Source: a virus. Taken from it: a stretch of DNA of 64,000 nt. Positions 1 to 64,000 of the stretch are shown here, piece by piece (position 1 is the first letter of the stretch; every line of letters begins with the position of its first letter). The notes beneath the pieces are model-generated. The model worked only from the letters and a program-made list of their open reading frames with translations, searched no databases and had not been told where the DNA came from. Where the stretch lies: positions 1 through 64,000 of the IMG/VR virus record IMGVR_UViG_3300032240_000979. One strand, written 5' to 3'. A program made the translations under genes and the position numbers.

Positions 1-31
1 AAAATGTTCCACGACGTGCAAAATGTTCCAC
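1..31. repeat. Two direct copies of ATGTTCCAC at the window edge
   Basis: ATGTTCCAC occurs at 4-12 and 23-31, 19 bases apart, each preceded by an A-run. Four more copies lie at 2481-2540. The motif contains TGTTCCAC, which equals one half of the palindromic ParB-binding parS sequence known from many bacteria, but here the copies are direct, not palindromic. The cluster may continue left of the window. An iteron or operator role is inference. Confidence 0.6.
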
Positions 32-32
32 A

Positions 33-44
33 GCCGGGCCCGGC
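33..44. repeat. GC-rich 12-base perfect palindrome
   Basis: GCCGGGCCCGGC reads the same on both strands and stands out in very AT-rich surroundings. It directly follows the second ATGTTCCAC repeat. A similar GC-only palindrome lies at 2907-2922. The role is unknown: it may be a protein-binding site or a hairpin. Confidence 0.5.
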
Positions 45-125
45 CCGGTTGATGCAAAATCTTTGCGTTAATTTTACTATAGCATTATATACACTATACT
101 ATAGCTATATCATTATTACATATTA

Positions 126-262
126 AGTCATTCACCTTTCATTATTATGTATTATATAGTTCAGCTTTCGTTATTTAGTATTAAGGGAAAAGTGATTCAC
201 CTTTTAGTATTAAGCAGTAAGTGATTCACCTTTTGTTATTACGAGAGAAGTGGTTTACGATT
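126..262. repeat. Degenerate direct repeats of AGTGATTCACCTTTT
   Basis: AGTGATTCACCTTTT occurs exactly at 191-205 and 220-234, 29 bases apart. Diverged copies start at 126 (AGTCATTCACCTTT), about 158 (AGTTCAGCTTTCG) and 249 (AGTGGTTTACGA). Each unit is followed by an AT stretch resembling TAGTATTA. No gene covers this 320-base region ahead of the tRNAs. Spacing is too short and irregular for CRISPR; repeated operator or replication-initiator sites are possible. Confidence 0.55.
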
Positions 263-321
263 GATACTATTATTATGATAAAAAATATCATGAATACGAA
301 ATAGGCGGGTGTTGACATATG

Positions 322-396
322 TGGTGTCCTCAGAAAGAATCGAACTTTCATTGAGGCTTTAGAAGAGCCTTGTATTATCCGTTATACGATGAGGAC
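322..396 (-). tRNA. tRNA-Arg (anticodon TCT)
   Basis: On the minus strand the sequence folds as a cloverleaf: 7-bp acceptor GTCCTCA/TGAGGAC, anticodon stem AGGCT/AGCCT with loop CTTCTAA (anticodon TCT), and a T-arm with GTTCGATTC. The 3' CCA is encoded. It lies 3 bases downstream of the tRNA-Asp gene. Tuning translation of AGA codons in this AT-rich genome is a plausible role. Confidence 0.93.
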
Positions 397-399
397 AAA

Positions 400-476
400 T
401 GGCGGGATGGACGAGACTTGAACTCGCGGCCTTCTGCGTGACAGGCAGACGCTCTAACCAATTGAGCTACCACCCC
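400..476 (-). tRNA. tRNA-Asp (anticodon GTC)
   Basis: The minus strand gives a 77-base cloverleaf. The acceptor GGGGTGG pairs with CCATCCC (one G-U), the D-loop contains AATTGGTTA, the anticodon loop is CTGTCAC (anticodon GTC) and the T-loop region reads GTTCAAGTC. The discriminator is G and CCA is encoded. It sits just downstream of a small gene and just upstream of tRNA-Arg. Confidence 0.94.
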
Positions 477-482
477 AAATTA

Positions 483-653
483 TTAACTCTTTTGTTGTTT
501 AAGTTTATCTCGCTGCAATTTTCTCATCTCGTTCTGAAATTTACGATCTTTCTTCTCATCATACTTAAGAGCTTTGTCAAACTCTAATTTATACTTAGCA
601 TAAATGAATCGCAATGTATTCATTGTAGATGATGCTTCTTCTGGTAAAGCCAT
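483..653 (-). CDS. Small lysine-rich protein of unknown function
   Basis: This 56-residue protein starts MALPEEASST and ends in a strongly charged helix rich in Lys, Asp, Glu and Gln, with no Cys or membrane segment. The ATG at 653 was chosen because it follows the stop of the upstream gene by one base; longer versions would overlap that gene. It ends six bases before tRNA-Asp. It is probably co-transcribed with the two small genes upstream. No family is recognised. Confidence 0.6.
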   Translation of the reverse strand: MALPEEASSTMNTLRFIYAKYKLEFDKALKYDEKKDRKFQNEMRKLQRDKLKQQKS

Positions 654-654
654 A

Positions 655-840
655 TTAGTGAATAAGGAAATAATCTTTACTATGAGAGTTAATCTCAAAC
701 GACGAAAGATCGTTTGTTTCTACAATGTGGCGCAATTTCTCTAATATTTTCTTCTCGACTTCTTCTTTAGAAGATGCGTCAAACAGATCATAAAAATTAA
801 CAGAGAAAGCATAAGATGTTTTAGTTCTAGATTTAGACAT
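655..840 (-). CDS. Small hypothetical protein
   Basis: This 61-residue protein begins MSKSRTKTSYAF and carries a charged central helix (EEVEKKILEKL). It has no signal peptide or membrane segment. It lies 3 bases after the gene at 844-999 and one base before the gene at 483-653, so all three look like one short operon. Function is unknown. Confidence 0.6.
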   Translation of the reverse strand: MSKSRTKTSYAFSVNFYDLFDASSKEEVEKKILEKLRHIVETNDLSSFEINSHSKDYFLIH

Positions 841-843
841 AAG

Positions 844-999
844 TTAGTTGTTTAGTTCTAATAAGATTTTAGTTTTATTTTTTGGTATGCCAGCTACAAA
901 GATATGTTCATCAGTCCAGACGTTCCAGACCGTAACGGTTTGTTCTAGCTGCTCAGGAGAGAGATCTTGCAGTTTTTCGATTAGTTGTTTGTATGTCAT
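844..999 (-). CDS. Small phage protein, MTYKQLIEKL type
   Basis: The 51-residue protein starts MTYKQLIEKLQDLSPEQLEQ, a pattern I recognise from many small conserved phage proteins of unknown function: an N-terminal helix followed by a short beta-rich part. The ATG at 999 is preferred over an upstream start at 1074 because the family begins at this methionine. It is the first gene of a three-gene run toward the tRNAs. Confidence 0.65.
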   Translation of the reverse strand: MTYKQLIEKLQDLSPEQLEQTVTVWNVWTDEHIFVAGIPKNKTKILLELNN

Positions 1000-1124
1000 G
1001 TTAGTAATTAGTTTATCAAAATTATTCGCGTGATTAAAGTATGCGCGACCCACTTCCGAGTTCCTCCCAGCCAAATTTGTGGTATCGGCGGATTGAGGAA
1101 AATGTTTGAAAGAGCGATCTGATT

Positions 1125-1163
1125 TCCCGCCCCACCTAGGACTGTCAGGCGTGGGGGGCGGGA
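1125..1163. other. GC-rich stem-loop without a U-tract
   Basis: TCCCGCCCCAC (1125-1135) is complementary to GTGGGGGGCGGGA (1151-1163), allowing for bulged G residues, around a 15-base loop. No T-run follows on either strand, so it is not a typical intrinsic terminator. It lies in the 247-base gene-free stretch 1000-1246 between the RuvB-like gene and the small genes. It could be an RNA processing or stability element, or a protein site. Confidence 0.5.
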
Positions 1164-1246
1164 GTCAGAATCCACTATGACCTTAACAAATATGAGTGTG
1201 AGAATTTTTTTGCACTCGTCAATAGTTTTTCTGCTTTTTTTTCTTT

Positions 1247-2185
1247 TTATTTTTTCTCAATAACAGCAGATAAAGCCTTGACACCTTCAGCAGTAATCTT
1301 TCGCGCACCTTCGATTTTCATGTAGCCACGCTGGAGCAGGAACAGTTCAACGTCGCGTTGGAGAGCAGAGCGAGAGATGCCAGTGACCGCACTCAGCATA
1401 GACAGCGAGCAGTCGCCGCGCTCGCGCAAAGTTGTCAACACTTGAATCTCAGAGTTGGATAGACCAGTTGAGTTGATGCCGATCTTGTCGCAGAGAGCTG
1501 TCCAGTCAGAGGTGTCAAATGTTTTTTTATTTTTCATTTGGCAATACATCTCGACTTGCTTTGCGCGTTGGATAGCAGAGCGAGCGTTGCCGCGAACAGT
1601 CTTCGCTACGAGTTCAAGCACATTTTCTTTGAAATCAATTTCGGGAAATGCGCGCTTGATAATTTCCGCAGTCTCGGCTAACGAGTACGCTTGGAAATCA
1701 ATCGAGAGCAAACGATCTTTCAGCGGAGTGAACAAACGATCTTGTTCAGTCGTTGCCAGCATAAAAGATTGCTGCTTAAAATTGAACTCGTACAGTCCAT
1801 CTTTCCAGCTCACTTGCTTGCGCTCAGTCTTTTCCGTATTGAACGCTGAAAGCAATACAGTCATTAAATCTTTGGGCAGAGCATGACACTCATCCAATAG
1901 AACAGTAACTTCGTTGTTTTGAATTACAGGAGCGAACACTTGTTCAAAGAACACTTGAGCGTTCTTGATCGTGCCGCAGTTGATCTCAAGGAATGGGCGA
2001 GCACATCCATCTTTACCTACGATAGAACGCGCCGCTTCTTTGGCGAACTCGGTCTTGCCCATTCCCTTTGCGCCAGTGAGCAAAAGAAAAGGAAAACGTT
2101 GTGATTGATTTTGGGCGTCAAGATAAAAGTCGAACTTCTTCTTAACGTCAGTTTGGCCGATTAGGTTGGTAAAACGAGTTTTCAT
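1247..2185 (-). CDS. RuvB-like AAA+ ATPase (Holliday junction branch migration helicase family)
   Basis: The 312-residue protein has Walker A GAKGMGKT (about residues 38-46), Walker B LLDECH (about 96-101), a sensor-1-like ATTE and a probable arginine finger in TPLKDR. The C-terminal winged helix (about 240-310) contains QRGYMKIEGARKITAEG, matching the RuvB C-terminal domain that grips DNA. RuvB normally works as a hexamer with RuvA to move Holliday junctions; no RuvA or RuvC is seen here, so it may pair with host RuvA or act otherwise. The 75-residue basic protein immediately upstream is probably co-expressed. Codon use looks more GC-rich than in the neighbours. Confidence 0.85.
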   Translation of the reverse strand: MKTRFTNLIGQTDVKKKFDFYLDAQNQSQRFPFLLLTGAKGMGKTEFAKEAARSIVGKDGCARPFLEINCGTIKNAQVFFEQVFAPVIQNNEVTVLLDECHALPKDLMTVLLSAFNTEKTERKQVSWKDGLYEFNFKQQSFMLATTEQDRLFTPLKDRLLSIDFQAYSLAETAEIIKRAFPEIDFKENVLELVAKTVRGNARSAIQRAKQVEMYCQMKNKKTFDTSDWTALCDKIGINSTGLSNSEIQVLTTLRERGDCSLSMLSAVTGISRSALQRDVELFLLQRGYMKIEGARKITAEGVKALSAVIEKK

Positions 2186-2186
2186 G

Positions 2187-2414
2187 TTAGTTTAGTTTAG
2201 TAAGTTTATATTCAATAACTGGAGCAATTTCTTCTTTAACTTCACTGACAATGGGCGCGATCAAATTTACTGTCAAGCCCATTTTTTCTAGCCATACGCG
2301 AGACACAGGAACAGGAATTTCCCCGAAACGTTTTAGGTCGGAGATCGACACGTTAACAAAAGAGGTGCCGCCAGCGGGACGACCTCTGCCTTTTTTTAGT
2401 GATGTAGTAACCAT
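2187..2414 (-). CDS. Small AT-hook-like protein upstream of the RuvB-like ATPase
   Basis: This 75-residue protein has a basic N-terminus with KKGRGRPAGGTS, close to the AT-hook core (GRP flanked by basic residues), followed by a mostly hydrophobic and acidic part. It ends one base before the RuvB-like ATG, implying translation as a pair. DNA binding is inferred only from the AT-hook-like motif. A -10-like sequence lies 8 bases upstream of the ATG, and a tiny 12-codon ORF (2396-2434) overlaps its start. Confidence 0.65.
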   Translation of the reverse strand: MVTTSLKKGRGRPAGGTSFVNVSISDLKRFGEIPVPVSRVWLEKMGLTVNLIAPIVSEVKEEIAPVIEYKLTKLN

Positions 2415-2422
2415 AGACCAGA

Positions 2423-2451
2423 ATTAAAAATCATTTTTAATCCTCCGTCAA
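2423..2451 (-). promoter_or_regulatory. Candidate sigma70 promoter for the AT-hook/RuvB pair
   Basis: On the minus strand TTGACG (2446-2451) and TTTAAT (2423-2428) are separated by 17 bases. The predicted transcript would start only a base or two before the ATG at 2414, so it would be nearly leaderless. The -35 overlaps a GGAGG that could instead be the ribosome site of a tiny upstream ORF. Confidence 0.45.
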
Positions 2452-2480
2452 CACTTTTTTTAAAAAAAATTAAAAATAAA

Positions 2481-2540
2481 ATGTTCCACGATGCTAAGAA
2501 TGTTCCACAAAAAATGTTCCACAACGTCAAAATGTTCCAC
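2481..2540. repeat. Four direct copies of ATGTTCCAC
   Basis: Copies start at 2481, 2500, 2514 and 2532 (spacings 19, 14 and 18), with A-rich flanks, between the AT-hook gene and the spanin candidate. They match the two copies at the left window edge. The regular spacing on one strand looks like iterons or tandem operators. Confidence 0.65.
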
Positions 2541-2555
2541 ACTAACTTAACTACT

Positions 2556-3092
2556 TTACTCGGTTTTCTTTTCTTTGGCTGAGATGATCTTGTTCTTATA
2601 AGCCATCCATCCAATACCCAAAACAAAACATAATATTACTAATACGGTAACTACGTACTTGCCAATTAACGAACTTTCTTGTGGTTTAATTGCGATAGTT
2701 TCTATTGCAGGTACTTTGCCCATAGGTACTATATCTACTTGGTCATTATTTACAACATTACCATTCGTGTTATTAACAGAAATATCATTCGTGTTTGGAA
2801 CCTTTTTATATGAATTTAAAATAGCTTCTTTGACCTTTTCTTCTACTAGCTTATTAACATCACTTTCTTTTACCATGATATATTTTTCGGCATTGAAGTT
2901 GACGATAGCCGGGCGCCCGGCTGAAGGTGTCGCTTCTACTGGCGGCTTATTTACAACAGGATTGTTCGTGTTTGGTTTAACAAAGATTGGTGCATTTTTA
3001 TTACTAATAGTACCATCAGGCATCTTCATAAAGGAACTGCAACCTGTTAACAATAAAGATAATAGAGCTATATTTAGACTTTTTTGATTCAT
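2556..3092 (-). CDS. Candidate unimolecular spanin (lipoprotein with C-terminal membrane segment)
   Basis: The 178-residue protein opens with a lipoprotein signal (hydrophobic ALLSLLLTG then Cys; Ser at +2 suggests the outer membrane) and ends with a transmembrane segment (VVTVLVILCFVLGIGWMAY, about 145-163) and a basic tail. An outer-membrane lipid anchor joined to an inner-membrane helix through a periplasmic linker is the layout of u-spanins such as T1 gp11, which fuse the two membranes at lysis. The linker is Asn/Pro-rich with a helical middle. A GC-only 16-base palindrome lies inside the gene (2907-2922). The call rests on topology, not on sequence similarity. Confidence 0.65.
   Translation of the reverse strand: MNQKSLNIALLSLLLTGCSSFMKMPDGTISNKNAPIFVKPNTNNPVVNKPPVEATPSAGRPAIVNFNAEKYIMVKESDVNKLVEEKVKEAILNSYKKVPNTNDISVNNTNGNVVNNDQVDIVPMGKVPAIETIAIKPQESSLIGKYVVTVLVILCFVLGIGWMAYKNKIISAKEKKTE
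2907..2922. repeat. 16-base GC palindrome inside the spanin candidate
   Basis: AGCCGGGCGCCCGGCT is a perfect palindrome, entirely G/C apart from its ends, in an AT-rich gene. It encodes the SAGRPA region of the linker. It resembles the palindrome at 33-44. Confidence 0.5.
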
Positions 3093-3113
3093 GTTTAGGT
3101 TCCTATATTTAGC

Positions 3114-3530
3114 TTACTTCAGTTCACCTTTGGACTTTAGCATTTTAGCATTAGCCAAATGTAATTCTTTTACTTTCTCTTTGTTTTCTCCTTGATATGG
3201 AACAGCATAGTAATTAGAGATCATCCATTCATTTACTTCTATACCAGAAGGTGTCTTTAACTTAGCTAAGATGCGCCCAAATTTTTCATTAGGATCTAAT
3301 TTAGTCTCTATATATACATACTCATCTTTAGATAATACTTCTTTTAGTTTCTCTTTAGATAAGATGCCTCTTACTTTCTCTTCTTTATCTGATGTGCGGC
3401 TCTCTGGAGTATCAATACCATCTAATCGGATGCGCTGTGCGCGCAACCAAACGCCGAAACCAAGGTCGAAATCGACCTCAATAGTGTCTCCGTCAATGAC
3501 TGAAATGATTTTTGCTTTATATTGATACAT
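3114..3530 (-). CDS. Thermonuclease-like (SNase) nuclease
   Basis: The 138-residue protein begins MYQYKAKIISVIDGDTIEVDF, the staphylococcal nuclease fold entry strand with the calcium-ligand Asp. It continues with RIRLDGIDTPES (catalytic Arg/Asp region), then VYIETK and EKFGRILAKL (the second catalytic Arg). SNase enzymes cut DNA and RNA with calcium. No clear signal peptide is seen, so it may act in the cytoplasm, for instance on host nucleic acid, or after lysis. It lies just upstream of the spanin candidate. Confidence 0.85.
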   Translation of the reverse strand: MYQYKAKIISVIDGDTIEVDFDLGFGVWLRAQRIRLDGIDTPESRTSDKEEKVRGILSKEKLKEVLSKDEYVYIETKLDPNEKFGRILAKLKTPSGIEVNEWMISNYYAVPYQGENKEKVKELHLANAKMLKSKGELK

Positions 3531-3594
3531 ATTAAATAGTTACGTTATTTTAGGTAGTTCTTGAAGTGTTGTCCGGGTACAGCTAAAACACAAT

Positions 3595-3834
3595 TTATAT
3601 ATCTATTGTATTCTTCTTTATTACTTTTGTCAATAGTCTTTTTAACTTAGCTTTGTCAATACTAATCTTAGCTGTTTTAAAAAGCTCTTTGCTTGTGTCG
3701 TATAACATACTACATAATTTTGATATTGTTGTATATGTTCCTATGAACGCGCTCGCGCACAGCGCGATTGGTAACACTATAACTAACAACACTATAACTA
3801 GTGATGTGTATGTAAATATATATCGAAATATCAT
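3595..3834 (-). CDS. Small membrane protein of unknown function
   Basis: The 79-residue protein has a long hydrophobic N-terminal half (SLVIVLLVIVLPIALCASAFIG, about 11-32) followed by a basic Lys-rich tail. This leaves one long or two short membrane passes with a cytoplasmic basic end, compatible with a small holin, but nothing proves it. Neighbouring spanin-like and nuclease genes make a lysis or cell-envelope role worth considering. Confidence 0.5.
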   Translation of the reverse strand: MIFRYIFTYTSLVIVLLVIVLPIALCASAFIGTYTTISKLCSMLYDTSKELFKTAKISIDKAKLKRLLTKVIKKNTIDI

Positions 3835-4051
3835 AAATAAAGTATATAGATTATATAGAGAGAGATACTATTATGCAAAGAAAATTTTGTTGAATTTAAA
3901 TTAATTAAAAATGGGAATCGAGGTTGGTGCATTTTAAACAACAACTCATCTTACATATCCATTACTTATCTATTCTTTCTCTATATTCTTCTTATATATC
4001 TTATCTATGTATTTTGATGTATCTTACCCTAAGAAAAAGGGTATGAGAACG

Positions 4052-4408
4052 TTATTCTTTATCTACTAAATCACTGAGGTAATCGTTGCGGGACTTTTTG
4101 ACGCTTTTGGACGTTAAAACCTTGGTATTTTGGGGCTTTCTTTTTGTCTTAAAGGTTTTGGGCTTTTTCACTCCTAAAACTACTGCATTTTCCTTCAATT
4201 TCTTACTTACTTTTTGGGCTTCTTTTTCATCAATAGGTGTAGGATCATATTTATCATCATTTTTGACCAAAAAACGGTCAGTTTCTTCGATCTTTTTTGA
4301 GTAATAAAACTCAGCTAACAATACCAGTATAACAGGTATAGAAATCAACGCTAAAAACATCAATTCTGATGTGGTTGGGGAGGCGTTAATGAGTAAAAGT
4401 TCGTCCAT
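4052..4408 (-). CDS. Membrane-anchored basic protein
   Basis: The 118-residue protein has one N-terminal transmembrane segment (about 16-34, LMFLALISIPVILVLLAEF) followed by a soluble, strongly basic Lys-rich tail with repeated TK/KP patterns. The short polar N-terminus before the helix and the basic tail suggest that the tail is cytoplasmic. No family is recognised. The 217 bases between this gene and the next downstream gene are AT-rich, with nothing clear. Confidence 0.55.
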   Translation of the reverse strand: MDELLLINASPTTSELMFLALISIPVILVLLAEFYYSKKIEETDRFLVKNDDKYDPTPIDEKEAQKVSKKLKENAVVLGVKKPKTFKTKRKPQNTKVLTSKSVKKSRNDYLSDLVDKE

Positions 4409-4474
4409 AAAAAATGATAAGGTTAATAATTTGGAGCTTTTAGTTATATAAGGTTCTCTGTTGTTTAATTACAC

Positions 4475-4515
4475 AAAGAAAAACCCCCAAATTAGCTTTG
4501 TGGCACCTTTGGGGG
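4475..4515 (-). terminator. Intrinsic terminator for the minus strand
   Basis: CCCCCAAA (4484-4491) and TTTGGGGG (4508-4515) form a perfect 8-bp stem with a 16-base loop. On the minus strand it is followed by TTTTTCTTT. It sits 29 bases downstream of the small gene 4545-4739. Confidence 0.85.
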
Positions 4516-4544
4516 CATAGGATATTGAGTTAAACGCTTGTAAA

Positions 4545-4739
4545 TTACTTAACAAGGCCCGCCAAACCACCTTGAGACGCCGCCAGCTTGTCTTTAACGA
4601 CCTCTAAGATCATTTGGAGGCTCGCTTCCATGACCTTGTGTTCCTTTGGCGTTAAACGAGCTTGCTCATAAAGAGCAGCGACATTATTGAAAGCAACATC
4701 CAATGTGAGTTGCGGTTGATTTTGTGTTTGATTTTCCAT
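4545..4739 (-). CDS. Small helical protein with its own terminator
   Basis: This 64-residue protein begins MENQTQNQPQLTLDVAFNNV and is predicted to be mostly helical (AALYEQARLTPKEHKVMEASLQMILEV in two helices), with a Gly-rich tail. A strong intrinsic terminator follows at once, suggesting an abundant short transcript. Similar short helical proteins occur in many phages without known function. Confidence 0.6.
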   Translation of the reverse strand: MENQTQNQPQLTLDVAFNNVAALYEQARLTPKEHKVMEASLQMILEVVKDKLAASQGGLAGLVK

Positions 4740-4762
4740 AGAAGTATATATACTAGTTTATA

Positions 4763-5347
4763 TTAAAGTTTGCCACGCATTTTGTCTATACATTTTTTGA
4801 TAAAAGTCTTATCTCTTTGCATAGAGCGAAAGAAGAAGTAAGGAAACCAAATGATCTTTGGTATCTTTAACACCTTCAAGTTCTTACAGTTAATTACCTT
4901 GGGCATTTCGCCATCCCAAATGCGAACTACAACAGTTGAATTGTCTTCAATAGAAACGTTATCAACTGTGCCATTTCTTGTGGGTTTTGTCCAAGGAGTC
5001 CAATAGTTGTCGTATTGGCCGATCTCGACTGTGTATTCCTTACCTTTGCGAGTGAATAAAATATCTTTTAAATTCCATCCATCAATGCTACCTTTTAGGG
5101 TAACGCCGTTGTTTAGTGGGTTTAAAGTCATGTTAGTGAACGAGTAATTAGAACCGCGAACAGCGTCAATGCAATCTTCTTTGCCGCCATTTACTGTTAC
5201 TCCTATTACTTGAACGTTCTCGCACTGCGAGAATTTCATTACATCATCCCATTCAGAAGGATTAAGTGGATTTTCCCATGCGTCAATTACAACGTCTTTT
5301 AATTGAACGTGTGATTTATAGTTTGTGTCTTTTTTTCCAGAACTCAT
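4763..5347 (-). CDS. Beta-helix-like protein of unknown function
   Basis: The 194-residue protein shows repeated short strands with Asn- and Val-rich turns (VQLKDVVIDAW, VQVIGVTVNGG, YSFTNMTLNP, VTLKGSIDGW), the look of a right-handed parallel beta-helix. The last 40 residues are basic with an aromatic stretch (IIWFPYFFF). Beta-helix domains in phages often bind or cut polysaccharide, but no catalytic signature is visible. It stands among small early-type genes, not tail genes. Confidence 0.55.
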   Translation of the reverse strand: MSSGKKDTNYKSHVQLKDVVIDAWENPLNPSEWDDVMKFSQCENVQVIGVTVNGGKEDCIDAVRGSNYSFTNMTLNPLNNGVTLKGSIDGWNLKDILFTRKGKEYTVEIGQYDNYWTPWTKPTRNGTVDNVSIEDNSTVVVRIWDGEMPKVINCKNLKVLKIPKIIWFPYFFFRSMQRDKTFIKKCIDKMRGKL

Positions 5348-5363
5348 AGACTCTAATTTACAC

Positions 5364-5609
5364 TTAGAATGTTTCAGGGCTATTTAACATAGCATCAATT
5401 TCATTTAATCTAGCTTGTAATGTATCTGCGCGATCTCTTTCTAGTTTTATCATGTGGTTAGCTGTTAATAAATCTAAATTTAGATTATGTAAGCGAGCTT
5501 TCATTTCAGTGAGTTCCGTTTCCAACTCTCTCGCAAGGTCGGCTCTTACAATCCATTCGCCTTCCCATTCTTCCCATTCTTCTTGTGTTGTGCGCGGTGC
5601 TGGGTTCAT
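5364..5609 (-). CDS. Coiled-coil protein
   Basis: The 81-residue protein is rich in Glu, Leu and Arg. From about residue 22 to 76 it forms a continuous heptad-like helix (LARELETELTEMKARLHNLN and onward). It has a Trp/Glu-rich N-terminus (EEWEEWEGEW). Self-assembly as a coiled coil is likely; function is unknown. Confidence 0.55.
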   Translation of the reverse strand: MNPAPRTTQEEWEEWEGEWIVRADLARELETELTEMKARLHNLNLDLLTANHMIKLERDRADTLQARLNEIDAMLNSPETF

Positions 5610-5613
5610 TTGT

Positions 5614-5811
5614 TTAAAATGTTAATTTTTTAGCTTCTTTAATGATTTGATTCATTCTTTGACCATCTAATGCGCGGCAAGAACCAATATAATTTGGACG
5701 AAATTTGCCGCCACAGTCGCTTTCTTCTGTGATCTCAAGCAAATCAATAAACTCTTTCCATAAGTCGTTTAACTTCTCTTCTTTAGTATTAGACTGGAGT
5801 GTTTGTTTCAT
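5614..5811 (-). CDS. Small hypothetical protein
   Basis: This 65-residue protein has helical ends around a central Cys/Gly segment (SDCGGKFRPNYIGSCRALDG). It ends 4 bases before the coiled-coil gene and is likely translated with it. Two cysteines are present, too few to claim metal binding. No family is recognised. Confidence 0.5.
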   Translation of the reverse strand: MKQTLQSNTKEEKLNDLWKEFIDLLEITEESDCGGKFRPNYIGSCRALDGQRMNQIIKEAKKLTF

Positions 5812-5887
5812 ATTATTTAATTTTTTTATTTAATTCAAATGTTGTTTTTAATGATATTAGTTTGTAAAGACGTTATTTTTGATTTTA

Positions 5888-6217
5888 TTAGTTTGTAAAG
5901 ACATTGCCAATAAATTTCTTATCTTTGAAATACTTTGCGGCGATCTTGTTGAACTGAAGGTATGAATCAAGCATAGAGATTGGAAGCGCAGCACTAGATA
6001 ACGCGATAGCGCGATCATAAGCAATCTTTTTAGCTAAGTTTTTATCAAAAATGTCACCGATATTAATGTTGCATAAAGACCAACCAATACTGTAATAACC
6101 TTCAAGAGATTTTGTTTCAGTAGCGGCGAACACGCCAACTCTCTGACCTTTTCGGTTATAGTGGTAAATATGTAGTCCTTTTGGGAACTGCATAGTTTCT
6201 TTTTCTTTGTTATTCAT
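5888..6217 (-). CDS. Hypothetical protein
   Basis: The 109-residue protein begins with a charged stretch and then MQFPKGLHIYHYNRKGQRVGVFAA, a beta-hairpin-like start, followed by helices. An internal ATG before QFPKG gives an alternative start. It lies just downstream of tRNA-Leu. No family is recognised. Confidence 0.55.
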   Translation of the reverse strand: MNNKEKETMQFPKGLHIYHYNRKGQRVGVFAATETKSLEGYYSIGWSLCNINIGDIFDKNLAKKIAYDRAIALSSAALPISMLDSYLQFNKIAAKYFKDKKFIGNVFTN

Positions 6218-6231
6218 GTGTTATAGTAAAT

Positions 6232-6317
6232 TGGTAGCCGAGATCGGAGTCGAACCAATACGCTCTTTCGAGCAACAGATTTTAAGTCTGGTGTGTCTGC
6301 CATTCCACCACTCGGCC
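6232..6317 (-). tRNA. tRNA-Leu (anticodon TAA)
   Basis: An 86-base minus-strand cloverleaf with a long variable arm (TGCTCGAAAGAGCG), typical of Leu tRNAs. The acceptor GGCCGAG pairs with CTCGGCT, the anticodon loop is CTTAAAA (anticodon TAA), and the T-loop region is GTTCGACTC. CCA is encoded. It would read UUA, common in AT-rich genes. Confidence 0.93.
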
Positions 6318-6344
6318 AAATAAATTTGTTTTTGTCAATACTTT

Positions 6345-6566
6345 TTAAAGATATTTTGATTTTATTTCCCGAAATCTTTTGATAACTTCATCTAGTTTCT
6401 TTATCTCTGGTGAAGAATCTTCCATCCAAGAATTAACTGTGCGAAGTTCTGTTGCGTAAGGATATAAATCTTCTGCTATTGTTTGCCATTCATCTTGAGT
6501 CAAGAGCAGTTGGTGAATCAACTGCGCTGACTTGTCAGGATTTTGTTTTACCCATTCTATATTCAT
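6345..6566 (-). CDS. Small hypothetical protein
   Basis: The 73-residue helical protein starts MNIEWVKQNPDKSAQLIHQL. Its ATG at 6566 overlaps the upstream stop as ATGA, so translation is coupled to the 6563-6907 gene; this fixes the start. The sequence is acidic and helical with three Trp residues. Function is unknown. Confidence 0.6.
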   Translation of the reverse strand: MNIEWVKQNPDKSAQLIHQLLLTQDEWQTIAEDLYPYATELRTVNSWMEDSSPEIKKLDEVIKRFREIKSKYL

Positions 6567-6907
6567 CCTGCACTCCAAGTACGATGTTTCTCAGCGACCC
6601 ATTCATAACCATTAGACTCGCAAATAATCCATTGAACATCATCAGGTATCTCTACGATACTGATTGTGCAATAATCAGCAGAAAATCTTTCTGAACCAAT
6701 TTGTTCAAAGATTTTGATGAGAATAGGATCGTCGCGTAATAGTAAATGTAAACTAAGATTAAGTTCTTGAGGTAAAATAAGATATTCGCCCCAAGAAGGA
6801 TTTTCGGTGACTGTATAAGATATACCTTTTTCTTTTAAGTAAAGCTCTTTAGCTTCTAATGATAAAGAGAAACCACCAACATCAGTGTTAATTAGGATTT
6901 TTTGCAT
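6563..6907 (-). CDS. Conserved-type phage protein of unknown function
   Basis: This 114-residue protein begins MQKILINTDVGGFSLSLEA. It includes helical and beta parts (RDDPILIKIFEQIG, TISIVEIPDDVQW, ICESNGYEWVAEKHRTW) that I associate with a recurrent phage protein of unknown role. The start at 6907 is chosen because the longer frame would run into tRNA-Thr. It overlaps the next gene by four bases. Confidence 0.65.
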   Translation of the reverse strand: MQKILINTDVGGFSLSLEAKELYLKEKGISYTVTENPSWGEYLILPQELNLSLHLLLRDDPILIKIFEQIGSERFSADYCTISIVEIPDDVQWIICESNGYEWVAEKHRTWSAG

Positions 6908-6915
6908 ATATAAAA

Positions 6916-6990
6916 TGGAGCTTTCGATAAGAGTCGAACTTACAACTTCTTCATTACAAATGAAGTGCTCTACCATTGAGCTACGAAAGC
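6916..6990 (-). tRNA. tRNA-Thr (anticodon TGT)
   Basis: A 75-base minus-strand cloverleaf: acceptor GCTTTCG/CGAAAGC, anticodon stem CTTCA/TGAAG with loop TTTGTAA (anticodon TGT), and T-loop region GTTCGACTC. CCA is encoded. It lies 8 bases upstream of the gene at 6563-6907. Confidence 0.93.
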
Positions 6991-7099
6991 TAATTGATTT
7001 ACCAGCGATTTCGTTTAGTAAAATAGTTTGGTCGATTCCATAAGTGGCATACCACGATTATGAAAATCAAGATTGATAACATTATGTGTAATATATTAT

Positions 7100-7363
7100 A
7101 TGGATAGTCCCCGATTATTACAAGCAGATATACATAATAATTATAGCATCGTGTCTGGAGATTGGTCTAGCTATAAGACACAAATCACTGGACTATACTC
7201 TGCTACTGGTTACGCCGCTTCTGGCAATGCAACTTTCGGGGATTTCTCCGATCATTTAGTTAGAGAATACAATCACAAGATCGAACGGTTGGGGATGCCA
7301 ACAGGCTTATTCATTCGACCTTATGATGCTGGTTATAGATTAACTGGTATTGCTATCAGTTAA
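7100..7363 (+). CDS. Isolated plus-strand small protein of unknown function
   Basis: The 87-residue frame starts MDSPRLLQADIHNNYS and runs through SGDWSSYKTQITGLYSATG to DAGYRLTGIAIS. Amino-acid composition looks like a real protein (Gly, Tyr and Trp in ordered patterns). It is one of only two plus-strand genes in the left part and its end overlaps the converging gene by 24 bases. A small perfect inverted repeat GTGG-CATA-CCAC (7044-7055) lies upstream and could be an operator. The ATG at 7100 is preferred over an upstream TTG. Confidence 0.55.
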   Translation: MDSPRLLQADIHNNYSIVSGDWSSYKTQITGLYSATGYAASGNATFGDFSDHLVREYNHKIERLGMPTGLFIRPYDAGYRLTGIAIS

Positions 7364-7684
7364 AGTCTTTTCTTGTTTGCCTTTGATATAGGCAGACATT
7401 AAGACGCAGTAGTTTAGAATATCCAAGATAGCGTCCTCATAGCCTTCATTTGCGACCAAGAGCTTTCCATCTTGGGCAAACGTGCTAAGACGAGATACCT
7501 TGTCTATAATACGAACGAGGAAACCTTGCTCGGTGGTGCAGACGCCCATAGCTTCGCACCGCTGGAAGTTGGCGAATGGAACGTCGCCTTTGCTTCCTGC
7601 GTAGTCGTTGTTTTTGGTCTGCATGATCTCAAATGCTCGCTTACAGAGCAGATGGTGATGCTCAAACAGGTCTTGTCTATTCAT
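7340..7684 (-). CDS. Nucleotide modification associated domain 1 (DUF1599-like) protein
   Basis: The 114-residue protein carries KNNDYAGSKGDVPFANFQ, then GFLVRIIDKVSRLSTF, then EDAILDILNYCVLMSAYI. This series matches the all-helical family named nucleotide modification associated domain 1, found in phages near nucleotide or base-modification genes and fold-related to NTP pyrophosphohydrolases. The exact reaction is not known to me. The acidic residues in the last two blocks suit metal-nucleotide binding. thyX and a deaminase elsewhere in the window may be functional partners. Confidence 0.75.
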   Translation of the reverse strand: MNRQDLFEHHHLLCKRAFEIMQTKNNDYAGSKGDVPFANFQRCEAMGVCTTEQGFLVRIIDKVSRLSTFAQDGKLLVANEGYEDAILDILNYCVLMSAYIKGKQEKTLTDSNTS

Positions 7685-7706
7685 GGTGAATAAAAATTAA
7701 TTTAAA

Positions 7707-8018
7707 TTACTCGCCTTTGATAACTTTTAGTCTCACTCTTGAGAGCAAAGAAACTACATCTTTAGAATCCACCACAACAGGAACGTTGCGCTGAATCTTG
7801 CCAGAGGCATCTTTGAAGGCGTGAACGATTTGATAAGGCTCTTCTGTTCTCGCCGTTTCAGAAGTAAAACAATGTGCAGCCCATGCTGCGGCATTATCCA
7901 AGGCGAAATCATAGAAGTTAATGCAGTTGCGAAGTGTGCCGTCTCGTTCAAGATTCCAAATCTCAAACCAGTTACGGTTAGCTTCTACTCCATTAGTTGT
8001 TAGTTGTAGTGTATCCAT
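7707..8018 (-). CDS. Hypothetical protein
   Basis: The 103-residue protein begins MDTLQLTTNGVEANRNWFEI, with mixed helices and strands and several Trp residues (AAAWAAHCF). It lies 5 bases downstream of the gene at 8024-8320 and is part of the run that starts at rIIA. No family is recognised. Confidence 0.55.
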   Translation of the reverse strand: MDTLQLTTNGVEANRNWFEIWNLERDGTLRNCINFYDFALDNAAAWAAHCFTSETARTEEPYQIVHAFKDASGKIQRNVPVVVDSKDVVSLLSRVRLKVIKGE

Positions 8019-8023
8019 TAGTT

Positions 8024-8320
8024 TTAATCGTGAAAAGATTGTTTAACAATATCGTGAGGATATTCAGCTTTATTAATAGATTGAAGTTCATTCGCTCTAG
8101 TAATCATGTAGTGATGAATAAAATGGCGAGTCTCCCAATCTAATAGGCGACCTTCCTCTTGAGGAAGTCCTTGAAGAACTTCGTCAAGATTTAGGTCAAA
8201 GCTCAAGCACAAGGCTTGAATCTTACGATAAATGCCGATCTCTTTATACTTTAGTAGAGCAAAGGCAATATCGAGTTCAATCATATTGGCGTTTTCTAGT
8301 TTTTCGACGAGTGGGTTCAT
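8024..8320 (-). CDS. Hypothetical protein downstream of rIIB
   Basis: The 98-residue helical protein begins MNPLVEKLENANMIELDIAFALL and ends in a His/Asp-containing tail. Its ATG lies just after the rIIB stop, so it probably shares the rII transcript. No membrane segment or motif is visible. Confidence 0.55.
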   Translation of the reverse strand: MNPLVEKLENANMIELDIAFALLKYKEIGIYRKIQALCLSFDLNLDEVLQGLPQEEGRLLDWETRHFIHHYMITRANELQSINKAEYPHDIVKQSFHD

Positions 8321-8321
8321 A

Positions 8322-9422
8322 TTAGAACGATTCTACAATCGACGCTTCAGCAGCGGTGATTCTTGTGTTATCGGACTTGAGAATACCTTCATTGGTATCA
8401 TAGTCCAATTCAAAGATAATGTCAGCGAGTTCATCGTAAGTAACATCGTAATTTGATAGAGCAGAGGTCATGATATAGTTCAGTGATGGATAAATACCTT
8501 TGTCGATATAGGTCGAGATGATAGCATCAACCTTTAGTTTGATAGCTTCTTGACGCCAATCAATCTCGCTGGAGTTGTCTTTATCACAGTCGCAGTGACC
8601 GCAATCACTATCGCAATCATAATCATCGTCTTCGCTATCATCTGTGCTATATACGGGCTCGTTGATCTCTTTTCGCTCTGGAGTAATATCGGAGATAACT
8701 TTATATTTGCTCACGCGCAACTTTTGGAAAGAACAGTCAGTTGGAACGCTTACGGCATCGGCAGGATTAACTTCAACGACGAGCAAACGTCCAGTTGAGC
8801 CAGCCCAATTTTTAGCGTAATCAAAGCTGCCAACGTGCAAGCCAAAGGAGCAGTGATTGTCTTTGTTATCGTCAACAGAGCGGCGAGCAACTTCAATCGT
8901 TGAGCCAAGAGTGTTGAGGATGTGGCCTTGCTCGTTCACTTTGCCTTGAATAACGACGGTATCTTTATTGCCGCTGCTGGAATAAAAATCATTTTTAACT
9001 CCTTTGTAAGCGAGGAAATTTCCTTCTGCAGTAATAGGAAGCGACTTGTAAGACAAGAACGAATAGAGTTCGTTGACTGAATTAGCCGAGACGTTAGACA
9101 TGAGTTTGTCGATGAAGTTCAACAAAGGTTCAGCGTCTTTAGCTCCAGCTTTAAGCAACTCAAATAGCTTTGCGACGACAACGCCATGCAGCTTTTCGTT
9201 ACCATAGAAAAGTTCGCCATCAACAACGCGAAGTGCGCCATGAGAGAAGTTGACGATCTTGTGTTCAATACTAAGAAGCGAAGGAACTTCAGAGTAATTA
9301 GCGTCGATCAAGGCTTTACGGAGAGCAAAGAAGTTCGGATTGGACTTCTCGATGGTGTGAGGACGACCATTAACGAAAACGGTAATAGAATCGTCGCGCA
9401 TGATATAGGCTGGCTTATTCAT
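8322..9422 (-). CDS. rIIB: rIIB-like protein
   Basis: The 366-residue protein contains the rIIB signature: NSVNELYSFLSYKSLPITAEG then NFLAYKGV (about 114-142), and later CSFGLHVGSFDYA and VNPADAVSVPTDC with KLRVSKYKV. In T4, rIIB works with rIIA at the membrane in lysis timing and in exclusion by lambda Rex. It directly follows an rIIA homologue, which confirms the call. An unusual Asp/Cys-rich stretch (about residues 261-282, with five Cys) interrupts the C-terminal part and could bind metal. A helical C-terminus follows. Confidence 0.88.
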   Translation of the reverse strand: MNKPAYIMRDDSITVFVNGRPHTIEKSNPNFFALRKALIDANYSEVPSLLSIEHKIVNFSHGALRVVDGELFYGNEKLHGVVVAKLFELLKAGAKDAEPLLNFIDKLMSNVSANSVNELYSFLSYKSLPITAEGNFLAYKGVKNDFYSSSGNKDTVVIQGKVNEQGHILNTLGSTIEVARRSVDDNKDNHCSFGLHVGSFDYAKNWAGSTGRLLVVEVNPADAVSVPTDCSFQKLRVSKYKVISDITPERKEINEPVYSTDDSEDDDYDCDSDCGHCDCDKDNSSEIDWRQEAIKLKVDAIISTYIDKGIYPSLNYIMTSALSNYDVTYDELADIIFELDYDTNEGILKSDNTRITAAEASIVESF

Positions 9423-9441
9423 AATAGTAGGTATTAGTTTT

Positions 9442-11601
9442 TTAGTTTTGGTTTTTATCTATCAAGGAAATATATTCAAGGAAAGGAGGATAAGCGTTTT
9501 CGTCAATGTAGTAAGAGTAAGAGGTGCAGAAAATGTGATAAATAATTGGATATTTTTTTATCAAGACTTCAAATTGAGCGTCAATCTTATCTTTGTCAAT
9601 GCTTTTTACATCGTTATTTTCAAATTCGCTACGAAAATAGTTCAAGAAATTTAAAACAGATTGGTTTTTTTGACGTTTATCATAATCAAATTTCTTACCA
9701 CTTGGATTCAAGAATAAAAACAAAAGATGATCGTTTTTAAGTTGATTGGTTATATTGTTAATCGCGTTACGGTTTTTAAACTTATTAATACGATAGTTAT
9801 GATCGTTATCTTCTACAATGAAATCTTTTTGGTTTTTTAATTCTTTTTTAACATAGTCAGAGATCAAAGTCTCAACATTAATAGCATTTTCGCCAAGTTT
9901 AGAATCGTCGAAAACACCATAGACGCAACTATCGTCAGAAGTGATATATTGTTTATCAAGAATCTCAAGATTAATAGCATCGCGGAAAAGTTCGCCGCAA
10001 TTACCGCGACCAAAAGATTTGCCGAGAATAGTAAATGTATTGTTACGATCAATAGTTTTTAGATTAACGTAATAAAATTTAGTTTGCGGCAGAGCGATCT
10101 TCTGAATAAATGGGCGAGTGTTGTAAGAATACTGTTTCCACACAATAATGCCTTCTTTAGTTTCAGCTTTATCAGCTTTAAACTCTTGTGTAGTAGAAGA
10201 AAGGAAAATACGATTGCAGGAAGTATAGCTAGTTAAAAATTCTTTGGCTTGCTCTGGAGTCAATACATAAACAGAAAAGCCTCTTGTATAACCTTGTTTG
10301 CCTAAATTATTTTGAATCCATTTAGCCTTAGCAAAAAGATTTTTCTTGTTATCAGCTATCAAAATAGCGGTACTGATCTCCGCTTGAGCGTAAAAACGAA
10401 CAGGATGGAGTTGAGCTTTATCATTTGCCTTTAGATTTCTCGCTGTAAAGTTGTTGTTCTTGTTGACTGTATAAGTAGAATCAATAACGTGAGCTTTATA
10501 TGGAGTTAGCTCAACTTTATCTCCATTAGCGGCATTAAACACAAATGGCATTTCAGTAGCTATCTGCTGTAAAACATAATTATCAGTAAGGTTGAGCATT
10601 TTTTCCATGAACTTCTCAACGTCTTGAATATCGTTGACTTCTTTCTGAAGCACAGAGCGAACATCTAACTGCAACTTCTCGAAAAAGTTGATGAGATTCT
10701 TCTTAGTGGATTCATTATACTCTAGTTGTTCTCTGGAGTGATGAAGCGAAAGAGTTCCAACAGGAGCAAACATCACAAACAATTTTGCACCGTGATGTAA
10801 TTTTAAAGAATTAAAAATAGGAATATGAGAGAGTTTATCGGAAAGAATATCCATGTCCAAAGGATAAGCGATGCCGCCCATAACAATTTTGACGGCACGA
10901 TTGGAGTAGCTATTAAGGACACGACCATAGACACTTTCAGCCATGACAACACCCCAAGAATCGTTTTTGATAATCCAATCAACAGAAGTAACAGTTAATC
11001 CACTAACTTTATATGGAGCAGTGGCGTGAACAAGAACTTTGTCACCAGCAACAAGAAAATTACCAATATCTTGCTGTTTAACCGCGACAGATATTTCGAC
11101 GCCGTTTGGTTCAGTGGTAGATTCTTCTGCGAGCTTGGTGAAACGAGTGTCGCCCACTTCATCGACATAAACAGAGATCACAATCTTCTCGCCGTTCTTG
11201 AAAGAGGTAACGGTGAAAGAGTCGGCGTAAGAAAGCGGAGCGAATCGACCAATACCGAAACCACCGATAGAAAGATTGTCATTACGTTTGGTCGAGCGAC
11301 CATACTTGGTATAAAGACCAAACAGTTCTTCTTCTGATAGACCAAAGCCAAAGTCGCGCACCGAATAGGTGTAGTCAAGTGAGGTTGGGAAATTGATTTT
11401 GATTGGCGTCAAAGATTTCGCGGTGTTGTTAGCGTCAACAGCGTTCGCCCACGTTTCGCGTACGGTGGCGAGAATCGTGTCGGAATAGTTGTTGCGGAGG
11501 AGTGAGGAAATGTAACGCATTTCGCTCGCTTCGATAGTAGCGATTTCAGATTTGAAATCGTGAGACTCAACGATGTTTCGGCTGGAGGATTTGATAATCA
11601 T
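9442..11601 (-). CDS. rIIA: rIIA-like protein (GHKL ATPase fold)
   Basis: The 719-residue protein opens with a GHKL ATPase-type N-terminus: ETWANAVDANN (N box, about 49-59), YSVRDFGFGLS (G1) and SIGGFGIGRFAPLSY (G2). This is the rIIA arrangement known from T4, whose product sits at the inner membrane and shapes lysis timing. The remainder (about 250-719) is long and largely unassigned. A candidate promoter lies 35 bases upstream of the ATG, and rIIB follows after 19 bases. Confidence 0.87.
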   Translation of the reverse strand: MIIKSSSRNIVESHDFKSEIATIEASEMRYISSLLRNNYSDTILATVRETWANAVDANNTAKSLTPIKINFPTSLDYTYSVRDFGFGLSEEELFGLYTKYGRSTKRNDNLSIGGFGIGRFAPLSYADSFTVTSFKNGEKIVISVYVDEVGDTRFTKLAEESTTEPNGVEISVAVKQQDIGNFLVAGDKVLVHATAPYKVSGLTVTSVDWIIKNDSWGVVMAESVYGRVLNSYSNRAVKIVMGGIAYPLDMDILSDKLSHIPIFNSLKLHHGAKLFVMFAPVGTLSLHHSREQLEYNESTKKNLINFFEKLQLDVRSVLQKEVNDIQDVEKFMEKMLNLTDNYVLQQIATEMPFVFNAANGDKVELTPYKAHVIDSTYTVNKNNNFTARNLKANDKAQLHPVRFYAQAEISTAILIADNKKNLFAKAKWIQNNLGKQGYTRGFSVYVLTPEQAKEFLTSYTSCNRIFLSSTTQEFKADKAETKEGIIVWKQYSYNTRPFIQKIALPQTKFYYVNLKTIDRNNTFTILGKSFGRGNCGELFRDAINLEILDKQYITSDDSCVYGVFDDSKLGENAINVETLISDYVKKELKNQKDFIVEDNDHNYRINKFKNRNAINNITNQLKNDHLLFLFLNPSGKKFDYDKRQKNQSVLNFLNYFRSEFENNDVKSIDKDKIDAQFEVLIKKYPIIYHIFCTSYSYYIDENAYPPFLEYISLIDKNQN

Positions 11602-11635
11602 GTTAGCAATTTGTTCAGTAATTTAATCTGCAACC

Positions 11636-11663
11636 ACTCTACCACACTTTTCTTATCCGTCAA
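11636..11663 (-). promoter_or_regulatory. Candidate sigma70 promoter upstream of rIIA
   Basis: TTGACG (11658-11663) and TAGAGT (11636-11641) are 16 bases apart on the minus strand, leaving a leader of about 28 bases before the rIIA ATG. The -35 overlaps the end of the upstream small gene. The -10 is a moderate match. Confidence 0.45.
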
Positions 11664-11908
11664 GTGGTTTTGATAATTTTTTTTAAATTTTTTTGAGAAA
11701 GTTCCAAAGCCTTGTTTTCCAGCCATTTAACGTGCGAAGAATTTTCGCAGAAAACAGAAAGCACCGAATTTTTATCAGAAGTATAGCTCGAAATTACGAA
11801 CTCAACGTGAAATTTGAACTGCTTCAAAAACTGATCTGAAACTTGCTCGTAAATCCCATAGACTTCCGAGAGGTTTTTAGAGGAGAAAATTTGGTGTTTA
11901 GTGTTCAT
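11660..11908 (-). CDS. Small hypothetical protein
   Basis: The 82-residue protein begins MNTKHQIFSSKNLSEVYGIYE and ends in a Lys-rich helix. It lies two bases after the gene at 11911-12273 and just before the rIIA promoter. No family is recognised. Confidence 0.5.
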   Translation of the reverse strand: MNTKHQIFSSKNLSEVYGIYEQVSDQFLKQFKFHVEFVISSYTSDKNSVLSVFCENSSHVKWLENKALELSQKNLKKIIKTT

Positions 11909-11910
11909 TT

Positions 11911-12273
11911 TTATTTAATTTTTAGTCCGAATCTTGGGTCGTTTGCTTGCTGAATCATATTAACGTAGTCAGTAAATTTTTCTAAGTGAATCCAAACTTT
12001 GCCGTGCTGTTCGATCTCTTTGTCGCTGTAACCTTGTGAGATCATATTCTCCATTTGGTTTTTATTCAGCACCAAAAACTCCACCGTGTTCTTCCTGTAA
12101 TTTGGGCAGATGATCGAGTAAAGATGCTCGGTCTGAACTTCTACGCCAACGTATTTTTTTTCACTGGCAGAATCTGCCAGAGGCATTGGTTCGGTTCTGA
12201 ATCCGATTCGCGTTCTAAAAAGAAAATCAGTTGTTCTCTTTGCTACTAGGTCTATTTCTGTTTGTAGGTTCAT
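11911..12273 (-). CDS. Hypothetical protein downstream of the UV endonuclease
   Basis: The 120-residue protein has a beta-rich centre (KYVGVEVQTEHLYSIICP, VEFLVLNK) and a helical C-terminus. Its ATG overlaps the stop of the UvdE-like gene by four bases, so the two are translationally coupled. Function is unknown; a link to DNA repair is only by position. Confidence 0.55.
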   Translation of the reverse strand: MNLQTEIDLVAKRTTDFLFRTRIGFRTEPMPLADSASEKKYVGVEVQTEHLYSIICPNYRKNTVEFLVLNKNQMENMISQGYSDKEIEQHGKVWIHLEKFTDYVNMIQQANDPRFGLKIK

Positions 12274-13175
12274 AAGTGATACTCTAAATTTAAAAGTTGG
12301 AAAATAGCTTTGTCTTTACCTTTGAGTTCTACATCGAAGAAAACGTTTTTGCCGTAGCTGTTAGGTTTGCCAGTTGGCATATCAGCGTGCTTGCGCGTGC
12401 CGTCAATACCTTCGGAGTAATGAAACAAAGGAGCGGTATTCCAAGTAGAGTAAGCGAGATTAAAATCTTCTTCATCAGTTGTGCCAGAGTTGCAGAATTG
12501 ACGATGGAGAGAGTCGTAGGTCACAGGAATTCCGTTGGTGAGGAAAAAATGTTTGTGCAAGTTGGCGACGTTCCATGAGCCACCAACGTTGTCATTAACC
12601 TCGACGACAAGACGAGATTTTACGTTGTCTGGAAGCGAGCGGTAATTAGAGAGAAAACGTTTAGAAATTTCTTCGCAGTCGCCATCTTGACGACAATGAA
12701 TGTTGAGCGGCGAACGATAGTCTTGAGGCAAGTCAATCAAATCAAATATCTCGGCGTGAGAAATTAAATCGCGCACGCTGTTGCTGATTGCATCAGGATT
12801 TTGACTGGTGAGCGTAATGTATTCTGAAGGATGAGCGGAGACTCTAACGCCACTAGACTTGATCTCATTGGCGATTCTGTGCAAGGCATCACGCATATCA
12901 GGCCAATCAGGTAAATCTTGCAGACGAAGATTAACGTCAGGATGATTGATAACAGGCGTCAAACTAGAGGACAATCGGTAGCCAGCAATGCCGTAGCTAT
13001 GGCAATGCTTGATGATTTGATGCGTGATAAAAAAATTATGGAGGATGCGCTTGCTGAGAACGCGAATAGCCTCGTCTCGATTCATAGACAGAAAACGAGT
13101 GAGAGTCATAGTTTCAAACTTGAAGCCTTTGTGCTCGGCAAGGATTTCGGATATGCAACAGAGAGATAGTTTCAT
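12270..13175 (-). CDS. UV-damage endonuclease (UvdE/UvsE family)
   Basis: The 301-residue protein begins MKLSLCCIS and follows the UvdE TIM-barrel plan: SYGIAGYRLSSSLTP (about 60-75), VSAHPSEYITL (metal-ligand His), NIHCRQDGD, VEVNDNVGGSWN (metal-ligand Glu), PVTYDSLHRQF, and LFHYSEGIDG followed by KHADMP. Members nick DNA 5' of UV photoproducts using divalent metals. A phage copy would repair its own damaged DNA. It is normal length for the family. An inverted repeat AGCTAGA/TCTAGCT (13183-13206) sits just upstream and might be a regulatory hairpin. Confidence 0.87.
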   Translation of the reverse strand: MKLSLCCISEILAEHKGFKFETMTLTRFLSMNRDEAIRVLSKRILHNFFITHQIIKHCHSYGIAGYRLSSSLTPVINHPDVNLRLQDLPDWPDMRDALHRIANEIKSSGVRVSAHPSEYITLTSQNPDAISNSVRDLISHAEIFDLIDLPQDYRSPLNIHCRQDGDCEEISKRFLSNYRSLPDNVKSRLVVEVNDNVGGSWNVANLHKHFFLTNGIPVTYDSLHRQFCNSGTTDEEDFNLAYSTWNTAPLFHYSEGIDGTRKHADMPTGKPNSYGKNVFFDVELKGKDKAIFQLLNLEYHL

Positions 13176-13217
13176 ACAAGAGAGCTAGATCATAAACCGT
13201 CTAGCTTGTCAATGGTT

Positions 13218-13721
13218 TTACTGGTCAAGATTGAATTTTTGTAGCTTACCGATCTGCAAATTCAAACAGTCTGCTGGATAGTAATAGAGCTTGTGAGCAG
13301 GAGAAGATTCGTCCAGTTCTCCTTTTTTACAGCTCAAAGATTGATTTAAAAATGATTTTTTATTCATGTAACCAAGAATCCAGCCTTTTGAATAGTCTTT
13401 AAGAATACTGGTGAATAAATAATAATCGCACTTCTGTAAGGTGTTAAACTGATAAACTGTGCAGTTATAAGAAGATTTAGGTCTAACTGTACGTTCTTTG
13501 GCTTTGATTTCAAAACGTTTTCCTTTGTTTGATTTCCAGTCAGAGTTGTAATCTTCGTGAGAGATGATTTCGCCGCCGAGAGCTTCCTGAACCATTAAGT
13601 CAGAGATCATGGCGATTTTCCAGCCATCGCCGTCTCGGATGGAGTTTTTTAATTTTGGCTTATCTTCCGCTAATTCTAATGCGGTGGCGACGAGCTGCGG
13701 GTGTAGATCTATTTCTATCAT
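13218..13721 (-). CDS. Restriction-endonuclease-like PD-(D/E)XK protein
   Basis: The 167-residue protein contains GGEIISHEDYNSDWKSNKG followed by RFEIKAKER. This resembles the catalytic core of restriction-like nucleases, an Asp before a strand and then Glu-x-Lys. A second part (YQFNTLQKCDYYLF, KGWILGYMNKKSF) also fits that fold. No methyltransferase partner is nearby, so it may attack host DNA, recycle nucleotides or act as a homing-type nuclease. The catalytic assignment is from motif reading only. Confidence 0.6.
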   Translation of the reverse strand: MIEIDLHPQLVATALELAEDKPKLKNSIRDGDGWKIAMISDLMVQEALGGEIISHEDYNSDWKSNKGKRFEIKAKERTVRPKSSYNCTVYQFNTLQKCDYYLFTSILKDYSKGWILGYMNKKSFLNQSLSCKKGELDESSPAHKLYYYPADCLNLQIGKLQKFNLDQ

Positions 13722-13796
13722 TTATTTGTCCTAAAAGTGTTCGTGTTTGGTTCTGATATATATCTTATTTGCGATTTTTTGATTCGTGTTTGAAAC

Positions 13797-13871
13797 TGGA
13801 GCGACAGGTGGGGGTCGAACCCACGACAGCTTCTTTGGAAAAGAAGGACTCTACCACTGAGCTACTGTCGC
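13797..13871 (-). tRNA. tRNA-Gly (anticodon TCC)
   Basis: A 75-base minus-strand cloverleaf: acceptor GCGACAG/CTGTCGC, D-loop with CAGTGGTA, anticodon stem CTTCT/AGAAG with loop TTTCCAA (anticodon TCC), and T-arm GTGGGTTCGACCCCCAC. The discriminator is T, usual for Gly, and CCA is encoded. Confidence 0.94.
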
Positions 13872-13951
13872 TAAATTGAATTCCTACCATGCACCTAGTA
13901 ACCTTACGGCTAACACGGATAGAACCCGACATTCAATGCAAGTGGGAAAAT

Positions 13952-14353
13952 TTAATCATTTTCTGAAAATTGTTTCCTCCATTCATCATACTTAATCTTA
14001 GCGGCGTCAATAGCTGGGCGAATACCTTTTGCGCCGTTACTAAACTCAATCCATTCATAGCAACCGCGATTCTCTTTCTCTACGCTAATTCCAATTTGAA
14101 ATGGAACATTGAAATATGTTTCATCAGTATCATCAGGATGATCTTCAATGGTATAATAAGGTACGGAGCTTATGCTAGTGCCTCCATTTTGAAGAAATCT
14201 CTCTAACCAATTTAGGCGACTTTCTGCTTTATCTAAATTTTCAAACGCTTGCTTGAGTTGGTTTTCAAGCATAATCATTTTTTCATCTTGTTTTTTCCAA
14301 GATTCAATGTCTGCTCGCATTTTTTCTTCGGCGTCTTTGTCGTCTATATTCAT
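13952..14353 (-). CDS. Hypothetical coiled-coil protein
   Basis: The 133-residue protein begins MNIDDKDAEEKMRADIESWK. Residues about 8-52 form a charged helix with heptad-like Leu spacing, followed by a beta-rich acidic half. It ends about 80 bases before tRNA-Gly. No family is recognised. Confidence 0.55.
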   Translation of the reverse strand: MNIDDKDAEEKMRADIESWKKQDEKMIMLENQLKQAFENLDKAESRLNWLERFLQNGGTSISSVPYYTIEDHPDDTDETYFNVPFQIGISVEKENRGCYEWIEFSNGAKGIRPAIDAAKIKYDEWRKQFSEND

Positions 14354-14355
14354 AA

Positions 14356-14844
14356 TTAAACATATCCTTGTTCATCTACTATTGCCATAATAATCTTCTC
14401 TGCGTTCTCTTGAAAAGATGGATAAGCTAATGTGTTAAATGATTCGCCATGTTTATTTATAAACTTATCCCAGTCCTTCTTTTCTTCAAGAGTGAGAGGA
14501 TTTTTTTGAGGACGAGCTTCAGATGCTTTTCGGATAATGTCAACAAGTTTTTCTTCAATCAGACGAGCAGCAGCAGTAAGCGGTGCTTTCTCTGGATAAA
14601 TTTGCTGACGAATAGAGGTACATCCTTTATCAATCTTAATAAGCCAAAAGCCATCACGGAGACCATCGTAGGCATAGGGATCGTTTACAGGAACGTACTT
14701 CTTACCTACCTTGCGGTAAACCCGTTGATCTTCTTTAGCAGCAGCCCGTGCGGTTACATTATCAGTATCAAACTTATAGTTAAGCTGATCTCGCAAACGT
14801 TGGCACTCATCCTTGTAGTATTCTAATTCTTTATTCTTTTTCAT
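14356..14844 (-). CDS. Hypothetical protein
   Basis: The 162-residue protein begins with a charged helix (MKKNKELEYYKDECQRLRDQ). It contains VNDPYAYDGLRDGFWLIKID, a pattern reminiscent of small phage proteins of unknown role, and a helical C-terminus. It lies two bases upstream of the coiled-coil gene at 13952-14353. Function is unknown. Confidence 0.55.
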   Translation of the reverse strand: MKKNKELEYYKDECQRLRDQLNYKFDTDNVTARAAAKEDQRVYRKVGKKYVPVNDPYAYDGLRDGFWLIKIDKGCTSIRQQIYPEKAPLTAAARLIEEKLVDIIRKASEARPQKNPLTLEEKKDWDKFINKHGESFNTLAYPSFQENAEKIIMAIVDEQGYV

Positions 14845-14851
14845 AGTTTTT

Positions 14852-15148
14852 TTATATTAATGAAGAAGCATGATATGTTATTGCTTTAACTTTTTTTAGT
14901 TCAAATGAGAATGGTTCTACAGGTTTAGAATCATCAAAACGTTTAATGAATTTTTGAGCTTTTTTGGGCAATTCATATCTATTCCACTTACCATCAAGAC
15001 AATGAACTATGTGAATTGAACCAATGTAGAAGAATCCATATCTTGTGTTATTTTTAACGGCACGCTTGAAAGCAAAAGCGATAGGACAGCAATAAAAACT
15101 TGATCGAACGCCTTTGTCAATATCTTTTTGTATTACTTCGATTTTCAT
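14852..15148 (-). CDS. Hypothetical protein
   Basis: The 98-residue protein begins MKIEVIQKDIDKGVRSSFYC, with CPIAFAFKRAV and then YGFFYIGSIHIVHCLDGKWN. This organisation (VTQEDIDKG, then CPVALAL) recurs in small phage proteins of unknown function. The start overlaps the upstream stop by four bases. No catalytic motif is clear. Confidence 0.6.
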   Translation of the reverse strand: MKIEVIQKDIDKGVRSSFYCCPIAFAFKRAVKNNTRYGFFYIGSIHIVHCLDGKWNRYELPKKAQKFIKRFDDSKPVEPFSFELKKVKAITYHASSLI

Positions 15149-15351
15149 TTTAAATTTCCGCCGTAATAGTCAAACACTTTTTCCATAGCGTCCAAAGTTA
15201 TAATGAGTTCGCCCAATTCGTGCTTTTGATAATACTCGGTTTTCTTTTTCTTTTTGAGGTTTGCAATGTCTTCACGAAGGTACGCGATGCTTTGTTTTAA
15301 AGAGGCTCGCGTAATACCGTCAGCTGTATCAGAATCAATTTCTACTTTCAT
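15145..15351 (-). CDS. Small helical protein
   Basis: The 68-residue protein is helical and Lys-rich (YLREDIANLKKKKKTEYYQK). It overlaps the next gene's ATG by four bases, which supports both as real genes. No family is recognised. Confidence 0.55.
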   Translation of the reverse strand: MKVEIDSDTADGITRASLKQSIAYLREDIANLKKKKKTEYYQKHELGELIITLDAMEKVFDYYGGNLK

Positions 15352-15363
15352 ATTGTTTTTATA

Positions 15364-15678
15364 TTATTGCGGTAAACTCATTTTTATGCCTAAAGCATCT
15401 GCACAAGAAAATTGATCACCTTTTTCAAAACTAAGCTGATTGAGTTTAAATGGTTTCAAGACTCTATCTCCGTTCCAATACAAAGGTTGAATTGAGATAT
15501 ATCCAAGTTTACCGAGTTTATTACGGAGCTTTGTAAATTCAGGATGATCTTTAGTTCCGTATGAGTCTCCTTTAACGATAATCCTTTTAAATAAATCGTG
15601 AAGCTCTATGTACTTGTTATCCTCTACTGAAGTAAAGTATTCTTTTTTAAGTCTAAATTGTTTAATTGGCTTCTTCAT
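15364..15678 (-). CDS. Hypothetical protein
   Basis: The 104-residue protein starts MKKPIKQFRLKKEYFTSVED. The ATG at 15678 is chosen because the longer frame from 15717 lies deep inside the upstream gene; the chosen start overlaps it by 17 bases. The protein is basic with an aromatic C-terminal half. Function is unknown. Confidence 0.5.
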   Translation of the reverse strand: MKKPIKQFRLKKEYFTSVEDNKYIELHDLFKRIIVKGDSYGTKDHPEFTKLRNKLGKLGYISIQPLYWNGDRVLKPFKLNQLSFEKGDQFSCADALGIKMSLPQ

Positions 15679-16270
15679 ATTTTGGAATCTCTGACCAAGG
15701 AACATAATTCTGCTCAAACAAAGCAGTCTTAGCGTGTTCTTTATTTAAAGTCTTTAACCATCCATTCCGAGTACCTCCTGTTGCGTGTAACTCGCCAGAC
15801 TGACCTGTTTCTTCGCAGGTTCTGCCTGAAGCAGTCTCCGCAAAGTGAACGATACCATTAATGTAGTCCGAATAACGATCAATAATCCTTTGAAGATCAG
15901 GATACTTTCCAGTTTGAATAAGAGACATGACTTCTTCACTATACTCTTCACGATAGTAAAAACGAAGCGTGCCGTATTTCTCTTTGACCAGAGTGGCGAT
16001 TATTTGTGGAGGCTCCACACTAAAGTAATAACCGTCTTCAGCTTGCCATTTGTATGGTTTGATGCCAAGACGTTTGCCATCTTCCTCATCTACTTGGACG
16101 CTTGTAGAGTAAGTATAGGTGAGAGCTTCGCACAGTACGTCGATAAGATTATACCATCCATCGCCCACTTCAAGCCCCCAACACATACAAGTTTCGGTCA
16201 TAGGTTTAGTGCGATCACCAAACATTTTAGGATATTTGTCAAAAATTTTTTGTTGTAATTCTGCTTTCAT
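15662..16270 (-). CDS. Conserved phage protein of unknown function
   Basis: The 202-residue protein begins with a short helix, then KPMTETCMCWGLEVGDGWYNLIDVLCEAL. This Cys-Trp-Gly motif recurs in phage proteins, often cropping up in early regions without a known role. Later parts include KEKYGTLRFYYR, a helix with DRYSDYI and TCEETGQSGELHATG, the last resembling a small Cys-containing knuckle. It is likely cytoplasmic. Confidence 0.65.
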   Translation of the reverse strand: MKAELQQKIFDKYPKMFGDRTKPMTETCMCWGLEVGDGWYNLIDVLCEALTYTYSTSVQVDEEDGKRLGIKPYKWQAEDGYYFSVEPPQIIATLVKEKYGTLRFYYREEYSEEVMSLIQTGKYPDLQRIIDRYSDYINGIVHFAETASGRTCEETGQSGELHATGGTRNGWLKTLNKEHAKTALFEQNYVPWSEIPKYEEAN

Positions 16271-16272
16271 AA

Positions 16273-16485
16273 TTATTCCTCAACTTTATCAAGAGCGCAT
16301 CTTGCTTCGGTACGAATCGCCTGTGCAAGCTCTTCTATGGTTTTATAACGACTATCGCCATGCTTCAACAGATTGCGAAGCATATTGTCAATTTCATATA
16401 ATGCGGCCCAAGCGTCATTAGCTTGAGCAGCGCGCATATACTCATAAGTCTCTTCTGGTAATTTATATTCTAGTGTTGCTTTCAT
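16273..16485 (-). CDS. Small conserved-type phage protein
   Basis: The 70-residue protein begins MKATLEYKLPEETYEYMRAA and has an AWAALYEIDNMLRNLLKHG helix. I recognise this pattern from many small phage proteins of unknown role. It ends two bases before the next gene and is probably co-translated with it. Confidence 0.65.
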   Translation of the reverse strand: MKATLEYKLPEETYEYMRAAQANDAWAALYEIDNMLRNLLKHGDSRYKTIEELAQAIRTEARCALDKVEE

Positions 16486-16499
16486 AAGTTAATTTATAA

Positions 16500-16898
16500 T
16501 TATTCAAAAGCGAATTTGTGAAATGATTCTGGTAAGATAACGTTAGCAGGAATTTCTTTTCCTTTAAATAAAGAGGCAATATCTTCAACGCTGTATCCAG
16601 CAAGACCGCAACCAATCTTAGTTACCAAGAACTCAAGTTGAGAAAAGCAGTTAGCTGTACCCAAAAACAAGTCGATTTGGTACTCAATATCAGTAAGTGC
16701 TAAAGTAATAATCTGATGATTTTTTGTTGGCAAAGCGTAAGATTGACCATAAAGACCAACACCTTTCCCCCAAACTGCGCCAAATTTCTTGTGAGCAAGA
16801 GCAGCGGCTCCAGCACCATGAATTCCAGCAAAGTTGCTACCAAACACGAAAATTTGGTGAGGCTCAAGAGAAGATATATTTTCGGGTGTGAATTTCAT
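16500..16898 (-). CDS. Macro-like (ADP-ribose-binding type) protein
   Basis: The 132-residue protein contains IFVFGSNFAGIHGAGAAALA and GAVWGKGVGLYGQSYALPTK, followed by VTKIGCGLAGYSVEDIASLF. These Gly-rich loops resemble macro domains that bind or hydrolyse ADP-ribose derivatives. Related phage proteins have at times been called tail proteins, which looks doubtful in this setting. It may reverse ADP-ribosylation or process NAD+ metabolites. A -35-like TTGACA lies at 16932-16937, but no convincing -10 follows. Confidence 0.65.
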   Translation of the reverse strand: MKFTPENISSLEPHQIFVFGSNFAGIHGAGAAALAHKKFGAVWGKGVGLYGQSYALPTKNHQIITLALTDIEYQIDLFLGTANCFSQLEFLVTKIGCGLAGYSVEDIASLFKGKEIPANVILPESFHKFAFE

Positions 16899-16981
16899 CT
16901 ACGAGTTAGAGAGAAGTGATTTTGGGCAATGTGTCAAGCATTTCTAGGATTTTTTTTGAAAAAAGTGTAAAATAAATTATA

Positions 16982-17233
16982 ATGCAACTAACCCCAATAA
17001 ACTCTATCGCATTTGGCCCGAATCTTAAAGATGCGGCATCAATGTATGCGAAAAACTCGCCAGTTGCCCTAGTTTCTCCACAAAGAATTGAGCATCATGG
17101 CATAGATCAAGAAAGACTCTACGATTTAAAAAAAGCTTTAATTAGAGCTATTGATACCGCAAATTTTGCAATGGCAATTTCTATTCTTGACGAAATCATC
17201 AAGATGCACAAGCAAGCTAATGTAACCAGTTAA
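16982..17233 (+). CDS. Isolated plus-strand small helical protein
   Basis: The 83-residue protein begins MQLTPINSIAFGPNLKDAA. From residue about 43 it forms two helices (ERLYDLKKALIRAIDTANFA, ISILDEIIKMHKQ). It lies alone on the plus strand, ending one base before the stop of the adenylate cyclase gene on the other strand. Composition looks coding, but no family is recognised. TATAAT directly precedes the ATG. Confidence 0.55.
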   Translation: MQLTPINSIAFGPNLKDAASMYAKNSPVALVSPQRIEHHGIDQERLYDLKKALIRAIDTANFAMAISILDEIIKMHKQANVTS

Positions 17234-19282
17234 TCACTTGCTAGTTGCGTGATAAACGCCGTCCCAATCTTTAGGTAAGTTTGTGGTTTTGAGTTCAAAG
17301 ATTCGGCTTTCCATCATCTCGTAATACTCAATCATCTTTAAATTTTCTATTTTTAATCTATTTAAATAGATTTCCGTTTCAGTCCAGTTCATTGCGTAGT
17401 AGAACTCCATCATCTTCTTGTGGTGAGAAACAATCTTATTTGCCTTTTCATCGTTCGCAATTACAGTGTAGATTTTCACACCTTCTTTCTTACCTTTGAC
17501 CGCGATGTTGTCTAGCTCTAGGAAATTGAATGAATTCTCGATGTCTTTTACGGTTTGTTCGCCAATGACGATTCCAACATGATAAGGTTTGCTTTGTCCT
17601 TCCAAGCGAGATGAGAGATTGACTGCATCTCCAAGGCAAGTATAGTCGAAACGATTTTCTGAACCCATGTTTCCAACTACAACGGAGCCAGAATTGACGC
17701 CAACGCCAATAGAAAGTTGCGGCAATTTTTCCAACGCGAGTTGTTTATTTAGCTCGTCGAGTTTCACGAACATCTCAACAGAGCACTCAATAGCTAATTC
17801 TTTGTGGCGCGCTACATCAACAGGTGCGTTCCAGAAAGCCATAACTGCATCGCCAATTAGTTTATCAACAGTTCCATCTTTGCTCATAACTAATTTCAGC
17901 ATAGGAGTCATGTAACGGTTTATCAGAGAAGTTAAACCTTGCGGATCAGTCTTGAAGTGCTCGCTGAGTGCAGTGAAGCCGCGAACGTCAGAGAAAAGGA
18001 TTGTCAAGTCTTTAGTTTCGCCGCCAAGTTTTAATAGTTCTGGATTAGATTGTAGTTTCTTGACCATTGCAGGAGCAAGATAGTGTTCAAACTGCTTTCT
18101 AATTTGTTGTTTCTGTTTAAATTCATTGATAAATCGCATGAACGCAGACACAGAGAAGCAGATGAAGAGAGCGGCAACTATCCAACTATAATCAAAGAGC
18201 AGTCCATTGCCAAAGGCTTTGACGCCATAAATGACTGGCGCAAGCATCAAACCGATGGATAATCCAGCGCAAACTAAGTAATTCAGCCAAATGAACGCGA
18301 CTATAACTAACAATGCAGCAAGAGTGCCATACAGAACCTCGTATAAATTAAATTCAGACGGTCTTTCGAGTCTTGAGTCATCTAGCAGCATTTGAGCGGC
18401 AAATAGCGGTATTTCGTAACCATTCTTGATATTAACCGATGTTGCGACAGTGTTGGAAAGACCTTCTGCTGTTGGCGCAATCATCACGATCTTGCCTTTA
18501 ACTGCTGACCAATCTTCTTTCGTGAATGAAAAAGAATCGAAGGTGTATTTGAAATTAAGCCAAACCCGCCCATTCTCATCAGTTTTAATTGTTTTAAATT
18601 TAGGAATACGAACAGCAGATACGCCAGCTTGATTAACTTTTGCTTGGTAACTTGGGTCATTTGAAGCTACGCGCAAAATTTCTAATGGCAGTGTTGGGTA
18701 AAACTCTTTGTTCATTTGAACGATCAACGGCAATCTTCTTACTACGCCATCAACTTCGGGCGCAGTTAAGAGCATACCAACGCCAGCCGCAACTTCACCA
18801 AGTTCTTTTGTCGGCCCAATCGCAGCAGAGTAATCAAATAGCCAATCATTGATGCCGCTGCCAACAACTGCTACGCCTCTTGGCACAGGCGAGCCTTTTC
18901 CTTTATTTGCCGCAGATTGACTAATGATTACAGGATATTTGCCAAAAGTTTCTTTTAGTGCGGCGTCTCCGTTGAATCGGTCATTCTCAGCAAAAATAAT
19001 TGGTAGCACAACAATTTCTGCACCGTTATCAAATGCTTTTGTTATTGCGTCAGCTAAGATTTGTCTTGGGAAAGGCCATTGACCATGCTTCTCAAGAGTC
19101 TTCTCATCTATCTCAACAACTACAACACTTTCGCTTTTTACTTTCTCTTGAGTGATTTGATAGTAGTCTAACGTTTTTAGCCTCGCAGTCTCAATGAAAA
19201 ATGGGTCTTTAACTCTTAAAGCTACTAGACAAATTAAAACTAACAGTGATGCTATTGCTGTATAGATTTTGTATTTCTTCAT
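17234..19282 (-). CDS. CHASE2-domain class III adenylate cyclase
   Basis: The 682-residue protein has an N-terminal membrane anchor (about 7-23), a periplasmic CHASE2 sensor (about 27-330, with VVVVEIDEKTLEKHGQWPFPR), about three membrane helices (about 335-410) and a cytoplasmic cyclase (about 425-605). The cyclase has both metal-binding Asp sites (LFSDVRGF and GDAVMAFW), the purine-contacting Lys before IGDAV, DYTCLGDAV with Thr at the second purine-selecting site, and the catalytic NLSSRLE with Asn and Arg. Lys/Thr is a known adenylate-cyclase combination, so cAMP is expected. About 80 helical residues follow. The ATG overlaps the fecR stop. It is the last gene of the curli-like operon. 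Confidence 0.9.
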   Translation of the reverse strand: MKKYKIYTAIASLLVLICLVALRVKDPFFIETARLKTLDYYQITQEKVKSESVVVVEIDEKTLEKHGQWPFPRQILADAITKAFDNGAEIVVLPIIFAENDRFNGDAALKETFGKYPVIISQSAANKGKGSPVPRGVAVVGSGINDWLFDYSAAIGPTKELGEVAAGVGMLLTAPEVDGVVRRLPLIVQMNKEFYPTLPLEILRVASNDPSYQAKVNQAGVSAVRIPKFKTIKTDENGRVWLNFKYTFDSFSFTKEDWSAVKGKIVMIAPTAEGLSNTVATSVNIKNGYEIPLFAAQMLLDDSRLERPSEFNLYEVLYGTLAALLVIVAFIWLNYLVCAGLSIGLMLAPVIYGVKAFGNGLLFDYSWIVAALFICFSVSAFMRFINEFKQKQQIRKQFEHYLAPAMVKKLQSNPELLKLGGETKDLTILFSDVRGFTALSEHFKTDPQGLTSLINRYMTPMLKLVMSKDGTVDKLIGDAVMAFWNAPVDVARHKELAIECSVEMFVKLDELNKQLALEKLPQLSIGVGVNSGSVVVGNMGSENRFDYTCLGDAVNLSSRLEGQSKPYHVGIVIGEQTVKDIENSFNFLELDNIAVKGKKEGVKIYTVIANDEKANKIVSHHKKMMEFYYAMNWTETEIYLNRLKIENLKMIEYYEMMESRIFELKTTNLPKDWDGVYHATSK

Positions 19283-20451
19283 CTCTGAGTAATGTAAACT
19301 TTACTTTTTTCACCGTAGTTTAAAACGTAAGCTTGACCATTAACAGTAACGGTAAAGTTAGCGTCGTATTTGGTGGTAAATTTGATTAGACCTTTATCAG
19401 TAGATAGAGACAATGAAGCGTATTTTCCGTCAGTAGTAAATCCGTTGTTAACAGTAGCTGTTGCTGATATTATATTATTTGTCTGAATTGGATTCATGAT
19501 TGAAGGCACTTCAACTTTAGGAGCTTCTTGAACTGTGGCAAAATTTGCAATAGTTGCAGGAACTTCGACTTTTGGAGCTTCTATTTTAGCGTCCAGTTTT
19601 ATTTGAACAACCTCCGCTACTTGTTTAGGCGGAGGCGGAGCATCTGTTGTTGTGCTTGCGGCTTCTGTTACCGATTCAGAAACAGTTTGTTGTGCTACTT
19701 GAGTTTTAGTATCGGCGGTTTTTTTATTTGATTTATCGTCTTTCTTGTCTTCGACTTTATCTTTTTCAGACAAAACTTTTTTTGTTTCTTTGCTATTCTT
19801 TGTGATAGATTTATTACTCTCTACCAGAAGACTATTATTAATCTTAGACTCATCATTTAAATCTAGAACAACTGGCGCTGTTGGATTAGAGAAAGCAGAC
19901 GAAATGAATGTTGCTTGGTAAGCCTGATTCAACACAACTGTACCACTAAAACTGCTAACTTCAATCGAGCCTACAACTGGCGGCAAACCAGTTAACGATG
20001 GAAGAGACGGCAAAAGAACAATTAAACTTTTACCGTCTTCTCCTACGCTCATAGAGAAATCAGTTCCTCTAACTGATACAACAGCAGTTGGAGTTTTGAT
20101 TTTTATATTTTCTCTATTATTCTTTGCTATTAGTCCAGAAGTATATCTGACTGTTCCTGATGCAGCTTTGATTGATAAAGAACCTTTGCCGCTAGATGGA
20201 TCATAAACAAACTCGTCGATTTTTAATTTAGAGAACTCTGTAATCTGGACTCTTGTATCGTCTTCAAAAGTAATGCCAACGCGAGATTGAAGTGTTTCGA
20301 TAGTATCGAACATCTCAACCCCAACGTTAGCTTTACCATCAATCTTGCTCTTATCTCTGGTAATTTGAGTTGGGCCAGTAGCCTCTACTATTTTACCAGA
20401 TGAACCAAAAAGAGATAAAGCCGTTAATAAAAATATAACGGCAAATCTCAT
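19279..20451 (-). CDS. FecR-domain protein
   Basis: The 390-residue protein has a signal peptide (about 1-17) and a FecR domain (about 25-160): TFEDDTRVQITEFSKLKIDE, then ASGTVRYTSG and TPTAVVSVRGTDFSM. A low-complexity Lys/Thr/Val/Pro linker (about 210-300) and a beta-rich C-terminus with VTVNGQAYVLNYG follow. FecR domains are periplasmic and often sit beside CHASE2-cyclases in bacteria, where a sensing role is assumed. The gene overlaps both the curlin-like gene and the cyclase, so co-translation is likely. It may respond to curlin export or to the cell surface. Confidence 0.85.
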   Translation of the reverse strand: MRFAVIFLLTALSLFGSSGKIVEATGPTQITRDKSKIDGKANVGVEMFDTIETLQSRVGITFEDDTRVQITEFSKLKIDEFVYDPSSGKGSLSIKAASGTVRYTSGLIAKNNRENIKIKTPTAVVSVRGTDFSMSVGEDGKSLIVLLPSLPSLTGLPPVVGSIEVSSFSGTVVLNQAYQATFISSAFSNPTAPVVLDLNDESKINNSLLVESNKSITKNSKETKKVLSEKDKVEDKKDDKSNKKTADTKTQVAQQTVSESVTEAASTTTDAPPPPKQVAEVVQIKLDAKIEAPKVEVPATIANFATVQEAPKVEVPSIMNPIQTNNIISATATVNNGFTTDGKYASLSLSTDKGLIKFTTKYDANFTVTVNGQAYVLNYGEKSKVYITQR

Positions 20452-21167
20452 TAAGGAATCGGAGGTAAACTAGCAGCAGTTGTGCTTTGCTGAATGGTAA
20501 CTGTATTGAAGCTGCCAGTCAAATTGTAGTTCAAAGTTTGCTTTTCTGAACCTGCTTGCTGGAAGTTCATTGTGTTTGAGCTTCCTAAAACAGTTACGAC
20601 TTGACTGTGACCACTGCCAGCAGCGTTACCGCCCGGATTACCTGCCTGAGTTGTAGTCAATGTGTTGTTGGAACCAGTGATGAGGTAGTCTAGTTTATTA
20701 TATTTGCCATCATCAATTCCAACTTTCATTGTGTTGCTGCTACCAGTTACGACAAATTTAACATTACCGTCAACAGTAGTGGCTTTATCGGTGCTATTTG
20801 GCGTAGCATCTTTGTTGAGCAAGAATGAATTTGAGTTGCCAGTAAAGGTTAAGTCAATATTGTTATTTGCTCCATTGGTAAACATCTTTAGGTTATTGCT
20901 ATTACCAGTAGTAATAGATTTGAGTGTCAGGTTGTTACCAATCATAGAAAAGTTAGCATCGTTGTTGTCTCCAACTTGTCTCATCTCAAAAGAGAGGTTG
21001 TCGGATGTTATTTCGCTGGGTGTGCCAGACGAACCAATTTTGTTAACGCTACCAGTTTGAACAATAGTTGTTGTACCAGTAGTGGTGATTTGGTTGATGT
21101 AGATTTGATTCTGCCCAAAGCAAAGGGAGAATAAAAATACATATAAGGCTAATAGTTTGATTTTCAT
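20451..21167 (-). CDS. Curlin-like amyloid repeat protein
   Basis: The 238-residue secreted protein has a signal peptide ending near CFG (residue 18), then Gly-x-x-Asn-centred repeats. Glycines at residues 66, 77, 88, 99 and 110 are exactly 11 apart (GDNN, GNNL, GNSN, GANN, GNSN), followed by GSSN, GSNN, GSSN and GSFN at 142, 165, 195 and 218 with about 22-30 residue spacing. Alternating polar and beta-prone residues and Gln near strand ends (QTG, QQAG, TIQQ) match curlin (CsgA/CsgB) repeats. It lies directly downstream of csgG with an ATGA overlap. One subunit gene is seen, so it may both nucleate and polymerise. Few charged residues. Confidence 0.82.
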   Translation of the reverse strand: MKIKLLALYVFLFSLCFGQNQIYINQITTTGTTTIVQTGSVNKIGSSGTPSEITSDNLSFEMRQVGDNNDANFSMIGNNLTLKSITTGNSNNLKMFTNGANNNIDLTFTGNSNSFLLNKDATPNSTDKATTVDGNVKFVVTGSSNTMKVGIDDGKYNKLDYLITGSNNTLTTTQAGNPGGNAAGSGHSQVVTVLGSSNTMNFQQAGSEKQTLNYNLTGSFNTVTIQQSTTAASLPPIP

Positions 21168-21958
21168 TGTTTTTGAGGGGTTTTGTATTTCCAGAATCCC
21201 GATTTCTCTCCTTGATCTACTATCTCTATTACTGCTTGTTCAATAGCACTTCTAACAGCTATTGTATTTGGTTCGTTGGCAGTTAATCCAAGTTCAGATT
21301 CCACAGGAGTTACACCGTGTTCGTAGAACTTGAATAGATTGCCTGAAACCGCGACACTAGAAATTGTTTTAGTTACAGCTACACTGAGTAATATCTCACC
21401 TGTTTGTACGCTAACAAAACGAAGTGATACTGTAACAACATCTTTACGATATTGAGAGTTTGCGGATATGCCAAGAACACTTGCACCAACTCCACCAGTA
21501 ATTATGTTAGTGTCATAGCCGATGATGCCGCCTTCTGCAATGATGCCAGCAAACAGCATAGGAGAGAGCTTTTCGGCGTCTCTACCTTGAAAGGTTTCTC
21601 TTGTTTGGTTGATTAGTTGCCGTTCTCTGATGATATTATCCAAACTGGTGCGCTCTAGCACCTGAAACCATTTGCCACTTCCAGCCACGCGTAAAGCGTC
21701 TATAAGCCAACTTTCCGCGCCTTGTGTGACTGCGGACGAAAAAGAGGCGTATGAATCTACAGTTTTGCGTTGACCAGTCTTATCGACGAAGGAATAGACC
21801 GCAATGCTGATTCTAGGACTCTCAGGAGGCGGTAGATTGCGTAACTGCTGTTCCAAAGGTGGAGCTTGCAGCTTAGGTTTTTCTAATATAACAGGTTTTT
21901 GCGGAAAAGATGAGCAACCTGCTAGTAAAAGAATGAAGAATGGAGTAAACCACTTCAT
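21164..21958 (-). CDS. csgG: CsgG-like curli secretion pore
   Basis: The 264-residue protein has a lipoprotein signal (ILLLAG then Cys-Ser-Ser) and the full CsgG body: ISIAVYSFVDKTGQRK, SSAVTQGAESWLIDAL, KWFQVLERTSLDNIIRERQ, IIAEGGIIGYDTNI, TGGVGASVLGISANSQY and SVQTGEILLSVAVTKTI. CsgG forms a nonameric outer-membrane channel that exports curlin. In the constriction loop, Phe (of E. coli Tyr51/Asn55/Phe56) is kept while Asn is Ser. A strong ribosome site (AGGAGGTGG, 21965-21973) precedes the ATG. csgF lies immediately upstream. Confidence 0.93.
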   Translation of the reverse strand: MKWFTPFFILLLAGCSSFPQKPVILEKPKLQAPPLEQQLRNLPPPESPRISIAVYSFVDKTGQRKTVDSYASFSSAVTQGAESWLIDALRVAGSGKWFQVLERTSLDNIIRERQLINQTRETFQGRDAEKLSPMLFAGIIAEGGIIGYDTNIITGGVGASVLGISANSQYRKDVVTVSLRFVSVQTGEILLSVAVTKTISSVAVSGNLFKFYEHGVTPVESELGLTANEPNTIAVRSAIEQAVIEIVDQGEKSGFWKYKTPQKQ

Positions 21959-21960
21959 CC

Positions 21961-22416
21961 TTAACCACCTCCTGGTTTGAGGACTCCAACAGGAAGCTGA
22001 ATTTGCGTAGAGCTACCTGTCGCTGGGTCGTTGATATAAAGCGTTACTAAATCGCCGTTCTTCTGCCAAGTAACGGTCGCGCCACCTTGTAAATTGATAA
22101 TACCAAACGTTTCGCCGTTTGAATTGAAAATCTGATCTGTAACTTGCGAGGCTAATTGAGAATAAATTCTTGCCTGTAAGTTATTTATGAATGTATTAAG
22201 CGGAGTATTTGTAGATTGAATCTTTTGTTGTTCAAGATCAGCTTTTAAGTTATCCTTAACAGCTTGCTTACGAGTTCTCGCTAAATTTTCTACGGTGAGA
22301 GCGTGTCCAGAAAAGTTAACTCCGTTGAAAAACGGAGACTTGAAGGCATGAACCATCTCGCTTCCATGCGAGCTGGAAATAAAAATAAATAAAATTAGAA
22401 AAAATGCCTTCTTCAC
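21961..22416 (-). CDS. csgF: CsgF-like pore adaptor
   Basis: The 151-residue protein has a signal peptide (about 1-18) and a CsgF-type mature start: VHAFKSPFFNGVNFSGHAL, matching the segment of CsgF that plugs into the CsgG channel. A helical neck (LNTFINNLQARIYSQLASQV) and a beta domain (GATVTWQKNGDLVTLYINDP, GSSTQIQLPV) follow. CsgF joins CsgG to the curlin nucleator at the cell surface. It is the first gene of the operon proper, 11 bases after an unknown gene and two bases before csgG. Confidence 0.85.
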   Translation of the reverse strand: MKKAFFLILFIFISSSHGSEMVHAFKSPFFNGVNFSGHALTVENLARTRKQAVKDNLKADLEQQKIQSTNTPLNTFINNLQARIYSQLASQVTDQIFNSNGETFGIINLQGGATVTWQKNGDLVTLYINDPATGSSTQIQLPVGVLKPGGG

Positions 22417-22427
22417 CTATCATACAA

Positions 22428-23090
22428 TTACACTTTTTTATCAGATTCTTTGAATTGATAGAAGTAATCGTCATTATCTAAAGCGACCCACTTGCCTTTA
22501 CCTTCGCAAGTGAACTCTTTATCAAAGACTTTCCAATTTGGCTTTTCTAATTTTTTAGCGATGAAAGCGCCGCCATCTTTCCAGACAACTCTATTATTTG
22601 GCTGAAAGAATAATTGATTACATTCTTTACCTGTTGAGTCTTGAAGACCCCAAATAAGATGGCCGCATTTGTGTCCTCCAGCCATTTCAGAATATCCAAA
22701 CGCAGCTTCGGGATTATCATGCCAATCTATCGTGAATAAGTATTTGCCTTTAATCCATTCGTGATTCTTCAACTGAATTTCAACAGCGGCGTTTTTATGA
22801 TACTCGTATCTTGTTACCGACAAACAATTTGAGTAACAATCCCAAAGTTGCAACCAATCTAAAGGATAATTAGAGTGTTCAGGATTGAGTGTTAAATAAT
22901 GAATCGGCACTCTGTCATGTCGAGAGCCATACTCTGTCATTATTTGAAACGTAAGACAGCGGCGAGTTAATGAGGTAACTCCGAAAACTTCACACGAAAT
23001 ATACTCTTTTTCAGCTTTAGTATGATTATAAAGAAAGTCGCTGCTTAAATAAGCATGAAAAACAGGAATATTAGCGTTTAAGTATGGCAT
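22428..23090 (-). CDS. Hypothetical protein upstream of the curli-like operon
   Basis: The 220-residue protein is aromatic-rich with 10 Cys, His-rich loops and beta-type segments (LDWLQLWDCYSNCLSVTRYEY, WVALDNDDYFYQF). It has no signal peptide. Its ATG overlaps the upstream stop by one base and csgF starts 11 bases later, so it is transcribed with the curli genes. No family is recognised. Confidence 0.55.
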   Translation of the reverse strand: MPYLNANIPVFHAYLSSDFLYNHTKAEKEYISCEVFGVTSLTRRCLTFQIMTEYGSRHDRVPIHYLTLNPEHSNYPLDWLQLWDCYSNCLSVTRYEYHKNAAVEIQLKNHEWIKGKYLFTIDWHDNPEAAFGYSEMAGGHKCGHLIWGLQDSTGKECNQLFFQPNNRVVWKDGGAFIAKKLEKPNWKVFDKEFTCEGKGKWVALDNDDYFYQFKESDKKV

Positions 23091-23743
23091 TACTTAGTTT
23101 TACGCTTTTTTGCTGGTGCTTTGGACTCTTTATTTTTATTTTTAATAAACTCGCTCATATCTTCTACCTTCATAATATCTAAATTGGTAGTGATATGATC
23201 ATAGAATTCAGGGAAACATTCTTTAAATAGCTTAAGATTAATAACTGTTGACTCCATAGAAGGTCTGGAGAAGGAGGAGTAAAGAGCTTTAACTGCTAAT
23301 TCATCGCCTTGTATAACTGCTTCACGCAATTCTGGACATAGAAAAAGGCCAAGGAAAGAATCTTTAAAACTGTTGATTAACATTCCAATAGATAGTTCAA
23401 ATTGCTTTTGATTTACAAAGAATGTTTCAACTGGAATATTCCAGTTAACCATCGTATCATTGCCGTAATTAATACTAATCTTAAGAGTTTTTTCTTTTAT
23501 CTGCGACCAAATAACTTCACCAAGATAAGGCTGGCAAACAGAGAAAAATCCAGATATTCTGTCTCTAATGTCCGCAGGAATCTCTGAATCAAATTGAGTG
23601 TTGATTGCGATTTTAGTTAAATCAACAATAGCTTCTTTAAAGTTTTTACGAGTAACTTTCTTTTTCAAGACAGATTCAAAGTCTTTCTTTACTTTAGAAA
23701 ATTCTGTAAACAAAATTGTTTCTTGTTCTTTGTAAGTCATCAT
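23090..23743 (-). CDS. Hypothetical protein
   Basis: The 217-residue protein is helical with a charged N-terminus (KEQETILFTEFSKVKKDFES) and a basic Lys/Ala tail (KAPAKKRKTK). The centre contains hydrophobic helices that could be membrane-associated, but no clear transmembrane segment is visible. Its stop overlaps the next gene by one base. A second Met follows the first, so the start may be three bases later. Confidence 0.5.
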   Translation of the reverse strand: MMTYKEQETILFTEFSKVKKDFESVLKKKVTRKNFKEAIVDLTKIAINTQFDSEIPADIRDRISGFFSVCQPYLGEVIWSQIKEKTLKISINYGNDTMVNWNIPVETFFVNQKQFELSIGMLINSFKDSFLGLFLCPELREAVIQGDELAVKALYSSFSRPSMESTVINLKLFKECFPEFYDHITTNLDIMKVEDMSEFIKNKNKESKAPAKKRKTK

Positions 23744-23766
23744 TATTGGATTTCCTTATTTGCTAA

Positions 23767-24081
23767 TTAGCTTTTCCATCCAGAGTCAGGTTGCTGAAAA
23801 GAGTGAAGGGTAATCATACAGTCGCAAACATAATCTTGCGTTGCAAGCCAACCGAGAACTCTTAATTTTTCAAGACCGAATCCAATATTCTTAACTTCCA
23901 TTTCAAATCTTCTTGGAGTTTCGATTGGAAGACCTTCTTCGGATAATGTAATGAGAAGCATTAGTTTTGTATCATCGAGATCATTTGTAGAAATAATCGA
24001 GGCTTTGTAAAGTGTAAGCTCTTGAATGTTAAGATGCTTGCGTGATTTCTCTGTAAGAGCGAATGTAATATCGTATTTCAT
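23767..24081 (-). CDS. Hypothetical protein
   Basis: The 104-residue protein begins MKYDITFALTEKSRKHLNIQ and has a beta-rich centre, with Cys-containing QDYVCDCMITL near the end. Its ATG overlaps the stop of the glycosyltransferase gene by four bases, implying coupling. No family is recognised. Confidence 0.55.
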   Translation of the reverse strand: MKYDITFALTEKSRKHLNIQELTLYKASIISTNDLDDTKLMLLITLSEEGLPIETPRRFEMEVKNIGFGLEKLRVLGWLATQDYVCDCMITLHSFQQPDSGWKS

Positions 24082-25067
24082 TTTAAGAAATTTTTAATTT
24101 TTTGGATGGCGTCAGCTTTTTCGGCAAAAGCTTGAGAGATAAATTGCTGTTGATGTTTTAATTCTTGCTCGTAATTGAGAGAAGAAGCATACTTTGTCAA
24201 GCCTTTTGACAATCTTTTTTCATCAATCAATATGTTTGGAGATAAATTATATCCGCAATTCTTGATTGTGTTTTCGCATCCAGCGTCGAACAGCATCACA
24301 ACGTCACTCATTAGAGCTTCGTAAAAACGATTAGCTAAAAACGCATAGTTGTTGTGAGTGTGCAAATCTTCAATGTAAATTGAGTATTTATATTTGCGTA
24401 AATCTTCTTCATTTTTCTTCCAAGATAGTTTGTCAACGTAAGTGCAGTTGCAGTTGATCGCTTGGAATTTCTTGACGTTCTTTGGCGAACAAGAAAGAGA
24501 AACTCCTTCTGTTAAGAATTTCTCGAAAGAAAATTGGCGATGCTTGCGATAAGTGCCGTAATAAATGATGCCGTCCTTGTCGGCAGGATTCGTAAGATTG
24601 CGCGTATCCATAATCAAGGAATTGAGATTAACCGTGAACCACTCGACAATAAAGTCGTTCAGCTTTTTACCCGCGATGTTTTTGTTGAGAATCCAGTGGC
24701 GATAGCCGCTACGAGGATTATTGCAGATCATGTCATACTTTAATCCATGATTGATTACGCCGTAACGAAGAAGCTGATTGTCTTCAATGTCATGGTCGTT
24801 AACGAGCCAAACATATCTGGCGTTTGGATTCTTCGTCAGAATTTCGCGGTAAGGAACATGAGGCATATACGGTGACGCATACGCGCAAATGATTACGTCA
24901 TATTGGTTGGCTAAGATTTGTGGCAATTTGTATTCGCCATCCAATAAGTCTGCGCCGAGCGCCTCGGCCAGAATCAAGCTGTTACGGCAATGAACGATTG
25001 AGGTATCGTCAAACTCATTTGACAGCGGCTTTCTCTTGCTTGTGCTTTCGATGATTAAGATTTTCAT
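24078..25067 (-). CDS. Glycosyltransferase-like protein (GT-B type)
   Basis: The 329-residue protein starts MKILIIESTSKRKP and shows a two-Rossmann layout: an N-terminal half with YDVIICAYASPYMP and ARYVWLVNDHD, and a C-terminal half with KYSIYIEDLHTHNNYAFLANRFYEALMSDVVMLFD. The latter resembles the nucleotide-sugar binding end of GT-B enzymes (an E after F.EA, a Gly/Asn tail). It overlaps the end of the deaminase gene by 53 bases, with no later good start. A role in decorating phage DNA, virion or host surface is open. Confidence 0.65.
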   Translation of the reverse strand: MKILIIESTSKRKPLSNEFDDTSIVHCRNSLILAEALGADLLDGEYKLPQILANQYDVIICAYASPYMPHVPYREILTKNPNARYVWLVNDHDIEDNQLLRYGVINHGLKYDMICNNPRSGYRHWILNKNIAGKKLNDFIVEWFTVNLNSLIMDTRNLTNPADKDGIIYYGTYRKHRQFSFEKFLTEGVSLSCSPKNVKKFQAINCNCTYVDKLSWKKNEEDLRKYKYSIYIEDLHTHNNYAFLANRFYEALMSDVVMLFDAGCENTIKNCGYNLSPNILIDEKRLSKGLTKYASSLNYEQELKHQQQFISQAFAEKADAIQKIKNFLK

Positions 25068-25440
25068 TAAATTTTGTGAATTCGCCTTGTTCGTTTGAGT
25101 AATAAATTTCTTTAAAAATTACATCGTTCAAAAGCTTTTGGCAGTGTTTGCAAGGTTTACCCATAGCTATTTTTTCGTTTCTGTCAATACGAAATGTAAC
25201 TAAAGTATTTTTTGAGTGATCGACCTTGCCAGATTTAATGACGGCGCACGCTTCGGCATGGATGCCGCTTCCTTCAAAATAACCGTACTTTCTGTTTATC
25301 GGGTGAGACTTGTTTGAGTTTCTTCCGATAGAAACAACACGATTCTTGTGCAGTATAAAAGCAAAATGACGACACCGGATTCCAGTGTCGTCATAGATAA
25401 TTAGGCTTTTTGCTAAATTTACGAGGCGATCAAACTTCAT
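25015..25440 (-). CDS. Cytidine/deoxycytidylate deaminase family protein
   Basis: The 141-residue protein has the zinc deaminase motif HAEACAV (His ligand and catalytic Glu, about 80-86) and PCKHC (two Cys ligands), the CDA-fold set. Phage dCMP deaminases supply dUMP for thymidylate synthase; thyX lies elsewhere in the window. The start at 25440 (MKFDRLVNL) is preferred because the upstream ATG at 25452 overlaps a -10-like box. A perfect 10-bp inverted repeat lies in its early codons. It is the first gene of a long run ending with the adenylate cyclase. Confidence 0.78.
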   Translation of the reverse strand: MKFDRLVNLAKSLIIYDDTGIRCRHFAFILHKNRVVSIGRNSNKSHPINRKYGYFEGSGIHAEACAVIKSGKVDHSKNTLVTFRIDRNEKIAMGKPCKHCQKLLNDVIFKEIYYSNEQGEFTKFNENLNHRKHKQEKAAVK

Positions 25441-25450
25441 TGGAAGCTGC

Positions 25451-25480
25451 ATTTAATGCAAACTTCGCAACCTGTGTCAA
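25451..25480 (-). promoter_or_regulatory. Candidate sigma70 promoter before the deaminase gene
   Basis: TTGACA (25475-25480) and TTAAAT (25451-25456) are 18 bases apart on the minus strand. Transcription would start around 25445, giving a very short leader before the ATG at 25440. All genes from here to 17234 lie in one direction with no internal terminator, so it could drive the curli-like operon. Confidence 0.45.
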
Positions 25481-25965
25481 GAGCTTTTTCTATAAATAAG
25501 TTTTAAAAACAACTCGCTTTCTTCGTTAACTTCCTCGAAACCATAAGATTTAATTAATTTCAAATAAGACTCAAATCTTTTTCGCTTTTTGAATACATGA
25601 ACAGTAATTTCATTGTATTTAGATATTTCTAGATAGTTAGTAAAAGCTTTCTTAATTTGTTCTGTTTGGTGGATAACTTTGGGGTCAGAGAACATATAAG
25701 TAAATTCGGCAGATACGCTAGTTGTTTCTCTGAACACTAATGCGCCAAAAATCTTACTTTTATCGTCTTTAAACACGCAAGATGTTCTAAAGTTGTTTTG
25801 AAGATTTAAAGATATTTCCTTAAAAAATAACGAAGGAGAAGCTATTGTGGTAATACCAAAGGAAGCTTGAGCTTTTACAGCTAACCTTAAAACGTCAGGC
25901 AAATCAGATAAACGCATTGGCATTACCGTAAATGCGTCTATTTTTATATGGTTTTTCTGACTCAT
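25477..25965 (-). CDS. GNAT-like acetyltransferase
   Basis: The 162-residue protein contains FTVMPMRLSDLPDVLRLAVKA and a central KSKIFGALVFRETTSVSAEFTYMF, consistent with the strand-turn-helix of GNAT folds, then EITVHVFKKRKRFESYLKLIKSYGFEEV, the typical C-terminal part. The acetyl-CoA loop is not clear. Similar phage proteins often lie next to tail genes. It faces away from the tail module; 30 bases separate its ATG from that of the gpL homologue. Confidence 0.6.
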   Translation of the reverse strand: MSQKNHIKIDAFTVMPMRLSDLPDVLRLAVKAQASFGITTIASPSLFFKEISLNLQNNFRTSCVFKDDKSKIFGALVFRETTSVSAEFTYMFSDPKVIHQTEQIKKAFTNYLEISKYNEITVHVFKKRKRFESYLKLIKSYGFEEVNEESELFLKLIYRKSS

Positions 25966-25995
25966 GGGTGTAATATAATCTAAAGGTAAAAGGAA

Positions 25996-27558
25996 ATGTC
26001 AAGGGAATCTAATCATAAAGCTAATTCGGAGTTATTTTCGCTGGAACCAACAGCGTTATTGGAGTTTTTCGTGATTTATTATGATTACGTTAATATGCCA
26101 GATGAGAAACTTTACATTCATGGCGGCACTAATGGAATTAATGGCTCAATCTATTGGCAAGGAGAAGAATATGTACCATTTCCTATTCAAAGTTCAGGTT
26201 TCGAGAGCAAAGGAGATGGAACACTTCCTAGACCAAAGTTAATGGTATCTAATCAGGACTTTTTCATGTCCAACTTGATTAGAAGATACAACAATCTCGC
26301 TGGTGCTAAGATAGTTAGAAAAAGAGTATTTCTCAAATTTTTAGACAATAGAAACTTTTCTGAACAGCGTAATCCTTATGGAACTGCCGATGCTAATGCT
26401 GGTTTAGAAGATCAAGTATTTTTCATTTTAAGAAAATCGAGCGAAAATAAAGCTGTTGTTGAATTTGAACTTAGTTCTCCACTTGAGTTAGAACACGTTA
26501 CATTTCCGAAACGTATTGTTATGGCGCGTTATTGTTCATTTCATTATAGAGGTAATGGTTGTCGTTACATGGGTCCACCAATAGCTAATGAATACGATCA
26601 AAGACTTTCGGCGGCAATGGATTTTAGAACAGGTATTCTTAAAAGAAAATATACTAACGATACACTGCCTCCTTTAGCTGGCGATCCTCCTGTAGATGTT
26701 ATTGAAGATTATCCAGATTTTTTTAACACAGATTTACGCAATTCTATTTATGTTGGTTCTTCAGAACAAGTTTTATCTGACATTACAATAGGAACCGCAA
26801 CGCAAAAATGTTTTACTGAGTTCTATGGATTTTTTAAAGTTGATCGTGGAGAAAATGGCAGTTATTCTTTTGGCATTGATGTTGATGATTCAGCAGAAGT
26901 ATATATTGATGGTGTTAAAATAGCTTATAAATATGGAACAGGGGCAATGAGAAATGAAAATTTACCTAGTGTTTTTAGCGTAATTGTTTCTAGTCCAAAT
27001 TTGGGAGTAGGTTATCATAATATTTTAATTAAACATTATAATTATTTAGGTGGCAATGGCTTTGATTTATATTATCAAACAGGAACTAATTTAGGAACAG
27101 CAACTTGGACAAAGGTTCCAGCTTCGCGTTATTATTATGATGTGACAGACTCTGGAAAACTTTCTTCGGCACAGAAATTTACATTTGATGCTTCATTAAA
27201 CAAATCAGTTGGAAATGATAGAGCTACATTACTGTCAGCTAAGAATGAATTAAAGTGGAAAAATAATGGTAACAGTTATAAAGTTGGCGATTTTGTATAT
27301 AGAGAAACAAGCAATATAAAAGTTTCTAAGAGCGATATTAATGAGGTGCCAAATTGGGAACCTCTCATGAAAGTGTATGTTTGCTTAAAGAACCATACAT
27401 CAGCACCAAATAAAGATCCATTATTCAATAAAGAATATTGGGTAGCTGACCAATGCTCCAAAACTCTCACTGGATGCAGAATGAGATTTGAGAACGAAGC
27501 CTCTCTACCTTTTGGTGGATTCCCCGGTACTGAAGAATACAGCATTAACGGACAATAA
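25996..27558 (+). CDS. Minor tail protein L homologue with PA14-like insertion
   Basis: The 520-residue protein begins with a gpL-like domain (FFVIYYDYVNMPDEKLYIHGG; FVMARYCSFHYRGNGCRY). It shows four Cys at about 180, 189, 487 and 494, as expected for the iron-sulfur site of lambda gpL. Between the two Cys pairs lies a PA14-like domain (about 265-380: YGFFKVDRGENGSYSFGID, DDSAEVYIDG, GYHNILIKHY, GFDLYY). A module with YKVGDFVYRE and KVYVCLKNHTSAP, resembling a CBM5/12-type sugar-binding motif, follows (about 420-485). The start has a clear AAGG-type ribosome site. It opens the plus-strand tail-tip run. Confidence 0.85.
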   Translation: MSRESNHKANSELFSLEPTALLEFFVIYYDYVNMPDEKLYIHGGTNGINGSIYWQGEEYVPFPIQSSGFESKGDGTLPRPKLMVSNQDFFMSNLIRRYNNLAGAKIVRKRVFLKFLDNRNFSEQRNPYGTADANAGLEDQVFFILRKSSENKAVVEFELSSPLELEHVTFPKRIVMARYCSFHYRGNGCRYMGPPIANEYDQRLSAAMDFRTGILKRKYTNDTLPPLAGDPPVDVIEDYPDFFNTDLRNSIYVGSSEQVLSDITIGTATQKCFTEFYGFFKVDRGENGSYSFGIDVDDSAEVYIDGVKIAYKYGTGAMRNENLPSVFSVIVSSPNLGVGYHNILIKHYNYLGGNGFDLYYQTGTNLGTATWTKVPASRYYYDVTDSGKLSSAQKFTFDASLNKSVGNDRATLLSAKNELKWKNNGNSYKVGDFVYRETSNIKVSKSDINEVPNWEPLMKVYVCLKNHTSAPNKDPLFNKEYWVADQCSKTLTGCRMRFENEASLPFGGFPGTEEYSINGQ

Positions 27559-27559
27559 T

Positions 27560-27922
27560 ATGAAATCTATAATTGATCATGCAGCTACATCTGACCTTGA
27601 AGTTTGCGGCTTTATTTGCATGGAAGATAACAAAGTTGTAACTGAACCAGCTAAAAATATTGCGATTTATGAAAACAACTTATTTGAAATTCATCCATTA
27701 GAGGTTGTAAAGAAAATCAGAAGCGGCAAGTTAATGGCGATTTACCATACTCATCCTTCGTCTGGAGAAGAAGAATCTAAGTTCGATAAATTCAACTGCG
27801 AAAATTCTTGTGTTCCGTATTTAATCTATAGCAAGCAAACAGAGAAATTTAATCTTTTAACACCAAAGATTCCTCACGTTAGCAAAGAATACGTTAAAAT
27901 ATTAAAGGAGATGTATGACTAA
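27560..27922 (+). CDS. Tail assembly protein K-like JAMM peptidase
   Basis: The 120-residue protein (start ATG at 27560) has CGFICME, then YHTHPSSGEEESKFD, the metal-binding JAMM set (His-x-His, Ser, Asp) seen in the N-terminal domain of lambda gpK. It lacks the C-terminal NlpC/P60 domain of full gpK, so it is a short version. It lies directly after the gpL homologue and overlaps the gpI homologue by eight bases. It probably helps tail-tip assembly or processing. The longer upstream frame would overlap gpL. Confidence 0.82.
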   Translation: MKSIIDHAATSDLEVCGFICMEDNKVVTEPAKNIAIYENNLFEIHPLEVVKKIRSGKLMAIYHTHPSSGEEESKFDKFNCENSCVPYLIYSKQTEKFNLLTPKIPHVSKEYVKILKEMYD

Positions 27923-30719
27923 TATATACCTGCACGGAGAATTGAGAAATCTTTACGGAGAGCATTTTAAGCTGAATATTGAATCAGCTAAAGATACTTT
28001 TCGCGCAATTAATTCTAATAGAAAAGGTTTTATTACTGCGGTTAAGAAATTAATGGCAAAAGGAGTTTTTTATAGAATTATTATTGATGACGAAATATTA
28101 AATGATCCTAAAGAGTTGGAAATACAAAGAATACCAAAAGAAATACATATTTTGCCTATAGTGTGGGGAGCTGGATCAAATGCAGGTAAAGGAATAGCTA
28201 TGGTAGTAGCAGCGGCGGCTTTAGCATGGTTTGCTGGGCCTACCGCATGGATGCTAATGATGGATATGGGTTTGAGCACAACCGCTGCAACCGCTGTTCA
28301 AGGAACTTTATATTCTATAGCTGGAGCTATCGCTATACAAGGAGTAATGACGCTTCTTTATCCGCCGCCAAAACCAGATTTTAATCAAGAAGTATCTGCT
28401 GGTGGCAAATCTTATCTTTTCGGAAGTAAACCCGGCAACGCTTCTCAAGGCCAAGCTGTTCCTGTTGGATATGGTAGATTAGTTATTCAATCGTCTCAAA
28501 TAAGCGCAACAGCAAACCACTATCCATTAGCAACAGACATTAAAACATTGATGACTCCTGTCGATATGCCTGTTAATGATTATACTGAAATTTTGGCAAA
28601 TGATGAAGCTCCTTCTCCTTATGGATTAAATGTAGATGGATTCTCTACAAACCAAGCTACAGACTTAGGAGATAGTCAAATCTTCTCTTCTATCAATTTA
28701 GTTAATTCTTATATCAATATTCTAACTACTAGCGTAGGCAAAGTAGCAAGCGATCCTGTTGAAGTTGTTGTCAAAACTAATGGAGAAGTTGTATCAAACC
28801 CAAATTTAGATACATACAATCCAGATATTAGTTATGAATGGAAAGAGATTTTAGCAACTACTCCTGGTGCTATTAAGATGGAAACTGCGTACGCTTTCAA
28901 TGATGGATTAGTTTATCGTTCTTACGATCCATTGTCATTTAGATTGAAAACTAATTTAGGAACTGGAAATTTAAATACTCAACCAAATTACTTTAATGTT
29001 TATGAAAGCGGCTCCTTGGTAAAATGGGGTCCAACCGAATTTAACGATTTAAATATAGGAGCTTGGGATAAAGATTATATCTTCAAGAAAAAAGAACTGA
29101 CTAACTATCAAGACCGTTATTTCTCTGCCATAAGAAATTCAATGGGCAAAGCTACAGTTAGTAGCGCATCTAGAGTTGGAAGCGTGGTAACAGTAACAAC
29201 AGCAAATTCTCACGGATTTTTAAATAATATTAATGTTAATGTATTTGAGTTAATTGGAAGCGGAGCTAATAGTTCTTACGCCAATGGAACTCACTTAATA
29301 TCTGTTACAGGTTCAGGAACAGGACAAACAAATTTTACATTTACTATTTCTGGAGCTAGTGGATCTGAAACATATACTACCTCTGCTGATTCTTATGCGA
29401 TAGCTACTGAACAAATCGCTCCTTTAAGTGGATCGACAATAAATACTGGATTTTGGTCTGAAATACAACCTCCGTCTAATCAATATATCTATAAATCATT
29501 AAGAACAAATACTGGTGTTATTCCATCTTTGGATACTACAGGTTGGAGTTTAATTACATCTCCAACAGCAGAAACAGGATTTAATGCTTTGACAAATAGT
29601 TTCCCAGCATTTTCTAAACAAGATATTTATGTTGGAGACGTTAATCAAACAAATTTACAAACAATCATTAATACAGATGGAGATAGAAACTCTGTAGATA
29701 ATTACATGATGGAATTTTATGGTTATCTATATGTAGAAATGGATAAAGATAAGATCATTGATGTTGTTGATGCTCAAAATGGAATAACTTACGAAATAAC
29801 CAAAATAGGTTCAACAGGTCAATGGGCAACTATTGGATTAACTGGTGCAGGTGGCACTCCTATCATGCCTGAACTTGGAATGACTTTCGTTAAAAATTCA
29901 ACGCCAGCTTTAACAGCGAGCAATGGAAAAGTTTATCCTGTAAGAAAATTTAATTTCAAGGTAGATTCTGACGATGCTGGCGATCTTCATATAGATGGAC
30001 AACTAGCAAGCTCGTATTACGATTCGCATGGATTCGCATTAAATAATATTCCAACTCCAGCAATAGCAGACATACCATCTACAACAACAGAGATAATGTT
30101 GACGGCAGGTTATCACCGTTTGAACGCTAGATTCCAAGATGGAATTGGTTCTGATGGATTAAGCATTTATTATAGATCCAAACTTGATGGCGAATCTTAT
30201 TCTGAATATCAAGTATTGCCGTCTTCTGTTTTAAAGCATCGTTCTTATACAGATTTATCTCAAAAGAAAAACGTCAAATTCTCTAATAAACGAGCTTTAA
30301 TTTCGGCTTCTTCAATGGTAGCTGGTAAAAAATACAAAATCGTTACTTTAGGAAGTGTTAATTGGAGTTCTATTGGAGCTAGTTCTCCAGTCGTAGGAAG
30401 TATATTTTATAAAAACAATACAGCAGTGAGCGGTTCTGGAGGATATGTATTTGAGGATTTATTTAGTCAAACCCAAATATCTTCTGCTGAATTTAATAGA
30501 TTAGTTAGATTTACTGCCGAAAGACCAAGTTCTGATTTATTTGCTTCGGCAAAATCTGGTTTATCTGTATATAAAGCAAAATGGCAATGCGTAGCTAAGA
30601 TTGGAGCATCTAATACACTCTATTCTTCGCCAGTCAAAATAGATGTAAAGTTCTTAAACTCTAATGCTCAAAAATCTGTATCAGCTTCCATCAGCGATCC
30701 TAGATCAATTAGCGAATAA
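27915..30719 (+). CDS. Tail assembly protein I homologue with long PA14-bearing extension
   Basis: The first 200 or so residues match lambda gpI: NIYLHGELRNLYGEHFKL, a Gly/Ala-rich membrane-like stretch (KGIAMVVAAAALAWFAG, TLYSIAGAIAIQGVMTLL) and SYLFGSKPGNASQGQAVPVGYGRL. Typical gpI ends near there, but this protein has 934 residues. The rest is beta-rich, with a PA14-like part (about 560-750: MEFYGYLYVEM, FKVDSDDAGDLHIDG, GYHRLNARFQDG, GLSIYY) and immunoglobulin-like segments (TVSSASRVGSVVTVTTANSH). The extension may bind glycans or the host surface. It is more likely a structural part than an assembly chaperone. Confidence 0.82.
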   Translation: MTNIYLHGELRNLYGEHFKLNIESAKDTFRAINSNRKGFITAVKKLMAKGVFYRIIIDDEILNDPKELEIQRIPKEIHILPIVWGAGSNAGKGIAMVVAAAALAWFAGPTAWMLMMDMGLSTTAATAVQGTLYSIAGAIAIQGVMTLLYPPPKPDFNQEVSAGGKSYLFGSKPGNASQGQAVPVGYGRLVIQSSQISATANHYPLATDIKTLMTPVDMPVNDYTEILANDEAPSPYGLNVDGFSTNQATDLGDSQIFSSINLVNSYINILTTSVGKVASDPVEVVVKTNGEVVSNPNLDTYNPDISYEWKEILATTPGAIKMETAYAFNDGLVYRSYDPLSFRLKTNLGTGNLNTQPNYFNVYESGSLVKWGPTEFNDLNIGAWDKDYIFKKKELTNYQDRYFSAIRNSMGKATVSSASRVGSVVTVTTANSHGFLNNINVNVFELIGSGANSSYANGTHLISVTGSGTGQTNFTFTISGASGSETYTTSADSYAIATEQIAPLSGSTINTGFWSEIQPPSNQYIYKSLRTNTGVIPSLDTTGWSLITSPTAETGFNALTNSFPAFSKQDIYVGDVNQTNLQTIINTDGDRNSVDNYMMEFYGYLYVEMDKDKIIDVVDAQNGITYEITKIGSTGQWATIGLTGAGGTPIMPELGMTFVKNSTPALTASNGKVYPVRKFNFKVDSDDAGDLHIDGQLASSYYDSHGFALNNIPTPAIADIPSTTTEIMLTAGYHRLNARFQDGIGSDGLSIYYRSKLDGESYSEYQVLPSSVLKHRSYTDLSQKKNVKFSNKRALISASSMVAGKKYKIVTLGSVNWSSIGASSPVVGSIFYKNNTAVSGSGGYVFEDLFSQTQISSAEFNRLVRFTAERPSSDLFASAKSGLSVYKAKWQCVAKIGASNTLYSSPVKIDVKFLNSNAQKSVSASISDPRSISE

Positions 30720-30724
30720 ACTAT

Positions 30725-31585
30725 ATGAAAATACTTAATCCATATAGATTTTTTAAAGGAGCGTTTGGTTCTGGAACTAATGCTTCTACGCCACAATTAA
30801 TACCGCCAACTAGCGATGTAAATTTATTAAAATCAATATCTATATTTGAATGCGTGGATTTGCTTTGCGAAGGACCAATCTACGGATTGGTAGATCAATT
30901 TGGCAAAAAGATATATGGTTTAGATATGCTCAAAGGTATTTATCTAAACGATACTCCTGTTATGAATTATAAAGGAGAGTATAATTACAGAAATGTAATG
31001 ATGGAAATTAATCTCGGTACAGAAAACCAAAAAGCTTTAAATAACTTTAAAAAAGTATATATAGCTCGCCCAGCAAACTTTAAGTTACTTGGACCAATAA
31101 GTAGTGCAGGAGAACCTTTGGATAATAGACCCGGCGGTAACTTCGTTGATTGGGCCAAGAACAGCAATGGATGGCCGACGCAAGATCAAGATCCTTTTAT
31201 ATTCATCCATAAAATTAAAAATAAAGACGTTAAAAAATTAAAAGTTAGTTTAATGATTGAACAACTTTTTGATACAGTTAGCGAAGGAAACACAAAGGCT
31301 GGATTAGGAACAAACAAAGCTACTAACTTACAGTTAAACATTAAATATGGATTAGATGGTGGCACTAACATAACAAATAGAACAGTATCTATTAACGGTT
31401 ACGTTCAATCTCCATACGGATTAATGATTGGAGATGGATCTAGTTTAGGAATTGGTGGAACAGTAAATTCTAATGTTACAAGCACAACAAGTAATTCTGG
31501 TGGATCAGGCGGATCTACATATAATAACGAAGGAAATAGAAGCTGGAATACATATACAAATGAATGGATGACAGGAGAACCATAA
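30725..31585 (+). CDS. N-terminal part of tail tip attachment protein J
   Basis: The 286-residue protein has SISIFECVDLLCEGPIYGLV (about 38-57), the usual near-N-terminal block of gpJ, then GIYLNDTPVMN and MMEINLGTENQ. The C-terminus (about 250-285) is Gly/Ser/Asn-rich (SNSGGSGGSTYNN) and looks like a linker. gpJ normally runs on from here; instead the gene stops, a 187-residue unrelated protein follows, and gpJ resumes at 32165. This is a split tail-tip protein. Confidence 0.78.
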   Translation: MKILNPYRFFKGAFGSGTNASTPQLIPPTSDVNLLKSISIFECVDLLCEGPIYGLVDQFGKKIYGLDMLKGIYLNDTPVMNYKGEYNYRNVMMEINLGTENQKALNNFKKVYIARPANFKLLGPISSAGEPLDNRPGGNFVDWAKNSNGWPTQDQDPFIFIHKIKNKDVKKLKVSLMIEQLFDTVSEGNTKAGLGTNKATNLQLNIKYGLDGGTNITNRTVSINGYVQSPYGLMIGDGSSLGIGGTVNSNVTSTTSNSGGSGGSTYNNEGNRSWNTYTNEWMTGEP

Positions 31586-31586
31586 T

Positions 31587-32150
31587 ATGGCTATACAAAA
31601 AACACAAGCAGAAAATATAGCTTTAGGAATCAGTCCAAGAAATTATTCGGCCATCTTATCAACTATTTATGATTTAAATGATAAGGCTGTAAGCAATTAT
31701 GTTCCAGAAGCACCGAATACAATTGTTTATTCAAATTCCGTTATTGGTGAAGGTTCTTCTCATAAAACATTCAATACTTTAGCTTCTGGTTCGTTCGTCA
31801 AAGGAGATACCATAACTGTTTCAGGAAGAGCTTCTTATCTAATTTATAGTGGATATACTACTATAGCAGAAAAAGCGGCGATTAAAATTGTAGCTCAAAT
31901 TGATTTTGGACGCTATTCTTCAACGTATCAAGCTTATTCTTGGGAAGCGTTAGCAAGTGAAATTGTATCCGATGGAGCAAATGTAGGTCAATTTTCTTTT
32001 GAAATTCCATCAAGTATCACTAGTAAACTAGCGGTTGCCGATGATCACTATTTAACAATTAGAGCAACATCTCCAGATAATGCTTTTGTTCAGTTAACCG
32101 CAAGCGGAACAACGGATAATGTAAGAAAGTTTGCAATAACTGCATCTTAA
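31587..32150 (+). CDS. Virion-type beta-rich protein inserted in the J region
   Basis: The 187-residue protein begins MAIQKTQAENIALGISPRNY and continues with SGSFVKGDTITVSGRAS, IKIVAQIDFGRYSS and FSFEIPSSITS, a beta-sandwich look with many Ser and Thr and no Cys. It is placed between the two gpJ pieces with one- to fourteen-base gaps, so it is likely a tail-tip component. No specific family is recognised. Confidence 0.6.
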   Translation: MAIQKTQAENIALGISPRNYSAILSTIYDLNDKAVSNYVPEAPNTIVYSNSVIGEGSSHKTFNTLASGSFVKGDTITVSGRASYLIYSGYTTIAEKAAIKIVAQIDFGRYSSTYQAYSWEALASEIVSDGANVGQFSFEIPSSITSKLAVADDHYLTIRATSPDNAFVQLTASGTTDNVRKFAITAS

Positions 32151-32164
32151 AAATATAATAATTT

Positions 32165-35100
32165 ATGAACGATATAGACAACCAATCATCATCAGTAGAA
32201 GGCGATATTAGCCCAATCGTGCAGAACGATATGCTATCCGCTGATATTGTGTTGCCGCCATCTGTAAATGGAAAAGATCGTTTTATTGCAATAGAAAAGA
32301 AATCACCAGAAACAATCAATCCGCTAGTCAAAAGAGAAGTTAGTGTTGAGGCTGTAATAGAAGTTATAGATAGAAATTTTTCTTATCCAATGGCGGCTCA
32401 CGTTGGATTGAAATTTGATTCCAGAACATTCTCTAATATTCCTTCAAAGAAGTTTGATGTTAAGATGAAGAAGGTTAAGGTTCCTTCTAATTATTATCCA
32501 ATCGGCGGCAATGGTTTAGATAGAAGATACGTTTATCCAAATCCTGATTATGATGCAGACCCAAATACATTAGATGTTGTATTCATGGTTGATCAAAACA
32601 TGAATTTTGCAACTAGAGCTTTATTAAAAAGAAATTTAAAAGACATAATTTCTAAATTAATCTCTGGTTACAAATATACAAGAGCTTCTATTTGGCAAAC
32701 CTCTAATACCAAAAATACAATCATTGATAAGTCTAGCGGAGATACTATAAATAACTTTACTTATTATCCAGAAAATGATTCTAATCAAGGAGCATTTTTT
32801 GAAGTGGAAACTCCTGATTCGGATGGAACAAACAATACAAATCTTTATAAGAAATTATTTGACGCTTTAAGTTTGACTCAAATCTCTACAAATCCAGATG
32901 AAACTATTATTGCTAATTATTTCTTAAGAAAAAGTCAATTTGCTATTACAGATACAGTAGGAACATCAAGCGAAACCGCAACTTTAAGACACGTTTGGGA
33001 AAATACTGTTAGAAAGATAATATATTTTTCTGGATCTACTCCAGAAACAATGACGCAAAATACTTATGACATATTGCTTTCTCATGCAAGAGAAAACTGT
33101 GTTAGCGTTTATTATTTCCATAATGATTCAGATTTTTCTGGAACAAGAACTTTAAGAGAACTTGCGGAAGATACAGGAGGCGGAAAATTCTCTATGCTCC
33201 ACGATTCAGACGTTAAACTGACTCAATTCTGCGATAATAATTTTTACGACAGTAACAAAATATACTACGGAGATTGGGATGGAACATTTAAGATTGCTTG
33301 GACAGACAATCCTGCTTGGGTGCTATATGATATTATTACTGATCCTAACTATGGATTAGGTAATTATATTGATTCTAAAGCAGTAGATAAGTGGACATTA
33401 TACGATATTGGACGTTATTGTGATTGTGTTGATGATGATGGAAGATTCAGAGGAGTTCCAGATGGCAAAGGCGGCTTAGAACCAAGATATACTTGCAATA
33501 TTATCTTCTATAACAAAGATGAAGCTTACAATGTATTGAAAGATATTTCTGCTGTTTTTAAAGGCATCTTATATTGGACAACAGAAGGATTCTCATTCTT
33601 CGCTGATATGCCAAAACAAGCTGTAATGCAGTTTGCTAATTCTTCAGTAAAAGACGGAGTTTTTAATTACGAAGATACAGCAAAAAATTTACGCTATACT
33701 TCTGTAGAGGTAACTTATAATGATAGATATGATTTTTACAAACCAAAAGTAGAATACGTTGAGGATTCGGAAGGCATAATTAAATATGGATTAAATCCAT
33801 TCAAGATTAACGCAGCTGGATGCACATCAAGATCAGAAGCAAAACGTATTGGCAGATATGTTATGTCAACTTCTATGCACGAATCAGAAGTGGTGACATT
33901 TACCGCTGGTATTGAAGGTTCTTATCTTCAAATCGGAGATTTGTTTATGGTTAGCGACGAAATTAAAAACGTTGCAAGAACTTTCGGAAGAATACTTGAT
34001 GTAGATTCAGCAAATAAAACAATCAAAATTGATGGAGAATTCCAAGAAGGTTTAGCTTCTGGAATCTTTGTCCATATTCCTTCTGGAAACTATAAAGTAT
34101 CTGATTTAAATCGCCTGAATAATTCTGATGGCAATTTTACTGGAACTTTAGAAAACATCAGAGCTAGACGCCAAAGTCAATTAAAACAATTAAATATCAA
34201 GCACGTTCAAGATGATACATACGGATGTACCTTGACCGTTACTGGCAACTTCTTAATGGATTCTGTCATTACAGACGTTCACTTAGAAGAAGGAAGATAT
34301 TCTGGTGCTGTTACAACTGGAGGCAGCGTTTTGACAGGAATTATTTATACATTCCCTGAAAATACCGTAGTAGATGGCAATCCAACTTGGGACACATTAT
34401 CTTATCAACAAGTAACTGGCGTATTTAATCAAGTTGGACTTGATGTTGATCTAATCGGAGAAGCTGGGACAGGACAGTTAATCGCTCCTGTTGCAAATAA
34501 TTGGTTGGGCAAAATCGACTATAAGCTCAATGGATCAAATTCATTTTTCTATACAAATGGTTCCGCGCAAGTAGAAGTTAATACTAATGCTATTGCTATC
34601 GCAGAAATATCCGCGACTAATGGTTCTAGAATTAACTCTGGAACAGTATCTAATTTAGATGATGTATGGAGTTCTTCTGTATATACTTCAGCGACAACAG
34701 GAAATGTCATCGCTATTTTCTCAAGAGGAGCAGTAATAAGTAATTCATACGCCGCATCTAACGCTAATTGGAAGAATCTTGCGGCAACAGAAGTATTTAA
34801 AATTGGTAAAAATATATCCGCAACATCAACTTCTTTTGGGTATGCTGCGGCATTTATCAAAGGTGGATACAGAATTATCGAAAGAGCCTCTAAGAATCTG
34901 AGCGATCAAGGAAGTTTAACCTTCTATTACAGAGATTTATTAGCTTTAAGTAAACTACGTCCATACTACACAATTTCTCAAGCTGATATTGGAAATAATC
35001 AAGCTACGAATCTTAAAGATTGGACATTCGATTTCCCATATAAAGTTGGAGACAGAGTAAAGAATAACGGAAATGTTTATTTGTGCGTTCAAGATCATAA

Positions 35101-37777
35101 ATCACCAGCTACATTTGAAGTTGGAAATAAATGGACTGCTGGAAATTCTTTGGGATATTCGACTTATGGATTTCCAAAAAACTTTTATGTAAAAAATGCA
35201 GAAGGAAACAAGATACCAACTACAGAATCTTTGACTTACGAATCAATCTATTGGACATTTAGATCATTAGGAATTAGCAAAATTCATGTTGGAGAAGGTC
35301 CACTCGGAGAAAGCAATTTAGCTACACTCGCAGAAAGCGAAGGATTAGGTTATAGCGGATTGATTTACGGAACTGGTTATCCTATTGGTTATTATAATTT
35401 AAACGTAGATACATCAGCAAGGCATTTAGATTTGCTTTCTGTTGGAAGTTCTTATGTGTTGAGTGGTTCTGGCGTTGAGCCAAAATACTATAAAACTATC
35501 GCAACAAAAGAAGAAGAAACAAATCAATATAGTATTGTTGGACTGCAATATATGCCAGATAAAGAAAGCTTTGTTGAAAGAGAAATTGCGGATAATTCAC
35601 CAAGCCAATATATTTCTTCGCCTTACGATAAGATCATAAAACCAGATCCAGTATCAGCTATCACAAATACAGGAATATACGGAGGAACTGGATTAGATGT
35701 TACTTGGCAGCAGGTAACAACTACGCCAATTAACGGTTATAAAATTTATGTAAGCAGACCAGACTATTCAAATAGTAATGATTCCGCTTTAACTGAATTT
35801 TTTGCTGTTCCATCTGGAACTAATAAAGTTACTATCCCAATAAACGAAAAATGGGGCCAATACGATATTGATATTTATAGTCAAGGAATTACTCCGTATA
35901 AATTCTTGTCTGATGGAGCTGCATCAATAGCTATACAAGTTTTACCAGAGCCAACGCTGCAAATTGGCGGAACAACAGTTAATTCTGTATTAATAAGCGG
36001 AATTAAATTAGATACAGCTGACACAGATAGCTTGAGATATGATATTGGTTATAAATCTTCTGCTTTTTGCTTTACTGGCGTTGGCGCAGGTAATTTTACA
36101 TCTGCTGATTTAACATTTAGATGGAAGTATATTGATCCGACAGGAGGAATAGTATCGAATGTCGATCAAATGAGACGTAATCCGTTTGTTGAATTTCCGC
36201 CAAAAGTTACTTTGGAAATTATTAATGAAGGTGGAGCGGTCTTAGAAACAGTAAAACAATATCAAGGATTCTCTTACAGAATAGATGAAAATGCTAATAA
36301 AAAATTAGTCAGCAGAGAACAAACTAACTATCAAAACGTACAAGCGTCCAGAAACTTAGGTCTTAGAATTAAAATTGAAGATACTAACAATAGATCATTT
36401 ACTGGAATTTACCAAGCAAATAATGTTATTCCTTCATATCAAGAAATCGAAGTTATAGATTCTTATCAGAACTCGCCGTATCAAATTCTTTCTGGTATCT
36501 ATGGAAATGAATCTTACCAAAGATTAGCTGTATGGAACAGCGGCGTAAATAACGTAGTTACTGGTTCTGGATTAAGAAATAGTGCTGGTATGTTATTAAG
36601 AAGCGAAGAAGAAACAGATGTTTCTTATGGAGATATTGTCTTTGCGTTTCTTAGCGCAACAGGTTTCAACGGAGTGGACGAAGGTGCTACTCCTTCTGTT
36701 GCTGGCATCACAATCAATTACAGAGGCGACGGTGATCCAGATTACGAAGCTTACGTTAATTTGTACGGAGATTTATTGAATTTTTACAATAAGAATGTCG
36801 ATAAATCAAAATCCAAAGAAGTTTTTGGATTAGAACATTATACAGCTTACGGACAAAATGAAGGCAGAGAACTGCCGAAAACTAAAAATAATCCAATGGG
36901 AATAGCTGATTTAAATGCTGTTCCTAGTAACAAAGTAGGATTTTCTGGAATTGCAATGACAGTTCTGCCAGAAAAAGTATCGTTTAATAAAGTTGTATTT
37001 AATTGCTTTTCCGCAGTGTCGAATAAAGATATCTATAAAGTAGATATATATACAGGTGATGCGTCTGATTTCGTAGCTGATACATCAAAGAAAACTAACT
37101 ATCATAAAGAATATATAATTAATGATACTAGAAAGTATCTTAATGTAATAGAATTAAGCGACGAATCAATAGAAAGAGAAAAATGGTATTACTATAAATT
37201 CTTACCTTATGATGATTTCGGCGTTGGTATTATGTCTCCTACTTGCAGCGGTTATTTAATTAACGAAGCAAGAGAAAGTATAACAAAATCATACAAGAAA
37301 AAAACTCTTAATGGAAATGCCGATGAAGGTAATATTGATGCGGCTAATATGGTTCAAGATGTTAGATATAAAATTGTAACACTAGGAACAATCAACTGGA
37401 ACGTAATTGGGCTTAATGCAGCCACAGTAGCGGAAATAAATGTAGAATTTATTTACAACGGAGAAACTATAACAGGAAGCAACGGCGTAGTTCAAAGAAT
37501 AGAAAAACCTGAAATCATCGCACCAGCAGAAATTGACATATTCCATATTTTTGACACAAAGAGTAATTCTACTGTTGTAATTCCAGAAGATGTTGTAGAA
37601 GGTTCTACGTTAAACTTTGTAAATGTTGGAGAACACGATATTTATGTCAACAATCCAGACGGAGATACAGCTAACGGTGAAAGTATAACTGTATTGAAGC
37701 CTAAAGAAAGAGTTGAACTATTTAAAGTAAACGGAATCTGGATTGACCCAAGAGGAGACAACCTCTACTTGGATTAA
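32165..37777 (+). CDS. Tail tip attachment protein J (main part) with a VWA-like insertion
   Basis: The 1870-residue protein starts with gpJ-type PMAAHVGLKFDSRTFSNIP (about 75-93), then a VWA-like domain (about 136-355: LDVVFMVDQNMN, RALLKRNLKDIISKLI, KIIYFSGSTPETM, RTLRELAEDTGGG). It resumes with WDGTFKIAWTDNPAWVLYDI and PNYGLGNYID (about 371-405), typical of gpJ. The MIDAS motif is degenerate (D-x-N-x-N instead of DxSxS). Further on are a glycan-binding-like module (PYKVGDRVKNNG) and fibronectin-like repeats. The C-terminus (about 1500-1870) is probably the receptor-binding end. It overlaps the nrdB stop by four bases. Confidence 0.85.
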   Translation: MNDIDNQSSSVEGDISPIVQNDMLSADIVLPPSVNGKDRFIAIEKKSPETINPLVKREVSVEAVIEVIDRNFSYPMAAHVGLKFDSRTFSNIPSKKFDVKMKKVKVPSNYYPIGGNGLDRRYVYPNPDYDADPNTLDVVFMVDQNMNFATRALLKRNLKDIISKLISGYKYTRASIWQTSNTKNTIIDKSSGDTINNFTYYPENDSNQGAFFEVETPDSDGTNNTNLYKKLFDALSLTQISTNPDETIIANYFLRKSQFAITDTVGTSSETATLRHVWENTVRKIIYFSGSTPETMTQNTYDILLSHARENCVSVYYFHNDSDFSGTRTLRELAEDTGGGKFSMLHDSDVKLTQFCDNNFYDSNKIYYGDWDGTFKIAWTDNPAWVLYDIITDPNYGLGNYIDSKAVDKWTLYDIGRYCDCVDDDGRFRGVPDGKGGLEPRYTCNIIFYNKDEAYNVLKDISAVFKGILYWTTEGFSFFADMPKQAVMQFANSSVKDGVFNYEDTAKNLRYTSVEVTYNDRYDFYKPKVEYVEDSEGIIKYGLNPFKINAAGCTSRSEAKRIGRYVMSTSMHESEVVTFTAGIEGSYLQIGDLFMVSDEIKNVARTFGRILDVDSANKTIKIDGEFQEGLASGIFVHIPSGNYKVSDLNRLNNSDGNFTGTLENIRARRQSQLKQLNIKHVQDDTYGCTLTVTGNFLMDSVITDVHLEEGRYSGAVTTGGSVLTGIIYTFPENTVVDGNPTWDTLSYQQVTGVFNQVGLDVDLIGEAGTGQLIAPVANNWLGKIDYKLNGSNSFFYTNGSAQVEVNTNAIAIAEISATNGSRINSGTVSNLDDVWSSSVYTSATTGNVIAIFSRGAVISNSYAASNANWKNLAATEVFKIGKNISATSTSFGYAAAFIKGGYRIIERASKNLSDQGSLTFYYRDLLALSKLRPYYTISQADIGNNQATNLKDWTFDFPYKVGDRVKNNGNVYLCVQDHKSPATFEVGNKWTAGNSLGYSTYGFPKNFYVKNAEGNKIPTTESLTYESIYWTFRSLGISKIHVGEGPLGESNLATLAESEGLGYSGLIYGTGYPIGYYNLNVDTSARHLDLLSVGSSYVLSGSGVEPKYYKTIATKEEETNQYSIVGLQYMPDKESFVEREIADNSPSQYISSPYDKIIKPDPVSAITNTGIYGGTGLDVTWQQVTTTPINGYKIYVSRPDYSNSNDSALTEFFAVPSGTNKVTIPINEKWGQYDIDIYSQGITPYKFLSDGAASIAIQVLPEPTLQIGGTTVNSVLISGIKLDTADTDSLRYDIGYKSSAFCFTGVGAGNFTSADLTFRWKYIDPTGGIVSNVDQMRRNPFVEFPPKVTLEIINEGGAVLETVKQYQGFSYRIDENANKKLVSREQTNYQNVQASRNLGLRIKIEDTNNRSFTGIYQANNVIPSYQEIEVIDSYQNSPYQILSGIYGNESYQRLAVWNSGVNNVVTGSGLRNSAGMLLRSEEETDVSYGDIVFAFLSATGFNGVDEGATPSVAGITINYRGDGDPDYEAYVNLYGDLLNFYNKNVDKSKSKEVFGLEHYTAYGQNEGRELPKTKNNPMGIADLNAVPSNKVGFSGIAMTVLPEKVSFNKVVFNCFSAVSNKDIYKVDIYTGDASDFVADTSKKTNYHKEYIINDTRKYLNVIELSDESIEREKWYYYKFLPYDDFGVGIMSPTCSGYLINEARESITKSYKKKTLNGNADEGNIDAANMVQDVRYKIVTLGTINWNVIGLNAATVAEINVEFIYNGETITGSNGVVQRIEKPEIIAPAEIDIFHIFDTKSNSTVVIPEDVVEGSTLNFVNVGEHDIYVNNPDGDTANGESITVLKPKERVELFKVNGIWIDPRGDNLYLD

Positions 37778-38829
37778 AGCTTAATATCAAAAACAGATTC
37801 ATCCATCTTGTTATCTACGCCTTTAACGTAGGACGAGATTTCTGTTTCTTGAGGAGCGACTTGAATCTTCTTACTGTCATAGAAGCTATCAAGCCATCCA
37901 GAAAGCGGATTACTTTTGACGTTGTAAATCTTCTTATAACCCATTGAAGTTAAACGGTTATCAGCAAGCCATTCAACATAGTTTTTAAGTGAATCAGAAG
38001 TCAAACCAATTAAACTGCCGCGAGAGAAAAGATAATCAGCCCATTCTTTTTCCGCATCAACTGCCATACGGTACGCTTCATAAATGCGACCTTCATTCTT
38101 TTCAATTATTTCTTGAAAACCTTCCTTTGGATTATCACGAAGAATTTTAAAGATATTCTGTGTGATAGCAACATGAAGGTTTTCGTCTCTGGAGATAAGA
38201 TTGATAATCTTTGCATTTCCTTCCATCTTACCGCGATAACCGAAATAGAACGAGCAAGCAAATGAAACATAGAAAGTAAGACCTTCGGTAATTTGAGTCG
38301 CCAATAAAGCATCAAAGATTTGTTGTTTAGGATCATCGCTCTTGGTATTCAAGAGCGCATCATATCGGCTAGAAATAGCTTCTGCACGTTTAACAATCTC
38401 TTTATCTTCCAAGATAGAATCAAAAAATTTGGTCGCGTCAGGATGCACGTTTTGAAGAATGTAAGTATAGCTATTGCTATGAATAGTTTCAAAGAAAGAC
38501 CATACATTCATACAAATTTCAAGCTCTGGATTGCTAACGTAATCAGCAAGAGAGTTAATGCTGCGCGAAAGCATAGAGTCAGTCATAGTTTGAAAGCGAA
38601 GATTGCTATCAAAAACAAAACGTTCTTCTGGAGATAAGTTTTTGTAATCAGCAGAATCTTTAGTAAGATTAACCTCTTGTGGTCGCCAAAAAAAGTTCAT
38701 CTGTTTATCATAAAGATCATAGAACTTTGGATACTTCAAGCGGTCATAACGCTGAATAGCTAAATCTTCGCCAAGGAAGATTGGCTGTTTAAGGGAATCT
38801 GTGTTTATTGTGTTTAATACTGTTTTCAT
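37774..38829 (-). CDS. nrdB: Ribonucleoside-diphosphate reductase beta subunit (class Ia NrdB)
   Basis: The 351-residue protein begins MKTVLNTINTDSLKQPIFLG. It has the di-iron ligands in LRFQTMTDSM (Asp), FFETIHSNSYTYI (Glu, His and radical Tyr), ITEGLTFYVSF and RDENLHV (Glu and His), as in E. coli NrdB. It generates the tyrosyl radical used by NrdA to make deoxynucleotides. The ATG at 38829 is chosen over a GTG at 38859 because the latter overlaps nrdA. It lies 10 bases downstream of nrdA. Confidence 0.93.
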   Translation of the reverse strand: MKTVLNTINTDSLKQPIFLGEDLAIQRYDRLKYPKFYDLYDKQMNFFWRPQEVNLTKDSADYKNLSPEERFVFDSNLRFQTMTDSMLSRSINSLADYVSNPELEICMNVWSFFETIHSNSYTYILQNVHPDATKFFDSILEDKEIVKRAEAISSRYDALLNTKSDDPKQQIFDALLATQITEGLTFYVSFACSFYFGYRGKMEGNAKIINLISRDENLHVAITQNIFKILRDNPKEGFQEIIEKNEGRIYEAYRMAVDAEKEWADYLFSRGSLIGLTSDSLKNYVEWLADNRLTSMGYKKIYNVKSNPLSGWLDSFYDSKKIQVAPQETEISSYVKGVDNKMDESVFDIKL

Positions 38830-38839
38830 GTTTTTGTTT

Positions 38840-41134
38840 TTATAATGTGCAAGCTCCACTGGAGCAGTTATCTACTTCTGGTTCTGGCTCTGACTCTACT
38901 TTTTTAACTTCTGTGGCCGAGCCAAGTACGGTTTGCGTATCACCATCAAATGTATTTGTATAGTAAAGATTTTTGATACCATACTTGTAAGCTAAGAGAA
39001 TATCACGAACAAGTTCAGTTTGCGGAGGAACTTTATTTGGATAGTTAGCGGTATTGTAGTATAAATTTGTTGACATACTCATATCTACGAATTTTTGAAT
39101 AGCGGCAGCTATTTTAAGATAGCCATCATTACTTGGCATTTCAGAAGCAATAGTATAATGCTGCTTGTGCTCTTTAATATTTGGCACTACAACAGAGATA
39201 ACACCAGCTTTTGAACGTTTAAACGAAATCAGAGAGCGAGGAGGTTCAATACCGTTTGTTGAAGACTGGATTACAGAACTGGATTCAACAGGCATAATAG
39301 CTGTCAAGGTGCTGTGACGCATACCGTGTTGAGCGATATCTTTACGAAGACCTTCCCAATCACAATGAAGTTTTTCTGTAACGAACTCATCGACATTCTT
39401 GCAGTAAGTGTCAATCGGCAATACGCCTTGAGAAAATTTGGTCAGATGGAACTTCTCGCACTTACCTTTTTCTTTAGCGACTTCAACAGAGGCTTTGATA
39501 AGATTATAGCTGATAGATTCCATAAGTGCAGCTACCTTATTCGGAGCTTGCTTATCAAAATACTTCATTTCATTATCGGCTAACCAAGCGGCCAAATTGG
39601 TAATACCGACACCAAGACTACGACGTTTTTTAGCAAAGTTTTCTGCTGCTGGAACGAAATAATTTTGATGGTCGATAAGTTCTTCAAGCATACGAACAAT
39701 AACGTCACATACTAATTCCATTTCATCTTCTGAGATTTCCAGAAGATTGACAGCAGAAAGGATACAAACTCCGATTTCTCCATCTTTGTCGTTAACGTCT
39801 TTGATTGCGGTTAAAGGATGATTAACTTCTAAGCAAAGATTAGCGGTATCAACTTGCTCAGTCCAAGAACCATGAGAATTAGCATGGTCAATATTCATTA
39901 AATAAATGCGGCCAGTTTCTACACGTTCCTTAGAGAACAAGAAAAGAATATCTCTAGCATTAACTACTTTTTTAAATTTAATTTTATTATTGTTTTCTGC
40001 GGCTTCGTAAAGTTCTTTGAAACCTTCCATGCCGAAATTGTTCCAGAGTTCAGGAACTTCATGGTAAGAAAACAAGGTTACTGTCTTATTGGACATGGCG
40101 CGATCATAGAATAAACGATCAAAACCAATGCAGTAATCGAGTTTACGAACACGATTATCATCAGTACCAGCATTATTCTTGAGAACCATAATATCCTCAA
40201 TGTCATGGTGGAACCAAGCAACATTAACTGTTGCAGAGCCGCCGCGAATACCGTTTTGATGGCAAGATTTAACGGTAGATTCAAACATCTTCAAGAACGG
40301 AATCGGGCCAGTATGACTGACCATGCCGCCTTTAACTGGACTGTTTACGGCGCGAATACGGCTAACATTCATGCCAATACCGTAACGGTTAGCGGTAGCT
40401 AGACCAACAGCGGTATTATTGCCAAAAATCGAATCTAAAGTATCATCAACAGTGAACAGCGCGCATGAAGCATAAGACTTCAAAGTTGTGCGAACACCAG
40501 CCATAATCGGCGTAGGAAGGTTGATCTTGTGTTGGCTGAAATAATTATAAGCTCTCTTGACGTATTGAAGTCTGTTTGAGGTATAATTCTTAAACAGAGT
40601 CATAGCAATCAGCATATAAGCAAATTGCGGTGTTTCGTAGATTTCCTTTGTAGTGCGGTTTTGAACTAAGTATTTCTCGCACAACTGTTTAATACCAGCA
40701 TAAGTGAACGAAAAATCACGGTCATGTTTTAAATACTCGTCAATCTTATGGAACTCTCTTTCATCGTACCACTTAAGAATCTCGGCATCATAAATACCCG
40801 AATTAATGTTTTCCTTTACAAAATCAATAAGCTTTGGCGCGTTTCTGCCGCCCCAAACTTCTTTACGAAGCTGATAGCTTTGCAAACGAGAAGCAACGTA
40901 TTGATACTGAGGTTTTTCCTCAGAAATAAGATTAGCGGCAGACTCGATCAAAGTATTGTGAACATCTTTGGAAGATATTCCGTCAAAGAAAGATAGATTA
41001 GCATTAATTCCTACTTCTTCAAAAGAAGTATTGCTAATACCTTCACAAGCCCAAGCTAAAACTTTATTGATTTTGTCAGCATCGAATTTTTCAACTTCGC
41101 CGCTTCTTTTTTTTACATTCATTAATTTTTTCAT
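38840..41134 (-). CDS. nrdA: Ribonucleoside-diphosphate reductase alpha subunit (class Ia NrdA)
   Basis: The 764-residue protein has an N-terminal ATP-cone (KKRSGEVEKFDADKINKVL) for allosteric control. The catalytic barrel holds SYASCALFTVDD (substrate Cys), ANLCLEVNHP (radical Cys and Glu) and GVCILSAVNLLEI (second redox Cys), and the C-terminal tail is CSSGAC, the redox pair that re-reduces the active site. Size matches E. coli NrdA. nrdB follows at once. The gap upstream (41135-41206) is AT-rich and may hold the promoter. Confidence 0.94.
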   Translation of the reverse strand: MKKLMNVKKRSGEVEKFDADKINKVLAWACEGISNTSFEEVGINANLSFFDGISSKDVHNTLIESAANLISEEKPQYQYVASRLQSYQLRKEVWGGRNAPKLIDFVKENINSGIYDAEILKWYDEREFHKIDEYLKHDRDFSFTYAGIKQLCEKYLVQNRTTKEIYETPQFAYMLIAMTLFKNYTSNRLQYVKRAYNYFSQHKINLPTPIMAGVRTTLKSYASCALFTVDDTLDSIFGNNTAVGLATANRYGIGMNVSRIRAVNSPVKGGMVSHTGPIPFLKMFESTVKSCHQNGIRGGSATVNVAWFHHDIEDIMVLKNNAGTDDNRVRKLDYCIGFDRLFYDRAMSNKTVTLFSYHEVPELWNNFGMEGFKELYEAAENNNKIKFKKVVNARDILFLFSKERVETGRIYLMNIDHANSHGSWTEQVDTANLCLEVNHPLTAIKDVNDKDGEIGVCILSAVNLLEISEDEMELVCDVIVRMLEELIDHQNYFVPAAENFAKKRRSLGVGITNLAAWLADNEMKYFDKQAPNKVAALMESISYNLIKASVEVAKEKGKCEKFHLTKFSQGVLPIDTYCKNVDEFVTEKLHCDWEGLRKDIAQHGMRHSTLTAIMPVESSSVIQSSTNGIEPPRSLISFKRSKAGVISVVVPNIKEHKQHYTIASEMPSNDGYLKIAAAIQKFVDMSMSTNLYYNTANYPNKVPPQTELVRDILLAYKYGIKNLYYTNTFDGDTQTVLGSATEVKKVESEPEPEVDNCSSGACTL

Positions 41135-41206
41135 ATTGAAACCAAAATAGGTAAGATAATTTACAGGTTAAACAGACTTTAATTTTAAACAAACTTCTTT
41201 AAGAAA

Positions 41207-41677
41207 CTATTTATAGTTCTTAACGAAATTGAGTGTATCCACATTGAATCCATTGTTCATATAAAACATTTGGACTCTAGGATCACCGCCATGACTAATG
41301 TAGGAGCAGTTTAGAAAGTCAAGGCTTTTTTCTTGAATAAATTCTTCTACGGCAGAAATTACCTTAATGCCGTCTAGAGAAGACTTTCCGCAAGTAACCC
41401 AAATGATTTCTTGCACGCCTTTCCTGCCACTAACCCAATCAGAGCTAACTAGACCAGCAAAAATTGAATTAGGTTTTCCGTTTCTAAAATAAACGAAGAA
41501 AACAGCGTCGTCCTTGAGGGTAAGCAAAGTGGTAACTAGTCTATCTTTTAGGTACTCTAAATTCCACTCTGCTCCCCAATGCTTTTGGATCTTGCATATG
41601 TTTTGGACCCGCTCGGTCAAAGACATTTCGTCAAGAATAGCTTTAAGCTCTGAAGCTTTAACGATTCTCTTGACCAT
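41207..41677 (-). CDS. GNAT-like acetyltransferase
   Basis: The 156-residue protein has DDAVFFVYFRNGKPNSIFAGLV followed by VQEIIWVTCGKSSLDGIKVI, where GKSSLDG stands where the acetyl-CoA-binding Q/RxxGxG/A loop would be, and ends with DPRVQMFYMNNGF, the GNAT C-terminal strand pattern. It starts after one base from the upstream stop. The substrate is unknown; it may modify a protein or a small molecule. Confidence 0.65.
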   Translation of the reverse strand: MVKRIVKASELKAILDEMSLTERVQNICKIQKHWGAEWNLEYLKDRLVTTLLTLKDDAVFFVYFRNGKPNSIFAGLVSSDWVSGRKGVQEIIWVTCGKSSLDGIKVISAVEEFIQEKSLDFLNCSYISHGGDPRVQMFYMNNGFNVDTLNFVKNYK

Positions 41678-41678
41678 A

Positions 41679-42458
41679 TTAGATAAACTTAATTAAAGCG
41701 CGAGCTTCTTTAACAGGAATATCAGTCCAAGTCTTCCATTTAGAAGCGTCTTCATTGCGATATGTTTCAGACTTCCAAAGGCTGCGTAAGAATTCTTTAA
41801 AGCTTTCAAATTCATCTCCACCAGAATTATGTTCGGAATCTTTAAATTTATTCTTTAAAACTCCTTGAGGAGTAATATCGCTTAAACTTTCGCTTGAGGC
41901 AATTACTTTGCTAGAACCTTTTTTGTCGATTTCATCTTCACCGACGATATGGATGCCAAGATAATTGCGGACAGCGCGAACAAAAGCTCGGTTAGCGGCG
42001 ATTGTCTCTAAGAACTTTTGACCAAAACCATCAGTATTTTCGGAAGTAGCGTTAGCAACATCCATATAAGAATTAGATTCCCAAGTGTCCATGCCTTCAA
42101 TTTGATTAGTGCTTTCAAAATTAGTAATCCAATTAATGCGACAGGTAGCAACAACATAATCTCTTTCTAATTTAGGAAATTGAAAGTCAATACTGCTGTA
42201 ACCGCGAAGTTTAGCGACCTCTTTAATTCCAGCAAGCTTGATTAAAAGCTTATTATCCTCTAATCCTTCAATAGAATCTGGAACAGGCTTACCAAAGCGC
42301 TCAAACGCACCTTTGTTTGGGTAAAGATGTGCTGGTTTAACCATAGCTCGCCAGTTAATCGAGCCATCTTGATTGAAGATGTAGTTGACATTATTTAACA
42401 ACCCTCGTTCGTCACGAATGGTCGGCTTGTTGAATGGTTTTGTGTTTGAGTCGTTCAT
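41679..42458 (-). CDS. Putative single-strand annealing protein (Rad52/ERF-like)
   Basis: The 259-residue protein has strands and helices (SSIDFQFPKLERDYVVATCRINW) leading to FLETIAANRAFVRAVRNYLGI, close to the AETRAFGRAL helix that marks RecT, ERF and Rad52-like annealing proteins. The C-terminal third is low-complexity and acidic before a final helix. Such proteins pair ssDNA during recombination, fitting a phage with its own RecA-like enzyme. It overlaps the upstream glycosyltransferase gene by 47 bases. The assignment rests on one motif. Confidence 0.5.
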   Translation of the reverse strand: MNDSNTKPFNKPTIRDERGLLNNVNYIFNQDGSINWRAMVKPAHLYPNKGAFERFGKPVPDSIEGLEDNKLLIKLAGIKEVAKLRGYSSIDFQFPKLERDYVVATCRINWITNFESTNQIEGMDTWESNSYMDVANATSENTDGFGQKFLETIAANRAFVRAVRNYLGIHIVGEDEIDKKGSSKVIASSESLSDITPQGVLKNKFKDSEHNSGGDEFESFKEFLRSLWKSETYRNEDASKWKTWTDIPVKEARALIKFI

Positions 42459-43614
42459 CTTTTATAATATGGAAGTGATCTAATTCCTCCCAGAAGATAG
42501 GATCATTTACGACTTTCGCCAATCTGTCAAGCTTTGGTTGATTATTTTTCCAAGCTAACTTACTGGCGAATACTTTTTCTTCTGAAAGGATTATCTTTTC
42601 AGAGGAAAACAAACACGTTTCATCTATCATGTCAATAGCTTTTACGGATTTTTTATCGAAAGTTTCGTCTTTCTCCAAGCCAAAATCAAAGAATTTTTCA
42701 GCCAATGTTCCCCAATTCTCATCATCTTTAGCAATTAAATCAATTTTAATTCCAAGAGATTTTATATCCTTGAGGTATTCGAGAGTGATAGATTCATTGG
42801 CGATGATTGTGATACCGTGAACTTTAGACTTAATCGCATTGATAACGTTGATGGGAATTTCTTTATCTGTAATTATGTTAAGGAAACTGATTGAAGCCAA
42901 ACGAACGAGATTGGTTTCAGAGTAATGGTAATCCATTCTAATGTTGCAGATTTTATCCTTAATGATTGCTGGGGCCATCAAAGAATCAGGAACAATTTCA
43001 ATCGTAGGTTTGTGATACAGGTCGCCAATATAAAGAGTCTTTACTTTATGTAAGTCGTTTTCGATGCCAAGTTGATTTAAAGCTGCTCTAGCTAGTACCT
43101 CTGGCATGAACGTGTTAATCTTCTTGTTTTCCTCTGTAAGCGAAAAGGATGGCTTGCCTTGGGTCTTCCAGTCAACTTCAAGCAGCGTTTGGTTCGCTGG
43201 GTCACCCCAAAACGGTTTGCAGTTCTGAGCATAGCAATAAGGATACATTGCTACGATCTTTGTGTTGAAATGACCAGCAAAGTGAGCGGATAAACTGTCA
43301 ATACCAAGATAAAGAGAAGCGTTCTTGATCAAATAGGCTAATTGAGACAGAGAAGTTTTGCCTCTCAAGTCCATATCGACTGCGCCTACCGATTGATCTG
43401 ATTCAATTCCAACGTGAATGATTTTGTAATCAGTGGTATATTCTCTGATATGGGTAAATACCTTAGTCCAGTAATCGTACTGGCGAGAATTGCCTTTGCC
43501 GCTTGTTTGAAAAACGATATACTTCTCAACAGCTAACGGATAATAAGCTTCGTTAACAACAGGCTTATCAATTAAAACGCCGCAGGATAGTGCGTAACGA
43601 TTAAGTAAGTGCAT
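42412..43614 (-). CDS. C-terminal half of a GT9-like glycosyltransferase plus extra domain
   Basis: The 400-residue protein contains KYIVFQTSGKGNSRQY (phosphate-binding loop region), then DLRGKTSLSQLAYLIKNASLYLGIDSLSAHFAGHF, the nucleotide-sugar half of heptosyltransferase-type (GT9) enzymes. The matching N-terminal half is at the end of the preceding gene, with a 14-base overlap (ATG inside the upstream end). Residues 180-400 form another unrecognised Rossmann-like domain. The two pieces may associate, or a frameshift may join them. A role in glycan attachment is inferred. Confidence 0.65.
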   Translation of the reverse strand: MHLLNRYALSCGVLIDKPVVNEAYYPLAVEKYIVFQTSGKGNSRQYDYWTKVFTHIREYTTDYKIIHVGIESDQSVGAVDMDLRGKTSLSQLAYLIKNASLYLGIDSLSAHFAGHFNTKIVAMYPYCYAQNCKPFWGDPANQTLLEVDWKTQGKPSFSLTEENKKINTFMPEVLARAALNQLGIENDLHKVKTLYIGDLYHKPTIEIVPDSLMAPAIIKDKICNIRMDYHYSETNLVRLASISFLNIITDKEIPINVINAIKSKVHGITIIANESITLEYLKDIKSLGIKIDLIAKDDENWGTLAEKFFDFGLEKDETFDKKSVKAIDMIDETCLFSSEKIILSEEKVFASKLAWKNNQPKLDRLAKVVNDPIFWEELDHFHIIKDERLKHKTIQQADHS

Positions 43615-45517
43615 GACTAGAAAGGAGATTGAATTGGATTTTATCTATACCATTGTGTTGGTAGTCGTAATTTTTTTGAGTTCCTAAATGCGGCAAGAAT
43701 GTAATGTCGAAATAACCTTCGCCTTTAGCATGACCTTCCATAGTCAATAGGTTCTCCATTGCAGGAGTAAACTGTAAAACTTTATGGATATAAGGATTAC
43801 CGTTGAGCAGTTCGTTAAATTCTGGTTTAGTAGCGAAGTAGATATTATATTCTGGATATACCTTTTTAATAGAAGGAAGAAGAGAAGTGCTCATGAAAAC
43901 ATCACCAGCACTTTGCGGCATAACAAACAAGATTCTACGACCAAGATCATCTTTGTCGAGTAAGTCAGATAGTTCAATTTTGTTATTTTGTTGATTTTCT
44001 TTGACGGCAACGCTCCTAAAATAACCTAGAATTTGTTCTCTAGTTACTCCTTTGTTTAATTGGGAAATCCAAGTTTTAAGACCATCATCATTCTCATCAA
44101 CCGTCATTCTAAGAATGTTTTTGTATAAGTCGATAACCCAAGCTACGTTATCTTCTGTATCAAGAGGAATATGGTTTGGATTACGCGGAACAAAGTCGTC
44201 CTCAAAATTCCATTCTAAGGTTGAGGAATTGTCGATGATTTCTTCTAGTTGCTTGCCAATAACTTCAGCAGAGAGATTCTCGATAACAAACTTTCTAGCT
44301 TTCTTACCCATCACAAGACGTTTTTCGATAGGCATCTTGTAAACTCGTTCAATTTTCTCAGCAATAGACTCAGGAAGTGTAGTCGCTTTGATGAAATTAG
44401 TGCCCGGTTCGTAATAAGGCTTCCAAGTAAGAGGCATACCACCACTTTCTTCGGTAGAAAAGTCTTCTCCGCATGAATAATTGGTGACTAAAGTGATCAA
44501 ACCAGTTAGTTTAGCCTCAGTAACAGGAATTTCTTGACCACCACTAGTGAACGGATGGCAGTAAACATCCATTAAGTTATAAATTTCATTCAACTGTTCT
44601 TCACTTACGCCATTTGTGATGTTAGTAGTTTCAACAGTGTCTTTGCCATCGCAATATTTGCACGCAATCTTTTGACCAGAGAACTTTTTGATCTCATACT
44701 GTTTACATTTCTTACAGAAGTAAGTAGTCAGTACGTCATCATTATTTATTTCATTATCTTTAATTAGTTTAGCGATATCCCAACCTTCGCCCCAATGGGT
44801 ATGAAGTAGCAGTTTCGCTTTTGACTTAGGATTATCTTGTTTAAATTTCTTAAAACCTTGAATTAAATTTGGAACACTTTTGCGAAGTTGATTTCTAAAT
44901 ACGAAACCAATAATAAATTCATCTGTAAGTCCAAATTCTTTTCTTAAAGCTAGTCTATCTTCTTCCTTTAAGCGAAAGAACGAAGATGTTTCAGTGGAAC
45001 CTCTGAGAGTTTTGATTGACCCTTTAGGATGGCCAAGACGTTCAGCCTCTTTGCCAGCGAATGAAGCCCAAGCATAGTAATGTTTAACTTTTGGAATAAT
45101 TTTAACAGCGTCTTGATAAAGAGGTAGCGAATCAAGAGTCGTCCATACCATACAGTTATTATTCCACCATTTCTTTTCCGTAAGAGGAGCCAATGCCCAA
45201 ATATCTTCAATGCCGATATAAAAATTTGGCTTAATCTCCTTCATAAGATTATCAATCTCATGGTGACCATAACTAACTGCGCGAAGTTTTGTTTGATCAG
45301 AGGCGATAGACTGAACAACTGCGGGTTCAGGCATTGTGCCTATGCCCTTCCAAGGCAGAGTCTTTAATTCGTCAGAATTTTTATACTTAGTATTCGCAAA
45401 TTCAACGAGGTTATACTTACCAGTTTTATACAAGTAGCGGAGAACATTCTTCATGTTCTTGCCGAAACCAGTAAAGATACGACTACTGTTGCTGTGGAAT
45501 ACTACTGTTTTTTTCAT
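43601..45517 (-). CDS. GT4-type glycosyltransferase fused to the N-half of a GT9-like enzyme
   Basis: The 638-residue protein has a GT4/group 1 region (about 1-430): FSNNSS-type start, EEDRLALRKEFGLTDEFIIGFVFRNQLRKSV, LLLHTHWGEGW, and PVTEAKLTGLITLVTNYSCGEDF at the sugar-nucleotide site. A Cys-rich zinc ribbon (CKKCKQYEIKKF and CKYC, about 270-290) interrupts it. Residues about 530-638 (RRILFVMPQSAGDVFMSTSL) look like the N-half of a GT9 enzyme; the C-half is the next gene. The start overlaps the upstream stop (ATGA). Confidence 0.72.
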   Translation of the reverse strand: MKKTVVFHSNSSRIFTGFGKNMKNVLRYLYKTGKYNLVEFANTKYKNSDELKTLPWKGIGTMPEPAVVQSIASDQTKLRAVSYGHHEIDNLMKEIKPNFYIGIEDIWALAPLTEKKWWNNNCMVWTTLDSLPLYQDAVKIIPKVKHYYAWASFAGKEAERLGHPKGSIKTLRGSTETSSFFRLKEEDRLALRKEFGLTDEFIIGFVFRNQLRKSVPNLIQGFKKFKQDNPKSKAKLLLHTHWGEGWDIAKLIKDNEINNDDVLTTYFCKKCKQYEIKKFSGQKIACKYCDGKDTVETTNITNGVSEEQLNEIYNLMDVYCHPFTSGGQEIPVTEAKLTGLITLVTNYSCGEDFSTEESGGMPLTWKPYYEPGTNFIKATTLPESIAEKIERVYKMPIEKRLVMGKKARKFVIENLSAEVIGKQLEEIIDNSSTLEWNFEDDFVPRNPNHIPLDTEDNVAWVIDLYKNILRMTVDENDDGLKTWISQLNKGVTREQILGYFRSVAVKENQQNNKIELSDLLDKDDLGRRILFVMPQSAGDVFMSTSLLPSIKKVYPEYNIYFATKPEFNELLNGNPYIHKVLQFTPAMENLLTMEGHAKGEGYFDITFLPHLGTQKNYDYQHNGIDKIQFNLLSSHALT

Positions 45518-45963
45518 TGTACCTCAAAACGGAAAGACTCAAAAAGATAGTTTTCAAGAAACTGAGCAAGAAGTTCAGCTTCTCCTAGTTCAAAGCCGAT
45601 AGAAAATTGTTGCTCACCGCGTTTGATACTGAACGAAAAAGCGGAACCGCCATTTTTCTTTTCGTAAGGTCCAAACATAATTGAAGTAGTCGAACCTTGA
45701 TAAACGTGAACTGTACTGAATTTAGTTTCTTTACGAACAGCGCGAATAATAGAAGCCGCTTCTGTTTCATTCAGCTTCAATGCCGCTGTCTTTTCTGGGT
45801 TCTTTGCGTTTTGGGTAAACGAGCCTTTTCTAGAAGCCTCATCCCATCCAGCTTGCTTTACAAAACTCGTATAAAGTGTTAAGCCTTTTTCTTCTTTGCT
45901 GACATTAAAAGAAGCAGCTGTTCCTGTGCAGGACTTGTTTGGTTTATAAAAATTAAGGCGCAT
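45514..45963 (-). CDS. Hypothetical protein, possibly ssDNA-binding (PC4/whirly-like)
   Basis: The 149-residue protein begins MRLNFYKPNKSCTGTAASFN. It has beta strands (KKNGGSAFSFSIKRGEQQFSI) followed by a long C-terminal helix (GEAELLAQFLENYLFESFRF). This strand-rich core plus helix is reminiscent of PC4-like nucleic-acid binders in large phages, but no motif proves it. It overlaps the downstream glycosyltransferase by four bases. Confidence 0.5.
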   Translation of the reverse strand: MRLNFYKPNKSCTGTAASFNVSKEEKGLTLYTSFVKQAGWDEASRKGSFTQNAKNPEKTAALKLNETEAASIIRAVRKETKFSTVHVYQGSTTSIMFGPYEKKNGGSAFSFSIKRGEQQFSIGFELGEAELLAQFLENYLFESFRFEVQ

Positions 45964-46024
45964 ATATCATCTATGTTTCAAGATAATAATGCGCCAAAAG
46001 ACTTTTTAAACTAATTAATTAAAC

Positions 46025-46237
46025 TTAACAGATAATAACTTTAGATACGTCTTGTTCGTTCCATTTGGGTTGATCCATAGAACCTTCGGCTTTCTTCTTT
46101 TTGCGTGACCATTGGCTTTCGCAAATAGCATATCTTTGTTTTTGATTCTTGTATTCTTTATTCATTGTCGGAGAACCCATGCAAGAGGAAATAAAGTCAT
46201 CGTGAGACTGGTCTTTTTGTGGTGTTGGAATAGGCAT
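46025..46237 (-). CDS. Small protein of the MPIPxPxKxExxxDFISxCM type
   Basis: The 70-residue protein begins MPIPTPQKDQSHDDFISSCM and goes on with GSPTMNKEYKNQKQRYAICESQW. This module is seen in phages either alone or at the N-terminus of prohead protease or portal-region proteins. Its role is not known to me. The ATG at 46237 is preferred over a TTG at 46255, which would overlap the terminator of the upstream unit. Confidence 0.72.
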   Translation of the reverse strand: MPIPTPQKDQSHDDFISSCMGSPTMNKEYKNQKQRYAICESQWSRKKKKAEGSMDQPKWNEQDVSKVIIC

Positions 46238-46252
46238 ATAGTAATCTTTACA

Positions 46253-46283
46253 CAAAAAAGCCTACGTTTTGAGGCGTAGGCTT
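46253..46283 (-). terminator. Intrinsic terminator for the minus strand
   Basis: AAGCCTACG (46258-46266) and CGTAGGCTT (46275-46283) form a perfect 9-bp stem with an 8-base loop, followed on the minus strand by TTTTTTG. It ends the single-gene unit at 46307-46525. Confidence 0.88.
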
Positions 46284-46306
46284 GAAGGGTTTTGACTAAC
46301 TAGTTA

Positions 46307-46525
46307 TTAACGAGTAATCGTACGACCTTGGAAGGATACGGCAACGACGCTTGTCTTAGCGAACTTGCGAACTTCATTGGCATTGCGATCATGCACAATA
46401 ATCATTTGCGGAGTTTCGCTGACGAAACGAGCGTTGAGAACTTCGTTGGCGGTAACAAGGCCGAAGAAACGACCTGCTGTATTTGTGATGGCGTTGATAA
46501 CGCGATTGGTTTTTGTGGTTTTCAT
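46307..46525 (-). CDS. Insulated small basic protein of unknown function
   Basis: The 72-residue protein begins MKTTKTNRVINAITNTAGRF and is rich in Arg, Thr and Val with a beta-rich end (TPQMIIVHDRNANEVRKFAK, VVAVSFQGRTITR). It has its own sigma70-like promoter and a strong terminator, and its codons look more GC-rich and optimised than the neighbours, suggesting high expression. The ATG at 46525 sits 19 bases after the -10. No family with known function is recognised. Confidence 0.72.
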   Translation of the reverse strand: MKTTKTNRVINAITNTAGRFFGLVTANEVLNARFVSETPQMIIVHDRNANEVRKFAKTSVVAVSFQGRTITR

Positions 46526-46529
46526 AGTT

Positions 46530-47516
46530 TTAACTACGCCAAAGAAGATAGAAGCCTTGAATTGTTTTGTCAAGTGTTTCTTCGATAAAAAGTTTATCTT
46601 TTATTTTTGAATAAAACATTTGAGATTTATTTATGTAAGTTGATAGTTTTGTTGGATTTGCAACTCCAAAAGTCATAAATTCAGATACTATCTTTGAATT
46701 CATGTAAGCAAAAATAAATAATTCAGCAGCTTCTTTTAGCGACAAAAGCTTTTCTTTATCTGCCTCGTAGATAGAAACGAATGATTCAAAATCAGAATCA
46801 GAACAATTCAAAACTTCTTTAGCTAACCAAATATCAATATATTTATTAGCGTTTGCAGCATATTCAAAATTTATGAATTTAAATTCATTTCTAGAAAAGA
46901 TGATGTTAGACAAATCTAAATCAAAATGGCAAATTGCACAATCAGATAGCGATGGAGTGTAGATATTTTTGAACCGAGATTTTACGGCACCAAATAATTG
47001 AGCCACTGGAAATGTATGCTGTATGATAGCAGATTCCATAGGCAAAAAGGAATTTATAGTTTCTAATGTTTCGTCTTTACTGGAAGAAGAAAACGAATGA
47101 ATCTTTTTCAAATCTCTCGCAAAAAAAGATTCTAATTTTAATCTCGGACTTAAAAGATATTTTGAAATATCAGACGCGAAAATTCCTTTAGGCATCTCAA
47201 AGCATATATAATTAAAATCTCCAGATAAATCATAGGAGACTACGCTAGGATGAAACGGAAAATTATTTAAACAAAGCTTATCCCAAAAATTAGGAATGAA
47301 AGGAGATAAGTTTACCTTGAGGACAAACGCACGCTTATCAGAAATTATCAGATAAGAATCATAAAGAGGACTTCTAGAAAATCTTTCGCAACTATCTATT
47401 TTTATATTTGCATGAGATTCTATTCGGCTTTTAATATAGCCGAGCATCTCCAATTCAATTGGCAACAGAGTGTTGTCTTGAACTGTGTGCTGTAAAAAGT
47501 TTTTCTTTTGTTCCAT
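46530..47516 (-). CDS. Aminoglycoside/choline kinase-fold protein
   Basis: The 328-residue protein contains CHFDLDLSNIIF, the HxDxxxxN catalytic loop of small-molecule kinases of the APH/choline kinase group, followed by FINFEYAA, where the metal-binding Asp position of the (D)FE motif is Asn. The N-lobe has RAFVLKVNLS with a likely ATP-contact Lys. If that Asn is real it may be weakly active or inactive. The start overlaps the Clp gene end by 62 bases; an internal ATG at 47447 would avoid this. Confidence 0.68.
   Translation of the reverse strand: MEQKKNFLQHTVQDNTLLPIELEMLGYIKSRIESHANIKIDSCERFSRSPLYDSYLIISDKRAFVLKVNLSPFIPNFWDKLCLNNFPFHPSVVSYDLSGDFNYICFEMPKGIFASDISKYLLSPRLKLESFFARDLKKIHSFSSSSKDETLETINSFLPMESAIIQHTFPVAQLFGAVKSRFKNIYTPSLSDCAICHFDLDLSNIIFSRNEFKFINFEYAANANKYIDIWLAKEVLNCSDSDFESFVSIYEADKEKLLSLKEAAELFIFAYMNSKIVSEFMTFGVANPTKLSTYINKSQMFYSKIKDKLFIEETLDKTIQGFYLLWRS
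46545..46573 (-). promoter_or_regulatory. Strong sigma70-type promoter for the gene at 46307-46525
   Basis: TTGACA (46568-46573) and TATCTT (46545-46550) are exactly 17 bases apart on the minus strand. Both lie within the last codons of the kinase-like gene. The expected start is about 13 bases before the ATG. Confidence 0.72.
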
Positions 47517-49893
47517 TGACTTGTATCTCGTTATCTTTAATCTTTACCTTGATCTGATTATACGAGCTACACGCCAAACTGTCAACTATCTTTGTTTTAA
47601 GTTCGTTCTCAATAAAGAAGATTACGCCTCTAGCGCCATTTTTAGAATCCTTAGCCTTAGATAAGATGAAGCTAACAACTTCTTTAGAGAAAGATACTGT
47701 TGTGTCATTAGCTTTTAAAGAAGCTTTAATCGACTCAAGTTCGGTTTCAGCAATCTTAGATAAAGACTCTTCTTTTAAGTGATCAAAGATAATTACATCA
47801 TTTAAACGAGCCAAGAATTCTGGTTTAAAAAATCTTTTTAATTTCTCTTGAACGCCTTCTTTAGAGATGGCTTCTTCCGCTGGAGCGCAAAATCCGATTT
47901 GCTTATTGTCTCCAAACTGGAATCCAACATTGCCAGTCATAATCAAGATGCAGTTTTTGAAATTAAGTTTTCTACCATTTGAATCATTGAGTTCTCCATT
48001 ATCCATTACTTGAAGTAAAATATTAACAACGTCTGGATGCGCCTTTTCAATTTCATCAAATAAGAAGATAGAAGATGGACGTTTCTCTAATTGGTTAGAG
48101 AAGATGTTTGATTTGCCATGCCCAACATAACCAGGCGGGGAACCAATGAGTTTTGAAACGGAATGAGGTTCCATAAACTCAGACATATCAATTCTAACCA
48201 AACTTTCTTCACCACCAAACGCTTGTTTAGATAATACTTTAGCTAAGTAAGTTTTGCCAGAACCAGTTGGGCCAACAAACATAAAGCTTCCAAGCGGTTT
48301 ATTAGTGGATGATAATCCAAACGAAGAACGCAAGATACAGTCGGAAATCTTCTTTAATGCTGCATCTTGTCCGAAAACGTGCTTCTTCAACTCATTGTGG
48401 ATATTTCTAAAGTTAGAATCTTGAACATTGGTGTCGATAATAGACCCAACTTTTTCGCATAGAACTTGATAAACGTCTTTGCGAGTAGCTGTTACTTTTT
48501 TGTTTTCTTGCAGCTTCATCCAAGATTCAAATTTTGTTTTATATTCTGAAACGATACTATCCATCTGAATATTTTTAGATTCTTCAGATTCAAATAGTCC
48601 GTCAGACTGCTCTAGTTCATAAATTATCTTTTCGATCTTTTTGATTTCTTCTGATCGGGCATAAGTCTTAATTTTAACTTTAGCTCCAACTTGATCTAGA
48701 ATATCAATAGCTTTATCTGGAAACCTTCTATTAGGAATATATTTGGCGCACAATTCGATTATATCGCTAAGAGTTTCATCAGGAAACTTGATCTTATGGA
48801 ATTCTTCATAGTACAGTTTAATGTTCTTTAGGATATTAAGAGTTTCTTCTTTGTTCGGCTCTTTAACAAAGACAGGTTCAAATCTACGATTCATTGCAGA
48901 ATCTTTTTGGAAGAACTGCTCGTATTCCTTTTGGGTGGTTGCGCCAATGCAACTGATATCATCGGTAGCAAGATATGGCTTGAGGATATTTGCAGTATCC
49001 AAAGAACCTTCATCGCCACCAAGACCAATCACAGTGTGGATTTCATCAATAAACAGAACGATTGATTTAGCTTCTTTGACTTCTTTTAAAACTTTATGAA
49101 GGCGTTCTTCAAATTGACCTCTAAGATTAGTACCAGCAATCATCGCTGTCATATCTAATTGCATGATTGTTTTGCCTAAAAGAAATTCAGTAGATTCACC
49201 GCTAATAATTTTCTTAGCAAGTAATCCAACGATAGTGCTTTTACCAACGCCAGCTTCACCAATTAGAATTGGATTACGCTTTTGCTTGCGGCAGAGCACT
49301 TCTGAAACTTGAGCGACTTCGGCATCACGAAAACAAGCGTTATCAAAATCGCCGTTCTCTGCTTTCTCTGTAAAATTTATGCAAAAATCTTTTAAAATAC
49401 TGCTAGACGAAGAAGATGTAGTTGGTGATGATAGTTTTTTAGTTGGATTAGAAACAGTTTTGCAACCAGATTCAATTTCGTTGGTCAAAAAGATAATATC
49501 TACGCCTTGAGATTTAAAAAACTTCTTAGCATAAGAAGAATGGCGAAGCATAGAAAGGAAAAGATGCTCTACGCCAGTATAATTTTGATTATAGTAACGA
49601 GAAATCTTGTAGGATTCTTTTATTACCTTAATAACCGAATCGGTATAATCTACATTAGACTTTTTGCGCTTTTTTTCTGGAAGTTCTTTTTCTAATCTGT
49701 TAACTAGTTCTGATGGAAGAACTTTTATCTGCTCAAATGCGTTATCGACAATCATCGATTGTGACAAAAGCAAGGCGTAAAGCATAAAAGACTCGTCAAT
49801 CTCGACGTAATTATGACTTAGACACTTTTGTTTGGCAATGTCTAAGAGTCTTTTTACTTTTGGAGTGAAGTTAACGTCTTCCACTTTATTCAT
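47455..49893 (-). CDS. Clp/Hsp100-type AAA+ unfoldase (ClpA/ClpC-like)
   Basis: The 812-residue protein has a Clp N-domain (about 1-150, with TPKVKRLLDIAKQKCLSH and TGVEHLFLSML). AAA1 has LIGEAGVGKS and VLFIDEIH; a short charged middle part is followed by AAA2 with FVGPTGSGKT, IFLFDEIEKAHP and PEFLARLNDVI. An IGF tripeptide lies after GDNKQ, where ClpA and ClpX carry the ClpP-docking loop. No peptidase gene is seen here, so it may dock with host ClpP and redirect proteolysis. It is upstream of the kinase-like gene. Confidence 0.88.
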   Translation of the reverse strand: MNKVEDVNFTPKVKRLLDIAKQKCLSHNYVEIDESFMLYALLLSQSMIVDNAFEQIKVLPSELVNRLEKELPEKKRKKSNVDYTDSVIKVIKESYKISRYYNQNYTGVEHLFLSMLRHSSYAKKFFKSQGVDIIFLTNEIESGCKTVSNPTKKLSSPTTSSSSSSILKDFCINFTEKAENGDFDNACFRDAEVAQVSEVLCRKQKRNPILIGEAGVGKSTIVGLLAKKIISGESTEFLLGKTIMQLDMTAMIAGTNLRGQFEERLHKVLKEVKEAKSIVLFIDEIHTVIGLGGDEGSLDTANILKPYLATDDISCIGATTQKEYEQFFQKDSAMNRRFEPVFVKEPNKEETLNILKNIKLYYEEFHKIKFPDETLSDIIELCAKYIPNRRFPDKAIDILDQVGAKVKIKTYARSEEIKKIEKIIYELEQSDGLFESEESKNIQMDSIVSEYKTKFESWMKLQENKKVTATRKDVYQVLCEKVGSIIDTNVQDSNFRNIHNELKKHVFGQDAALKKISDCILRSSFGLSSTNKPLGSFMFVGPTGSGKTYLAKVLSKQAFGGEESLVRIDMSEFMEPHSVSKLIGSPPGYVGHGKSNIFSNQLEKRPSSIFLFDEIEKAHPDVVNILLQVMDNGELNDSNGRKLNFKNCILIMTGNVGFQFGDNKQIGFCAPAEEAISKEGVQEKLKRFFKPEFLARLNDVIIFDHLKEESLSKIAETELESIKASLKANDTTVSFSKEVVSFILSKAKDSKNGARGVIFFIENELKTKIVDSLACSSYNQIKVKIKDNEIQVNGTKEKLFTAHSSRQHSVAN

Positions 49894-49902
49894 TTTACAC
49901 TT

Positions 49903-52458
49903 TTATGATTGCAAGTCAGATAATTTAGTATATATTTTTTCAGTTAAGATACTTAACGAGTCCAAGAAGATAGAATCATCGGATTTATTTCCGTAAAGAA
50001 TGACAATGTCGTCTTCTTCGGGTGTTTTACCGCCACCTTCATAGTAGCGAGTGAGCTTATCTTCCCTACCGTCCATGAGGCGGCAAGACATTTGCCCATA
50101 TTCGTCTGAAATTTGGATGAATAAATATTTGTTTCCATTTTTACTTGTTTTCTTTTTAGCTTCTTTGACTACACCAACGATCTTGACTGGCTGGCGAGCA
50201 TCTAACTGCGATATTTCATAAGTTGTCAATAGTCTTTGCTCATCTTCTTCTGGAAAAACTTCTCTTAACTTATGAGTATAGCTATAACCAAGTAATTTTT
50301 TCTCAAAAAACCAGTTAGCAAACTTTTCATGGCTTTTATTCATCTCATAAATCTTCTTATATGAGTCATACTTAGCTCTGAAAGTAGCAAAGCGTTTTTC
50401 GCTCATAAAAGGTTTGGCATCATCTCCAGCAAGTTTGTTCTTAACTAGATCAGCGATAGCTTTGAGAACGTCAAAATTATATTTAGCAGCTACAAGTTTG
50501 ATGTTTCTCTTTTCTCTATCAGTAAGAATATTATAGGATTGAGCTTCAAGAGCGAGTCGGCAACGCTTCTCACCAAAACTAGAAAGCGTTCCAGCTTGAA
50601 TCAAAGAGGATAAAACGCCGATATTAAGACCAGCTTCTTTAGCTGCGTCAAAGCAATCGACTTTATCCGAAAATTCTTTTTGTCTAAAAGCTAAAAGATT
50701 TTCTAAGACTTTGTCAGAAACACCTTTGATTGCATTCAGACCAAATCGAATGTTCTTATCTTCAATCTCAAAATCTGATTTTGATTTAACAAGATCAGGA
50801 GAAAGAAGGCGAATATCAAAAAAAGCTAGTTCTTGAGATATAGCTTCAATCTCCTTATGCGGATTAGGTTCATGTTTAGACGATTTTAACAATGCCAAGA
50901 AGAACTCTTGTGGATAGTTAAATTTAAGATAAGTAGTTACTGCACTTAATGTTGCGTAAGATACAGCGTGAGAGGCATTGAAAGAATAGTTCGCACTATC
51001 TTCTGCAACCTTCCAAAGAACATCGGCAATAACAGGATCTAAGTTATTCTCTTTAATCTTGTTAGAAATCTTTTCTTTCCAAGCTGGCATTTCGCTAACC
51101 TTCTTTTTACCAATGATACGGCGAACAGTTTCAGCTTCATCAAGAGTAAAACCTACTTTAACCACCATCTTCATCAACTGTTCTTGGAAGATTGGAATAC
51201 CGCCTGTTACGCCTAAAATATCGTCGAAGAACGCATGAATAGACTGGAAGTTGCCAGTTTCAACGTATTCGGCGTATTGGTTCATAAAATCTAACGCGCC
51301 TGGCCGTGCTAGAGCTAACACACAAGCTAATTCAAAGAGATTACGAGGTTTGACCTTCCTGCATACATGAAAGTTCGTATTAGCCTCAATTTGGAACAGT
51401 CCTTTGGGATTAGATAGGTCTTGGAAGTATTTATAGGTAGATGATGAATCATAATCGAGAGTCTTAAAGTCTAAACCTAATCTTTGGCAGGTTTCATAAA
51501 CTACAGATAAGGTTCTAAGACCAAGAATATCGAATTTAACAGTGATCTCAGAAATGTTATTCATTTCATAAGCACTTACAAGCTCGCCTTCACCTGTCTT
51601 TTGAAGAGGCATAATATCCTCGTTGTTAAAGTAGGAAATCGAGATACCAGAAGGATGAACGCCGCAATTCTTATTTAAACCTTCTAATTTTTTAGCAATT
51701 TTAAATACCTTTGGGTGAGAGTCGCAGAAAGCTTTGAATTGTTCGCTTTGTTTGTATGCGTCTTTAAGAGCGAATACTTTGCCAAATTGTTTTGGGATGA
51801 CGTCGCTAACGGCATTTACTGCATCTTCACTCATCTCTCCTACAATCTTACCGCACTCTTTAATGCAGAGTTTACCAGTAAGAGTATTCATAGTAAGAAT
51901 CTTGCAGGTCTTACCAGAGTATTTTGTCTTGATGTAGTCAATAACAGCTTGGCGTTTTGAGAACTCAATGTCATTATCTACGTCAGGCATCAAAGAACCA
52001 TCAAGATAAGTTACTCCATCAACAACAATCTTTTTAGCTCTGCTTTTAGAAACGAATCTTTCAAAGAATAAGCCGTGTTCGATTGGGTCAACGTTGGTAA
52101 CTCCAACCAAGAACAAGATCAAAGAACCTGCCGCAGAACCACGGCCATAACCAGTAGGAATATTGTTCTCATGCGCAAAGTTCATAATATCCCAATTAAG
52201 CAGGATATAATCAACGAAGCCAAGTTCATCAAAAATACTAAGCTCCATTTTAGCTCTATCATAGTAAGCTTGTTTATTTTCTTTCTTGTCAATGCCTTTA
52301 ATCTTAACAGCTTTCAGTGAAAGTTGACGAAGAAATTCAAGATTAGAGCAGTTTTCTTCAATGCCAAGATTTTTGTAATGGCGACTGTCGATCTCGATTT
52401 TAGGAAGGCGAACACCCGGTGGTATGGGGTTCTTGTAGTCTGCAAATTTATCGAGCAT
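49903..52458 (-). CDS. dnaE: DNA polymerase III alpha catalytic core (DnaE-type), without PHP
   Basis: The 851-residue protein holds the C-family polymerase core: PTGYGRGSAAGSLILFLVGV (fingers/palm), SLMPDVDNDIEF (catalytic Asp pair), GIPIFQEQLMKM and ASHAVSYATLSA, then a helix-hairpin-helix-like part and a C-terminal OB fold (VKIVGVVKEAKKKTSKNG). The usual N-terminal PHP domain is absent and is supplied by a separate upstream gene, with the proofreading exonuclease in between. It is shorter than the about 1160-residue bacterial alpha. It overlaps the exonuclease stop by one base. Confidence 0.93.
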   Translation of the reverse strand: MLDKFADYKNPIPPGVRLPKIEIDSRHYKNLGIEENCSNLEFLRQLSLKAVKIKGIDKKENKQAYYDRAKMELSIFDELGFVDYILLNWDIMNFAHENNIPTGYGRGSAAGSLILFLVGVTNVDPIEHGLFFERFVSKSRAKKIVVDGVTYLDGSLMPDVDNDIEFSKRQAVIDYIKTKYSGKTCKILTMNTLTGKLCIKECGKIVGEMSEDAVNAVSDVIPKQFGKVFALKDAYKQSEQFKAFCDSHPKVFKIAKKLEGLNKNCGVHPSGISISYFNNEDIMPLQKTGEGELVSAYEMNNISEITVKFDILGLRTLSVVYETCQRLGLDFKTLDYDSSSTYKYFQDLSNPKGLFQIEANTNFHVCRKVKPRNLFELACVLALARPGALDFMNQYAEYVETGNFQSIHAFFDDILGVTGGIPIFQEQLMKMVVKVGFTLDEAETVRRIIGKKKVSEMPAWKEKISNKIKENNLDPVIADVLWKVAEDSANYSFNASHAVSYATLSAVTTYLKFNYPQEFFLALLKSSKHEPNPHKEIEAISQELAFFDIRLLSPDLVKSKSDFEIEDKNIRFGLNAIKGVSDKVLENLLAFRQKEFSDKVDCFDAAKEAGLNIGVLSSLIQAGTLSSFGEKRCRLALEAQSYNILTDREKRNIKLVAAKYNFDVLKAIADLVKNKLAGDDAKPFMSEKRFATFRAKYDSYKKIYEMNKSHEKFANWFFEKKLLGYSYTHKLREVFPEEDEQRLLTTYEISQLDARQPVKIVGVVKEAKKKTSKNGNKYLFIQISDEYGQMSCRLMDGREDKLTRYYEGGGKTPEEDDIVILYGNKSDDSIFLDSLSILTEKIYTKLSDLQS

Positions 52459-53087
52459 TAGATTTCAACCTCCGAGATTTGACGACGAAAGATTTTATAA
52501 TTCATTTTAATATCGTATAACGCATTGTGAAGCATTGCTGGGTCATGTTCAATTCCGTAATGCTTCAACAGAAAGCCTTGGTTTGTTTTAATTCCTTTTT
52601 CAAAATGGTTCATAAGTTTCATCTGCCAACAGAGAAAGTCTCCGTCGTTAGGTTTAACTTGTTTAAAGATAGACATAGCTAATGCTCTTGTATCAATCAT
52701 TCTATCCAAAAAGCTCCAATCATTCTGAATACTAAGACCATTCATAAGAGTGTTCAGGATATAAATATCATAATTCAAAATGTTTTGGCCGACAAGAATA
52801 ACGTCTTTATCGTAAAGCGTCTTAGCGAACTTCTTCCAAACATCCATAGGTTGTTTGGCTTTTTTAAGATAATTTTCTTTGTTGAAGTTGGTGATTTTAG
52901 CCGCGCCTTCTGACATATTCAAATCTTCAAATAAGATAAACTCGTCATGTTCTTCGACAATATCCTCTCCTTGACAAATAATCCAAGATAATTGCCAAGG
53001 GCGAGACGATGTTAAAGATAGTCCTTCTGTTTCCGTATCAAACACGGCAAACTTTTGATGTTTATTATTTCTTAAAAGCGTTTTCAT
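52458..53087 (-). CDS. DnaQ-like 3'-5' proofreading exonuclease
   Basis: The 209-residue protein has the DEDDh set: FAVFDTETEGL (Asp, Glu), GQNILNYDIYIL (Asp), and HNALYDIKMNY (His, Asp). It would proofread for the DnaE core encoded next. The ATG at 53087 overlaps the stop of the PHP gene by four bases (ATGA), which settles the start. Confidence 0.88.
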   Translation of the reverse strand: MKTLLRNNKHQKFAVFDTETEGLSLTSSRPWQLSWIICQGEDIVEEHDEFILFEDLNMSEGAAKITNFNKENYLKKAKQPMDVWKKFAKTLYDKDVILVGQNILNYDIYILNTLMNGLSIQNDWSFLDRMIDTRALAMSIFKQVKPNDGDFLCWQMKLMNHFEKGIKTNQGFLLKHYGIEHDPAMLHNALYDIKMNYKIFRRQISEVEI

Positions 53088-53839
53088 TTTGACTCTTTCC
53101 AAGATTGAAAGCTGAACTCTTTGCTGGCGCAACCATTAAGATCTGGGGCCGATAATGTTTGAGATTTACCCATGCGCCGATTACAAGCTATCTTGTAAGT
53201 TACCCAAGCATCGTAATCGCTTCTGTTCTTGTAGTAAATGGATTTAGTTTCAATGATGTTGCCTTTTTTAGCGTAGCATGACACAAAATTGGCAATATGC
53301 TTATCGAAAGGAAGTTTATTATTCTCTACGAAATATGTATGATTATGTTTATCAATAAAGTCAGGAATACAATGCGAAAAAGTATAGTTGTTATTCCAGA
53401 TATATGAGTCGTAAAAAGGGATAACCAGATGAACATCTTTTGTAATTAGGCTGCTTAAATCTTCGCTTGAGATGAAACCATCTTTTACAGCGTTGGTAAA
53501 AGTATAGATTCTGTTTACCTGCTTAAAGCCTTCGTCGTTCAAAGCGAAAAGAACGACTTTGTGTTTTGAGTTGTCAAGCGGATCATAACTATTGGAGACG
53601 GTTATTCTAATTCCAAACTTGAGCGAAAGCTTGTTGGCTTTGCAAGCTTTAAAAGCTGAGAGAAATCCGGTAAAAGAATCTTCGACCAAAAAAACTTCTT
53701 TCAAACCATTTTCTAAGGCGATGGAAATAATACTGTCTGGCCCATCCTCTTTTTGCTTCTCTGGTTCGGCCAGAGTTAAAATGCTTTTTCCAATGGAAAA
53801 GTGAGACTTGAATAGCGGGATCATCTCGCCATCATTCAC
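53084..53839 (-). CDS. PHP-like N-terminal domain of DNA polymerase III, as a separate gene
   Basis: The 251-residue protein follows the PHP domain of DnaE: FKSHFSIGKSIL, then DSIISIALENGLKEVFLVEDSFTGFLSAFKACKANKLSLKFGIRI, then KHKVVLFALNDEGFKQVNRIYT. The classic metal-binding His residues of active PHP (HxH) are not all present, so it is probably structural. In bacteria this is fused to the polymerase; here it is split off, with the exonuclease between. The GTG at 53839 is used as the start. Residues 200-251 contain Cys and Trp. Confidence 0.8.
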   Translation of the reverse strand: MNDGEMIPLFKSHFSIGKSILTLAEPEKQKEDGPDSIISIALENGLKEVFLVEDSFTGFLSAFKACKANKLSLKFGIRITVSNSYDPLDNSKHKVVLFALNDEGFKQVNRIYTFTNAVKDGFISSEDLSSLITKDVHLVIPFYDSYIWNNNYTFSHCIPDFIDKHNHTYFVENNKLPFDKHIANFVSCYAKKGNIIETKSIYYKNRSDYDAWVTYKIACNRRMGKSQTLSAPDLNGCASKEFSFQSWKESK

Positions 53840-53854
53840 AAATTTTTACAGATG

Positions 53855-54877
53855 TCAAGACTTATTGTGTCTTGGACATCCAGCATAATGCTCTTTTGTA
53901 ACCTTGTCGGTTTCTTTTGCCACCTTGAAAGCTTCGTCCTTGTCCTCTTCTGAAAATGTTTTGAGAATGTTGTTATCCTTGTCTCTAAGGGCGTAATAAT
54001 TGTAAGCAAACTTATATGGACAATGCCACATTGGATTGCCGTCTTTCTTTAAATGACCTTTGAACTTTGCAAAGCCACAAGAAAGTTTGCCGCTAAATGA
54101 ACCATCAGATGGAATTGGCTTGTCGGCGGCAAAGTTTGAGTGCGCCTCTGATTCTGAAAAATTATCAATTACTTTTTGGATTTCGCAAAGATGATCTTCA
54201 AAGTCAGAAAGTTCTTGATCGGAAAGCGGAGGCATCTTCAATAAACCATCTCCACCTTTAGAAACATCAAACTTCAAGAACAAGAACTCCATGTTAACTT
54301 TATGCTCTGGATTAAGATGTTTTGATGCAAGAGTGTACATCAAGTGTTGCAAATTATCTTCAGCGTCTTTACCAGCAAAAACTGCCTTGCTAGTTTTGTA
54401 ATCTCTTACAGTAGAAGAATTATCAGGATAATTGAATTGGCGATCAATAAATCCTTTAATGCGGTATTTTTTATTATTTTTATCTACTATAAGATCAAAT
54501 GATCTTTCATTGAAATCTTGGACAGGTTTTTGTTCTTTATCTCCAAAGAAATCATACTTTAAACCTACAAGAATCATTTCTTTGATAAGCTTAATGTTTT
54601 CAGGGTCAGAGACTTTATTATCTCTTGCTCGTTTTAAAGTTAAAGACTTAACAGAAGGAATAGCAAAGGCATCATCAAGCTTAATCATCTTCTTGACGTA
54701 TTTCTTTCTGGTCGGCTTAGAAAGCATTTCTAATATTAAATGGACAACATCTCCGCGATTTGCGCCGTCATTTGAAGTATCAGGTAACTTTAAAACATAA
54801 TTGCACCAATAAGACCAACTGCATTTGTCTAAAGTTTTAATTCTGCTGGCGGATAAAGCTGTTAATTGTTTAGACAA
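53855..54877 (-). CDS. RecB/Cas4-like PD-(D/E)XK nuclease
   Basis: The 340-residue protein has LSASRIKTLDKCSWSYWCNY (first Cys and Q/SxxR-like start), ANRGDVVHLILE, YRIKGFIDRQF (Asp) and TVRDYKTSKA (ExK equivalent D-Y-K), with QHLMYTLA after it. C-terminal Cys residues (LSCGF, WHCPYKF, GCPRHN) with the early Cys can form an iron-sulfur cluster as in AddB and Cas4. It is likely a DNA-end-processing exonuclease in phage recombination. It overlaps the upstream primase by eight bases. Confidence 0.8.
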   Translation of the reverse strand: MSKQLTALSASRIKTLDKCSWSYWCNYVLKLPDTSNDGANRGDVVHLILEMLSKPTRKKYVKKMIKLDDAFAIPSVKSLTLKRARDNKVSDPENIKLIKEMILVGLKYDFFGDKEQKPVQDFNERSFDLIVDKNNKKYRIKGFIDRQFNYPDNSSTVRDYKTSKAVFAGKDAEDNLQHLMYTLASKHLNPEHKVNMEFLFLKFDVSKGGDGLLKMPPLSDQELSDFEDHLCEIQKVIDNFSESEAHSNFAADKPIPSDGSFSGKLSCGFAKFKGHLKKDGNPMWHCPYKFAYNYYALRDKDNNILKTFSEEDKDEAFKVAKETDKVTKEHYAGCPRHNKS

Positions 54878-55961
54878 GTGAGTCCTTTAGTTCTTCTGCT
54901 TTTTTAATTAAATTCTTATTAAAATTGTTTTGGCAAGCTATTTCGTATATTTTTTTAATTTGAGCTTCTCGATTAATAATCTTATCATTCCATTTATCAA
55001 ATATATCATCTTGACCTTCAAATTTTAATAGATTCATATCGCTAAAATCATTAGCTAATGGAAGTTTAATAACAAGTTTAGTATGATCGAAAACAGAACA
55101 AAGTTGTAAATAAGATTTGCAAGATGAAACTAATCCATGATTAAATTCACTTTTTGAATCATTATTGTAAGAGATTATAATCTTATCTGGATTAAGTTCT
55201 ATAAGAGTTGAACAAAGTTTAGAGGAAATGCCTAATCCAAAAGTCACTAAGTTATTTGCGTAATCGTTTTCGTAAAGAGCCATACTATCACCAATGCTTT
55301 CAACAATAATTACGGTTCCAGTTTCAGTAATTTTTTCTCTAACGGTTTCGATGCCGTTACGTTTAAGATAAAGAGGATAAACCCAATTAGTCTTTTTACC
55401 TAGATGCTTCCATTTTGGAAACGTAGAATCTTTATCCCAAACAGTAGCTCTAGCAGAAAATCCATGAATTTCTCCATGGGAATTATAAATAGGAAAAACT
55501 ATTCTTCTAAAAAGCTGTCCAGCAGTTGCATAACCGCATTTATAGAAATCAAGAGTATCGGGAGATATCATCTTCTTAGAATAAAAGTCCAAATGAGGAA
55601 GAAGATTTTCCAACATTGATTCTGGATAGATTTTTTCCATTTCGATTTTTTCTTTAACTTCGTTAGATATAATATCTTGAAGATCAAATTTTACATACTT
55701 ATCTATTACTGAATCATCTTTCGTATTCAGAGTAAGAGAAATTAGTTTCTTAATCGGAAAACTTTTATCTCCACTGGCAAAGTCTGTCCATACGCCGCTG
55801 TTTTTATAAATCTTTAAAGCTGTGGCATTATCACCACCGCGATAAATAGCAGAGGTGCGCCAATAATTGCCACAGTCTCTTAGATTATAACCTAAAGATT
55901 CTAGAGAGCTTTTAAGTTGCGTAGGATCAAGAGTTAAAGTCTGGGACATCGTCTTGTTCAT
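54870..55961 (-). CDS. DnaG-type primase with TOPRIM domain
   Basis: The 363-residue protein has an N-terminal part with GNYWRTSAIYRGGDNATALKIYKNSGVWTDFASG, equivalent to the zinc-binding entry of DnaG but without a clear Cys set, then CGYATAGQLFRRIVFPIYNSHGEIHGFSAR. The TOPRIM domain has VIIVESIGDSMALYE (catalytic Glu) and IISYNND where the usual DxD is N-x-D, the first Asp being Asn. It likely primes lagging-strand synthesis with the helicase, whose gene overlaps by 35 bases. A start 12 bases later is also possible. Confidence 0.82.
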   Translation of the reverse strand: MNKTMSQTLTLDPTQLKSSLESLGYNLRDCGNYWRTSAIYRGGDNATALKIYKNSGVWTDFASGDKSFPIKKLISLTLNTKDDSVIDKYVKFDLQDIISNEVKEKIEMEKIYPESMLENLLPHLDFYSKKMISPDTLDFYKCGYATAGQLFRRIVFPIYNSHGEIHGFSARATVWDKDSTFPKWKHLGKKTNWVYPLYLKRNGIETVREKITETGTVIIVESIGDSMALYENDYANNLVTFGLGISSKLCSTLIELNPDKIIISYNNDSKSEFNHGLVSSCKSYLQLCSVFDHTKLVIKLPLANDFSDMNLLKFEGQDDIFDKWNDKIINREAQIKKIYEIACQNNFNKNLIKKAEELKDSLV

Positions 55962-57447
55962 TAGTAGCTTCTGGTCTTGTTATTCCTGTATCCATTGAGC
56001 GGACAATATCGCGTAAATCTCCATGTTCGGTAACGTCAAAATTATTAAAACGAAGATTAATAAAGTTGCGACGAAGATTTCCGTCTGGCATACGAACAGG
56101 TTCAACTGCACCTGCAATATCGGAACCTAAGAAACGATTCTTGATAAAGATTAGTTTGTGTGTGCCAAAATCGTTTCCATCTTCCATTCTTTCATCAACT
56201 GTCTTGTGGCGAAGAATCGCCATATGAGAGCAGTAGTGAACAATACGGTCAGACATAGAGACAATGCTTTCATCATCATTAATATCGCTAGAGTTGCGGT
56301 TAGTTGTGACCCCGCTTCTATTAGACTGGACAGAAGTAAACATCGCAACTAAAGGCTTGTGATCTTGGACAAGATCGCGCTGAATAGTTTTCTTAAACTT
56401 ATCTAACATATTACCAATAACCTGCCATTCTGTTTTGTCTCTGTCTGAATCGGCAGAAGGCTTGATATAATCGAAACTAAAGATCATCTTATTACCACGA
56501 CCAATCTTTGAGTAATAAAACCTTTTAAGAGTATTGACCATCTGATCTGTGGTCATGCCGCCTACATTGTAATAATAGAATTTAAGGTTCTTAACCTTAT
56601 TCCAAGTAGCGCGAACTCGATCAACAATATCGGGGCCAGCCTTGCGCCAAAGACCGCTTTCAAGAAGATGAACAGGAACATGACTCAGGGCTGCACACTG
56701 GCGCATGATAACTTCTTCTTTGCTCATTTCACCATTATCAAAGTGGAGAACTGGAACATCATACTCTGCGGAAACCTTTGTGCAGAAGTTTAGAGACAAA
56801 AGAGTTTTACCAACGCCAGAGCGAGCAACTATAACTGTGATATTACCGGGTCTTAAAAGGGAACCATAAATCTTGTTAACCGTTGGGAATGGACCCATAA
56901 GACCAAATTCAGTAATCGGATTGTTGCCACGGTCTTCAATGACAGACTCCATTTCTTCAAAAATGTTAACAGGCTTTTCATCATTATTCTCATATAAATT
57001 AATCGTCTTGTTAAAAGAGGAATCTGCTTCCTCGATAATCTTTTGGTAAGAGGCATCTGGAGCCATTCTTTTCATCTTGTCTGCTACATCTAAAGCAGAC
57101 TTATGAATTGTACGGCGAATAGAATATTTCTTGATTTCTTTAGCCGCAGCAATCGCCGTTGTTGGATTGGTCTTTCTGATAGCTAATGAACGGCAGTAAT
57201 CAAATACATTGATATTATCCTGAAAAGATACGCCAAGTTCTTTAATGCGTTGGGCAATAATGACCTCTTCTATCTTTTCGTTAGCTTCTAAACATTTACG
57301 GATGATATGGTAAATGGTTTTGTTAACAACAGATGCCTCTGAATAAAAATCAGATTCAGATACAAAATCGCAGACTTCTGCGTAAGTATCTGGATATTGA
57401 ATCAATCCAGCAAGAAACTGCTGTTCTACTTCAAATGAATAAAGCAT
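55927..57447 (-). CDS. Replicative DNA helicase (DnaB-like)
   Basis: The 506-residue protein has a DnaB N-domain (EVEQQFLAGLIQYPD, about 6-105) and a RecA-fold motor with VIVARSGVGKTLLSLNFC (Walker A), PVLHFDNGEMSKEEV (H1a), MIFSFDYIKP (Walker B) and MFTSVQSNRSG. It would unwind phage DNA as a hexamer with the primase. The C-terminus is acidic. Size is near that of bacterial DnaB. It shares its ATG base with the upstream small gene's end. Confidence 0.92.
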   Translation of the reverse strand: MLYSFEVEQQFLAGLIQYPDTYAEVCDFVSESDFYSEASVVNKTIYHIIRKCLEANEKIEEVIIAQRIKELGVSFQDNINVFDYCRSLAIRKTNPTTAIAAAKEIKKYSIRRTIHKSALDVADKMKRMAPDASYQKIIEEADSSFNKTINLYENNDEKPVNIFEEMESVIEDRGNNPITEFGLMGPFPTVNKIYGSLLRPGNITVIVARSGVGKTLLSLNFCTKVSAEYDVPVLHFDNGEMSKEEVIMRQCAALSHVPVHLLESGLWRKAGPDIVDRVRATWNKVKNLKFYYYNVGGMTTDQMVNTLKRFYYSKIGRGNKMIFSFDYIKPSADSDRDKTEWQVIGNMLDKFKKTIQRDLVQDHKPLVAMFTSVQSNRSGVTTNRNSSDINDDESIVSMSDRIVHYCSHMAILRHKTVDERMEDGNDFGTHKLIFIKNRFLGSDIAGAVEPVRMPDGNLRRNFINLRFNNFDVTEHGDLRDIVRSMDTGITRPEATNEQDDVPDFNS

Positions 57448-57701
57448 TATTCGTTATCGTCTGAAATTTCGGTTGAATCTTCATTAAGCCATTCTTCTAT
57501 AGCTTTTTTAAGACCTAAAGATGTTAAAACTGAATCGAAACGAGTATAGATTTGAGGAGTGCCATTTTCAGAACAAATGCACAGAACGATACCTTTGTAT
57601 GAATCGGCACCTCCAGACATTTCATAAATCTGAGCTACCATTTCGACAGGGAATTTAAATTCTTTGTTTTCATTTTCTTTTTTATCTTTGTTTTTCTTCA
57701 T
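57447..57701 (-). CDS. Small acidic protein next to the helicase
   Basis: The 84-residue protein has a Lys/Glu-rich start and a beta-alpha part (KGIVLCICSENGTPQIYTRF, LKKAIEEWLNED). It overlaps the upstream nuclease-like gene by four bases and the helicase by one. Its position suggests a replication accessory role, but no family is recognised. Confidence 0.55.
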   Translation of the reverse strand: MKKNKDKKENENKEFKFPVEMVAQIYEMSGGADSYKGIVLCICSENGTPQIYTRFDSVLTSLGLKKAIEEWLNEDSTEISDDNE

Positions 57702-58108
57702 AGTATCACTCCTTGTTTTGAGAAAATCTCCAAGCTGACTTCCTCGCCTTCGTAAACCTCTACGAGCTTAATTCCATTTGTCAAACAAAACTTCATCTTT
57801 AAATCGTCTCTTTTTAATTGGTCGAGCCATTTAAAACGATCATTATTATGGAAGAACTTATTAAATTGTTGGTGCTGTTTTCCTTGAACTTCTACTGCAA
57901 CTTTTTTATTTGCATTATAAAAATCCAAAGACAAACGCGTTCCAACAACGCGCAGTTCTTCAAATACAATGTCATGTTTCCAATAGGAGAATAAAAACTG
58001 TTTTACTCTCCATTGGATTTTACTTCTAGATTTGGCTTCCCAATCAATTAAATAGTTCTTAGAATTTTTAATTAATTTTTCTTTGCCGTTGATAGTTTTA
58101 AACTTCAT
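57698..58108 (-). CDS. PD-(D/E)XK endonuclease-like protein
   Basis: The 136-residue protein shows RLSLDFYNANKKVAVEVQGKQH, a strand-Asp then Glu-x-Gln-Gly-Lys pattern typical of very short patch or DUF559-type nucleases, then RDDLKMKFCLTNGIKLVEVYEGEEV, the matching second half. An N-terminal helix precedes. It lies between recA and the helicase, hinting at a role in recombination or repair. It overlaps the RecA gene by 11 bases. Confidence 0.7.
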   Translation of the reverse strand: MKFKTINGKEKLIKNSKNYLIDWEAKSRSKIQWRVKQFLFSYWKHDIVFEELRVVGTRLSLDFYNANKKVAVEVQGKQHQQFNKFFHNNDRFKWLDQLKRDDLKMKFCLTNGIKLVEVYEGEEVSLEIFSKQGVIL

Positions 58109-59258
58109 TTAAATTCTTGCCAAGAATAATTTCTAAACAATGTTTATGAAGAACTTTAACTACCTTTTCGTGACTTTCAATGAAATTGAAAACTGCATCT
58201 TGACCTTGGAATTTGTCAGGAATTGTGACACCTTCATCGGAATAGATTTTTTTCAATTCATCAGAAATATTAAACCAAGATCCAGATTTCTTAATTAACT
58301 CCCAAATAATAAGAATATCAACGATCTCTCTTTCTACCCAAACAGAACGGCCATTAGTGCGGCCATATTTAATTGGATATTTAAGACGATTTTTACTAGA
58401 TTCATTTGGACTCTTTTTGATATAGATTTTGCAATGATGACCAAGAATAGGATTCTTTTCTGAATCGTATTTTTTATCTTGTTCTTTTAAGATAACATCG
58501 CTTTCAAAACGAGGCTCAAACTCAAAAATAAAATTAGCAAAATGCAAGAGAGCGTTGCCACCAGTAGCAGAAGTTTGTCTGACAGGAGCTTTACTATATG
58601 GGTCAAGCTGAATATCACTTCTGACTTGAGATATGAAAATAGCCATATGGCCACGCTTAGTTAGACCTATAGATTCTGTTTTCATAAAAACAGAAGCGAT
58701 AACGGCTCCTCCAGCTACTTTATGAGATTCGCCAAAAGCTTTTCCAATATCTCCTTTGGAAACTAATCCATCAACGGAATCAAGGATAAACATATACTTA
58801 AAACCATCTTGCTTGTCATTGACTAATAATTTAATAGATTCTACTACAGTTTCGTAGATATTAGACTCAAATACAAAGCAGGTTCCTGTTTCCCAAGATT
58901 TAGCGTCAAAAACAAATTTAACTCCAGAACGTTTTCGCATTTCTTCAGAAAGACGACCTTCAGCTTTAACAAAAAAACCTTTTGAATTTGGAACGGTATT
59001 TAAAAAATTACGCATAACTTCAAGAGCGGCGGATGTTTTACCGCCTTCTGTAAAGCCTACAAATCTATGCAAACCTGGTCCAAGCCCGCCGCCTATTTTT
59101 GCGTCTAAGATAAGAGATCCAGTAGATACCTTATAGTCATGGGTTTCTTCAAAATTGTAATGATCTTCTTGATTGTTTTCTAAAAATGATTGTAGTCTAG
59201 AAATAGACGATACATATTCATCTGTTTTTTCTTCTTTTACTTTTTCTTTCTTGCTCAT
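58098..59258 (-). CDS. RecA/UvsX-like recombinase
   Basis: The 386-residue protein has GLGPGLHRFVGFTEGGKTSA (Walker A), MFILDSVDGLV (Walker B), an L1/L2-like region with SDIQLDPYSKAPVRQTSATGGNALLHF, and a C-terminal extension (about 310-386) with a helical domain. It differs from bacterial RecA in several loops, as phage UvsX-like proteins do. It would carry strand exchange in phage recombination-dependent replication. The start overlaps the basic protein gene upstream. Confidence 0.87.
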   Translation of the reverse strand: MSKKEKVKEEKTDEYVSSISRLQSFLENNQEDHYNFEETHDYKVSTGSLILDAKIGGGLGPGLHRFVGFTEGGKTSAALEVMRNFLNTVPNSKGFFVKAEGRLSEEMRKRSGVKFVFDAKSWETGTCFVFESNIYETVVESIKLLVNDKQDGFKYMFILDSVDGLVSKGDIGKAFGESHKVAGGAVIASVFMKTESIGLTKRGHMAIFISQVRSDIQLDPYSKAPVRQTSATGGNALLHFANFIFEFEPRFESDVILKEQDKKYDSEKNPILGHHCKIYIKKSPNESSKNRLKYPIKYGRTNGRSVWVEREIVDILIIWELIKKSGSWFNISDELKKIYSDEGVTIPDKFQGQDAVFNFIESHEKVVKVLHKHCLEIILGKNLNEV

Positions 59259-59713
59259 GATAAAAATTCCTTTAATGTTGGTTTAGGTTTAATGTTAAAA
59301 TCTTCTCCAGTCTTGTCTGTCAAGACAATTTCTTGGGTTGGTTGCGGCTGATAGTAAAACTCCTTGCGCTTAATTTCAAGTTCTACGGCCTTCCAATCGG
59401 CATAATAAAAAGCAAGAGTTTCAACCTTCTTAATTGGAATATATTCCGACAAGAATTTAAAACCATATCTTTGCTCAATCTGCCTGAGAATAGTAAGCTC
59501 TTTCTTCCAAAACTCAGCGGTAGTTCGTTTTGGTATATTTACAAATCTAGCGACGATGACACGACGAGAAACTTTCTTCGCTGGCTTTAGTTTCTTGACT
59601 CTAGGTTTACGAGGAACTCTTTCGGCGCGAGGTTTCCTTGGCTTTCTGGGTTTGCGAACCTTGACGATTTCTGGAGACTGAATTTCTAGTTGAAATGGCT
59701 CTTCCATACGCAT
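59255..59713 (-). CDS. Basic KPRKPR-repeat protein
   Basis: The 152-residue protein has an extremely basic stretch (about 18-55: KVRKPRKPRKPRAERVPRKP, then KVSRRVIVARF), like a nucleic-acid binding tail, followed by a helical/strand region (TTAEFWKKELTILRQIEQRY) and an acidic end. Such a tail may bind DNA or RNA beside RecA. It overlaps recA by four bases (ATGA). No family is recognised. Confidence 0.6.
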   Translation of the reverse strand: MRMEEPFQLEIQSPEIVKVRKPRKPRKPRAERVPRKPRVKKLKPAKKVSRRVIVARFVNIPKRTTAEFWKKELTILRQIEQRYGFKFLSEYIPIKKVETLAFYYADWKAVELEIKRKEFYYQPQPTQEIVLTDKTGEDFNIKPKPTLKEFLS

Positions 59714-59749
59714 AGAAGAAACAGATTGTCGCTTCTTGTCAATACATTT

Positions 59750-60181
59750 TTAAGATTTATTTGAAGCCGCAGCAGAACCGAAATAAAAGCCAGTAATGGC
59801 AATTAAGCATTGGCGTATCTCAGTAGTGATCAAATTGCCTGAAATCTCAACAAAAGCAGTCTTAGTTTTCTCTGTAACAAAACCCAATACATCGGCTCCA
59901 TCCTTGTAGTCAACTTGAAGGTAAGTAGGAATACCTAAAACGGCCATAACAAAAGGAGAGATAACAATAGAAAATATGACAGAAACGACAATAAACTGTC
60001 TAACCATCTTTCCTACATCACCATCTCTTTTAGCCGCTTTATCGTGAGATTCATCTGATTTATCTATCGCTTTCATCATACGGTCAAAGCGTAGCTTCTG
60101 CTCTTCGGCTTTTGCAGCCATAAAGCGGAAAATGAATCCGACGACAGACCCACCTAATAGACTGATTAGTTCAGACGGCAC
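59750..60181 (-). CDS. Candidate holin or membrane protein (3 TM)
   Basis: The 143-residue protein has an N-terminal hydrophobic part (ELISLLGGSVVGFIFRFMAA), a charged cytoplasmic loop, then two membrane helices (FIVVSVIFSIVISPFVMAVLG; LIAITGFYFGSAAA). This layout recalls the 3-TM holin family, but the family match is only by eye. It would form pores at lysis if so. It is placed between thyX and the basic protein gene, away from the spanin-like gene. Confidence 0.55.
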   Translation of the reverse strand: MPSELISLLGGSVVGFIFRFMAAKAEEQKLRFDRMMKAIDKSDESHDKAAKRDGDVGKMVRQFIVVSVIFSIVISPFVMAVLGIPTYLQVDYKDGADVLGFVTEKTKTAFVEISGNLITTEIRQCLIAITGFYFGSAAASNKS

Positions 60182-60196
60182 ATACTATTTTACACC

Positions 60197-60823
60197 TTAA
60201 AGCCCAAAAGCTTCAATGGTCAAAGGGAACTTACCGTTGGATTTAACTAGAGAAAGCATCTCAGAAGCGATATCTCTAATTTCCTTTTGAGCGTCTGGTT
60301 TATTGCGAAGATTAAGGAAATGGTAAAACGATCTCCAGTTAAACATCACATCAGCAGTGACTTGTGTATTGTAAGTTCTAAAGAATCTCGCAGACTCTTT
60401 TGCGCGTTTACGATCAAAGCCATGATTTTTAACTAAATCTTCCAAACAGTTATGATAGAGCCTAAGACCATTATTGGTATAATTCTCAAGAATCTCTTTC
60501 CAATGTTCGGGCCAATCGGAAGGCAAGCAGAAGTTATCCTCCTTCATTTCCTTATATCTTGCAGACTCACCGTTAATTGAGACGCCAATTCGATGCTTCA
60601 AAAGGTGAATATGGCTCGCCACATCAGTAGTAACTAAGAAATGGAGAGAAGACTTTTCAAAAGGTGTATGATGCCCATTTTCAGCGAGCATCTTTAACAG
60701 CGGCCCAATTCTTTGTTTCTTTTCGTCATTGATATCTCTAGAGGTAGAAGTCCAAGCGGAGCAAGCGTGAACTTGATCGTCGCCGTAAATGCCAATAAGC
60801 TGAACGCTATTTTCTTTATTCAT
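60197..60823 (-). CDS. thyX: Flavin-dependent thymidylate synthase (ThyX)
   Basis: The 208-residue protein has HHTPFEKSSLHF and LLKHRIGVSINGESARYKEM, the ThyX signature (RHRxxSxNExSxRY) with first Arg replaced by Lys and Glu one place shifted as GES. It methylates dUMP to dTMP using FAD and folate. The ATG at 60823 overlaps the upstream stop by eight bases, so it is coupled. The start at 60889 is unlikely. The dCMP deaminase-type gene could feed it with dUMP. Confidence 0.9.
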   Translation of the reverse strand: MNKENSVQLIGIYGDDQVHACSAWTSTSRDINDEKKQRIGPLLKMLAENGHHTPFEKSSLHFLVTTDVASHIHLLKHRIGVSINGESARYKEMKEDNFCLPSDWPEHWKEILENYTNNGLRLYHNCLEDLVKNHGFDRKRAKESARFFRTYNTQVTADVMFNWRSFYHFLNLRNKPDAQKEIRDIASEMLSLVKSNGKFPLTIEAFGL

Positions 60824-61748
60824 TGTAAAGTTTGTTGTATTGTTGTAAGATTCCTGCGTAATATTGAGCGTGAAATTCTGCGCCGCCAAGAATTTCGGCG
60901 GTAACTTTTTGTCTTTCTTTTAAATATCCAGCAGTTTCTTTATTGTCTAATAAGAATTTTACGCATGACTCTATATTGTTTTCATCGACATAGACAAACG
61001 CTTGATCGAAATCAAACATATGGTAGTACCAAGATATGTCGTTTTGATCTACTGGAGGGCGAACATAAATACACAAGGAGTTAGAAGCCATAGTCCAAAT
61101 CAAACGCTCCCAAGATGTTGTGTTGCCGTTTACATTTAAAATGAATTTATATTTAAGCTGATCAGCGATGCTTACAAAATCACTAGAGTAATCTGAGTTT
61201 CGCGGCGTCTTTGTGAAATTAGTTATTTTTGCATCAACCACTTTACTGTTGAGGTATCTTTGGCAAATACTTACTCTTTGAGTTAACTCTTCCGTAAGAA
61301 GCAAGCCAGTATCCGAACCGAAGAAGCAAGCTTTATCTTGTTTTTTGTCCCATTCAATATCCAACTCATTTAAACGAGAACAAGTGTTAATTGTCTGTCC
61401 TAAATGAGAATCAGGAACGCAAATATGAGGCGAATTTTTTGAACGAGCAAAAACAAACTTACTTGGATCATCTAGGTATTCATTAACTGTCTCATCATTG
61501 AAATTGACCATAAAGTCAAAACTCAAATCTTTAAGACCATAGTGATTTAATACCTGACTGGTAAATGAATCAAAAAACCTCTGCCTGAAAGGATCTAAAT
61601 AATCTTTGTTTTTATCAAGACAGGTAAGTTGACCATCTTTGATTCTATAGACAGCTTCGTTTTTAGCTAATTTGATTCCGCTAAAGTCTTTGTAAATTCT
61701 TAATCTGCTAGGATTAAGTTCGTTGTCGATACAGTATTGTACTGGCAT
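60816..61748 (-). CDS. GT90-like glycosyltransferase
   Basis: The 310-residue protein contains KYKFILNVNGNTTSWERLIWTMASNSLCIYVRPP and WYYHMFDFDQAFVYVDENN, the layout of GT90/CAP10-type LPS-modifying transferases. The N-terminal half (MPVQYCIDNELN) is less clear. It adjoins Gmd and other glycan genes, so it may decorate virion or host cell-surface sugars. The thyX ATG overlaps its stop. Confidence 0.7.
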   Translation of the reverse strand: MPVQYCIDNELNPSRLRIYKDFSGIKLAKNEAVYRIKDGQLTCLDKNKDYLDPFRQRFFDSFTSQVLNHYGLKDLSFDFMVNFNDETVNEYLDDPSKFVFARSKNSPHICVPDSHLGQTINTCSRLNELDIEWDKKQDKACFFGSDTGLLLTEELTQRVSICQRYLNSKVVDAKITNFTKTPRNSDYSSDFVSIADQLKYKFILNVNGNTTSWERLIWTMASNSLCIYVRPPVDQNDISWYYHMFDFDQAFVYVDENNIESCVKFLLDNKETAGYLKERQKVTAEILGGAEFHAQYYAGILQQYNKLYNE

Positions 61749-61754
61749 AACTAA

Positions 61755-62795
61755 TCAAGAACATGATTTTAGATCCGCGTCAACCATTTTTTTTACTAAT
61801 TGGAAAAAAGTTGTTTTAGGAATCCATTTTAAATGGCTTCTAGCTTTTGTAGAATCTCCAAGAAGAAGCTCAACTTCTGCTGGCCTAAAGAATCTTGGGT
61901 TAACGACGACAAGAGGTATTTTTAATTCTGCATGGACGAACATCTCGTCAATCGTGCCTTCTTGACCCAGCCAGTTTCCTTCTATTCCCGCTGCCGCAAA
62001 AGCCAATTGGACAAACTCTCTGACGGTATGAGTTTCGTTGCTCGAAAGAACATATTCTAATGGCGGATAAGCAAACTGATTTAACATCTTCCAAACGCCA
62101 TCAACAAAGTCTTCCGCATCGCTCCAATCTCTTTGCGAAGAAAGGTTTCCGAGTTCAAGCGCAACTGGTGTTTTTTTGTTTTTTAAATCATTTGCGATCT
62201 TTGCTATGCCAGAGGTAATCTTTCTGGTTACAAACTCTTTTCCTCTGCGAACTCCTTCATGATTAAAAAGCCAGCCTTGCACAGCGTACAAGTCGTAAGA
62301 GTCTCTCCATACCTTCACGATATGCCGAGCAGAAGCTTTTGATGCGCCATACGGACTGCGTGGACGAAGTGGATGAGTCTCATCTTGAGGAACAGTCATA
62401 ACATCGCCAAACTCTTCGGACGAACCAGCATTATAATAATGACATTTTGGAGCGAACTTTCTAATAGCTTCAAGTTGAAACATTACTGCCAAGCAGTTAT
62501 TCTGCATATGGTTCAGCGGCATTTCCCAACTTGTCCCAACAAAAGAATTGGCTGCGAAATTGATAAAGTAATCTGGTTTATATTTTTCGATTACATGATT
62601 GGTGCTTTGTGGATCACTGATATCAAGGTCGATAAGTTTAAAACGTGGGTCTGTGATATGATTAATGTTCTGATGATTAGAAACGCTGAGTCTGCGAACT
62701 GCGCCAAGAATATTGTAGTCTGTATTTTTGAGCAAATAGTCAGCCATAAGACTTCCGTCTTGACCTGTTACGCCTGTGATGATGACTGTTTTCAT
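61755..62795 (-). CDS. gmd: GDP-mannose 4,6-dehydratase
   Basis: The 346-residue protein has TGVTGQDGSLMADYLL (NAD(P) loop), SSEEFG, and YGASKASA (catalytic Tyr and Lys), with FNHEGVRRGKEFVTRKIT, all typical of Gmd. It makes GDP-4-keto-6-deoxymannose from GDP-mannose, the precursor of GDP-fucose, GDP-rhamnose or GDP-perosamine. Downstream epimerases are not in the window. It is full-length for the family. It overlaps the upstream methyltransferase gene by four bases. Confidence 0.95.
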   Translation of the reverse strand: MKTVIITGVTGQDGSLMADYLLKNTDYNILGAVRRLSVSNHQNINHITDPRFKLIDLDISDPQSTNHVIEKYKPDYFINFAANSFVGTSWEMPLNHMQNNCLAVMFQLEAIRKFAPKCHYYNAGSSEEFGDVMTVPQDETHPLRPRSPYGASKASARHIVKVWRDSYDLYAVQGWLFNHEGVRRGKEFVTRKITSGIAKIANDLKNKKTPVALELGNLSSQRDWSDAEDFVDGVWKMLNQFAYPPLEYVLSSNETHTVREFVQLAFAAAGIEGNWLGQEGTIDEMFVHAELKIPLVVVNPRFFRPAEVELLLGDSTKARSHLKWIPKTTFFQLVKKMVDADLKSCS

Positions 62796-63328
62796 GGTTT
62801 TTGAATAAGAAAAATATAAGTGTTTAATACATCGTCTGTTGTAAGAGTAAATGGCAGTTTGTATTTATCCGAAAAAAACTGAACTGCATTAACTACCTCA
62901 CCAAACATTTGAAAATTATAATCGTGACCAGCAACGATTCCATTATTTTTAATCTTTTTATATGCCAACTCTAACTCAAGAACTGTTTGGGCATACTGAT
63001 GTGTTGTATCTATGTAAATGAAATCAAAAAAGTTGTCTTTGAAGATAGACAAGAATTCATGAGAGCGCTGCCTTGTAATGAATACATTGTTTCTGTATTC
63101 AAATCTTTTAGAAACAGAAGAGAAAAGACTTTCTCCGTCATGAACTTCTACATTATTTCCGCTTTTGTCACCAGATTGAATCTGTCCCAAAAACGGATCA
63201 ACAAGATAAAGCTGATCAAATTTTCCAGAGTCCAAAAGAACTTTGGAGAAATCTCCTTTAAAAACGCCAAGCTCACATCCAATGCTGCGAGGATTAAGTA
63301 AGTTCGTTATATTTTCTCTGTTTTTCAT
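62792..63328 (-). CDS. SAM-dependent methyltransferase (Methyltransf_24 type)
   Basis: The 178-residue protein starts with IGCELGVFKGDFSKVLLDSG (SAM loop), then YLVDPF, FDFIYIDTTHQYAQTVLELE and GIVAGHDY, matching sugar- or glycan-associated class I methyltransferases. It lies between Gmd and a glycosyltransferase, suggesting methylation of a glycan. It overlaps the upstream gene by 35 bases. Confidence 0.82.
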   Translation of the reverse strand: MKNRENITNLLNPRSIGCELGVFKGDFSKVLLDSGKFDQLYLVDPFLGQIQSGDKSGNNVEVHDGESLFSSVSKRFEYRNNVFITRQRSHEFLSIFKDNFFDFIYIDTTHQYAQTVLELELAYKKIKNNGIVAGHDYNFQMFGEVVNAVQFFSDKYKLPFTLTTDDVLNTYIFLIQKP

Positions 63329-64000
63329 ATAGGAAATTATTCATCTTAATGAACTTAGAAAACATCTCATTAGAGAATCCGCAGAAATGGTAAAGCTTTT
63401 TTTCAGGAGTGTACCAAGAATCGGAGGCAAATAACTTAACCATGCTGGATAAATCACAACAGTAAGTAAAATCAAAACCAACGTATTTACAAACTGCGTA
63501 ATTATAAGATGACTGCTCTAGTCTTGCGTCAGCATGAGCGTCTCCGCTGATAAAAGGCTCGTAGAGAGAGCGAACCAAGGTTAAGAAGGAAAGCTGCTTG
63601 AAACAGAATGTTCCAGCGTTTAATCCGTTGTTATCTTTAAAAAAGCGAATCTCTTTTTCGTCGGTTGCAGCTTTGTATTTAAACCAATCTTCATTCATTC
63701 TAAGATTCTCAATGACTATTGATAAGTCTGATCTATCGTTAACCAAGTCGTTAACGTCGCCAAAATAAATAATGTCAGAATCTAAATAAACATAAGCGTC
63801 ATATCCAGATGGAACTTTATCAGAATACTTGAGAAAACCAATGTAGCTATATTTCTTATTATCTACGATAGTTTTGTATTTAAACTTTTCTGGAGGAGCA
63901 ATATTAGAGATAACGCAAAAATCTACATTATCTTTTTTTTCGATATTCTCGATAAGCATCTCGATGCAGCTATCTGCGTAATGTTTAAAATCTGTAACTG
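63294..64000 (-). CDS. GT8-like glycosyltransferase, truncated at the window edge
   Basis: The frame is open past the first ATG at 63959 to the window end (preceding residues read VTDFKHYADSCIE), so the 5' end is missing. The visible part has DAYVYLDSDIIYFGDVNDLV (DxD metal site), NAGTFCFKQ and YHFCGFSNEMF, as in GT8-type enzymes. It is the first visible member of the glycan cluster running to thyX. Confidence 0.8.
   Translation of the reverse strand, partial: VTDFKHYADSCIEMLIENIEKKDNVDFCVISNIAPPEKFKYKTIVDNKKYSYIGFLKYSDKVPSGYDAYVYLDSDIIYFGDVNDLVNDRSDLSIVIENLRMNEDWFKYKAATDEKEIRFFKDNNGLNAGTFCFKQLSFLTLVRSLYEPFISGDAHADARLEQSSYNYAVCKYVGFDFTYCCDLSSMVKLFASDSWYTPEKKLYHFCGFSNEMFSKFIKMNNFLYEKQRKYNELT

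Follow-up and report, generated by a model that had tools for sequence, protein, structure and literature searches.

The closest described counterpart of the locus analysed here is the tail-tip hub of phage lambda, in which gpJ is a single chain encoded last in the gene order L-K-I-J. Its FNIII-A domain, also called HDII-ins2, spans residues 86–207 according to Pfam and residues 72–215 in the account of the domain given in PMC10721106. The same hub can be partitioned differently among genes. T5 pb3 corresponds to gpL, gpI and the N-terminus of gpJ, with lambda gene I at the position of the pb3 plug, whereas the small Ig-fold protein p132 is a structural collar that anchors fibres, as described in the T5 sections of PMC10721106 and PMC10038345. 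In these sections, pb3 is a single chain for which no VWA domain is described. Among RcGTA gp13/gp14/gp15, an HDII-insertion domain is common to two proteins, according to the comparison in PMC10721106; this split separates a gpL-like from a gpJ-like protein and does not fall inside FNIII-A. VWA domains have been reported on another phage-tail-derived machine, namely, in the tail fibres of eCIS (PMC12923769), but these are contractile injection systems, not siphophage hubs. We found no published account of a VWA domain in a phage tail tip, and the VWA protein of Vi01-like phages is absent from the list of their tail proteins.

The window, that is, the whole stretch of DNA analysed (64,000 nucleotides), is part of a 66.7-kb IMG/VR virus record (IMGVR_UViG_3300032240_000979). 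It contains a lambda-type tail-tip operon on the plus strand (25996-37777), with gpL, gpK, gpI and gpJ in this order (Table 1). Profile searches identify gpL (Phage_tail_L, 3.7e-54) and tail assembly protein I upstream of gpJ, whereas for gpK the JAB domain alone is detected. At the gpJ position, open reading frames of 286, 187 and 1870 residues follow one another exactly where the first-pass annotation had placed them. We refer to their products as N286, P187 and J.

Table 1. Features of the tail-tip operon in the window; E-values are from profile searches
Feature	Coordinates	Strand	Basis or remark
gpL (HDI + 4Fe-4S domain)	25996..27558	+	PA14-containing insertion between C180/C189 and C487/C494
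gpI	27915..30719	+	phrog_32 3.2e-30 on residues 1-199; ~730-aa C-terminal extension
N286, N-terminal chain of gpJ	30725-31585	+	HDII-ins1 strands + first half of FNIII-A
First half of FNIII-A, N286 residues 160-231	31202..31417	+	PF24801 positions 17-81/126, E 5e-4
Gly/Ser-rich variable C-terminal tail of N286, free end at split	31418..31582	+	Alignment
P187, separate gene between gpJ chains	31587-32150	+	In every relative long enough
P187 N-terminal region, residues 1-51	31587..31739	+	Predicted helices 7-12 and 21-37, pLDDT 53-64
P187 predicted Ig-like beta-sandwich, residues 52-187	31740..32147	+	Model, pLDDT mostly 80-93
J, C-terminal chain of gpJ, 1870 aa	32165-37777	+	ORF + profile matches
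Second half of FNIII-A, J residues 27-69	32243..32371	+	Alignment to undivided gpJ, joined-profile match
HDII-ins1 continuation to conserved VPSNYxP, J 70-112	32372..32500	+	Alignment; lambda VPSNY at 245
Predicted VWA-type insertion, J 113-365 (VWA fold proper ~J 133-365)	32501..33259	+	MIDAS-equivalent D143, N145, N147, T225, S289
Hub domains HDII/HDIII/HDIV of gpJ, J 366-660	33260..34144	+	phrog_31, phrog_1727, Phage-tail_3
CBM_5_12-like segment, C-terminal part of J, J 953-992	35021..35140	+	E 1.7e-5, just under Pfam cut-off

That gpJ is split, with its N-terminal block in the 286-residue gene, had been proposed from the open reading frames and is borne out by PHROGs profiles, which match N286 to the gpJ N-terminal block (phrog_1727, 2.8e-15; phrog_31, 2e-13). 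The homology of J to the HDII-HDIV hub of gpJ is equally clear, starting at residue ~359 (phrog_31, 2.6e-107; PF13550, 4.6e-18), while J residues 25–112 are the continuation of FNIII-A/HDII-ins1, as seen in the alignment and with a query in which the two chains were joined. Set against uncut gpJ proteins (lambda, KS9, PMBT14, S-CBS4 and a Mannheimia phage), the two halves give one continuous alignment. They part between ‘..G..xSxY’ and ‘LPP..’ (lambda 160-174; more narrowly ~163-171), inside FNIII-A. The first-pass annotation missed that the cut lies within this single domain; its description of a Gly/Ser-rich end of N286 agrees with the alignment, in which this tail is variable. Once joined and stripped of the VWA-type insertion, N286 and J can be aligned with tail-tip proteins of known structure right through the cut, and nothing is missing there (PDB chains, E 1e-72 to 2e-57; lambda J, 8iyk, 7e-61). 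The Pfam FNIII-A_GpJ match of N286 by itself is below the cut-off, and over the joined halves PF24801 is covered from position 17 to 125 of 126 (E 1.2e-4), with 22.7 bits against a curated cut-off of 27 and with the second half contributing just ~2 bits. Thus, the FNIII-A domain is found when both halves are joined, and the stretch from HDII-ins1 to the fibre, a single polypeptide in lambda, consists of two chains with a gene between them in all relatives long enough. The locus shares with lambda the gene order, the homologous hub domains and FNIII-A. It differs in the two chains, the intervening gene and the VWA-type insertion at lambda ~250-258. Of the C-terminal Pfam domains of lambda J (Ig_J, Phage_Tail_Tip and Ig_GpJ_C), none is detected by Pfam in J here. 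The two-chain gpJ is a variant rather than a typical member of the lambda-type gpJ hub proteins, and the whole is a variant of the lambda-type hub and not a new kind of system.

J resumes in the reading frame of N286, a point in favour of an artefact (frameshift or sequencing error), of a decayed J gene, or of a single gpJ still made by translational frameshifting, bypass or protein splicing. About 20 stop codons interrupt the J frame across P187, however, and three intact open reading frames are present in every relative long enough. Sequencing error and pseudogenization are thus rejected by the relatives, and we regard an artefact as having practically no chance of being correct. Joined translation is also very improbable, and a frameshift or bypass fusion is rejected on frames, stops and starts: P187 has its own start methionine, invariant among relatives and preceded in the source virus by a Shine-Dalgarno-like AGGAG; the J frame opens after the P187 stop here and in most relatives, with 10–19 nt between the genes; and P187 carries no intein or intron features. 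To our knowledge, a gap of 560 bases is far beyond any known translational bypassing.

Scans of uncultured virus contigs with VWA, P187, N286 and hub queries retrieved more than 200 loci, several per contig. In every locus long enough, N286, P187, J and the VWA-type insertion keep one and the same order and no fusion is seen, and all loci missing a piece lie at a contig edge. The intact sets amount to 55 distinct P187/VWA protein sets. This conserved order in all contigs long enough shows that the arrangement is not a sequencing error, contrary to what would be seen if close relatives carried a single uninterrupted gpJ, the outcome named by the first-pass annotation as refuting it. One contig (L052) has broken frames in several genes at once and looks poorly assembled. 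The group consists of uncultured viruses of bacteria and is probably of freshwater origin. Sequence searches of 50,697 phage records revealed no counterpart of P187 or of the VWA-type insertion, and a pattern-based scan of bacterial and archaeal genomes returned no VWA-bearing J. Among isolated phages, 1534 records match the joined query, 808 of them covering at least 80%. Sixty rows were sampled at points along this ranking, and in each of them gpJ is a single piece, with neither a cut nor a large insertion where the match spans these sites. In Escherichia phage P-GXEC-L2P5, J is spread over several CDS, which looks like broken annotation or assembly, and this phage was left out. Thus, the split gpJ with a VWA-type insertion is real and conserved, and apparently undescribed in the libraries searched. 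A lambda-type tail hub has in this way gained a putative VWA domain in a widespread group of uncultured phages, and cultured phages have yielded no counterpart. Where J is annotated as a single long gene in phages of this kind, their N-terminal chain goes unnoticed.

The gene between the halves had been described as unrelated and beta-rich. Its product is predicted to consist of an N-terminal helix and an Ig-like sandwich, the latter recovered for residues 52–187 with Z up to 8.8, values of ~8 lying in the range that the search tool calls common. No convincing match to P187 was found in Pfam, PHROGs, PDB sequences or phage records, and the phage matches in BFVD (E 3e-4) are generic; these searches assign no functional family. 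T5 p132 and BppU are absent from the structural matches listed, which excludes neither, and no sequence relation between p132 and P187 is detected, although both would be small Ig-fold proteins and p132 is a structural part that anchors fibres. No sequence relative of P187 was found outside the group of split-J viruses, and it is the position of its gene that ties P187 to the tail tip. By analogy with lambda gene I, located at the T5 pb3 plug position, P187 would most likely be a small Ig-like structural part at or near the split domain. Its strict location between the halves in all relatives could also fit an assembly factor, namely, a chaperone that holds the halves until they are joined and does not stay in the mature virion. 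Such a role has been suggested for gpK, which is encoded in this cluster and was not found in the lambda virion. We consider such a role improbable, as Ig-like sandwiches are typical of structural and decoration parts of phages and P187 has no similarity to a known tail chaperone.

The second departure from lambda is an insertion of ~250 residues between ‘VPSNYxP’ and ‘YxGxWDGTF’ of J (lambda ~250-258; lambda VPSNY at 245 and WDGTF at 260), where other phages have a loop of ~10 residues. A VWA-like insertion between two conserved gpJ blocks had been recognized in the first-pass annotation, and its limits (residues 136–355) correspond to the core of J113-J365. By sequence, the VWA signal is weak: Pfam VWA is seen in the insertions of 2 of 25 relatives (best 5e-4), but PF00092 has no match in the genome itself, a PDB profile search with the insertion sequence returned no VWA, and hhalign against E. 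coli YfbK does not support VWA, the insertion profile being shallow. Since these methods fell short, the fold was settled by fold search. The AlphaFold2 model built from 25 sequences (pLDDT 74, pTM 0.79) has the VWA order of strands and helices. Foldseek assigns it to the VWA fold (E 1e-6, prob 1.00), and VIA gives Z 14.5 with an rmsd of 3.5 A over 178 aligned residues, the best match being a TFIIH subunit, followed by Sec23/24 and Rpn10. As modelled, the insertion is thus a clear VWA fold of the Rossmann-like alpha/beta type. The best matches (Z 12-14.5) are cellular and share 9–18% identity with it, and the same fold does not mean the same function. Several VWA-fold domains of the Rpn10, TFIIH and Sec23/24 kind are protein-binding scaffolds without a working MIDAS.

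The MIDAS had been called degenerate. Instead of the canonical DxSxS, T and D, the insertion has D143-Q-N145-M-N147, T225 and S289 (J numbering). With these positions assigned by secondary-structure prediction, the residues D, N145, T and S are invariant in 19 of 19 sequences and N147 is present in 18 of 19. The predicted site is thus altered yet fixed across relatives. The MIDAS-side loops have an entropy of 0.43 versus 0.82 for the opposite loops (one-sided p 0.018, with loop classes set by us from predicted secondary structure). When relatives are binned by hub identity, the VWA-type insertion is about as conserved as the flanking hub block and well above C-terminal J and P187. In the most distant bin (hub 74%), mean identities are 65% for the flanking block, 63% for the VWA-type insertion, 57% for N286, 50% for the middle of J, 47% for C-terminal J and 46% for P187. 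This is the opposite of the usual pattern of variable receptor-binding heads.

These data bear on the proposal that the VWA domain is a protein-binding, host-recognition head. Protein binding is plausible, given that the MIDAS-face loops are the most conserved part of the domain, but host recognition finds no support in its hub site and hub-like conservation, and the data suit a partner within the virion no less well than a receptor on the host. The less likely, though possible, of the two main readings is that the VWA domain is displayed on the cone to bind a host surface protein, with P187 as an additional receptor- or glycan-binding Ig module. Protein binding is common for VWA and Ig domains, VWA is among the tail-fibre domains of eCIS (PMC12923769), other adhesion-type domains are present at the tip (PA14 in gpL and the CBM_5_12-like segment in J), and the target of a conserved MIDAS face could also be a conserved component of the host surface. 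Nevertheless, the VWA identity follows the hub and not the variable C-terminal J, the insertion belongs to the hub cone (HDII-ins1/HDII region) instead of the C-terminal fibre or the receptor-binding part, and the canonical MIDAS residues are absent. Its hub-level conservation, together with the conserved MIDAS-side loops, suits a constant docking component of the tip better than a variable host-binding head.

On balance, we favour a gpJ hub re-partitioned into two chains that complement each other within FNIII-A, with P187 and the VWA domain as conserved docking parts of the tip. N286 would provide the initial strands of HDII-ins1 together with the first half of FNIII-A, and J the remainder of FNIII-A, the other hub domains and the fibre. 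The two chains most likely associate by strand pairing that completes one beta-sandwich, so that a trimer of N286 + J pairs would replace the gpJ trimer, and the free ends of both chains would leave one FNIII-A loop outward and be flexible. Such a two-chain FNIII-A is likely to be functional. The VWA domain would decorate the flank of the hub cone as a fixed element. Its conserved MIDAS-side face would dock a partner that is itself conserved, by means other than a canonical metal site; we infer that another part of the tip (P187, the gpL or gpI extensions, or a side fibre) is a likelier partner than a variable receptor on the host. The cut extends the re-partitioning of the hub, seen between T5 pb3 and lambda L/I/J, to the inside of a single beta-sandwich. 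HDII-ins2/FNIII-A of lambda moves during tail opening, and the locus offers a clean natural test of whether a tip domain mobile in DNA ejection can be built from two chains. It is unlikely, albeit conceivable, that the split domain, its Ig partner and the VWA domain form a trigger or latch layer, in which P187 would clamp the split domain until adsorption and the VWA face with its re-tuned MIDAS would sense or transmit the signal. Docking remains the reading we prefer for both parts. The PA14-containing insertion of gpL sits between both cysteine pairs of the 4Fe-4S domain. Considered along with the VWA-type insertion of J, it suggests that the group as a whole decorates the hub by insertions into loops.

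The start of J, the C-terminal chain of the split gpJ, is preceded in many of the uncultured relatives sharing this split by a TATAAT-like AT-rich motif, located in the 10–19 nt upstream of the gene (32150-32165 in the window). No Shine-Dalgarno sequence is present in these 10–19 nt, and an SD-like motif is found in only 10 of the 62 ORFs of the window.

The gpL insertion contains a PA14 domain as well as a CBM_5_12-like segment, which was recognised by eye, and the region is covered by the alignment to gpL sequences of the relatives. BLASTP matches reveal segments that the C-terminal extension of gpI has in common with gpL and J. Searches of gpK against Pfam and PHROGs gave no match to an NlpC/P60 domain.

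Features of the window
Feature	Coordinates	Strand	Remarks
rIIA/rIIB pair	8322-11601
UV endonuclease, UvdE-type	12270-13175
CHASE2 + adenylate/guanylate cyclase protein	17234-20451	-	Pfam 1e-38 and 1.5e-23; phrog_35576 over full length
gpL	25996-27558	+	~300-residue insertion between two cysteine pairs of 4Fe-4S domain (C180/C189, C487/C494)
gpK	27488-27922	+	JAB domain only
gpI	27915-30719	+	C-terminal extension of ~730 residues
AAA+ ATPase, Clp-like	47455-49893

The CHASE2-cyclase gene, which adjoins a gene for a FecR-domain protein, is a predicted cyclic-nucleotide signalling gene carried by the phage. At ~40% identity, the isolates closest to its product are Methylophilales phage Melnitz and Pelagibacter phage HTVC008M; these matches offer a weak lead to the host.

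In L048, a contig of an uncultured relative, the counterpart of P187, the 187-residue protein encoded between the two gpJ chains, has an additional ~70-residue insertion close to the start of the sandwich domain (L048:3836-4603). J itself contains, at about 36800-37000, the segment 'DYEAYVNLYGDL...HYTAYGQNEGREL', which presumably resembles a repeat of other surface proteins.
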